From a virus: a stretch of DNA of 32,464 nt. The position numbers were made by a program, and so were the translations under genes. This document shows, in pieces, positions 1-32,464 of this stretch. The first letter of the stretch is position 1, and each line of letters opens with the position of its first letter. The notes beneath the pieces are model-generated. The model searched no databases. It saw only the letters and a program-made list of their open reading frames with translations, and had not been told where the DNA came from. The stretch is taken from positions 1 to 32,464 of IMG/VR virus record IMGVR_UViG_3300037193_001914; one strand, given 5' to 3'.

Positions 1-141
1 GTGGTGGGCATGGCGGGCTGGGCCCCCTGGGGGCGGTCGGGCGCGGTCACTGGGGCCCGCGCAGGTAGCGCCCGGCCCGGCTGCGCGGGCGGTCGGGCTC
101 GGACGGGGCCTGCTCGCGGGCGTCGATCGCCTCGGTGAAGA
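1..141. repeat. Terminal overlap, left copy
   Basis: Bases 1-141 are identical to 32324-32464. The exact length of 141 equals a common maximum k-mer of metagenome assemblers, so this most likely marks closure of a circular molecule and not a biological repeat. The reading frame of the RHH gene at 47-271 runs across the end of the overlap. A genuine 141-bp direct terminal repeat is the alternative. Confidence 0.9.
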
Positions 142-271
142 GCAGGATGGCGGTGGCGTTCAGGGAGCGGACCTCGCGGCTCGCCAGGTCCCTGATCGCG
201 TCGTGCAGGGCCGCCGGGATGCGCAGGTGCATCATCCTCTGAGGCTCCCCCGAGGGAGTCTGTCGTGGCAT
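47..271 (-). CDS. Arc/CopG-like ribbon-helix-helix (RHH) DNA-binding protein
   Basis: A 74-residue protein. Residues about 13-50 fit an RHH fold: a short strand (MHLRIP), a helix (ALHDAIRDLASREV), a turn with RSLNA, then a second helix ending in EAIDAR. The C-terminal tail is rich in arginine and proline. RHH proteins bind DNA as dimers through the strand pair and commonly act as repressors or as plasmid copy or partition factors. The ATG lies directly after a promoter-like element (279-308), so the message may be leaderless; an internal ATG at residues 12-13 is the alternative start. It heads the - strand unit that continues across the circular junction into the membrane protein at 32050-32292. 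It resembles the 59-residue RHH protein at 1102-1281 in fold. The target is not known. Confidence 0.75.
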   Translation of the reverse strand: MPRQTPSGEPQRMMHLRIPAALHDAIRDLASREVRSLNATAILLFTEAIDAREQAPSEPDRPRSRAGRYLRGPQ

Positions 272-278
272 GAGCGCA

Positions 279-308
279 ACGATACATGCTTTGAGCCACT
301 AGGCGCAA
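279..308 (-). promoter_or_regulatory. Candidate leaderless promoter for the RHH gene
   Basis: On the - strand, TTGCGC (303-308) and TATCGT (279-284) are separated by 18 nt. The start codon at 271 lies where transcription would begin, about 7-8 nt past the -10 element. The CGATAC overlapping the -10 also occurs in the divergent promoter region near 1311, suggesting a shared operator. Inferred from pattern only. Confidence 0.4.
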
Positions 309-336
309 CTCCGCAGGTCAGACCCCGGACAGCACA

Positions 337-367
337 ACGCCCCGCCCGTGATGAACGGACGGGGCGT
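337..367 (-). terminator. Stem-loop terminator after the 413-1281 unit
   Basis: An 8-bp stem ACGCCCCG/CGGGGCGT is extended by CCG/CGG after one mismatch, with a 7-nt loop. It lies 46 nt downstream of the stop codon at 413. The 141-nt non-coding gap (272-412) holds this hairpin and the promoter of the next unit. The U-tract is weak, as is usual in GC-rich actinobacteria. Confidence 0.6.
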
Positions 368-412
368 CGGACCGGCGCAGTGTCCCCGATGGCGGCCGGT
401 CGGATGTGCGGT

Positions 413-643
413 CTACCGGGGCGAGGTGCCCCACCAGAACCAGGCGCCGGGCTTCTTCTGCTCGACCCGGACGACCTCGATCGACGGGTCGGCGCGCAGC
501 TCCTTCACCGTCGACTTCTTCGCCGCCTTGCCCTGCACCAGGGTCGTCTGGGTGTGGTTGTCGATCCTGGGCGCCTTGTGCTTCCAGTGGATCTTGAACT
601 TGGTCTGCTCGTCGATCTCGGACTTGCTCTTCTTGTCGGCCAT
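413..643 (-). CDS. Hypothetical basic protein, last gene of the control unit
   Basis: A 76-residue protein of unknown function, lysine-rich and hydrophilic at the N-terminus (MADKKSKSEIDE), with a C-terminal aromatic patch (PGAWFWWG). A good ribosome site (GGAGG, 6-7 nt before the ATG) lies inside the end of the preceding gene, and the intergenic gap is only 1 nt, so the two are probably co-translated. Its lysine content stands out from its arginine-rich neighbours. No signal peptide or membrane helix is visible. It could be a small nucleic-acid-binding or host-takeover protein, but nothing in the sequence decides this. Confidence 0.65.
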   Translation of the reverse strand: MADKKSKSEIDEQTKFKIHWKHKAPRIDNHTQTTLVQGKAAKKSTVKELRADPSIEVVRVEQKKPGAWFWWGTSPR

Positions 644-644
644 G

Positions 645-866
645 TCAGCCCTCCGTGCGCTGGGTCGGGATCCGCGGGGCGAAGTACTCCACCACCGCGA
701 CGCAGGCGTCGTAGTGCGCCCGCTGCGCCTCTTCGCGCTCGCTCGGGCTGTCCGCGTACCGGACTCGCAACTCCGCGTCGAACGCGACGGTGAGCAGGTC
801 GGACAGCGCGGGCGTCACGCGCAGGCCAGGGACGGTGGTGGCGGACAGGGCGTTGGACTCGGACAT
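645..866 (-). CDS. Hypothetical protein
   Basis: A 73-residue protein of unknown function, mostly predicted helical and acidic, with no recognisable domain. The ATG is preceded by AGGAGG at 5-nt spacing, a near-ideal ribosome site that overlaps the stop of the upstream gene. It sits in the middle of a four-gene - strand unit headed by an RHH protein. This position suggests an early or lysogeny-type accessory role, but that is inference from context. Confidence 0.65.
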   Translation of the reverse strand: MSESNALSATTVPGLRVTPALSDLLTVAFDAELRVRYADSPSEREEAQRAHYDACVAVVEYFAPRIPTQRTEG

Positions 867-875
867 CAGGTCCTC

Positions 876-1121
876 CTAGTAGGTCGACGTGGCCTCGGGC
901 GCCCGCTCCGGCTCGCGCAGCACCTCGTCGGGCTTCTCCACACCGGCCGAGATCAGGATGTCCCGGGCCGCCCGGCGGGCCATGCGCACGGTCGCGCCGG
1001 TCTGGGTGCCGTGCCCGTTGGTGCGCTCCAGCTCGGTTGCGGAGTCCCAGATGAACGTGGCCAGCACCTCGGCGTGCACGTCGCTGACCAGGAACGCGGG
1101 CTTACTCGTCGGTCGGGGCAT
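876..1121 (-). CDS. Hypothetical protein
   Basis: An 81-residue protein of unknown function. The ATG at 1121 has AGGAG 7 nt upstream; an in-frame GTG at 1124 would add one residue. The start lies inside the end of the RHH gene (1102-1281), giving a 20-nt overlap that suggests translational coupling. The central part (residues 15-60) could form helices and carries an arginine-rich stretch (MARRAARD); the tail is acidic and proline-containing. No catalytic or metal-binding motif is visible. Confidence 0.6.
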   Translation of the reverse strand: MPRPTSKPAFLVSDVHAEVLATFIWDSATELERTNGHGTQTGATVRMARRAARDILISAGVEKPDEVLREPERAPEATSTY

Positions 1122-1281
1122 CACGCATCTCCTCGCGTCGGGTCAGGGCCTCATCGAGCAGCTCGCGCGCCACCCACGCCATCGAACGCCGGGAACGTGC
1201 GGCCTCGCGCTGGAGGCGGTCACGCAGCGACGGGGTGACGCGGAGGTGCACCACGTGCTCCGGGGCCTCGGTCTCCTCCAT
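1102..1281 (-). CDS. Short Arc-like ribbon-helix-helix regulator (59 aa)
   Basis: A 59-residue protein, MEETEAPEHVVHLRVTPSLR at its start. The pattern is strand (VVHLRVTP), helix (SLRDRLQREAARS), turn (RRSMA), helix (WVARELLDEALTRRE), typical of Arc/MetJ-type RHH regulators, which bind as dimers to short repeated half-sites. It is transcribed divergently from the HTH gene at 1326, and the 44-nt gap between them holds repeated CGATA half-sites that are good candidates for its operator. A TATGAT -10 element (1293-1298) leaves only a few untranslated bases and no ribosome site, so the message is probably near-leaderless. It is a plausible immunity or copy-control switch protein; no larger repressor was found in the window. 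Confidence 0.75.
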   Translation of the reverse strand: MEETEAPEHVVHLRVTPSLRDRLQREAARSRRSMAWVARELLDEALTRREEMRDAPTDE

Positions 1282-1290
1282 GCACGAAGA

Positions 1291-1323
1291 GTATCATAGC
1301 GCGATAGTCGCGATACCCTATCG
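1291..1323. promoter_or_regulatory. Divergent promoter and repeated CGATA operator
   Basis: The 44-nt gap between divergent genes contains GTATC (1291-1295), CGCGATA (1300-1306), CGCGATA (1309-1315, exactly 9 bp on), GATAC (1312-1316) and TATCG (1319-1323), in direct and inverted orientation. On the - strand TATGAT (1293-1298) is a -10 candidate. On the + strand TACCCT (1314-1319) would place the start of transcription at the ATG at 1326. The half-sites overlap both -10 elements, as expected of an autoregulated switch. Confidence 0.5.
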
Positions 1324-1325
1324 GC

Positions 1326-2042
1326 ATGACCTCCACCGGGATCAACGGCCACCGGGGCTCCACCAACGGGCACCGGCCGCCGATCACCACCCGCGAGGAG
1401 GCCATGGGCGTGGCCCTGGTGCTGGTGAAGGAGCGCGGCCTGGGCGTGCGGGGCATCGCCGAGGAGCTGACCGCCCGCGGGTGGCCGATCGGGAAGACCC
1501 AGGCCGCCGAGCTCGTGAAGGAGGCGCGCGCGGCCGAGCCGTTCCTGGACCTGCTCGACCGCGAGGAGGCGCGCAAGGACCAGGCCGACCGGCTGCACTC
1601 CTACTACCGGATCCTGCTGGAGGACATGCGCTCCGGGCAGCTGCGCGGGTTCGAGTTCGTCGAACGTATGCAGTGGATCGAGAACCGGTGGGCCAAGCTC
1701 GCCGGCCTGGACGCGCCGAAGCAGCTGCAGGTCGCGGTCGAGGACAAGCGCGAGGTCACGCCGGACTTCGCCATGCTGGACGCGCTGCGCGAGGCGATCC
1801 GGGAAGCACGCGCCGGGGGCAGGGCCGACGAGGCCGCGATGCTGGAGGGCCAGCTGACCGAGCGGGAGTACGCCGAGCGCCACGCCGAGCGGGAGCGCAT
1901 CGACCGGCACCACGAGCGGCTGCACGAGGAGCGTGGGGACGACGACGGGATCAGCCCGCCGTGCATGGACTACTCCTGCGAGCTGTTCGAGCAGGCCCGG
2001 GAGGCGGAGATCGCCCGGTCGCGGGGCGTTACCGATTCGTGA
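1326..2042 (+). CDS. HTH protein resembling a small terminase subunit
   Basis: A 238-residue protein. Residues about 38-70 form a helix-turn-helix-like region (GLGVRGIAEELTARGWPIGK). Residues about 80-140 are helical and end in WAKLAGLDAPKQ, followed by an acidic, charged C-terminus. The same order (HTH, helical region, LGLDAPEK) occurs in the small terminase at 9439-9894, so the two look related. The location at the start of the early operon, away from terL, argues for a regulatory or replication-related DNA-binding role. There is no ribosome site before the ATG, in keeping with a leaderless start; an in-frame ATG at 1404 behind GAGGAG is an alternative. Confidence 0.65.
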   Translation: MTSTGINGHRGSTNGHRPPITTREEAMGVALVLVKERGLGVRGIAEELTARGWPIGKTQAAELVKEARAAEPFLDLLDREEARKDQADRLHSYYRILLEDMRSGQLRGFEFVERMQWIENRWAKLAGLDAPKQLQVAVEDKREVTPDFAMLDALREAIREARAGGRADEAAMLEGQLTEREYAERHAERERIDRHHERLHEERGDDDGISPPCMDYSCELFEQAREAEIARSRGVTDS

Positions 2043-2060
2043 CCCAGATTGTGTGCCCGT

Positions 2061-2116
2061 TTGTGGACACCAGTCCCCGTCTCCGCTATCGTGGCCTCAT
2101 CACCGACCAAGGTGAT
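2061..2116 (+). promoter_or_regulatory. Candidate promoter with downstream dyad
   Basis: The 105-nt gap before the gene at 2148 has TTGTGG (2061-2066) and TATCGT (2087-2092), with a rather long 20-nt spacer. A 6-bp dyad follows (ATCACC 2099-2104, GGTGAT 2111-2116, 6-nt loop) at the expected start of transcription, a usual place for an operator. TGTGGACAC (2062-2070) is also one mismatch from the actinobacterial DnaA box in reverse orientation. Confidence 0.35.
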
Positions 2117-2147
2117 GCTCCAACTCCCGCAGCCATGAGAGGCCCAG

Positions 2148-2354
2148 ATGACTGACCACCCGTTCGTCACGAGGAACGAGGCGGCGAGCATGCTGAACAT
2201 CAGCACGAAGACGCTCGACCGCTGGGTCCGGCTCGGCGTCGTCCGGAAGATCCAGGCAGTCCCGAACGGCCGCGTGCTGTTCCGGCGCAGCGAGATCGTC
2301 GACCTCCAGCGGGTCGACGAGGAGGACACCCGAGTGCTCGCCTACGCGGGCTGA
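2148..2354 (+). CDS. Excisionase-family (MerR-like) HTH protein
   Basis: A 68-residue protein that is almost entirely one winged HTH of the excisionase/MerR-like group: FVTRNEAASMLNISTKTLDR (helix-turn-helix), then WVRLGVV, then the wing GRVLFRRSEIVDL. Family members bind DNA either as recombination directionality factors or as small transcription and replication regulators. No integrase is visible anywhere in the genome, so a true excisionase role is unlikely; regulation of the replication operon that follows fits better. GAGAGG lies 5 nt before the ATG. A hairpin follows the stop. Confidence 0.8.
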   Translation: MTDHPFVTRNEAASMLNISTKTLDRWVRLGVVRKIQAVPNGRVLFRRSEIVDLQRVDEEDTRVLAYAG

Positions 2355-2382
2355 CCGCCTACATACCCCGAAAACACCAGAA

Positions 2383-2412
2383 CGGGCCCCCAGCCGCCAC
2401 AGCCTGGGCCCG
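2383..2412 (+). terminator. Stem-loop between regulator and replication operon
   Basis: A CGGGCCC/GGGCCCG stem, extendable by CAG/CTG if two C bases bulge, begins 29 nt after the stop at 2354. There is no clear U-tract, so it may attenuate transcription into the replication operon instead of ending it fully. Confidence 0.45.
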
Positions 2413-2440
2413 CTCCAGAGACACGGAAGCTCCCCATCAC

Positions 2441-2875
2441 ATGTCTATGACCCAGTCTATCGCCTCCGACAACCCCGTCTTCCCGCGCTACAACCCGGGT
2501 GGGCGAGCGGTCGAGATCTTCGACGCATCGTTCTCCCCGATCTCCGTCTCGATGGTCGCCCACTACGTGTGGATCAACACCGAGGGCGACACCCCGAAGC
2601 CCGAGCACACCACCATGCCGGTCATCGGCGTGCTGGTGCGCCACCACGTGGACGCCCACGGCGAGATCACCGACGTCGAGACCGTGCTCGCGGTGCAGTA
2701 CGAGGACGGCTGCCAGTCGATCGTCCCCGCCATGAGCGTGGCCACCGAGGCCACCAACATGGGCTTCGTCGGGTGCTACCTCGAGAACTTCCCGCCCACC
2801 GACGAGGAGCTGAACCGGGTCGCGGTCAGCACCTGGAACTGGATGCAGCACCTGGCCGCGAAGGCGGGGGCGTGA
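2441..2875 (+). CDS. Hypothetical protein, first gene of the replication operon
   Basis: A 144-residue protein of unknown function. It is acidic, with a mixed strand/helix look and a conserved-looking core (VAHYVWINTEGD, then VRHHVDAHGEITDVETVLAV) and an aromatic C-terminal helix (STWNWMQHLAAKAGA). No membrane segment or catalytic motif is visible. Its stop overlaps the start of the next gene as TGATG, so it is translationally coupled to the J-domain-like protein and belongs to the same operon as the primase and helicase. A second in-frame ATG two codons downstream is an alternative start. Confidence 0.75.
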   Translation: MSMTQSIASDNPVFPRYNPGGRAVEIFDASFSPISVSMVAHYVWINTEGDTPKPEHTTMPVIGVLVRHHVDAHGEITDVETVLAVQYEDGCQSIVPAMSVATEATNMGFVGCYLENFPPTDEELNRVAVSTWNWMQHLAAKAGA

Positions 2876-3312
2876 TGGCCACCGTCACGATCACCGGCGA
2901 CCCGTTCGTCGGATACCGCGTCCACTTCCCGTACGACCCCACGCTCGTCGCGCTGATCAAGTCCGCCGTCCCCGCCGGGCAGCGCCGGTGGGATCCGGAG
3001 GCGAAGCGGTGGACGATCCTGGACACGTTCTCGGCCAACTACTTCGCCCGTAAGGCCCGCGCGGCCGGGCACGCGGTCGAGATGGACGGGGTCCGCCACG
3101 AGTCCGACTCCCGGTTCCGCGGCCAGCAGCAGGCGCCGCCCCGCTCGTCGAGCACGGTCTCCACCGACTGGGCCACCGCGCTGCTGCGCGCCGTCGGCAA
3201 GGAGCGCCAGGACGCGGTCTACAAGGCGCTCTCCCGGGTCCTGCACCCGGACGTGGGCGGCGACACCGAGCTCATGCAGCAGCTCAACGAAGCGCGCCGG
3301 AGGGTGGCATGA
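2875..3312 (+). CDS. HARP-like / J-domain-like small protein
   Basis: A 145-residue protein. Residues about 12-50 (YRVHFPYDPTLVALIKSAVP, then RRWDPEAKRW) resemble the short module found at the N-terminus of SMARCAL1/HARP-type helicases: a YD..LV...K pattern then a WDP..K.W motif. Residues about 100-145 contain ALSRVLHPDVGGD, i.e. the HPD tripeptide and flanking helices of a J-domain, though the N-terminal J-domain helices look shortened. J-domains stimulate Hsp70 ATPase. In replicons a DnaJ-like function could load or remodel initiator complexes, as host DnaJ/DnaK does for iteron-bound initiators. That role is inferred from its place immediately before the primase. It overlaps both neighbours (TGATG before, ATGA after). 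Confidence 0.7.
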   Translation: MATVTITGDPFVGYRVHFPYDPTLVALIKSAVPAGQRRWDPEAKRWTILDTFSANYFARKARAAGHAVEMDGVRHESDSRFRGQQQAPPRSSSTVSTDWATALLRAVGKERQDAVYKALSRVLHPDVGGDTELMQQLNEARRRVA

Positions 3313-4739
3313 ACACGCCGTACGACCTGGCCGCCGAGATCTACCGGATGAGCGGGCTGGCCCCGATCCCGGTCTCCGGGAAGATCCCGCCCGTCTCCGG
3401 GTGCACCGGCAAGACCGGCACGGTGACCGACCAGAAGATCGCCGCCTGGCTGGACCCGAAGCGGTGCACCCGCTGGTGCGGCGACAAGACCCACCGCCAC
3501 GCCGGGTACGACAACGTGGCCCTGCGGCACGAGGGCACCATCTCGATCGACATCGACGAGGGGTACGGCGCGAAGTCGGACGGCACGCCGAAGCAGGGCG
3601 TGCGGAACCTGACCGAGTGGGCCCGGCGGCTCGGGCTCTCCCCGCTCCCGCCGACCGTCTCCTCCACCGCGCGGGGCGACGACAGCCCGTCGCGGCAGTA
3701 CTTCTACCGGCTGCCCCGCGAAGCCCCCTCGCTGGACACCAAGCCGTGCGAGGACGTCGAGGTGCCCGCCTACCACCACCGCTACTCCGTGGTGTTCCCG
3801 TCGGTGCACCCCGACACCGGCGCGCTCTACCGCTGGTACGAGGCAGGCGAGACCGGGCTCGTGCTGCCGACCTGGGGCCCGGCCACCAACCGGTTCCCGC
3901 GCCGGGGCGAGTTCGCGCTGCTGCCGGACGACTGGTTCAAGGCGCTGTGGCGCGAGGTCGCCGCCATCGACCCGAACGCCACGGTGGTCGGGCTCGAGGA
4001 ACTGCTCGACTCGTTCCCGAGCGGCCCGCCGTCCCCGCGGATGGCCCAGCTGATCGAACACTGGTCCACCGCACACGTCGGGCACGGCGAGATCGGCAAG
4101 GCGGGCAAGCACGCGCTGCTGTGCGGCCGGGAGGGCGAGCCGGGCGCCCGCACGCTGTGGGAGGTGATCCACGCCCGGTACACCGAGTACGTCCAGGACG
4201 CTCGCCCGCACGAGGCCGAGCGGCAGCTGTTCGGTGAGGACGGGATCGTGGCGGTCACCGTGGCCGCCGCTCAGCGGCACAAGATCTCCGGGCTGCCGCA
4301 GATCCTCAACGACCCGAACGCGGCCTGGCGCAAGCTCGGCGTCGACCCGGAGTCCGGGCGGCTCACGAGCTCGCGGCCCGGCCCGGCGGACTCGACCGCG
4401 GCCCAGCACCCCGAGCTGGCCAGCGTCGAGGACCTCCAGGCGTTCGTCGCCACCTTCACCCGCGCCGGGACTCCCCGGTACGCCACAAACCGCTCCCAGT
4501 GGCTCACCTCGGCGCTGGTGCTCAACTCGAACGACCGGCCGCGTCAGTTCCACCGGCACGCCGTGGCCGCCATGCAGGACGTGTTCGCCGGCAGGTACTC
4601 CGCGCAGGCCGCGGTCGACCTGCTCACCGAGGTCTACACCGACCCCCGCGTCGCCGCCGGGCTGGTGCTGCCTCTCGACCTCGCGCTGCGTGCCGCGCTG
4701 CACGCCGCGCTCAACACCATGGAGAGGAGGGCCTCCTGA
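3309..4739 (+). CDS. Prim-Pol bifunctional DNA primase/polymerase
   Basis: A 476-residue archaeo-eukaryotic-type primase (Prim-Pol family), expected to make primers, and possibly extend DNA, at the phage origin. Visible family features: an N-terminal GLAPIPVSGKIPPVSGCTGK; the catalytic metal site SIDIDE with D81 and D83; the SPSRQYFYRLP strand (about residue 128); and YHHRYSVVFPSVHPDTG (about 155-170) followed by YRWYE, the pattern seen in actinobacterial Prim-Pol proteins of integrative elements. The C-terminal 200 residues are helical and unassigned. Length is normal for a primase lacking its own helicase domain; the helicase is the next gene, joined by a TGATG overlap. It overlaps the upstream gene by ATGA. 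Activity is inferred from motifs. Confidence 0.85.
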   Translation: MNTPYDLAAEIYRMSGLAPIPVSGKIPPVSGCTGKTGTVTDQKIAAWLDPKRCTRWCGDKTHRHAGYDNVALRHEGTISIDIDEGYGAKSDGTPKQGVRNLTEWARRLGLSPLPPTVSSTARGDDSPSRQYFYRLPREAPSLDTKPCEDVEVPAYHHRYSVVFPSVHPDTGALYRWYEAGETGLVLPTWGPATNRFPRRGEFALLPDDWFKALWREVAAIDPNATVVGLEELLDSFPSGPPSPRMAQLIEHWSTAHVGHGEIGKAGKHALLCGREGEPGARTLWEVIHARYTEYVQDARPHEAERQLFGEDGIVAVTVAAAQRHKISGLPQILNDPNAAWRKLGVDPESGRLTSSRPGPADSTAAQHPELASVEDLQAFVATFTRAGTPRYATNRSQWLTSALVLNSNDRPRQFHRHAVAAMQDVFAGRYSAQAAVDLLTEVYTDPRVAAGLVLPLDLALRAALHAALNTMERRAS

Positions 4740-7054
4740 TGTCGCTCCCCAACGAGTCCGAGGCCACCCAGGAGGACGTCGCGCAGGCGACGAACGGCCA
4801 GGACCAGGAGGAGACCCTTTCCGCGGCCGAGCGGATGCGCAAGCTCAAGGAGGCCGCCGACCAGGCCGAGGAGGACCGCCTCTTCGTCGGGCTGAGCGAG
4901 CCGAACGCCGCCTACCTGCGTCGGGTGTTCGCGATCTCCCCCGGGCACAGCGCCGAGCACCGCCGGGACGAGGACACCAACGAGGAGGTGTGCGAGTGCC
5001 CACTCACCGACGGGTGCCCGCCCACCAAGTCCCGCGCCTGGTACGACCTGGAGTGCCGCCAGGTGGCCGCGCTGATGATCCGGGTGCGCGCGGACCGCAT
5101 CCGCAACGCGCACAAGTACCAGTACTACACCCCGGACCCCGGCTTCCGGCTCGAGGTCCTGCGCGACCTGCTGATCCTGCTCTCCTCCGGCCACCTCGGC
5201 TCCCGGGGCGCCTGGGCCGAGGTCGTGAAGCAGCTCGGGCTCACCCCGCAGGACAAGGACGGGAACAACGAGGTGCTCAACGTCGCGCTGGCCGACATGG
5301 TGGGCAAGGAGGCGCCCGCCGAGCTGCGCTTCCCGCGGGGGGAGCGCCACCCGTACCTGCACAGCCCGAAGATGACCGTGCCCGGGATGGCCTGCGACGG
5401 CCCGCTGTGCGGTGGGCGGGGCGACTCCGCCACCGAGGAGCTCCTCGCGGTGTACTCCGCGGACCACCGCTCGCACGTGGCCGTGGACGACATCTACGCG
5501 GTGGCGGTGAAGGGCCCGCAGGTCGGGCGCGCGGTGATGGCGATCGACTCGAAGTCGGCGTCGGAGTTCGCCAGCGCGATGATGGCCGCGGCCTACGACA
5601 AGCTGGGGTACAACCCGGGCCCCACACGGATCTCCACGGCCGCGACCTTGATCCGGGGCACCGCACTGCGCTGGGCACGCCAGGGGAACGTCCAGCGGAC
5701 TCCCCTGGCGGTGCGGTGCGTGCGCTACGGCGAGGGGTACCTGATCGACCTGGGCACCGGCCGCGCGGTGGAGGTGACCGAGCACGGCTGGTCGGTGTGC
5801 AACTGGAAGCCGGAGTACCCGGTCATGCGGGCCACTGCCAGGGCGCTGCCGGAGCCGGTGCGCTACGGGGGCGAGACGGCAGGGACGATCCGGCGCAAGC
5901 ACCTGAGCTTCGAGGAGGACGACCCGAACTGGCACCAGGTGCGGATCTGGCAGGCCGTCGAGTTCTTCGACGACCACGAGCGCCAGCACCTGTTCCTCAC
6001 CGGCGGGTCGGGGTCGGGCAAGTCCAAGCGGGCGCAGTCCATCGCGGCGATCATCGACCCCTTGGCCACGACCGCCGACGGCCGCCCGGTGATGGGCGGG
6101 CCGCTGCCGGACGACGACGCGCTCGCGCCCCAGCTGATGAGCAACTACCTGTTCACCTCGGACAACCTGACCAACATCAACGAGGAGGACAGCGACCGGC
6201 TCTGCCGCATCGCCACCGGCTACCGGTTCACCCGCCGCGTGCTCTACACCACCTCCGACCTGTACGAGGCCGTCGTGGTGCGGGCCGGGCTGTTCACGGG
6301 CATCTCCATCCCGCCCCAGCTGCGCGAGGACGCCCAGAACCGGATCCTGCACCTGGAGCTGTCCCAGGAGGCCGAGAAGCGGCCCTCCACGGTCCTGGAC
6401 ACCGAGCGGGAGCGCCTCGGGGGCGTCATGCTCGCCGAGCTGCTCGACGACATGGTGGCCGTGCTCAAGGCGTGGAACGCGGGCCAGTACAACACCGAGG
6501 ACCGGTTCCCGATCGTCGACTGCGCGGCGCAGGTGTTCGGCCCGGAGTACGTGGCCACCCGCGCGGCGCGGCAGGACGACCTGGCTCGCAACCGGGCCGA
6601 GGGCGACACTCAGCTGCAGGCTGTGGCCATGGTGGTCAAGCACGCGGGCGTGCCGGTGCTCGGGACCGAGAAGAGGGTCGTCGCACTCACCGCCGAGCAG
6701 TGGCACTCCGCCATCGCCCACACCCAGGCCGACCCGGAGCGCACTCCGAAGCACTGGTCGCCGAACGCCAACGCCCTGGCGCAGCGCCTCAGTCGCGGGA
6801 AGGACACGCTCGCGATCATGGGCGTGGAGATCCACCGGCGGCGTTCGAGCAAGGCGCGCTGGATCGAGCTGGTGTGGGACCCGGCGCAGCAGTCCACCCA
6901 GATCCCCGACCCGGCGATCGAGGACCGGCTGACGGTGCTGAACGGATCCCCTGTCGGCCCGTTCCGGGGGGCCACCGCGCTCGCCGCTCGGCACTACGCG
7001 GAGGTCCAGCGGCTCACCCGGGAGTGGCTGATCGAGGCCACGTCCGCTCGGTAG
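4739..7054 (+). CDS. SF3/D5-like P-loop replicative helicase
   Basis: A 771-residue ATPase paired with the Prim-Pol gene. Residues 1-60 are acidic and low in complexity. About 80-120 hold several cysteines (CECPLTDGC). About 320-390 form the domain that usually precedes the helicase in actinobacterial plasmid and phage relatives (VRCVRYGEGYLIDLGTGR, then HGWSV). Walker A is GGSGSGKS (422-429). FTSDNL (472-477) followed by DRLCRIATGYRFTRRVLYTT matches the Walker B/sensor region of primase-associated SF3/D5-type helicases. Such hexameric helicases open iteron or primase-dependent origins, and the origin-like repeats begin just 60 nt downstream. The start is the ATG in TGATG after GAGAGGAGGG. 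A strong terminator follows. Helicase activity is inferred. Confidence 0.85.
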   Translation: MSLPNESEATQEDVAQATNGQDQEETLSAAERMRKLKEAADQAEEDRLFVGLSEPNAAYLRRVFAISPGHSAEHRRDEDTNEEVCECPLTDGCPPTKSRAWYDLECRQVAALMIRVRADRIRNAHKYQYYTPDPGFRLEVLRDLLILLSSGHLGSRGAWAEVVKQLGLTPQDKDGNNEVLNVALADMVGKEAPAELRFPRGERHPYLHSPKMTVPGMACDGPLCGGRGDSATEELLAVYSADHRSHVAVDDIYAVAVKGPQVGRAVMAIDSKSASEFASAMMAAAYDKLGYNPGPTRISTAATLIRGTALRWARQGNVQRTPLAVRCVRYGEGYLIDLGTGRAVEVTEHGWSVCNWKPEYPVMRATARALPEPVRYGGETAGTIRRKHLSFEEDDPNWHQVRIWQAVEFFDDHERQHLFLTGGSGSGKSKRAQSIAAIIDPLATTADGRPVMGGPLPDDDALAPQLMSNYLFTSDNLTNINEEDSDRLCRIATGYRFTRRVLYTTSDLYEAVVVRAGLFTGISIPPQLREDAQNRILHLELSQEAEKRPSTVLDTERERLGGVMLAELLDDMVAVLKAWNAGQYNTEDRFPIVDCAAQVFGPEYVATRAARQDDLARNRAEGDTQLQAVAMVVKHAGVPVLGTEKRVVALTAEQWHSAIAHTQADPERTPKHWSPNANALAQRLSRGKDTLAIMGVEIHRRRSSKARWIELVWDPAQQSTQIPDPAIEDRLTVLNGSPVGPFRGATALAARHYAEVQRLTREWLIEATSAR

Positions 7055-7068
7055 ACCCCTCCCGCCAG

Positions 7069-7107
7069 AGAAGCCCCTTCGTCACTCAGCGTGGCGAAGG
7101 GGCTTCT
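7069..7107 (+). terminator. Strong terminator of the replication operon
   Basis: A perfect 13-bp stem, AGAAGCCCCTTCG / CGAAGGGGCTTCT, with a 13-nt loop, begins 15 nt after the helicase stop and is followed by TCGTGT. It isolates the replication operon from the origin repeats. Confidence 0.85.
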
Positions 7108-7148
7108 TCGTGTCGGTGACAGGGTCCGCGCGGCAACCCTGTCACCAG

Positions 7149-7210
7149 CGGGCCGACCCTGTCATCGGCTGATAAGGGTCCCCTCAGTCTCCGATGACAG
7201 GGTCGGCCCG
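7149..7210. repeat. Perfect 20-bp inverted repeat inside the iteron field
   Basis: Bases 7149-7168 and 7191-7210 are exact reverse complements over 20 bp. Each arm contains one iteron and extends it on both sides (CGGGCCG before, TCGG after). The 22-nt spacer is 7169-7190. The arms could form a long hairpin or cruciform, or bind a dimeric initiator head to head. Confidence 0.8.
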
Positions 7211-7354
7211 ATGACAGGGTTGTGACAGGGTTCCAAGCCCACCCTGTCATCGAGTTTTGCCTGGTCAGAGCTCTACAGTGACAGGGTGACAGGGTTTTCT
7301 CTCTGGAAAAGGGAAGAGAGAGGAGGTCTTTACATGGGGGGATACCTGTAGACA

Positions 7355-7505
7355 TTGATCTTGTAAGGCGCCCGTTACCTCCATACCGCTGGGTATGTTC
7401 GGGCTAGTTGATCTTAAACCCTGTCATGGCTGTGGACATCCCCCAGGTCGCGCTGATGACAGGGTTCGGATCAGACCCTGTCACCAACCCTGTCATCAAG
7501 ATCAA
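7355..7505. repeat. Three TTGATCTT octamers in the origin
   Basis: TTGATCTT occurs at 7355-7362 and 7408-7415, and inverted (AAGATCAA) at 7498-7505. The last two lie 2 bp from an iteron on opposite sides, so the unit 7408-7426 is roughly mirrored by 7487-7505. This looks like a second protein-binding element of the origin. Confidence 0.55.
7431..7439 (-). promoter_or_regulatory. DnaA-box-like site
   Basis: On the - strand the sequence is ATGTCCACA, one mismatch from TTGTCCACA, the preferred DnaA box of high-GC actinobacteria. It is 4 bp from the iteron at 7418-7426, the usual neighbourhood of host DnaA sites in iteron origins. One 9-mer with a mismatch is weak evidence alone. Confidence 0.45.
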
Positions 7506-7566
7506 CCCCGCCGGGCACGCTCGGTAGCAGCAGAGACGTCGGAGCGATCTCGCCGAACACGACCGC

Positions 7567-7632
7567 TGTCCGGCCGGACACGACCCGGACACCCCCGTGA
7601 TCTGTCCGCTTCGGACCGGTTGAACGTATGAT
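7567..7632 (+). promoter_or_regulatory. Candidate late promoter with TGTCCG operator half-sites
   Basis: TATGAT (7627-7632) is a strong -10 candidate, followed after about 28 nt by the ribosome site of the 31-residue gene. Upstream are five copies of TGTCCG or its complement: the 14-bp palindrome TGTCCGGCCGGACA (7567-7580), CGGACA (7586-7591) and the dyad GTCCG-CTT-CGGAC (7604-7616), which overlaps the expected -35. The interval 7506-7666 holds no supported gene. It is the likely control point of the morphogenesis operon. Confidence 0.5.
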
Positions 7633-7666
7633 CAGCGTGTAGTGCGAGGGGAAGGGCGCGCTCCCC

Positions 7667-7762
7667 ATGTACGTCCCGCCCCTGACCGATGTGGACCTGT
7701 TCGGGCTCGTCGGGCTCGCGCTGATCGTGTGTATCTGGTGGCTGGCTCGCCAGCGGAGGTGA
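7667..7762 (+). CDS. 31-residue single-pass membrane peptide
   Basis: The protein begins MYVPPLTDVD, continues with a hydrophobic segment (LFGLVGLALIVCIWWLA) and ends in basic residues (RQRR), giving one transmembrane helix with a cytoplasmic basic tail. GAGGGGAAGG lies 9 nt before the ATG. It is the first gene of the late operon. Its size is far below most gene callers' cut-offs. A lysis-related or membrane-anchoring role is conceivable but not shown. Confidence 0.55.
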   Translation: MYVPPLTDVDLFGLVGLALIVCIWWLARQRR

Positions 7763-7778
7763 AGGGCGGGGCCCGGCG

Positions 7779-8708
7779 GTGGCTGGACAGTGGCCCGTGG
7801 ACGAGCCGCGGCTGACCGTGGTCGACCACACCTCGTCCGACTGGTCCGCCCGCTACGAGGAGCGGTACGTCCGCCGGGGCCGGGAGAACGGTGCCGCGAC
7901 GTACTCGCGCGAGATCGTGGAGCACCACGTGCCGGTGTGGGAACAGTACGCGCCCCCGGGCACGATCCTGTCGACCTGCGCCCCGCTCGTGACCCCGCCC
8001 GCCGAGCTGGACGGCCGCCGGCCTGCGCTCGTCGTGCAGTACTTGCACGCGTACCCGTACCACCGCCCGACCACTCTGGCGCGCAAGGTGCACCGGCAGT
8101 TCCCGCGGGTGCTGTTCGTGACCGCGTACCGCGCACTGCACCGGCAGCTCCGGGCCGAGGGCATGGGCTCGATCTTCGTTCCGATGGCCATCGACGTGGA
8201 CCAGGTGCGGGCGGCGGCGGGACCTCCTGCCCGAGCCCATGGCCGCGGTGTCGCCCTGTACTTCGGGAACGTGACCAAGGCCAAGCGCGACGAGTACCAG
8301 GCGCTCAGCGACGCGTTCAAGGCCGAGGGCTGGCGCTTGGACCTGTTGTCGGACGGCCAGTTCAAGGGCGAGCCCGTGACCCAGGCGCGGGCGTGGGGTA
8401 TCGCGTCGGGCTACGACTACGGCGTGGGCGTCGGCCGGTGTGCGCTGGAGCTGTACGCGCTCGGGCTGCGCGTGATGGTGTCCGGGGCCGAGTTCGGTGG
8501 GCTGGTCACCACGGACGCGGAGTGGGGGACCCAGGTCGGGTGCAACTTCAACGGCCGCGTGGTGACCTTCGACCGGGACCGGAACACGTGCGTGCGGCTG
8601 TTCGACCAGGCCATGGTCCGCCCGGCGTCGATGCCGGTCTCCCGCGCGGTGGCGCAGCTCCAGTCGGGCTTGCGCGGCCTCTCGGCTCAGGGGTGGTTCT
8701 CGTGGTGA
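7779..8708 (+). CDS. GT-B (GT4-like) glycosyltransferase
   Basis: A 309-residue protein that fits a GT-B glycosyltransferase. The N-terminal half ends with RVLFVTAYRALHRQL and a linker (IFVPMAIDVDQV) like the acceptor-domain boundary of GT4 enzymes. The C-terminal half starts with ALYFGNVTKAKRDEY and contains CALELYALGLRVMVSGAEFG, corresponding to the donor-nucleotide region with the conserved glutamate. The sugar and acceptor are unknown; targets could be virion proteins, as known for some mycobacteriophages, phage DNA, or host surface glycans. The start is GTG at 7779. The stop overlaps the second glycosyltransferase-like gene as GTGA. No membrane segment is visible. Confidence 0.7.
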   Translation: MAGQWPVDEPRLTVVDHTSSDWSARYEERYVRRGRENGAATYSREIVEHHVPVWEQYAPPGTILSTCAPLVTPPAELDGRRPALVVQYLHAYPYHRPTTLARKVHRQFPRVLFVTAYRALHRQLRAEGMGSIFVPMAIDVDQVRAAAGPPARAHGRGVALYFGNVTKAKRDEYQALSDAFKAEGWRLDLLSDGQFKGEPVTQARAWGIASGYDYGVGVGRCALELYALGLRVMVSGAEFGGLVTTDAEWGTQVGCNFNGRVVTFDRDRNTCVRLFDQAMVRPASMPVSRAVAQLQSGLRGLSAQGWFSW

Positions 8709-9439
8709 CCCTGCCCGACATCGTGATCCCGGTGCGGCCCGGGGACGACAACGAGGAGCTGCGCTACACCCTGCGCGGCATCGCGGCCCACGTCCCGCAC
8801 CGCACGGTCTGGGTCGTCGGCCACTGCCCGCCGTGGGTCTCGCTGCAGGTACAGCACATTCCCGTGGCCCAGCGCGGCACCCGGTGGGAGAACAGCCGCG
8901 CGAACCGCATGGCCGCGTGCGAGCACCCGAACGTGGCCGAGAACTTCCTGCTGTTCAACGACGACTTCTTCGTGCTCGAGCCGGTCGAGCGCATCCCGCT
9001 GCACCACCGCGGCACCGTGCGCCAGGTCGCGGGCGAGCACCTGCGCGAAGGCCGCCGGACCGAGTACCTGGCCGGGATGCGCGCGACCGCTCGGTTCCTG
9101 CGTGAGTGCGGCGTGGACGAGCCCCTGAGCTACGAGCTGCACGTACCGATGCCCTGCACCAAGCGCGGCCTGGCGACGGCTCTACGGGTCGCTGAGGACT
9201 CCGGGATCGCGGTACCGCACGTCCGCACCCTGTACGGGAACCTGGCCGCCCCGGACCGCCCTGGGACGTTCCTGGCCGACGTCAAGGTGGCGGACCCGAA
9301 CCAGCGCCCGCCCGACGACGCGCTGTTCGTCTCCAGCAAGGACCGCTCGTTCGCGGGCGCGCTCGGACGCTGGGTGCACGAGCGGCTCCCCGACCCGTGC
9401 CGGTACGAGAGCGCCGGCCGATCCACGGAGGTGGCGTGA
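8705..9439 (+). CDS. Stealth-like sugar-transferase family protein
   Basis: A 244-residue protein. DIVIPVRPGDDNEELRYTLR near the N-terminus, VWVVGHCPPWV, then FLLFNDDFFVLEP (about residues 80-92) with its acidic NDD motif, and later SYELHVPMP, together resemble the CR2/CR3 regions of Stealth-type hexose-phosphate transferases and GT-A folds. The acidic motif would bind the metal and sugar nucleotide. It overlaps the preceding GT-B gene by GTGA and the small terminase by TGATG, so it is co-expressed with packaging genes. GTG at 8702 is an equally good start. Substrate and acceptor cannot be read from the sequence. Confidence 0.65.
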   Translation: MTLPDIVIPVRPGDDNEELRYTLRGIAAHVPHRTVWVVGHCPPWVSLQVQHIPVAQRGTRWENSRANRMAACEHPNVAENFLLFNDDFFVLEPVERIPLHHRGTVRQVAGEHLREGRRTEYLAGMRATARFLRECGVDEPLSYELHVPMPCTKRGLATALRVAEDSGIAVPHVRTLYGNLAAPDRPGTFLADVKVADPNQRPPDDALFVSSKDRSFAGALGRWVHERLPDPCRYESAGRSTEVA

Positions 9440-9894
9440 TGCCCAACCCCCACGCTCGAGCGAACCCGGCGCTGGTCGCCGAGGAGCAGGAGCGCGTGCT
9501 CGAGCTCAAGAAGAAGGGCCTGACCGTGCGCGCGATCGCGGCAGAGCTCGGCGTCTCGAAGTCCACAGTGCAGAACCGGCTCGACGCCGCCATCGCCGAG
9601 ATCGTGCACCCGGCCGCCGAGGCGGTGCGCACCCTGGAGCTGGACCGGCTCGACTCCTGGCACGCGTACCTGGAGGACCGGCTGGTCGACCCGCTGAACC
9701 GGGACCCGGAGAAGACCGTGCAGACCCTGCTGCGCTGCCAGGAGCGTCGGGCGCGGTACCTGGGCCTGGATGCCCCGGAGAAGGCCGAGATCACGGCCAC
9801 GGTCTCGCCCGCGGACGAGGAGCTGGCCGCGCTGCTGCGCGAGGCTCGGGCCCAGCGGGACGCACGACTGGGCCAGGTTCGGGGCGAGTCGTGA
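9439..9894 (+). CDS. terS: Terminase small subunit
   Basis: A 151-residue DNA-recognition subunit of the packaging motor. Residues about 15-52 form a helix-turn-helix (GLTVRAIAAELGVSKSTVQN). A helical middle follows (ELDRLDSWHAYLEDRL, then QERRARYLGLDAPEK), and the C-terminus is charged and likely contacts the large subunit. Its length is typical. The ATG overlaps the upstream stop (TGATG). The large subunit follows after two tiny genes. A longer relative with the same layout lies at 1326-2042. Confidence 0.75.
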   Translation: MPNPHARANPALVAEEQERVLELKKKGLTVRAIAAELGVSKSTVQNRLDAAIAEIVHPAAEAVRTLELDRLDSWHAYLEDRLVDPLNRDPEKTVQTLLRCQERRARYLGLDAPEKAEITATVSPADEELAALLREARAQRDARLGQVRGES

Positions 9895-10055
9895 ACGCGT
9901 TCGAGATCAACGTCGTGCTCACGTTCGTGTCTTTCGTGCTGAGCGTGCTGTTCGTGTCGTGGGCACGACGTGGGCCGCGGCACTGGCTGTACCTGGTCCC
10001 GCACCTGGGCCGGTGGCTGGCCGAGCGTGAGATCCGGCGCGGGGACCAGCAGTGA
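9891..10055 (+). CDS. Small membrane protein (54 aa)
   Basis: A 54-residue protein with one N-terminal hydrophobic helix (about residues 6-23, VVLTFVSFVLSVLFVSW) followed by a basic, aromatic tail (RRGPRHWLYLVPHLGRWL). It starts with GTG overlapping the terS stop (GTGA) and ends overlapping the next gene (GTGA), so it is embedded in a coupled string of genes and is probably translated. The function is unknown. A holin-like or packaging-site role cannot be excluded; a single helix with a basic tail is compatible with, but not specific for, small phage holins. Confidence 0.6.
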   Translation: MNAFEINVVLTFVSFVLSVLFVSWARRGPRHWLYLVPHLGRWLAEREIRRGDQQ

Positions 10056-10273
10056 CCGCGGAGCTGCCAGGCGACTACCCGACCGAGTTCGAGCGCACCC
10101 TGCTCCCGGTGGTGCCCTGGCGCGTGCTGCTGTCCACCGGCGACGCGCTGAGCGTGTCTCTGCCCGCGGACTGGGCTCCGGGAGGGGACTGGTCGACCGC
10201 GGCCGGGTTCCTGCTCCTGAACGGGTCCTGGGTCTCGCTGGCCCACATCGTGCGGATCGAACGGGTCGGCTGA
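10052..10273 (+). CDS. Hypothetical protein between terminase genes
   Basis: A 73-residue acidic protein, probably mostly strands (PWRVLLSTGDALSVSLPA, then LLLNGSWVSLAHIVRIERVG). The final segment looks like a small SH3-like or barrel element, but no family is recognised. GTG start overlapping the preceding stop; the end overlaps the terL start as TGATG. The position suggests a packaging accessory, by context only. Confidence 0.65.
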   Translation: MTAELPGDYPTEFERTLLPVVPWRVLLSTGDALSVSLPADWAPGGDWSTAAGFLLLNGSWVSLAHIVRIERVG

Positions 10274-11796
10274 TGTGGTCGGGGTCTGACGTGCGGTTCG
10301 GCGAGCTTGACTGGCTGGCCCGGCTGGCTGAGCACGACCCGCGCCTGCTCGCCGACCCCGATGGACGCAGGATCCTCACGGCCGCGGACCCGGTGCTGTT
10401 CGCGCTCCTGTACTTCCGGCGGCACCTGACGTCCCCGGAGACGGGCGGGATCTCGCTGTCGCCCTTCCACGTGGAGATGGCCGAGTCCGCGCTCCGGTGG
10501 ACCCGTCAGGACCTCGGACCGGCCGAGATCAGGGACGCGTTCATCGCGCCTCGCGGTTCGGGCAAGAGCACATGGACCTACCTCGTGCTGCCGTGCTGGG
10601 CCCTGGCGCATGGGCATCGGCGGTACGTCGCCGCGTTCGCGGACTCGGCGAACCAGGCCGAGCAGCACCTGGCCACGTTCAAGCGCGAGCTGGACACGAA
10701 CGAGCTGCTGCGCCGGGACTACCCCACGCTCGTCGCGCCGGCCGTGCGCTCGACCGGGGGCGCGGTCGCCGACAACCGCGGCATGTACATCGCCAAGAGC
10801 GGGGCGGTGTTCCAGGCGCGCGGCATCGACTCGTCCACGCTCGGTGCGAAGGTCGGCTCACAACGCCCTGACCTGCAGCTTTTCGACGACGTGGAGCCGG
10901 ACGCGTCGAACTACTCGCTGCACCAGAAGGCCAAGCGCCTGGACACGATCGTGAACGCGGTCTTTCCGATGAACCTGAACGCGGTCGTGGTGCTGGCCGG
11001 GACCGTGACGATGCACGGCTCGGTGATGCACGACATCGCGCGCCAGGCCACGGACCCCGGTAACGCTCCGTCCTGGCCGCGCGACGAGAACATCAGGACG
11101 CGGTACTTCCCGGCGATCGTGGCCGGGGACGACGGCGTGGAGCGCAGCCTGTGGCCGGAGCGCTGGTCGATCGAGTTCCTGCAGTCGATCCGGCACACGC
11201 GCTCGTACGCGCTCAACTACGACAACCGCCCCGTCGCGCTCGACGGTGCGTACTGGGCGCCCGAGGACATCCGCTACGGCGAGGTCGAGGGCGTGACCCG
11301 GCGCGTGCTGTCCATCGACCCGGCCGTGACCTCGTCCTCGCGCGCGGACTACACCGGGCTGTCCGTGGTCGGGTACTCGCCCTCTGAGCGGGCCTGCGTG
11401 GTCGAGCACGCCGAGCAGGTGCGCCTGACCCCCGCGGCTCTGCGGGCGCGCGTCCTGGACCTGCTGAGTCGGTTCGAGCTGCGGCACGTGCTCCTCGAGC
11501 GGAACCAGGGCGGGGACTGGCTGGCCGAGGTGCTGGCCCCGCTCCCGGCGAAGGTCCACACCGTGCACCAGAGCGAGCGCAAGGAGGTGCGCGCGGCCCG
11601 CGTGCTGGACCACTACCAGTCCGGCCGGGTTCGCCACGCACGTGCTCTCGCGCAGCTGGAGGAGCAGATGCTCGCGTTCCCGAACGTGGCCAACGACGAC
11701 CTCGTCGACAGCGTGGGCTCGGCGGTGCTGTGGTTCCTGGCCGAGGCCAAGGGCGCGTCCGCACGACCCCGTGCCCGGGTCCTGAGCTACGCCTGA
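10273..11796 (+). CDS. terL: Terminase large subunit
   Basis: A 507-residue ATP-driven packaging motor and headful/site nuclease. The ATPase domain has Walker A (APRGSGKST, about residues 92-100) and Walker B (LQLFDDVEPD, about 202-211); GTVTMHG (about 241) fits the coupling motif. The nuclease domain has SIDPAVT (about 350) with a downstream DYTG, LERNQGGDW (about 410), and NDDLVDSVG (about 475), consistent with the acidic metal-binding residues of the RNase H-like fold. Length is typical. It lies between terS and portal, as in most siphophages, and starts in a TGATG overlap. Confidence 0.93.
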   Translation: MWSGSDVRFGELDWLARLAEHDPRLLADPDGRRILTAADPVLFALLYFRRHLTSPETGGISLSPFHVEMAESALRWTRQDLGPAEIRDAFIAPRGSGKSTWTYLVLPCWALAHGHRRYVAAFADSANQAEQHLATFKRELDTNELLRRDYPTLVAPAVRSTGGAVADNRGMYIAKSGAVFQARGIDSSTLGAKVGSQRPDLQLFDDVEPDASNYSLHQKAKRLDTIVNAVFPMNLNAVVVLAGTVTMHGSVMHDIARQATDPGNAPSWPRDENIRTRYFPAIVAGDDGVERSLWPERWSIEFLQSIRHTRSYALNYDNRPVALDGAYWAPEDIRYGEVEGVTRRVLSIDPAVTSSSRADYTGLSVVGYSPSERACVVEHAEQVRLTPAALRARVLDLLSRFELRHVLLERNQGGDWLAEVLAPLPAKVHTVHQSERKEVRAARVLDHYQSGRVRHARALAQLEEQMLAFPNVANDDLVDSVGSAVLWFLAEAKGASARPRARVLSYA

Positions 11797-11805
11797 TCGG
11801 GAGGA

Positions 11806-11834
11806 TTGTCCACTGTGGAGCGCTATGCTATGTG
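11806..11834 (+). promoter_or_regulatory. Candidate promoter for the portal-scaffold segment
   Basis: TTGTCC (11806-11811) and TATGTG (11829-11834) are 17 nt apart, ahead of the AGGAGG ribosome site of the portal gene. TTGTCCACT is also one base off the actinobacterial DnaA box, and TCCACTGTGGA is an 11-bp palindrome that recurs inside the gene at 16308-16712. This is the first break in the otherwise overlapping late operon. Confidence 0.4.
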
Positions 11835-11861
11835 CGATCGTCCAATGATCAGGAGGCCCGC

Positions 11862-13328
11862 GTGACCGACGACCTCATGCACGCCGTGCACGAGATCCGC
11901 GAGCACGCGGACGACTACCTGCTCGCGCGCGACTACTTCGACGGGTCCGTGTCCGAGGTGTTCGTGTCCCCAGTCGTGCGGCGTGCGCTGCGCGGGGGCG
12001 TGTGCGGATTCGACATCAACCTCGCGAAGCGGCCGGTGACCGCGGTCCTGGACCGGATGCGCATCTCCGCGGTGTCGGTGCCCGGGGACGAGACCGCGAC
12101 CCGGCGGCTGGTGGACACGATCTGGAACCCGAACCGGCTGGGGCGGGTGAGCAAGCGCATCCACTGGTCCGCGCTCACGCACGGGGACGCGTACGCGATC
12201 GTGTGGCCCGGCGACGACGAGTCGAGCGTGGAGGTGCACTACAACAGCCCGGTCACCACGCGGGTGTTCTACTCCGAGGACAACGACCGGGAGAAGGCGT
12301 ACGCGGCCAAGCTCTGGGGCGAGGGGCGGGGAGACCAGCGCCGGTTCCGCTGCGACCTGTACTACGCCGACCGCGTGGAGTCGTACGCGACCGCGGTCGG
12401 GAGCAAGGGCGAGCAGCGGGCCGAGTGGCGGGAGTATACCGCGGACGAGGGCGGTCCGTGGCCGATCCCGAACCCGTACGGCGTGGTGCCGGTGTTCCAC
12501 TTCCGCACCGGCGAACCCTACGGCCGCCCGGTGCACGCGGACGCGTTCGGCCCCCAGAACGCCATCACGAAGCTCTCGGCCACGCTCATGGCCACGATCG
12601 ACTTCCAGGGGTTCCCGCAGCGGTACGCCCTGCTCAACCCGATGGACTCGGCCGCGGCCTCCAGCGTGGACTGGGACGACGACGAGACCTCGACCCCGGA
12701 TGCGGACGGGCGCGCAATGGAGGTCGGCCCGGGTCGGATCCTGCAGCTCGACGCGAAGGGCGTGGGCCAGTTCGACCCGGCGAACGTCGAGGCGTTCCTG
12801 CGCCCGCTGAACTTCTACGCCCGCGCGATGTCCGCGGCCACGGCCACGCCCCTGCGCTTCCTCGAGCCCAGCGGCCAGGTGCCCTCGGGCGAGAGCCTGC
12901 GCGCGGACGACGCCCCGCTCGTGCAGCGGATCCTGGACCACGAGGAGCTGATCGGCGACGAGTGGGCCGACCTGCTCGTGTTCGCCGCCCAGGTGGCCGG
13001 TGAGCCGGTTGCGCGCCCGGACGTGCAGTGGGCGCCCGTCCAGACCGTGGACGACCTGGCGGGCTGGCAGACGGTCAAGGCCAAGCAGGAGGCCGGCGTC
13101 CCCGCCCGTCAGGCGCTGACCGAGGCCGGGTACACGTCCGAGCTCGTCCAGCGGTGGCTCGAAGGCAGCCAGGAGCCCAACATCGACACCCGGATCGACG
13201 CGCTGACCCGGATCGGCCAGGCGATGAACCAGCTCGGGTCCGCGGTCAACTCCGGCGTGATGAGCACCGACCAGGTGGACCAGATCCTGCAGCAGACCCT
13301 GGCCGACCTGGTCCGCGACCCGCAGTAG
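11862..13328 (+). CDS. Portal protein (SPP1 gp6-like)
   Basis: A 488-residue protein forming the dodecameric DNA channel at the capsid vertex. Order and content fit the gp6-type portal group of actinophages: an N-terminal helical segment, RPVTAVLDRMRISAV, a wing region with HWSALTHGDAYAIVW, PYGVVPVFHFRTG, and a helical crown and C-terminus with SGESLRADDAPLVQRILD. GTG at 11862 is chosen because AGGAGG precedes it by 5 nt; upstream in-frame codons would run through the promoter. It is followed by scaffold and capsid genes. Confidence 0.88.
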   Translation: MTDDLMHAVHEIREHADDYLLARDYFDGSVSEVFVSPVVRRALRGGVCGFDINLAKRPVTAVLDRMRISAVSVPGDETATRRLVDTIWNPNRLGRVSKRIHWSALTHGDAYAIVWPGDDESSVEVHYNSPVTTRVFYSEDNDREKAYAAKLWGEGRGDQRRFRCDLYYADRVESYATAVGSKGEQRAEWREYTADEGGPWPIPNPYGVVPVFHFRTGEPYGRPVHADAFGPQNAITKLSATLMATIDFQGFPQRYALLNPMDSAAASSVDWDDDETSTPDADGRAMEVGPGRILQLDAKGVGQFDPANVEAFLRPLNFYARAMSAATATPLRFLEPSGQVPSGESLRADDAPLVQRILDHEELIGDEWADLLVFAAQVAGEPVARPDVQWAPVQTVDDLAGWQTVKAKQEAGVPARQALTEAGYTSELVQRWLEGSQEPNIDTRIDALTRIGQAMNQLGSAVNSGVMSTDQVDQILQQTLADLVRDPQ

Positions 13329-13388
13329 CGCACGACCCCGGCCGCTCCCCTGTAGCCGGGCTGGCACGAGAGAAATCGGGGACCCCGA

Positions 13389-14021
13389 ATGCCCGAGAAC
13401 GACCGACCCGACGAGCACGACGACACCGATGTGGGCACGGACACCAGCACGGTGGACGAGAACGCGAACGAGGAGGAGCACGACGAGCCCCGTCCGGCGA
13501 CCAAGGCCGACGGCACGCCCTACACCCAGGCCGACATCGACGCCCTGAACGAGGCACTGCGCAAGGCCCGACAGGCGGAGCGCAGGCTCAAGCGCGGCGG
13601 CCAGCGGCCCGCTCAGGCCCAGGACGGGGCGTCCGAAGAGGACACGGAGAAGATCCGCGCCGAGGTCGAGACCGCAGCCGCGGGGAAGTGGAAGCCCGTC
13701 GTGGTCCGGCAGGCGGCGCGTGCGGCGTTCGCGGACGCGGGCCTGATCCTGCCGAAGTCCGGCGGCGACGAGGCGCTCGCCCGGGTGCTGCGCCTGCTGG
13801 ACATGGACGACATCGACGTGACCGACGAGGGCGCGGTCGAGGGCCTGACCGAGCAGGTGGAGGAGATCCGGCGCGACTGGCCGGACCTGTTCGCGCCCCC
13901 GGCCTCGCGCAACGGTCGGCCGCCGCGCGTGAACGCGGGCAACCGGGACGACGCGTCGGGCCAGGCCCCGCGCTCGGCCGCGGACCGGATCGCGGCTCAG
14001 CTGCTGTCCGGCAGGCGCTGA
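13389..14021 (+). CDS. Capsid scaffolding protein
   Basis: A 210-residue protein with the features of a phage scaffold. It has a very acidic, disordered N-terminus (residues 1-45, many D/E/T), a helical centre with ALRKARQAERRLKRGGQ, and a basic C-terminus (SAADRIAAQLLSGRR) of the type that contacts the capsid protein. It lies directly before the major capsid gene. No prohead protease was found, so scaffold release may not need proteolysis. The start follows a purine-rich GGGGA. Confidence 0.8.
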   Translation: MPENDRPDEHDDTDVGTDTSTVDENANEEEHDEPRPATKADGTPYTQADIDALNEALRKARQAERRLKRGGQRPAQAQDGASEEDTEKIRAEVETAAAGKWKPVVVRQAARAAFADAGLILPKSGGDEALARVLRLLDMDDIDVTDEGAVEGLTEQVEEIRRDWPDLFAPPASRNGRPPRVNAGNRDDASGQAPRSAADRIAAQLLSGRR

Positions 14022-14138
14022 GAGCGCGCTGAGACGGCCCAGGTGCGCGTCAACGTCACCCCGGGGGCACGGCTCCCGTCCGGGGATCGAAGGGCGTCGG
14101 GTACCTCCTAGTCCGCTCCCTGCGCGCTCCCTGGGCCA

Positions 14139-14178
14139 GCGAACGCCGGTCGATCCGACATGGACGACCGGCGTTCGT
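14139..14178 (+). terminator. Terminator before the capsid gene
   Basis: A perfect 12-bp stem GAACGCCGGTCG / CGACCGGCGTTC (14141-14152, 14165-14176), plus C-G and G-T closing pairs, with a 12-nt loop, followed by TCTCT. It lies in the 294-nt gap after the scaffold gene, which also contains the capsid promoter and an untranslated leader. Confidence 0.75.
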
Positions 14179-14201
14179 CTCTGCTCGGGGGCACTTCGGG
14201 G

Positions 14202-14207
14202 TAAGAT
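14202..14207 (+). promoter_or_regulatory. Candidate promoter -10 of the capsid gene
   Basis: TAAGAT lies 24 nt after the terminator stem and about 110 nt before the capsid start. No convincing -35 is seen. A dedicated capsid promoter behind a terminator would give the high expression this protein needs. Confidence 0.4.
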
Positions 14208-14315
14208 CGTGCTCAGTTCGACCGCGTGAGCGTGACGCTCCCGGTCCGTCCCGCAGCCCGGGGCCGTGATGGGACAGGGCGAGACCCACACCCATCACAG
14301 TGCGAGGAGCACCCC

Positions 14316-15230
14316 ATGGCACGCGCGACGTTCGAGGACTGGATTCCGGAAGAGAAGGGCGGCCCGGTCATCCGGGCGATCACCGCCGGTTCCGCCGTCG
14401 AGTCCCTGGCCCGCCGGGAGCCGATGGCGTCGGAGACCAAGTCCGTGCCCCGGATGGCCGGTATGACCTTCGCTGGCGCCATCGCCAAGGGCGCGGCCTA
14501 CCCCGAGGACGAGTCCGCGAACGACGACGTCGTGCTGCGCGCCCGCAAGCTGGGCAAGGTGCTGCGCGTCGCGGACGAGGACCTGCAGGACACCGCGCAG
14601 GTCGCGAACATCATCCAGGCCAAGCAGCTGGACTGGGCCCGCAGCTACGCGATCGGCTTCGACAACGCCACGCTGGGCACCACCGCGGTCGCCAACGGCA
14701 CCACGGTCCCGTTCAACTCGGTGCTCTACGCGCTGACGCAGAACAACACCGACACCGGCTACACCGCCAACGCCAACATCACCGAGACCGACGGCGCGCT
14801 CGCGCTCGCGGACCTGGAGGCGGCGGTCGGCGGCGCGGAGGAGAGCAACTTCTACTCCGAGCAGGACATGGTCGTGATCGCGCACCCCGCGTTCAAGGCC
14901 CTGCTGCGCGGCCTGGCGACGGCGAACGACAACGTGGTGATCGTGGACGGCCTCGAGCCGCGCCTGTTCGGCATCCCGGTCCGCTGGTCGCTCGGTGCCC
15001 GCACCCACGCCACCGCGACGGACTCGCCCACCGGTGACCCGCTCCTGGTCGTGGGCAACCGGCAGCTGCTGATCCTGGGCGACCGGTCGGGTCCGGAGTA
15101 CATGCTCTCCCCGGCCGACTCGGGCGCGGCGTTCCTCACCGACGAGGCGCTGCTCAAGGTCCGTACCCGGCGTGGCTTCGCGGTCGGCAACGAGAACGCG
15201 TTCCACGTCGTGCGGATCACCGCCAGCTGA
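14316..15230 (+). CDS. Major capsid protein (HK97 fold)
   Basis: A 304-residue shell protein. The N-terminal arm leads to an E-loop/P-domain-like stretch (AAYPEDESANDDVVLRARKL, then GKVLRVADEDLQDT), a spine-helix region, and an A-domain with MVVIAHPAFKALLRG, RLFGIPVRWS and RTRRGFAVGNENAFHVVRI, the usual end of small HK97-fold capsid proteins. There is no long N-terminal delta domain, consistent with the separate scaffold gene upstream. ATG with GAGGAG 6 nt upstream. Hairpins on both sides isolate it as a single-gene unit. Position after scaffold and before connectors supports the call. Confidence 0.92.
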   Translation: MARATFEDWIPEEKGGPVIRAITAGSAVESLARREPMASETKSVPRMAGMTFAGAIAKGAAYPEDESANDDVVLRARKLGKVLRVADEDLQDTAQVANIIQAKQLDWARSYAIGFDNATLGTTAVANGTTVPFNSVLYALTQNNTDTGYTANANITETDGALALADLEAAVGGAEESNFYSEQDMVVIAHPAFKALLRGLATANDNVVIVDGLEPRLFGIPVRWSLGARTHATATDSPTGDPLLVVGNRQLLILGDRSGPEYMLSPADSGAAFLTDEALLKVRTRRGFAVGNENAFHVVRITAS

Positions 15231-15244
15231 CGCTCCCCTCCACC

Positions 15245-15292
15245 TGATCCCGGCCGCTGAGCGGCCCCCGATCCGTTCAGCGGCCGGGATCA
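15245..15292 (+). terminator. Terminator after the capsid gene
   Basis: A perfect 16-bp stem, TGATCCCGGCCGCTGA / TCAGCGGCCGGGATCA, with a 16-nt loop, begins 15 nt after the capsid stop. It is the longest hairpin in the window. Partial read-through would set the ratio of capsid to connector proteins. Confidence 0.8.
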
Positions 15293-15319
15293 ACCTCGAA
15301 CCGAGAGGAGGGGCCACAG

Positions 15320-15826
15320 ATGGCTCCCAGGACCCGCAAGACGGCCCAGAACAAGACCGAGCGCGTCGACTCCCGCGAGAACGTGGAGGCGGTGGAGAAG
15401 GCGCACCAGGCCGCCGGCCCGAACCCGTACGAGGACCCGAAGGACGCCCGCAACGTCGAGCCGACCCCGGCCCCGACCGGCGGGGGCCAGGACCTCGGCG
15501 AGCTTGTGGGTGCGGAGGTCACGTTCAAGGCCGACTCCGAGAAGATCGGCATGGTCCCCGGCGAGAAGCCGAAGGTCCGGGCCACCGACCAGTTCGAGTA
15601 CCCGGTCGTGGTCAAGCCGATCGGTCCGAACAACGACGTGGCTCCCGGCCCGGACACCGCTGCCGTCACGGCGGCGATGAACGCGGGCCTGCGGCCGGTC
15701 GGCGAGGCCAGCGTCAAGTCCGTGGAGCCGCACGCCGATGGCGTGTCCGCGGTGGTGACGTGGGTCGTGCCGTGCGTGCGCGCGAGCTCCCCGGAGGCGC
15801 GCGACCCTGAGCAGATCGGGCGCTGA
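15320..15826 (+). CDS. Hypothetical head-associated protein
   Basis: A 168-residue protein of unknown family. The first 65 residues are disordered and charged (RKTAQNKTERVDSRENVEAV, proline-rich PTPAPTGGG). The rest looks like a small strand-rich domain (AEVTFKADSEKIGM, then VSAVVTWVVPCVR). Position directly after the capsid gene and before the head-tail adaptor suits a decoration or accessory head protein, but no homology is recognised. GAGAGGAGGGG upstream gives a strong ribosome site. Confidence 0.7.
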   Translation: MAPRTRKTAQNKTERVDSRENVEAVEKAHQAAGPNPYEDPKDARNVEPTPAPTGGGQDLGELVGAEVTFKADSEKIGMVPGEKPKVRATDQFEYPVVVKPIGPNNDVAPGPDTAAVTAAMNAGLRPVGEASVKSVEPHADGVSAVVTWVVPCVRASSPEARDPEQIGR

Positions 15827-15828
15827 GC

Positions 15829-16311
15829 ATGCCCTGGGCGACTGTCGAGGAGACCGTGACCCTGACCGGGGTGACGGTCTCCTCCGGCACGCTCGCGCAG
15901 GCTCAGGGCGTCCTGGACCTGTTCTCCGGCGTCACCGAGGACGTGGACGCCGAGCAGCTCTCCACGCGGGACCGGCGGCTGCTGCGGCAGGCGTGCGCGT
16001 ACCAGGCGGCGTGGATGCACGGGCAGATCGACGTGCCCACCCGCACCGACGTGTCCCAGCTCAACCAGGACGGACTCTCGTTCACGGTGGCGAACCCGGA
16101 CGCGCTGGTGCTGGCCCCGCTGGCCCGGCGTGCGCTGGCGCAGCTGTCGTGGCGTCGACCCGGCACCTCGATCCGGCTGCGGCGCGACGCGGACGGGGTG
16201 GCGCGGTTCCGGTGCATCGAGGACGTGCACGACGCGTTCCTGACCGACGACCCGGCGCTGTCCGAGTCCATGGGCTGGCACCAGTTCCCCCGGGAGCTGT
16301 GGCCGTCATGA
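15829..16311 (+). CDS. Head-tail adaptor (gp6/gp15-like)
   Basis: A 160-residue, largely helical protein. The pattern of N-terminal ATVEETVTLTG, a helix with AQGVLDLFSGVTEDVD, then RRLLRQACAYQAAWMHGQID, fits the adaptor ring proteins that dock under the portal. The end of the protein overlaps the next gene by ATGA. It is the first of four consecutive connector-type genes. Family assignment is from pattern and position. Confidence 0.7.
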   Translation: MPWATVEETVTLTGVTVSSGTLAQAQGVLDLFSGVTEDVDAEQLSTRDRRLLRQACAYQAAWMHGQIDVPTRTDVSQLNQDGLSFTVANPDALVLAPLARRALAQLSWRRPGTSIRLRRDADGVARFRCIEDVHDAFLTDDPALSESMGWHQFPRELWPS

Positions 16312-16712
16312 CCGTCTTCGTGCCCAACGCCACCGTGACCGTCTACCGCGGCACCACGACCAATGCCTACGGGGATGTCGTGGACGACCTGACCGCGGGC
16401 GCCGTCGTGGCCACGGGCGTGCCGGTGGCGGTCGCGACGGGCGTGTCGTCCGGGCTGACCGGCTCGGCGGGGCGCGACGCGCAGAACACCGGGCGCTCCG
16501 TCGATGCCCGCGAGGGCGGGGTCACCGAGCAGTTCACGCTCCGGTTCCGGCCGGGCGCGGACATCACCGAGCAGGACCGGTGCGAGGACGAACGATCAGG
16601 GGCTGTTTACCTGATCACCGCCACGTACAATCCACTGTGGACAGTCGGTGCAGCCGACATCCGCGCGACGGCAGTACGGGTCGCGGCCACCTCTCAGCCC
16701 GTGAACGGCTGA
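16308..16712 (+). CDS. Head-tail stopper
   Basis: A 134-residue, strand-rich protein (VFVPNATVTVYRGTTTNAYG, GVPVAVATG, EQFTLRFRPGADITEQDRCE, GAVYLITATYNP), the pattern of the SPP1 gp16-like stopper that closes the connector after packaging. It overlaps the adaptor by ATGA. The coding DNA near 16626-16640 contains the palindrome TCCACTGTGGA also found at the portal promoter. Confidence 0.65.
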   Translation: MTVFVPNATVTVYRGTTTNAYGDVVDDLTAGAVVATGVPVAVATGVSSGLTGSAGRDAQNTGRSVDAREGGVTEQFTLRFRPGADITEQDRCEDERSGAVYLITATYNPLWTVGAADIRATAVRVAATSQPVNG

Positions 16713-16768
16713 CCGGCCAAGACCCGAGCACGACCCGAACGACCCGCTGACGTGAAGGAGGCGAGCCG

Positions 16769-16810
16769 GTGATCGAGCATGCACGGCTCGCCGTCCGGTG
16801 GCCGCGATGA
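16769..16810 (+). other. Possible 13-codon leader ORF
   Basis: GTG at 16769 follows AAGGAGG and encodes 13 residues; its stop overlaps the next gene's ATG as ATGA. A true ribosome site leading only to a tiny peptide would couple translation into the tail-terminator gene. It may instead be the relic of a deleted gene. Confidence 0.3.
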
Positions 16811-17271
16811 GCGCGCCCACGGGCCTCTACCCGTCCACCGAGCAGGTGGCCGTCGCGTGGGCGAAGGCGGTCGGTGCCGACGACGCGAACATCGACCCGA
16901 CGAAGGTCGCCACCTCGCTGCCGGCCGATCCGTCGGTCTGGTCCACGACCGGGTTCGTCACCGTGACCGCCGTCGGTGGCGGCTCCGACGTGCACGTGCC
17001 GCTCTACGAGAGCGCCGTGACCTTCGACTGCTGGGCCAACACCCCGAACTCGTCTCGCGCGCCCTGGGGCCAGGCTGCGGCCCTCGCCTCGGCGCTGCTG
17101 CGCGCCTGCTACCGGCACGACCCGATGACCGTGGACCCGGGCGAAGCGTTCCACTCCGCGCGGCTGCTGTCGGTCTACCCGGCGCAGATGCCGCGCCGGA
17201 TCCCGTCCGACGCCTCGAACTTCGCGCGCGTCGCGCTGGACCTCGTGATCGCTTGGACGGTGACTCCGTGA
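16807..17271 (+). CDS. Tail terminator
   Basis: A 154-residue protein. N-terminal STEQVAVAWAKAVG, a strand region (VTVTAVGGGSDVHVPLYESA) with FDCWANT, a helix (GQAAALASALLRACYRHDP), then RLLSVYPAQMPRRIPSD and a closing strand RVALDLVIAWTV are the layout of gpU/gp17-like ring proteins that cap the tail tube and join it to the head. ATG at 16807 is preferred over GTG at 16798 because the upstream mini-ORF stop overlaps it. Its end overlaps the next gene by GTGA. Confidence 0.65.
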   Translation: MSAPTGLYPSTEQVAVAWAKAVGADDANIDPTKVATSLPADPSVWSTTGFVTVTAVGGGSDVHVPLYESAVTFDCWANTPNSSRAPWGQAAALASALLRACYRHDPMTVDPGEAFHSARLLSVYPAQMPRRIPSDASNFARVALDLVIAWTVTP

Positions 17272-17552
17272 CCTTCCAGATCAACCCCCGCGCCCTGGCC
17301 GAGATCGAGCGCCTGGCCGACCGCGCTCGCGACCGGGTACTGGACGAGATCGCGGATGACGCCCGCGGGATGGCGGCCGTGGACACCGGCGAGATGCGCG
17401 GCTCGATCCGGGTCGACTCGGCCGGAAACCAGGTCGTGGTCGGCTCGGACCACTGGCAGTTCGTCGAGTACGGCACCGAGAACATGCCCGCCGAGCCGTT
17501 CATGCGCCCGGCGCTCTACCAGCGGCGCAACATCCGCGGAGGGAGCGCGTGA
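17268..17552 (+). CDS. HK97 gp10-like connector protein
   Basis: A 94-residue protein with the conserved core of the HK97 gp10-like family: a helical N-terminus (ALAEIERLADRARDRVLDEI), VDTGEMRGSIR, VGSDHWQFVEYGTENM and PAEPFMRPAL. Family members act at the head-tail joint or in tail completion. GTG start overlaps the preceding stop; it is slightly shorter than most relatives. Confidence 0.8.
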   Translation: MTFQINPRALAEIERLADRARDRVLDEIADDARGMAAVDTGEMRGSIRVDSAGNQVVVGSDHWQFVEYGTENMPAEPFMRPALYQRRNIRGGSA

Positions 17553-17785
17553 TGACCCGCTACGGCCTCTGGCACGCCCGCTCCCGCGAGTTCTACACGC
17601 TCGACGGGCGGGTGCTCTGGCACGACAACCGCGCCGAGCTGGAGTACCTGGTGCCCGGCACGCCGGTGCGTGAGGTGCCCGACTCGTTCCCGGCTGACCA
17701 GTGCCTGCCGATCCGGCTCCATCCGCAGCTGGCCGCGGTCCAGTGGCCGCTGACCCGTGAGCAGTTCGTCCGGAAAGGGGCCTGA
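17552..17785 (+). CDS. Hypothetical protein in the connector-tail interval
   Basis: A 77-residue protein (GTG at 17549 would add one residue), probably cytoplasmic, with YGLWHARSREFYTLDGRVLW resembling a small strand-turn module and a C-terminal PLTREQFVRKG. GGAGGG precedes the start. No family recognised; phages often carry one or two such small genes before the major tail gene. Confidence 0.65.
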   Translation: MTRYGLWHARSREFYTLDGRVLWHDNRAELEYLVPGTPVREVPDSFPADQCLPIRLHPQLAAVQWPLTREQFVRKGA

Positions 17786-17786
17786 C

Positions 17787-18041
17787 ATGGCCAAGCACAA
17801 GATCCGTCTCAGCCTGGACCCCGACCGCGAGTACGAGGTCGAGGGCCCGGAGCTGCTCGACCTGCAGCGGCAGGGGCTGGTGCTCAGCGACCGGCGGGCG
17901 ACGGCTCCGGTCGAGCGCCGGACCCGGGCGCGTCGGGTGGCTCGCGCGACTCGCACGCAGACCGAGCCCACGAGCGCGCTGTCCAGCACGGCGGACGGCA
18001 GCTCCGAGGCGGCCCAGACCCCCGACAGCGAGAAGAGCTGA
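17787..18041 (+). CDS. Hypothetical basic protein before the major tail gene
   Basis: An 84-residue protein. Residues 1-35 form a compact strand-helix unit (KIRLSLDPDREYEVEGPELL). Then comes a very arginine-rich stretch (RRTRARRVARATRTQ) and a serine/threonine-rich disordered tail. It could bind nucleic acid or an acidic partner; nothing more can be said. Only 1 nt separates its start from the upstream stop. Confidence 0.65.
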   Translation: MAKHKIRLSLDPDREYEVEGPELLDLQRQGLVLSDRRATAPVERRTRARRVARATRTQTEPTSALSSTADGSSEAAQTPDSEKS

Positions 18042-18079
18042 CCGGCGCCCCGGCCGGTAGACCGAACAGGAGATAGATC

Positions 18080-18670
18080 ATGGCGGTTACGACCACCAAC
18101 CTCATCCAGGGGCCCGGGACGCTGTACGTCGGCGATTTCGGCGCAGCCCCGCCCGCCAGCACCGCCTCCGGCGTCATCGAGACCCCGGCCGCTCCCACCT
18201 GGCGCGACGTGGGCGGCACGACCGACGGCGTCACGCTCTCGATCGCCCAGGAGTTCAGCGAGCTCGCGGTCGACCAGATCGTGGACGTCCCGGGTCGTCG
18301 GCTCACCCGGCGGGACCTGACCATCGCCACGAACCTGGCCGAGCCCACGCTCGAGAACCTGGCCCTGGTGATGAACGCCGAGGCCGAGGTCGACCTGTCG
18401 GTGGACGGGGTCAAGATCCTGAACCCGACCGACGACACGTCGGCCACCCAGCCCGACTACAAGGCGCTGATCATGGACGGGTTCGCGCCCGACCTCAAGC
18501 GGCGCCGGGTGATCGTGCGCAAGGTCCTGTCCACCGCGGGCGTCGAGACGGCGTACACGAAGGACAGCCAGACCGTGTTCCCGGTGACCTTCTCCGCCCA
18601 CTACGTCTCCTCCTCGGTGAAGCCGTTCACCGTCATCGACGAGGACCCGACCAACGAGGTGGCTAGCTGA
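18080..18670 (+). CDS. Major tail protein
   Basis: A 196-residue tail-tube subunit. Features: LIQGPGTLYVGDFG at the N-terminus, WRDVGGTTDGVTLSIAQEFS, a long loop-and-strand region (VDVPGRRLTRRDLTIATNLA) and a C-terminal VFPVTFSAHYV strand. This fits the tail-tube beta-sandwich of actinophages. It lies directly before the tail chaperone pair and the tape measure, the standard order. AGGAGA ribosome site. Confidence 0.88.
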   Translation: MAVTTTNLIQGPGTLYVGDFGAAPPASTASGVIETPAAPTWRDVGGTTDGVTLSIAQEFSELAVDQIVDVPGRRLTRRDLTIATNLAEPTLENLALVMNAEAEVDLSVDGVKILNPTDDTSATQPDYKALIMDGFAPDLKRRRVIVRKVLSTAGVETAYTKDSQTVFPVTFSAHYVSSSVKPFTVIDEDPTNEVAS

Positions 18671-18672
18671 CC

Positions 18673-19008
18673 ATGATCGAACTCAAGTCGACCGAGCGGG
18701 AGGACGGGGCTGAGGAGGAGCTGGTGCCCCTGTTCTCCCTGGACGGGACCACCTACTCGGTCCCGGCCAAGCCGCGGGTGCACGTGGCCCTGCAGTACCT
18801 CACCGACGCCCGCCAGCACGGCGAGCAGATGGCACAGATGATGCTCCTGGAGAAGCTCCTCGGCGAGAAGGGCTACAAGGCCCTGAGCGAGTTCGAGGAC
18901 CTCACCCCCGAGGACCTCAGCGCGATCTCCGATGAGGCGGCCAAGCTCACCCTCGGCGCGCTGGAGCAGCCCGATTCGGGAAACGGCTCCGGCGGATCGC
19001 GGAAGTAG
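18673..19008 (+). CDS. Tail assembly chaperone G
   Basis: A 111-residue, acidic, helical chaperone expected to coat the tape measure during tail assembly. Residues 18-60 contain PLFSLDGTTYSVPAKPRVHV and a helical HGEQMAQMMLLEKLLGEKGY. The C-terminus is a flexible, glycine-rich stretch with a -1 slippery site in register at codons 102-104. Most ribosomes end at 19008; a minority would shift into the frame ending at 19307. Confidence 0.85.
   Translation: MIELKSTEREDGAEEELVPLFSLDGTTYSVPAKPRVHVALQYLTDARQHGEQMAQMMLLEKLLGEKGYKALSEFEDLTPEDLSAISDEAAKLTLGALEQPDSGNGSGGSRK
18978..18984 (+). promoter_or_regulatory. -1 ribosomal frameshift slippery heptamer GGGAAAC
   Basis: The zero-frame reading is tcG GGA AAC, exactly X XXY YYZ. 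A short hairpin-capable sequence (TCCG...CGGA) follows. A -1 shift here continues without a stop to 19307 and joins G to the T extension, as in lambda gpG/gpGT and many actinophages. Confidence 0.85.
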
Positions 19009-19307
19009 CGTGGGTGCTTGATCATCTGGCGGACCTGGAGTCGGATTTCTCCAGGTACCACCGGGTGGACGACATCTACGCGCTGGACGGTCCGCGGTTC
19101 TTCCGGATGGCGTGGCGCCTGTCGGTCTACGGCGGGGTCATGGCCATGAGGGTCGAGGCGCAGCGAGAAGCCCAGAACCCGGAGCCACGGACCGGCCCCG
19201 CGCCCCGCACAACTGCACAGCCCGCCGCGCGCGGGCATCGCGGCCAGAAGGTGGTCCCGCTGGCGGCGTTCATGAGCGAGAACCCCGGTCTCGTCGAGAG
19301 GAGGTAG
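18984..19307 (+). CDS. T extension of the tail chaperone fusion (made by -1 frameshift)
   Basis: This frame is entered by a -1 shift at the GGGAAAC site. The joined G-T product would be 211 residues: 104 from G plus 107 here. Residues from about 19014 on (LDHLADLESDFSRYHRVDDI, then GPRFFRMAWRLSVYGGVM) show the pattern of gpT-like domains that recruit tail-tube subunits. A GTG at 19014 could be called as a separate start but lacks a ribosome site. It ends just before the tape measure gene. Confidence 0.8.
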   Translation, partial: RLRRIAEVAWVLDHLADLESDFSRYHRVDDIYALDGPRFFRMAWRLSVYGGVMAMRVEAQREAQNPEPRTGPAPRTTAQPAARGHRGQKVVPLAAFMSENPGLVERR

Positions 19308-19310
19308 GTG

Positions 19311-22300
19311 GTGGCATTCATCATCGGCGAAGGCGTCATCAGGGTGACGCTGAACTCTGCCGGCGTCGCCGCCAAGCTGGGTGCCATCACCTCCGCCGCC
19401 GGTGCCGCCGGTGCCGCGCTGGCGGCCCTGCCCGGCCTGGGCGCCTCGGTGGCCGGGATCGGCGGCGTGCTGGCCGGGGCCTTCTCCGGGGTCGGGGACG
19501 CGCTCAAGGGGTACCAGGCCGACCAGAAGGCGGCCACGAAGACCGGAGCCGCCAGCGCGTCGGCGGCCAAGGCGCACGCCCGCCAGATCCGCGACGCCCA
19601 GCAGGCCGTGGACGACGCCCGCCGCAACGCGGCCCGGGTCGCGCGCGACAGCGCCGAGCGCGTGCAGGACGCGATGCGGGACGAGGCGCGCACCGCCCGC
19701 GACGTGGCGGACGCGATCGAGGACGCGAAGGAGAACCAGGCCCGGATCGCCGAGCGCGGCGCGGAGCAGATGGCCGACGCCTCCGAGCGCGTGCAGGACG
19801 CGATGGAGGACGAGCGCCGGGCCCAGGAGAGCCTCACCGACGCTCGAGCCGAGGCCGCGCGCCAGCTGGAGGACCTGGCCGAGAAGGTCAGCGACTACGC
19901 CCTGAACGAGGAGGGCGCGCTGATCGCGGTCGAGCGCGCCCGAGAGCGCCTGGCCGAGACCGAAGCCGACTCCTCCGCCTCCGCGCTGGACCTGCGCGAC
20001 GCCCGGCACGATCTCGCGGTCGCCGAGGAGCGGCTGTCGGACCTGCAGCGCGAGCGCGCCCGCGACACCGCGGAGCTGCGCGAGGCCGAGGCCAAGGGCG
20101 TCGAAGGCTCGGACAAGGTCACGGCGGCACGGGAGAAGCTGTCCGAGGCCGAGGAGAAGGTCCGCGACGCCCAGGAGGAGGCCGCACGGACCCAGCGCGA
20201 GGTGGCGCGGGCGAACGCCGAGGCCGCGGAGAAGGTCGCGGAGGCGGTCACTCAGGGCCAGGAGCGCATGGCCGACGCCGAGCGCGCGACCGCCCGCGCC
20301 CGCCAGGACGCCGCCGAGGCGCAGCAGGACGCGAACCGGGCCGTGACCGACGCCCTGGAGAGCCTGGCCGACGCGCAGGCGAGCGCGAACGAGGGCACCT
20401 CGGCCGGGGCCGCGGCCACCTCGGCCTACGCCGACGCGATGGCCAAGCTACTCCCGAGCCAGCGCGAGTTCGTCAAGCAGCTGATCAGCATGGCCCCGCT
20501 GGTGGACCGGCTCAAGGCCGCCTCCGCGGACTCGTTCCTGCCCGGCCTGACGCAGATGCTCAAGGACAGCGAGGGGCTGTTCCCGACCTTCGAGACGCAC
20601 CTGCGCAAGACCGGCGAGATCATGGGCGATACCGCCCGCCGGTTCGGTGAGCTGTTCAAGAGCGACGCGTTCAAGACGAACCTGCAGACCATGCTCGACT
20701 CGTCGCTGCCGATCACGCAGGCCATCGGCGACAGCATGGTCAAGATTTTCGACCGGTTCGTCCAGTTCGGCGCGGAGATGGCCCCGGTGTCCGAGGGGGT
20801 CGCCTACTTCATCACCGCGGTCTCGGACGGGTTCGTCGGCATGCTTGACGTGCTGGCCCCGCACGCGGAGACGTTCAAGTCGATCTGGATCTCCCTCGGG
20901 GACATCTTCAAGATCCTCCTGCCGGTGGTGGGCGAGCTGGTGCAGGCGTTCGCCACCAGCCTGGCCCCCGCCTTGGCCGGGATCGCCGTGGGCCTGCAGG
21001 TCATCGCCCCGCTGCTGCCCGCGCTCGTGGCGGGCTTCCTCGGCCTGCTCGGCGCGGTGAAGGTGATCAACACCCTGATCGGGGTGTGGAAGCTGCTCCA
21101 GCTGGCGTTCACGCTCTCGCCCTGGGGCCTGGCCATCGCGGGCCTCGTCGGGCTGGTCACGGCCCTGGTCACCGCGTACCAGACCTCGGAGACCTTCCGG
21201 TCCATCGTGGACGCGGTGTTCAAGTGGATCGGCGAGGCGGGCGTCTGGCTGTGGCAGAACGCGCTCAAGCCCGCCTTCGACGGCATCGTGGCGGCGTTCC
21301 AGGCGGTCGGAGCGTTCCTCTCGACGGTCTGGACGAACGTCATCCGGCCGACCTGGGACGCGGTCGCGGCGGCGACGACCTGGCTGTGGCAGAACATCCT
21401 GGTCCCCGCGTTCAACGGGATCAAGGTCGCCTTCCAGGCGGTCGGCGACTTCTTCCGCTGGGTCTGGGACGCGATCATCCGGCCGACCTGGGACGCGCTC
21501 GGGGTCGGCATCCGCTTCGTGATCGACATGGTCAAGCAGTCCTGGGAGGGCTGGAAGATCGCGCTCCGGGCGGTGGGCGACTTCTTCGGCTGGGTCTGGA
21601 ACTCGCTGATCAAGCCCGCCTGGGACGCCCTGGGCAACGGCATCCGGTGGGTCATCGACAACGTCGTGCACCCGGTGTTCAACGGGCTCAAGACGGGCCT
21701 GCAGGGCATCTCCAACGCCTTCACCAGCACCGTGGACTGGATCCGTACCAAGTGGGACCAGATCAGGGAAGCGGCCCGCGCGCCCGTCCAGTGGGTCATC
21801 GACGTCGTCTACAACCGCGGCATTCGGCCGGTCTGGAACGGCATCGCGGACGTCTTCGGGCTCGGCAAGCTGAACGAGATCCGCCTGGCCGGTGGTGGGG
21901 TGCTGCCCGGGTACGCGCCCGGGATCGACAGCGTGCCCGCGCTGCTGTCGCCGGGCGAGGCCGTGCTGGTGCCCGAGCTGGTCAAGGCGATCGGGCCGCA
22001 GAACATCCTGGCCGCGAACCGGGCCGCGTCCGGCCGCAAGCCCGGCGCCCGAGGCCGGTTCGCGGGTGGCGGGATCGTCGGCGGGATCACCTCGTTCGCC
22101 ACCGACCTGTTCACCAAGGGCCCGATCGACGCGGTCAAGGGCCTGTTCTCCGGGATCATGGGCGACAGCCGCGGCACGCCCGGTGGTGGCTGGGTCCGGC
22201 ACGCCATGGTCGAGCTGCCGGTCCGGGTCATGAACGCGATCATCGACAAGGCGAAGTCGTTCGTGGCCGGGCTGTTCGGCGGGGGCATCGGCGGCGGTAC

Positions 22301-22847
22301 CGGCCCCGGCGGGTGGCAGTGGCAGATGAACGTGCTCCGCGGTGCGTTCCCGGGGCTCGCACTGATCTCGGGCTTCCGCCCCGGCGCGATCACCGCCACC
22401 GGTAACCCGAGCTACCACGGCAAGGGCCGCGCGGTCGACGTGCCGCCCCGGATGGACGTCTTCAACTGGATCAAGGCCACGTTCGGCGCCAACACCAAGG
22501 AGCTGATCTTCTCCCCGGCGGGTGGGGGCCAGATCTGGAACGGCCGCCCGCACATGTACACGGGTGTCACGCGGGCCAACCACTGGGACCACGTGCACTG
22601 GGCCTACGACACCGGGGGGATGCTCCCATCCGGGATGACCGCGCACAACGCTTCTGGGCGTCCTGAGCGCGTCCTGAGCCCGTCCCAGACGGCCGCGTTC
22701 GAGCGCCTGGTGGATTGGCTCGACGCCAACGGCGGAGGCGGCCAGCGGCGCGGTGTGGAGCAGGTCCACGTGCACCTGGAGCAGACCTCGGGCTCGGCCG
22801 CCGAGACCGGGCGGTTCGTCGCGCTGGCGATGCGGGGGGTGGGCTGA
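19311..22847 (+). CDS. Tape measure protein with C-terminal M15-like peptidase
   Basis: A 1178-residue protein that sets tail length. An N-terminal hydrophobic stretch (about 25-65) leads to a long charged coiled coil (about 80-370, rich in A, E, R, D). Hydrophobic segments follow (about 560-620), then near-tandem repeats (about 630-850) built on FQAVG and RPTWDA/KPAWDA with WVW. The C-terminal region has SYHGKGRAVDV (H1036, D1043) and HWDHVHW (H1091-H1096), the metal-ligand pattern of M15-type D-Ala-D-Ala peptidases that cut peptidoglycan. This would aid DNA entry through the cell wall. GTG at 19311 is chosen for its 6-nt spacing from AGGAGG; GTG at 19308 is possible. It is the clearest cell-wall hydrolase domain in the genome. 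Confidence 0.9.
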   Translation: MAFIIGEGVIRVTLNSAGVAAKLGAITSAAGAAGAALAALPGLGASVAGIGGVLAGAFSGVGDALKGYQADQKAATKTGAASASAAKAHARQIRDAQQAVDDARRNAARVARDSAERVQDAMRDEARTARDVADAIEDAKENQARIAERGAEQMADASERVQDAMEDERRAQESLTDARAEAARQLEDLAEKVSDYALNEEGALIAVERARERLAETEADSSASALDLRDARHDLAVAEERLSDLQRERARDTAELREAEAKGVEGSDKVTAAREKLSEAEEKVRDAQEEAARTQREVARANAEAAEKVAEAVTQGQERMADAERATARARQDAAEAQQDANRAVTDALESLADAQASANEGTSAGAAATSAYADAMAKLLPSQREFVKQLISMAPLVDRLKAASADSFLPGLTQMLKDSEGLFPTFETHLRKTGEIMGDTARRFGELFKSDAFKTNLQTMLDSSLPITQAIGDSMVKIFDRFVQFGAEMAPVSEGVAYFITAVSDGFVGMLDVLAPHAETFKSIWISLGDIFKILLPVVGELVQAFATSLAPALAGIAVGLQVIAPLLPALVAGFLGLLGAVKVINTLIGVWKLLQLAFTLSPWGLAIAGLVGLVTALVTAYQTSETFRSIVDAVFKWIGEAGVWLWQNALKPAFDGIVAAFQAVGAFLSTVWTNVIRPTWDAVAAATTWLWQNILVPAFNGIKVAFQAVGDFFRWVWDAIIRPTWDALGVGIRFVIDMVKQSWEGWKIALRAVGDFFGWVWNSLIKPAWDALGNGIRWVIDNVVHPVFNGLKTGLQGISNAFTSTVDWIRTKWDQIREAARAPVQWVIDVVYNRGIRPVWNGIADVFGLGKLNEIRLAGGGVLPGYAPGIDSVPALLSPGEAVLVPELVKAIGPQNILAANRAASGRKPGARGRFAGGGIVGGITSFATDLFTKGPIDAVKGLFSGIMGDSRGTPGGGWVRHAMVELPVRVMNAIIDKAKSFVAGLFGGGIGGGTGPGGWQWQMNVLRGAFPGLALISGFRPGAITATGNPSYHGKGRAVDVPPRMDVFNWIKATFGANTKELIFSPAGGGQIWNGRPHMYTGVTRANHWDHVHWAYDTGGMLPSGMTAHNASGRPERVLSPSQTAAFERLVDWLDANGGGGQRRGVEQVHVHLEQTSGSAAETGRFVALAMRGVG

Positions 22848-22849
22848 CC

Positions 22850-23746
22850 ATGGCGCTGCTCGACGGGCAGTACAGCTACCGCGGGCTGATCTTCGGGGAC
22901 GGCTGCGAGATCCTGGTCAACTCCGCGGAGGGGTTCGAGGGGTTCGACATGCGCACCTCGGACTCCGATCAGCCGCGCGGGGACGGTGGCATCCGCGGCC
23001 TGGACTACGTCGCGCCGCGCACGGTCGCGTTCGAGCTCGTGGCCTGGGACCAGGGCGACGGCGACGGCACCACGTACGAGTCCGCCTGGGCCGCCGTGCG
23101 CTCGTCCTTCCGCCCGTCCCGGTCCACGGACTTCGACCTGACGTTCAAGCGCCCCGGCCAGCCCGAGCGGCTGATCCGCTGCCGGCCGGTCCAGCTCGTG
23201 CGCAACGAGGCGTGGGACCGCTACGGCCGGTCCGGCTACCCGCCGGTGGTGCTGCGCGCGGTGGACCCGCGGGTGTACTCGACCAGGGTCCGCACCGGCA
23301 TCGTCCCGGTGTACTCGGCCACCTCCTCGGGCATCGACTTCCCGCTGGAGTTCGACGAGGACTTCCTCACCTCCACCGGCACGCAGATCGAGTTCGTCGC
23401 GCAGAACGACGGCACCGCCGACGCGTTCCCGCTGATCCGGTTCTACGGCCACTCCAGCGGCTCGATCACCTCGGTCACGCTCACCAACACGACCACCGAT
23501 CAGGAGCTGACCATCTCGGCGGAGATCGTCGATGGCCAGGTTCTCCACGCCGACATGGAGGCCGCGGTCACCGGGTCGAACGCGCTCGTGATCCACCTGG
23601 ACGGGGCGAGCCGGTACGGGGACTGGGCACTGCCGCGCGAGGCGTTCGCGCTGGCCCCGGGCTCCAACACCCTGCGGTACGAGATCGAGGGGACCGCGAC
23701 CAACTCCGTCTGCGCGCTGACCTGGCGCGATACGTGGCTCGACTGA
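22850..23746 (+). CDS. Distal tail protein (Dit-like)
   Basis: A 298-residue protein. The N-terminal part (YSYRGLIFGDGCEILVNSAE, MRTSDSDQPRGDGG, VAFELVAWDQGDG) and the region PSRSTDFDLTFKRPGQPERL correspond to the ring-forming Dit domain at the tip of the tail tube. The C-terminal half is strand-rich (IRFYGHSSGSITSVTLTNTT) and may be a galectin-like or attachment domain. It starts 2 nt after the tape measure stop, as expected of Dit genes. Confidence 0.8.
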   Translation: MALLDGQYSYRGLIFGDGCEILVNSAEGFEGFDMRTSDSDQPRGDGGIRGLDYVAPRTVAFELVAWDQGDGDGTTYESAWAAVRSSFRPSRSTDFDLTFKRPGQPERLIRCRPVQLVRNEAWDRYGRSGYPPVVLRAVDPRVYSTRVRTGIVPVYSATSSGIDFPLEFDEDFLTSTGTQIEFVAQNDGTADAFPLIRFYGHSSGSITSVTLTNTTTDQELTISAEIVDGQVLHADMEAAVTGSNALVIHLDGASRYGDWALPREAFALAPGSNTLRYEIEGTATNSVCALTWRDTWLD

Positions 23747-23756
23747 AAGGGATCTG

Positions 23757-25232
23757 ATGGCCACCACCACCTACGTCGACTCCACGTTCGCGGTCAACGC
23801 GATCGGCGGTCGCACGAACGCCTCCGGCGACGCCGTGGGTGACTACACAGCCGAGGAGGCGCGGTTCGTCGCGCAGATCCTCACCCCGGGCTACCTCAAG
23901 CCCACCGACTCCTTCAAGGTCACCGCGCAGTCCAGCCCGAACATGACCGTGAAGGTCGGCTCCGGCTCGGCGAAGGCCGACTACTACGTGGTCGAGGGCC
24001 AGGTCGGCGGGCAGGGCACCTACGTGGTGCGCCTGGACGTGGCTAACCAGAACGTCACCATCACCGCAGCCGACGCCTCGCAGGCCCGCACCGACGAGAT
24101 CTACCTGGTGATCAGGGACGACACCTACGACGCGGGCTCGCTGGGGCTGCCCCGGCTCGGGTACCGGCGTGGGGACCTCGGCGGGGCGGCTCCGGGGCCG
24201 GACGCGGCCTGGGAGGCGTACGCCCTGCTGGCCTCGATCTCGGTCCCGGCGCTCACCACCTCGATCATCAACGACCTGATCACCGACGAGCGCGTCGAGG
24301 CGGGCCTGCTGTCGCGGCTGAACCCCGACGTCATCTCCGACCACGGGGCTCTGACCGGGCTGGGCGACGACGACCACACCCAGTACCACACCGACGCTCG
24401 CGGCGACGCCCGGTACTACACCAAGTCGCAGGTCGACAGCGAACTGGCCGACAAGGCCGACACGGTGCACACCCACGGCGCCAGCGACATCACCACCGGC
24501 ACGCTCTCCTCGGCTCGGCTGCCGACCAACATGGGCGCGAAGTCGTTCACGAGCATCGACGTCACCGGCTCCGGCGGCATCGAGATGAACGGCAACGACC
24601 TGGACATGGGCTCGAGCGGGACGATCTACACCTCGGCGTCCGGCGGGGCCATCAACGGCCGGACCACGAACTCGTCGCCGTGGGTGGGGATGGACAACGG
24701 CGGGCCCTACATGCGGTTCTGGTGGAACGGCTCGGTCGTGCAGTTCGTGAACGCGACCTCGAACACGGTCATGAAGAACTTCGTGATCGACCACCCGACC
24801 GACTCGGACCGGCACCTGGTGCACGGCTGCACCGAGTCCCCGCACGGTGGCGTGGAGTACTGGGGCGAAGCCGTGCTCAAGAACGGACGGGCCACGGTCA
24901 CGCTGCCGGCCTACTTCGAGGCGCTGACCCGCGAGGAGGACCGGGTCGTGCAGGTCTCGATCGTGCTCCCGGACGACGATATGTCCGACGAGGGTGACGA
25001 CGAGGCACCGGAGGCTCCGGAGTACACCCTGCTCGCCCCGGTGGCCGCCTCTCGCCCGCGCGACGGGCGCTTCCGTATCGCGTGTGGGATGCCCGACGGC
25101 ACGCGCGTCTCGTGGCTCGTGAAGGCCGTGCGAGGGGACGTGCCGGTGCTCGACGTCGAGCCGCTCAAGTCCGATGTGGAGGTCGGCGGCATCGGCCCGT
25201 ACACGTTCATCCAGCCGAAGACCGGCGACTGA
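23757..25232 (+). CDS. Tail fibre / minor tail protein
   Basis: A 491-residue protein. The N-terminal 190 residues form a structural domain that probably docks on the tail tip (VDSTFAVNAIGGRTN, FKVTAQSSPNMTVKVGSGSA). Residues about 195-260 carry fibre-type motifs: HGALTGLGDDDHTQYH, ARYYTKSQVD, and VHTHGASDI with a His-x-His motif that in other phages binds iron in trimeric fibres. A glycine/serine-rich shaft and a compact C-terminal domain follow, with an acidic loop (PDDDMSDEGDDEAPEAPE). It is a likely receptor-binding component. The ribosome site is AAAGGGA. Confidence 0.75.
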   Translation: MATTTYVDSTFAVNAIGGRTNASGDAVGDYTAEEARFVAQILTPGYLKPTDSFKVTAQSSPNMTVKVGSGSAKADYYVVEGQVGGQGTYVVRLDVANQNVTITAADASQARTDEIYLVIRDDTYDAGSLGLPRLGYRRGDLGGAAPGPDAAWEAYALLASISVPALTTSIINDLITDERVEAGLLSRLNPDVISDHGALTGLGDDDHTQYHTDARGDARYYTKSQVDSELADKADTVHTHGASDITTGTLSSARLPTNMGAKSFTSIDVTGSGGIEMNGNDLDMGSSGTIYTSASGGAINGRTTNSSPWVGMDNGGPYMRFWWNGSVVQFVNATSNTVMKNFVIDHPTDSDRHLVHGCTESPHGGVEYWGEAVLKNGRATVTLPAYFEALTREEDRVVQVSIVLPDDDMSDEGDDEAPEAPEYTLLAPVAASRPRDGRFRIACGMPDGTRVSWLVKAVRGDVPVLDVEPLKSDVEVGGIGPYTFIQPKTGD

Positions 25233-25238
25233 CCCCCG

Positions 25239-25262
25239 AGCACGCTCCCCAGCACGCTCCCC
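25239..25262 (+). repeat. Tandem 12-bp repeat
   Basis: AGCACGCTCCCC occurs twice in direct succession in the 50-nt gap between two tail genes. It probably arose by slippage and has no evident function. Confidence 0.7.
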
Positions 25263-25282
25263 ACCAGTAAGGAGAACCCCCG

Positions 25283-25648
25283 ATGGCCACCGGCCTGATC
25301 ACCGCCGAGGCGAACTCGATCCTCACTGACCTCGGTACCACCTACTCCTACATCCAGCTGCACGTCGGCGACCCGGGCTCCGCGGGAACCGCGAACGTGG
25401 CCACCGAGACCGACCGGGTGCAGGCCACCTGGACCACCCCCGCCAGCGGCGCGATGGCCAACAGCGGTGCGATCCAGTGGACCAACGTCGCGGGCACCGA
25501 GGACTACACCCACTTCTCGGTGTGGACCGCGTCCACCTCGGGCAGCTGCGGGTGGACCGGGACCATCACCGCGAACGCGGTCACCACCGGCGACAACTTC
25601 ACCATCCCCGACGGGGACCTGGATGTGTCGCTGAGCGTCGCGTCCTGA
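25283..25648 (+). CDS. Small tail fibre protein
   Basis: A 121-residue protein. SYIQLHVGDPGSAGTANVAT, then MANSGAIQWTNVAG and THFSVWTASTSGSCGWTGTI match a small strand-rich module common in actinophage tail operons, where it is usually labelled as a tail fibre or tip protein. It is probably exposed at the tail tip. AAGGAGA precedes the ATG. No enzymatic motif. Confidence 0.7.
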   Translation: MATGLITAEANSILTDLGTTYSYIQLHVGDPGSAGTANVATETDRVQATWTTPASGAMANSGAIQWTNVAGTEDYTHFSVWTASTSGSCGWTGTITANAVTTGDNFTIPDGDLDVSLSVAS

Positions 25649-25695
25649 TACCCGACCTCCTACCGCACGAGCACGAAAGCAGGTGACGCAAGGCC

Positions 25696-28600
25696 GTGGC
25701 CACGATCGTGCTCGTGATGGCCAACTCGGCAGCCGGAACGGCGGGTGACCTGGTTCTGGAGGGGCTCCTCCAGGCCGCAGGTCACACCGTGGTTCGCCGG
25801 TCCGACGAGGAGGCCGAGTACGGGGGCGCCTACGACGGGGTGGTGGTCTCGGACTCCTGCTCCGGGGGCACGGTTGGCTCGAAGTACGACACGGCGGCGG
25901 TCCCGGGCGTCACGTTCGAGAACGTCACGTGGCGGCTGGGCACCTACCTGGCCGGGCTCAGCGGCACTCAGCTCACGGTCTACGACGTTGAGGGCAACGG
26001 CGGTCTGACCGGCACCGTCACCGCCTTCACCGAGACCGTCAGCGTCCAGGGCATCGACACCGATACGTTGCCCGGCACGCCGACGATCGTCGCCCGGTTC
26101 TTGGGCGATGCGGACCACGGCGTGATCGTGCACTGGCCCGCCGGGTCGAACCTGACCTCGGGAACCGCACCGGCCAAGCGTGCGTTCATCCGGTTCGGCG
26201 ACGGAGCGGTGCCGGTCATGACCGCCGACGGCACCACGCTCGTGGAGGCCACGTTCGCGTGGGCGTTCGGGAGCGGCGGCGCGACCGTCGAGGGCACCGG
26301 CTCGGCCGCGCTCAGCTTCACCGGCGCAGCCACCGGCCGCCGGATCGGACCGATCAGCGAGTCCGGCACGCTGGCCGACGTCGTGGCCGAGGTCTACTCG
26401 AACCGGATCAACTCGACCGGCGACGAGAGCTACGACGTGCCGAGCTCGGGCGAGGCCGCCGACCTGGCCGCCGCGTTCGGCGAGGTGACGGCCGGGGACT
26501 ACGTGGCCGCTGCTGCGCTGGTGGACCCGTACGAGTACGACGTGGTGGAGTTCTCCGACACCGCCACCGGCCGGGACCACGTGTTCCTGCGCGAGCGGAC
26601 GCCGTCCACCCGGTTCTGGGGCTTCTACGTGTGGAGTCTCGATCCCGGTCGAACCGACATGGTGGTGGAGGCGCCGCACCCGAAGTCGGACCTGCACACG
26701 CACACCGAGGCCGCGTCGCTGTTCAACAAGAACAACTCCCGCGCCTTCCTGCTCTCCACCACGCACCGCAACGCCAACGCGGCCACCGACGGGTCCGGGA
26801 ACCGGGTCTCGGACCTGGCCAACTACACCGGCGTGAACCCGTTCCAGTCCGTGCACGAGGTCGTGGCCGTCGCGGACACGACCGTGGTGCAGGTCCACGG
26901 CTACGGCAACTCGACCGACCCGGACTACGACATCATCGTGAGCGAGGGGCAGTCGTCGCCCTCGCAGCGCACCCAGGGGCTCGCGCAGGACCTGCGGGAC
27001 AACGTGGTGGTCAACGCTGCTGCGGCCCGAGTCGCGGTCTACGACGGCGTGGTGGGCACCGCGCTCGGCGCGACCGGCAACGTCCAGGGCCAGTGGTCTC
27101 GAGCCCAGGGCGATCACTACTGGGTGCACGTCGAGCAGAACAGCGACGTCCGCAGCGACACCACTGCCCGCGGGCAGGTCGAGGACGTGCTGGCGCTCGG
27201 CATCCCCGACGTGGGGGAGGGCTCCGCAGAGGCGACCCTGGCATTCTCAGCAGCCGCTCAGGGCGTCCGTGAGACGTCGGGGGCGGGGTCCGCGGGTCTG
27301 ACCCACACCGCGACCGCCAACGGGCAGCGGGAGACCTTCGGCTCGGGCGGTTCCACGCTCGGCGGGCTGGCCGCGGTCGCGGTCGGGCTGCGCACCGTGC
27401 TCGGCGACCCGGACGCCCCACTGGGCGGGGTCACCTCCGCCGCAGTCGGCGTCCGTGAGGTGCTCGGGCAGCCCGGTGCGGGGTCGCTCGGCGGCGTCAC
27501 GTCCCTGGCGATCGGCTTCCGTGAGACCTTCGGCTCGGGCTCGGCGTTCCGCATCTTCACCGCGACCGCGCTCGGCTCGGTGAACGGACAGCGTGTCGGC
27601 GTCGGCTCCGCCGTGCTCGGGTTCTCCGCGACCGCCTCCGGCGCGGGCACCGGCCCGGTCGAGGGCACGGCAAGCGCGGTGCTCGTCTTCACCTCCACCG
27701 CGACTGCGGAGGTCACCCAGCCCACCGGGTTCGGTGAGGGGCAGGCGGCGCTCACCATCACGGCGACAGCGGCCGGGCAGCGGGAGACCTTCGGGACCGC
27801 GAGCTCAGCGTTCGTCTTCTACTCCGACGCGCCGGTGGATGAGCTGGTCGAGACGCCGACCCCGGTCGCGCGGCCGAAGGTGTTCGCGGCCACGCTGGTC
27901 GCGCGCGTGCCGGCCTCCTCCGGGGCGCCCTCGCTGGTCGAGGTGGACCGGCTCATCTTCGAGGGCCTCTCCTACACCCACGAGCTGAACCGGCCCGGGA
28001 GCGCCTCTCTGGGCGTCCCGATCCGCACGCTGTCAGACGCCGCGAAGGAGCGCCTGGCCGACCTGGCCGCGCACCCGTCCGAGGTCTGGATCTACTGGGG
28101 CTCGGACGTGGTGTGGGCCGGTGAGATCCAGACCATCGGCATCCAGGACCAGACCGTCCAGCTCGGGTGCGCGGGCCTGCTCGGCTACACCTGGCGCATG
28201 GGCGTGACCACCGACCTGACCTACAGCCAGGTGGACCAGTTCGCGATCGCCAAGAGCCTGGTGGACCACTGGCAGGGGCAGGCGTTCGGGAACTACGGCA
28301 TCGACACCTCCGGGATCAGCGCCTCCGGGGTCGAGCGCGACCGCACCTACCTGCGCGACGAGCTGCACAACATCGGGCAGCGGTTGCAGGAGCTGGGCGC
28401 GGTCATCGACGGGTTCGACATGCACGTGGACCCGTCCAGCCGCGAGCTCGTGCTGTCCTACCCGACCCGTGGTGCCGACCTCACGGCGTCGGTGTTCTTC
28501 GACGAGCGGAACATCGACTCCGCGTCGGTCGCGCTCTCGGTCGGGCCCGATGACCTGGTCACCGACGGGTCGTTCACCGGCACGCTGGCCAGCGACACCG

Positions 28601-28941
28601 GCACCAACACCGTGACCTACGCGGAGCGGTCCAACGCCGCGCTGCGGGCCACCTACGGGCGCTCCTGGGGCTCGGAGAACTTCCAGAACGTCACCGTGGA
28701 GGAGACGGTGGCCGGGCACGGCGACGCGTACATGAACGCCCGGGACGGGGTGTTCTTCCAGCCGGGCGTGACCATCGTGCCGCGGGCGGGCGCGGACATC
28801 GGCGACTTCGACCCCGGCGACACCGTGACCTACTCCTACGACGCGGGGCTCGGGCGCCAGACCGGCAGCTACCGCGTGGCCAAGGTGACCGTGGACGTGG
28901 ACGCGTCGGGCACCACGCGGATCCGGACCGAGTTCGTTTAG
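25696..28941 (+). CDS. Mosaic minor tail protein: hydrolase-like domain, repeats, hub-like domain
   Basis: A 1081-residue protein with at least three parts. Residues about 220-510 hold a histidine- and acid-rich core: APHPKSDLHTHTE (H328-E338), STTHRNAN (H357), VHEVV (H387) and QVHGYG (H401). This pattern suggests a metal-dependent hydrolase, but the family is unassigned. Residues about 510-715 are a run of degenerate repeats around L.F.ATA.G.RETFG.GSA, one unit of which also lies near residue 205. Residues about 715-1081 (GLSYTHELNRPGSASLGVPI, VWAGEIQTIGIQ, GQRLQELGAVIDGFDMHVDP) resemble the Gp37-like tail-hub proteins of actinophages. GTG start. It may combine structure, wall or capsule hydrolysis and host contact. 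Confidence 0.75.
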   Translation: MATIVLVMANSAAGTAGDLVLEGLLQAAGHTVVRRSDEEAEYGGAYDGVVVSDSCSGGTVGSKYDTAAVPGVTFENVTWRLGTYLAGLSGTQLTVYDVEGNGGLTGTVTAFTETVSVQGIDTDTLPGTPTIVARFLGDADHGVIVHWPAGSNLTSGTAPAKRAFIRFGDGAVPVMTADGTTLVEATFAWAFGSGGATVEGTGSAALSFTGAATGRRIGPISESGTLADVVAEVYSNRINSTGDESYDVPSSGEAADLAAAFGEVTAGDYVAAAALVDPYEYDVVEFSDTATGRDHVFLRERTPSTRFWGFYVWSLDPGRTDMVVEAPHPKSDLHTHTEAASLFNKNNSRAFLLSTTHRNANAATDGSGNRVSDLANYTGVNPFQSVHEVVAVADTTVVQVHGYGNSTDPDYDIIVSEGQSSPSQRTQGLAQDLRDNVVVNAAAARVAVYDGVVGTALGATGNVQGQWSRAQGDHYWVHVEQNSDVRSDTTARGQVEDVLALGIPDVGEGSAEATLAFSAAAQGVRETSGAGSAGLTHTATANGQRETFGSGGSTLGGLAAVAVGLRTVLGDPDAPLGGVTSAAVGVREVLGQPGAGSLGGVTSLAIGFRETFGSGSAFRIFTATALGSVNGQRVGVGSAVLGFSATASGAGTGPVEGTASAVLVFTSTATAEVTQPTGFGEGQAALTITATAAGQRETFGTASSAFVFYSDAPVDELVETPTPVARPKVFAATLVARVPASSGAPSLVEVDRLIFEGLSYTHELNRPGSASLGVPIRTLSDAAKERLADLAAHPSEVWIYWGSDVVWAGEIQTIGIQDQTVQLGCAGLLGYTWRMGVTTDLTYSQVDQFAIAKSLVDHWQGQAFGNYGIDTSGISASGVERDRTYLRDELHNIGQRLQELGAVIDGFDMHVDPSSRELVLSYPTRGADLTASVFFDERNIDSASVALSVGPDDLVTDGSFTGTLASDTGTNTVTYAERSNAALRATYGRSWGSENFQNVTVEETVAGHGDAYMNARDGVFFQPGVTIVPRAGADIGDFDPGDTVTYSYDAGLGRQTGSYRVAKVTVDVDASGTTRIRTEFV

Positions 28942-28955
28942 GGGATCATGAAGCC

Positions 28956-29693
28956 ATGACGACCGACACCCGTCGCTTCGACACCATCGAGCGGGTGGTG
29001 CGCGACGAACGCCGACGCGTGGACGACCTGCAGTCCACCGTGATGGCCCGCCTGGCCACGCACACGCACCCGGCTGAGGGCGACGCGGTGACGTCGGTGA
29101 ACGGCGAGACCGGGGCCGTGGTGCTGGACGCCGCCGACGTCGGGGCTGCGGCCGAGGCGCACACCCACGACGCGGCCGACGTCGAGTCGGGGACGCTGGA
29201 CATCGCCCGGATCCCCACCGGTACCACGAGTACCACGGTGTCACTGGGCAACCACACGCACACTGTGTACGCGCTCTACGGAAACTCGCAGGCAGTGATC
29301 GCGCACTCGGACACCGCGTCGACCACCACGAGCGGAACCTACGTGGCCGGGACCACGCTCGGGATCGCGTTCACCGCTCCGAGCACCGGTGCGGTGTTGG
29401 TGCACCACTCGGCCAGTCTGGGCACGCCGTCCGGATCCGACATCTCTGCCTCGTTCGAGATCCGGACCGGGACCACCGTCGGTTCCGGCACGTTGTTCTA
29501 CGGCCCCAACGACAGCGACATGGTCTATTGCGGCGGGAACATGGCCCTGGACGCGGGGCGGACCACCCTGGTCACCGGACTGACGGCGGGGAACAGCTAC
29601 AACGCCCGGATCATGGTGCGGCGGATCACCGGTGCGGGCACGGTCAGCTACGCCCGCCGGAAGATCGTGGTCGTCCCCGCTCCGAGGTCCTAG
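28956..29693 (+). CDS. Tail fibre protein with His-x-His motifs
   Basis: A 245-residue protein. An N-terminal helix rich in charge (FDTIERVVRDERRRVDDLQ) suits trimerisation or docking. Three His-x-His motifs follow (THTHP, AHTHD, NHTHT), typical of metal-binding trimeric fibres. SVNGETGAVVLDAADVG is a widespread phage fibre module. The C-terminal strand-rich domain may bind the receptor. It lies 14 nt after the mosaic tail protein and probably attaches to it. Confidence 0.75.
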   Translation: MTTDTRRFDTIERVVRDERRRVDDLQSTVMARLATHTHPAEGDAVTSVNGETGAVVLDAADVGAAAEAHTHDAADVESGTLDIARIPTGTTSTTVSLGNHTHTVYALYGNSQAVIAHSDTASTTTSGTYVAGTTLGIAFTAPSTGAVLVHHSASLGTPSGSDISASFEIRTGTTVGSGTLFYGPNDSDMVYCGGNMALDAGRTTLVTGLTAGNSYNARIMVRRITGAGTVSYARRKIVVVPAPRS

Positions 29694-29702
29694 GAGGAAA
29701 GC

Positions 29703-30086
29703 GTGTACAAGCTCAACAGGCGAGACGTGGACCTGGTAGCGCTTGCCGAGGAGATCGGGGCCCGCGTCGGACGCCCAGTGGCGCTGACTGACGCGTGGGA
29801 ACCCGGGGCCGCTGAGGGGCTGCTCATCGTCACCGACCCGGAGACGGGAGTCGAGCTGGACGTGGACGCCCCAGCGGTGCAGGCCGCGGTCGCTGCGCAC
29901 ACCCCGCCCCCGCCCGAGCCGGACCCTCTCGACCAGCTCCAGGCCGCGCTCGCGGGGGCCACCACCGTGGCCAAGCTGCGCGACGCCCTGGGGAGCTACG
30001 CAGCGGCGGAGAAGCGCAGACGCCTCGTGCCCGACCGGCTGGTGCCACTGCAGCGGGACGACGAACGGCCCGCACAGGGCCTCTGA
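29703..30086 (+). CDS. Hypothetical protein at the end of the tail operon
   Basis: A 127-residue protein. A compact N-terminal half (DLVALAEEIGARVGRPVALT, LLIVTDPETGVELDVDAP) is followed by a proline-rich linker (TPPPPEPDP) and a helical basic C-terminus. It starts with GTG after AGGAGGAAA. It could be a fibre chaperone or a tail accessory protein; no family recognised. The stop lies inside a bidirectional hairpin. Confidence 0.65.
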   Translation: MYKLNRRDVDLVALAEEIGARVGRPVALTDAWEPGAAEGLLIVTDPETGVELDVDAPAVQAAVAAHTPPPPEPDPLDQLQAALAGATTVAKLRDALGSYAAAEKRRRLVPDRLVPLQRDDERPAQGL

Positions 30087-30106
30087 GGGCGCGCTGTACG
30101 GGCCGT
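30065..30106. terminator. Bidirectional terminator between convergent operons
   Basis: The stem ACGGCCCG / CGGGCCGT (30065-30072, 30099-30106) extends by ACAG/CTGT past one mismatch, leaving a 16-nt loop. It separates the end of the + strand tail operon from the stop of the - strand lipoprotein gene. Confidence 0.65.
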
Positions 30107-30119
30107 GGTCGAACCCGGG

Positions 30120-30704
30120 TCAGAACCGGGTCGTGTCGATGTGCAGCTCCACGGTCTCCGGGGTGTTGTCGAACATCGCCGTGCCGTCGGGCCAGGGCTC
30201 GTACAGCGTGGCGTAGAGCTGGGTCGCGTTCGGCTCGGTCTCCGGTGCCGCGAGCACCCAGTCGCTCACGCCGGTGGCGCCCGGCCGGACCGGGCCGCCG
30301 GCATACCGCACGTCGTCCGCACCCAGCGTCCACTCCCACGCTGCGCCGGTCTCGGTGAACCCGCCCATCAGCATCGCGGCGGTGGCCCGCGGCTCCGGGT
30401 TGGCGTTGGTGAACTCGATGGTGACCATCACGTACCGCTTCGCCCGCTGCTCCGGGTCGCTCGGGTAGCCGCTGATCCGCGCGGGCCACTCGTACGGGCG
30501 CGAGGTCACCCGCAACGTGGAGCCGGACGAGAAGGTGTGCGTACCGGACTGCTCGATCACGGGGGTCTCCGGGGTGGTGACGTCGTACGAGGTGTCGAAC
30601 GCGGGGTCGCCGACCTCGGGCTCGATCGCGGGCGGGGCGGGGGTTGTGCAGGCGGCCAGCGCAGCACCGAGCAGGGCGGCGACAGCCAGGTGACGGAGGT
30701 TCAC
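30120..30704 (-). CDS. Secreted lipoprotein, DUF4352-like
   Basis: A 194-residue lipoprotein. GTG at 30704 is chosen because AGGAAGG precedes it and it places a classic signal peptide at the N-terminus: NLRHLAVAALLGAAL followed by the lipobox LAAC with the lipidated cysteine near residue 18. The mature part has an immunoglobulin-like, strand-rich pattern (YVMVTIEFTNANPEP, then VRPGATGVSDWVLAA) as in DUF4352/telokin-like surface proteins. It would sit on the outer face of the host membrane. Phage-encoded lipoproteins of this kind often block superinfection; that role is inferred from its - strand location and type. A longer frame upstream lacks the signal peptide. Confidence 0.8.
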   Translation of the reverse strand: MNLRHLAVAALLGAALAACTTPAPPAIEPEVGDPAFDTSYDVTTPETPVIEQSGTHTFSSGSTLRVTSRPYEWPARISGYPSDPEQRAKRYVMVTIEFTNANPEPRATAAMLMGGFTETGAAWEWTLGADDVRYAGGPVRPGATGVSDWVLAAPETEPNATQLYATLYEPWPDGTAMFDNTPETVELHIDTTRF

Positions 30705-30729
30705 GGGGAGCCTTCCTGGACGTGCGAAA

Positions 30730-30752
30730 GCCCCGTCGGGGTGCGACGGGGC
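30730..30752 (-). terminator. Hairpin between 30770 gene and lipoprotein gene
   Basis: A 9-bp stem, GCCCCGTCG / CGACGGGGC, with a 5-nt loop, followed on the - strand by TTTCGC. It would stop or attenuate transcription 25 nt before the lipoprotein start, so that gene may be expressed at a lower, read-through level. Confidence 0.6.
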
Positions 30753-30769
30753 GTTCGCGGGGTGTTCGG

Positions 30770-31210
30770 TCAGGTGTTCCTCGGGGTGATGAAGACCCCC
30801 GTGGTGGCGAACCCGTACCACGGGGCCGGGCCGGTCGTGATGTCGACAGGCCACTTCTCAGTGATCTCGGCGACCGCCACTTCGAGCACGTTGTAGACCT
30901 GTGCCAGTACGAGCGCGGGCTTCCCGTTCCGGGTCCAGAACGTGGCGTGGTCGAGCGTGGTGTCCGTGGCGTAGTAGTGCCGCCGGTCGCCGTAGTCCAG
31001 AGCGACGCACCGGCGGTACTCGCCGACCAGCCAGTGCAGGCACCGCCTACTCGGCTCGGCGACCACCAGGCCCTCGCGCTCGGCCCAGTTCACCAGATCC
31101 GCGCGCATCTGGACGTGCTCGGGGACGTTCGGGCCGTAGGGCCAGAAGTTGTTCTTGATGCCGACCGCGCGGGCCCGCTCGGAGGTGGGCTCGATCGGAA
31201 GGGTGCTCAT
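30770..31210 (-). CDS. Hypothetical protein
   Basis: A 146-residue protein of unknown function. Visible features: KNNFWPYGPNVPEHVQMRAD, a helix LVNWAEREGLVV, RRCLHWLVGEYRRCVALDYG, then HATFWTRNGKPALVLAQVYN. The mix of aromatic residues and alternating strands suggests a compact alpha/beta domain. No signal peptide. It overlaps the upstream NUMOD4-like gene by ATGA. Confidence 0.7.
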   Translation of the reverse strand: MSTLPIEPTSERARAVGIKNNFWPYGPNVPEHVQMRADLVNWAEREGLVVAEPSRRCLHWLVGEYRRCVALDYGDRRHYYATDTTLDHATFWTRNGKPALVLAQVYNVLEVAVAEITEKWPVDITTGPAPWYGFATTGVFITPRNT

Positions 31211-31527
31211 GCGTTCTCCAGGACCTTGGTCGGGGTGCAGCGGGTGGTGGGGTGGCGACGGCTGGGGCGTTCCCGGCGTGGGGCCGGTTCTGGCACGCGG
31301 ACCAGGGCGTGACCCCAGGCGGCGCCCACCAGCCAGGACACCGTGATGGTGCGCCCGTAGCCCCAGCAGGAGAGGTAGACCTGCCCGCGGGTGGGGGCCA
31401 GCTCGACCCCGCGCAGGTGCCGCCGGACTCCGCGCCGGTCGACCACCACGCGGTCCAGGCTGCGCACGCGGCCGTCGAGGGACACCTCGTAGCCGGGCCA
31501 GCCCGGAATCGGGCGCCAGCGGGTCAT
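31207..31527 (-). CDS. NUMOD4-like DNA-binding protein without an HNH domain
   Basis: A 106-residue protein. WRPIPGWPGYEVSLDGRVRS (residues 4-23) is the NUMOD4 module that normally precedes an HNH homing endonuclease and binds DNA. The following VELAPTRGQVYLSCWGYGRT and WLVGAAWG correspond to the start of the HNH-associated region, but the usual HNH histidines and asparagine are absent and the chain ends in a basic tail. It is therefore probably not a nuclease, or a degraded one kept for DNA binding. The ATG at 31527 overlaps the upstream stop (TGATG); longer upstream frames only shadow that gene. Confidence 0.7.
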   Translation of the reverse strand: MTRWRPIPGWPGYEVSLDGRVRSLDRVVVDRRGVRRHLRGVELAPTRGQVYLSCWGYGRTITVSWLVGAAWGHALVRVPEPAPRRERPSRRHPTTRCTPTKVLENA

Positions 31528-31721
31528 CACCGCACCGTCCCGTTCAGCTGGATGCGCAGCCGGGTGACCTCGGCGCGGAGCGTGTTGATCTGGGCGTCCG
31601 CGATCTCGCACACCTCGGAGCAGTAGAGCGAGGACGAGTGCACCGCCCGGGTGCGCAGGCGGCTGCACGGCGGGAAGTAGCAGGTGAGCGGGTCCGGCTC
31701 GTCCGGGTTCGGGCGGCTCAT
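31527..31721 (-). CDS. Small zinc-ribbon-like protein with coiled-coil end
   Basis: A 64-residue protein. Cysteines at 14, 19, 34 and 38 (CYFPPC, then YCSEVC) fit a four-cysteine zinc site of the ribbon or FCS type. The C-terminus is a heptad-like helix (INTLRAEVTRLRIQLN) suited to dimerisation. It probably binds DNA, RNA or protein. The ATG overlaps the upstream stop by 4 nt and its own stop overlaps the NUMOD4-like gene. Confidence 0.65.
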   Translation of the reverse strand: MSRPNPDEPDPLTCYFPPCSRLRTRAVHSSSLYCSEVCEIADAQINTLRAEVTRLRIQLNGTVR

Positions 31722-31972
31722 GCCGCGGCCCCCAGCTCCCACGAGTTCTTGCTGGGCCCCATCAGGGAGCGCATCTTGGCCAGCAGCGGCTCGCGGCCGT
31801 CCAGGGCGTCGGCGGTGGACTTCGCCAGGTCGTGGGCCTCGCCCCACTGGCGACGCAGGACCAGCTCGAGGATCTCGATCCGGACCGAGCGCGGGGTGGC
31901 CGGGTGCATGGCGGGCACGGAGAGCAGGACGTCGCCGTGCCGGATCGCGTAGCGGGTGGACGTGTTGTTCAT
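31718..31972 (-). CDS. Hypothetical protein
   Basis: An 84-residue protein of unknown function. The N-terminal third looks strand-rich (YAIRHGDVLLSVPAMHP); the rest is helical (RIEILELVLRRQWGEAHDLA, DGREPLLAKMRS). AGGAG lies 6 nt before the ATG. The 77-nt gap upstream (31973-32049) shows no other feature. It is the first of a coupled four-gene string (31972 to 30770). Confidence 0.65.
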   Translation of the reverse strand: MNNTSTRYAIRHGDVLLSVPAMHPATPRSVRIEILELVLRRQWGEAHDLAKSTADALDGREPLLAKMRSLMGPSKNSWELGAAA

Positions 31973-32049
31973 GGGGAACTCCTGGGTCGTGGGGCGTGCC
32001 CGGCCGATCCCCGCAGGGAGTGGCGTGGCCGGGTCGCTCCGGATGGGTC

Positions 32050-32292
32050 TTACTGCAGGACGTGTGCGTACCGGCGGGCCGCGACCACGCGCCGGTGGTA
32101 GCGGTGGGTGTCGACCACGAGGCCGCCCCCGAGGCCGAGCCAGACGATCCCGTCCACGATCAGCCAGCCGAGGCCGACGGCGCCGAGCGCGGCCAGCACG
32201 CCGAGGACGAAGACACCGGCCACGAAGAACGCGAGCAGGGCCGGGTCGGAGGCGGTGAGCTTGACCGCGGTGCGGCGCTCGATGCGGGTCAT
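32050..32292 (-). CDS. Two-helix membrane protein
   Basis: An 80-residue protein. Two hydrophobic segments (about residues 17-37, ALLAFFVAGVFVLGVLAALG, and about 38-58, VGLGWLIVDGIVWLGLGGGL) are followed by a basic, histidine-containing tail (HRYHRRVVAARRYAHVL). The ATG at 32292 is preferred because AGGAAG lies 8 nt upstream. A GTG at 32373 would overlap the stop of the RHH gene across the circular junction but has no ribosome site. Two-helix phage membrane proteins may be holins or superinfection-exclusion factors; the sequence does not decide between them. Confidence 0.65.
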   Translation of the reverse strand: MTRIERRTAVKLTASDPALLAFFVAGVFVLGVLAALGAVGLGWLIVDGIVWLGLGGGLVVDTHRYHRRVVAARRYAHVLQ

Positions 32293-32323
32293 GGCGGTGA
32301 CTTCCTGCGCCGGGGGCGCGATC

Positions 32324-32464
32324 GTGGTGGGCATGGCGGGCTGGGCCCCCTGGGGGCGGTCGGGCGCGGTCACTGGGGCCCGCGCAGGTAGCGCCCGGCC
32401 CGGCTGCGCGGGCGGTCGGGCTCGGACGGGGCCTGCTCGCGGGCGTCGATCGCCTCGGTGAAGA
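32324..32464. repeat. Terminal overlap, right copy
   Basis: Identical to bases 1-141. It contains a second copy of the 3' end of the RHH gene, so that gene should be counted once, at 47-271. Trimming this copy gives a circle of 32,323 bp. Confidence 0.9.

Follow-up and report, generated by a model that had tools for sequence, protein, structure and literature searches.

Plasmid-type replication genes and an iteron origin in a 32-kb actinobacterial siphophage genome

Replication block and iteron origin

The window analysed here (an entire virus record of 32,464 bp; Table 1) is the 32-kb genome of an actinobacterial siphophage. Four co-directional genes that overlap or abut one another occupy 2441-7054 and are followed by an iteron array. 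An earlier reading of the sequence alone (the sequence-only reading) placed a single replication block at 2441-7505, and this holds.

Table 1. Features of the window
Feature	Position	Strand	Basis
Virus record IMGVR_UViG_3300037193_001914 (the window)	1-32,464		IMG/VR, whole record
Exact terminal direct repeat, 141 bp	1-141 and 32324-32464		Circular contig
RHH protein, 74 aa	47-271	-	phrog_795 (E 1.8e-5) and Arc-like families
Arc-like RHH protein, 59 aa, candidate repressor	1102-1281	-	phrog_3431 (E 7e-7)
HTH-family protein, 238 aa, divergent from the Arc-like RHH gene	1326-2042	+	phrog_645 (E 2.7e-6)
HTH_17/MerR-like, Xis-like DNA-binding protein, 68 aa, just upstream of the block	2148-2354	+	PF12728 (E 1.5e-7); phrog_66 (E 2e-7)
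orf2441, 144 aa, first gene of the block	2441-2875	+	ORF; one-base overlap with next gene
Accessory protein, 145 aa: beta-rich N-domain (possibly HARP-like), C-terminal J-domain-like HPDVGGD region	2875-3312	+	Motif, weak matches, model
Prim-Pol (bifunctional primase/polymerase), 476 aa	3309-4739	+	PF09250 (E 1e-12); phrog_1156 (E 2.5e-25)
Rep-type ATPase/helicase, 771 aa, VirE/SF3-like	4739-7054	+	tblastn to pFP11-type ATPases and Zeta1847 gp37; alignment
Origin: 13 exact TGACAGGGT iterons, 7 forward and 6 reverse	7117-7495		Exact count
Iteron-free AT-rich gap, 122 bp, 48% GC	7296-7417		Candidate unwinding element
Three TTGATCTT/AAGATCAA copies (7355, 7408, 7498)	7355-7505		Nowhere else in genome
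Two cargo genes between origin and terminase	7779-9439 (7779-8708; 8702-9439)	+	Second gene Stealth_CR2-like
Probable TerS	9439-9894	+	phrog_645
TerL	10273-11796	+	phrog_38
Head and siphovirus tail genes: portal, scaffold, MCP, tail tube, chaperones, TMP (by position), Dit, minor tail proteins	11862-29693	+	
Putative lipoprotein	30120-30809	-	Signal peptide and lipobox (LAAC); no family match
NUMOD4/HNH homing-type endonuclease	31207-31527	-	PF07463 (E 6e-9)

No family match was identified for the orf2441 product in PHROGs, Pfam or NCBIfam. The second gene encodes the protein that had been called a J-domain-like accessory; its HPDVGGD motif is present, but profile support is weak. The best PDB sequence match is to the polyomavirus large-T J domain and is likewise weak (E 0.025, residues 111-139), and the N-terminal end matches HARP (PF07443) below significance (E 0.14). 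In a single-sequence model (pLDDT 71), the N-domain is rich in beta structure and three helices surround the HPD, with no significant fold match in a structure search; tblastn with the protein against phages recovered no relatives.

The Prim-Pol call is secure, with a PF09250 match above the cut-off and a PHROG primase match (Table 1). For the ATPase, previously labelled an SF3-like helicase, no Pfam family or other profile match stands behind the label, but the protein has the motifs of VirE/SF3-type Rep ATPases. Alignment with plasmid Reps and gp37 of phage Zeta1847 shows invariant Walker A (G422, G425, K428, S429), DN (D475-N476), SD (S485-D486), TG (T493-G494) and R-x-D-x3-R (R529/D531/R535) motifs. 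The C-terminal region is partly conserved in the same alignment, and may bind the iterons. AlphaFold prediction of the ATPase without an alignment was uninformative (pLDDT 36), and IMG/VR scans with the helicase and with the Prim-Pol, each as a single protein, retrieved no relatives.

The iteron array starts 63 bp downstream of the ATPase gene, with TGACAGGGT at 7117, 7136, 7156, 7195, 7212, 7223, 7241, 7279, 7287, 7418, 7457, 7475 and 7487 and zero copies in the rest of the 32,464 bp. Across 200 simulated sequences (order-3 Markov), the largest 9-mer cluster had 3 members in 182 cases, 4 in 16, 5 in one and 2 in one. The twelve 100-bp intervals of lowest GC in the genome start at 7211-7341 (49-52% GC, the remainder being mostly 65-76%). 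The iteron origin proposed in the sequence-only reading is thus borne out: 13 clustered copies against at most five in simulations, at the lowest GC of the genome. By its anatomy, 7117-7495 is a convincing iteron origin, to which an initiator is predicted to bind.

No match to the origin was found by blastn against phages. When IMG/VR was scanned for DNA with three TGACAGGGT, 20 contigs were retrieved, none of them homologous to the window's proteins. They were rejected as relatives, as those inspected have apparent short tandem repeats in unrelated phages, and the TGACAGGGT motif alone is therefore no sign of kinship.

A replicon shared with plasmids and integrating elements

Besides Zeta1847, 23 plasmid records in the annotated collections encode the homologous ATPase, Streptomyces accounting for 17. 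Nine of these plasmids (pFP11, pSTS2 and seven more) were examined. The order Prim-Pol, ATPase, iterons is present in all nine, and in each the strongest cluster within 1.3 kb downstream of the ATPase is a 9-mer array of 5-10 copies. The Rep proteins of pFP11 and pWTY27 bind their iterons (PMC3583192). Given the shared order and this published binding, we infer that the window's block works like a pFP11-type replicon. The claim of a self-contained replicon holds in this sense: the block belongs to the type by which Streptomyces theta plasmids replicate.

Initiation would begin with binding of the TGACAGGGT iterons by the ATPase, probably via its C-terminal region. The ATPase would then melt the adjacent AT-rich gap and act as the replicative helicase, with the Prim-Pol priming on the opened strands and a host polymerase extending by theta replication. 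A possible role of the J-domain/HARP-like protein is to bring in host DnaK or to assist in remodelling the initiation complex. At minimum, the replicon would serve to copy the genome during infection. It is probable that the block is the phage's ordinary DNA-replication module and origin, in a plasmid-type design shared with Streptomyces theta plasmids, although its ATPase is only 24-26% identical to the plasmid Rep ATPases and is a candidate iteron binder.

Related units also occur beside integrases. The ATPase family is present in six of 390 Pseudonocardiaceae genomes, and five contexts, from four of the six, were read. Three of the five have a helicase homologous to that of the window, an iteron-like array located at its 3' end or shortly beyond it and, in contrast to the window, an integrase within about 5 kb. 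These chromosomal elements are G364 (GATGCCGCA x7, tyrosine integrase), G268 (CAGCGTCCA x5, serine integrase and a TerS-like gene) and contig C21 of G295 (GAACCGTCC x5, serine integrase). A 211-kb contig of Micromonospora NBRC 107566 carries an integrated prophage with related TerL, portal and MCP, an HTH regulator, an Xis-like HTH_17 protein and ten copies of GTGGGACAG just behind the helicase. Its helicase is of another type than the window's, and its tyrosine integrase (contig 159821-161332) lies about 15-18 kb away. Three copies of the TTGATCTT/AAGATCAA sequence lie among the iterons of this prophage as well (L036 904, 925, 978).

Two structural relatives in IMG/VR encode serine integrases, one (G001) together with a Prim-Pol fusion and the other (G002) with TGACGGGT iterons. 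The iterons of G002, G029, G003/G004 and G027 (TGACGGGT, TGACGGGGT, TGAGCGGGT) resemble TGACAGGGT. G027 has two glycosyltransferase-like ORFs (named by eye) where the window has its cargo genes. In G029 (IMGVR_UViG_3300045242_000191), 11 copies of the 9-mer of the TGACGGGT iterons lie at about 24200-24600, inside a 1617-codon open frame with a Prim-Pol-like start; an origin may therefore be embedded in coding DNA.

As the helicase-plus-iteron unit is found beside integrases, it is not diagnostic of a phage-plasmid. Iteron origins thus serve replication in these elements generally. Where one follows a Prim-Pol/helicase pair, the arrangement is often read as the mark of a plasmid; in actinobacteria it is a portable replicon, used by plasmids, integrating elements and phages. 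Because the replicon is portable, phage-plasmids will be over-predicted from the combination of Rep, iterons and no integrase if evidence on partition or on the host is not considered as well. The general result is a negative one: Prim-Pol/helicase plus iterons without an integrase is insufficient to call an actinobacterial phage-plasmid. The replication kit indicates how this phage probably copies its DNA, and is no proof of plasmid life. The block is also a compact candidate minireplicon for high-GC actinobacteria.

Lifestyle of the phage

Both RHH proteins of the sequence-only reading are present, by profile matches. The 44-bp gap between the Arc-like RHH gene and its divergent HTH partner (1282-1325) contains two CGCGATA repeats and is a candidate regulatory switch. 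The family matched by this partner, phrog_645, is matched a second time at the TerS position. Elsewhere in the window are an HNH homing-type endonuclease and a lipoprotein that is possibly of the superinfection-exclusion type (Table 1).

Profile searches of the window's proteins for tyrosine and serine recombinases (PF00589, PF00239) were negative, with controls and relatives positive, in agreement with the earlier statement that no integrase is seen. No resolvase or tRNA was found in the window, and Rfam and PADLOC returned nothing. The ParA profile (PF13614) was negative, no ParA/ParB pair was identified among the scanned proteins, and no CI-type repressor was recognised among those profile-scanned, the Arc-like RHH protein being a candidate only. 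The sequence-only reading had proposed a search of bacterial assemblies for the element as an extrachromosomal circle. PLSDB and GTDB contigs yielded no host-borne copy at the sensitivity used, only distant relatives.

That reading placed the structural genes and the replicon on one circle. The contig is circular by its 141-bp end repeat, but this is uninformative on lifestyle. The largest default k-mer of MEGAHIT is 141, and a circular assembly also results from phage DNA that is terminally redundant or concatemeric. As its length equals the assembler k-mer, the repeat shows only a circular assembly path and looks like an assembly overlap; circularity was thus set aside as plasmid evidence. 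In the related satellites MiniFlayer and MulchRoom, the direct terminal repeats measure 1057 and 1609 bp.

The reading that survives best, if at a little under an even chance, is a virulent phage without lysogeny genes, whether by loss or from the start, in which the iteron origin serves lytic replication only. Integrase, partition genes and a recognised CI-type repressor are all missing. The cultured Microbacterium phages Wyvern, Isperia and OscarSo are similar in size (32.5-33.9 kb) and have no annotated integrases, so the lack of an integrase also fits an ordinary phage isolate. However, the head genes are closer to those of integrase-bearing relatives (TerL about 58-60%, MCP up to 59%) than to those of these three phages, and the RHH repressor candidate and the Xis-like HTH are present.

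A phage-plasmid is a temperate dsDNA phage, typically without an integrase, that replicates as a plasmid (PMC12977533). Here, the integration module of a temperate phage would have been lost and the block would keep the prophage as a plasmid, while the RHH proteins would act in copy control or immunity. We regard this as possible but rather unlikely. The window has virion structural genes, no integrase (although the structural relatives G001 and G002 carry one), and a plasmid-type replication gene and origin; of a repressor or immunity function, the Arc-like RHH gene, with its divergent partner and the repeats between them, is all that was seen. A relative, phage phiM2 of Streptomonospora litoralis (NZ_CP036456.1; TerL 44% over 91% of length), is recorded as a circular plasmid, has no annotated integrase, and is likely a real phage-plasmid of this lineage. 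The lineage can therefore be plasmid-borne, but with partition genes: phiM2 differs from the window in its size (90 kb), its two ParB-type genes, and the lack of any match to the window's replication proteins or a comparable iteron array. No partition system was found in the window, whereas ParA adjoins the origin in all eight pFP11-type plasmids readable on the downstream side, and parABS systems serve the extrachromosomal prophages of mycobacteria (PMC7157519). That no host-borne copy was found at the sensitivity used, and that the replicon is not diagnostic, also count against plasmid life. Of the phage-plasmid proposal in the sequence-only reading, the plasmid-type replicon and the missing integrase stand; the same unit beside integrases, the missing ParA and the failure to find a host-borne circle speak against the rest. 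Slightly less likely again is the specific form in which a pFP11-type Prim-Pol/ATPase/iteron replicon works without ParABS and RHH/HTH control genes replace an ancestral integration module. A lytic phage is thus somewhat more likely than a phage-plasmid.

An integrating phage whose integrase is too diverged to detect, or that uses a host or helper recombinase, would account for an Xis-like HTH_17 protein without an integrase and could draw on several proteins without assigned function, but is improbable given that recombinase profiles were negative and that no unassigned ORF both has the size of an integrase and resembles recombinases.

Comparison with known systems

The full siphovirus structural set claimed for the window is present in TerL, portal, scaffold, MCP and tail genes, but no lysis genes were recognised in it: no endolysin or holin could be discerned in any scanned protein of the window. 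In related Microbacterium phages, the endolysin gene sits between the portal and scaffold genes.

TerL, portal and MCP are homologous, at about 28-48% identity, to those of the Microbacterium phages OscarSo, Wyvern and Isperia, the Streptomyces phages Zuko and KimJongPhill, and the satellites MiniFlayer and MulchRoom, and their order is shared with the OscarSo/BR/MiniFlayer capsid lineage. The satellites differ in lacking a full tail set. Three IMG/VR contigs of 16-17 kb (L012, L014, L019) have TerL-portal-MCP with an adaptor homologue about 6 kb on, as in MiniFlayer, and are probable further satellites of this type; L016 is similar in size and gene content. In a Pseudonocardia MAG contig (JAOZVV010000118.1), FtsK/TraB-like, RepSA-like and ArdC-like ORFs (assigned by eye) immediately precede a prophage belonging to the same lineage, bringing conjugative-element and phage genes together on one contig.

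The replication block, unlike the head genes, is not homologous to that of the capsid-lineage phages compared (at the tblastn level), and the Microbacterium members have a Prim-Pol fused to a helicase. No iterons were detected in Wyvern, Isperia or OscarSo, and this origin design is therefore not universal in the lineage. Microbacterium phage Zeta1847 has a homologous helicase domain in gp37 (26-27% identity), but it is fused to a Toprim domain instead of a Prim-Pol, and this phage encodes a serine integrase.

The replicon is closest in design to those of pFP11, pSTS2 and their relatives. These plasmids have GGGACGCAC or GGTGACGCA as iteron instead of TGACAGGGT, ParA nearby and GntR-type regulators upstream, both of which the window lacks, whereas the J-domain-like gene of the window's block is not part of the plasmid loci. 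Shared with the plasmids are a Prim-Pol, a homologous ATPase and a 9-mer array directly downstream, with iterons in both orientations (in the plasmids, where read out), and the repA/repB/iteron locus of pWTY27 is similarly built (PMC3583192). Both the phage lineage and the replicon type have separate precedents.
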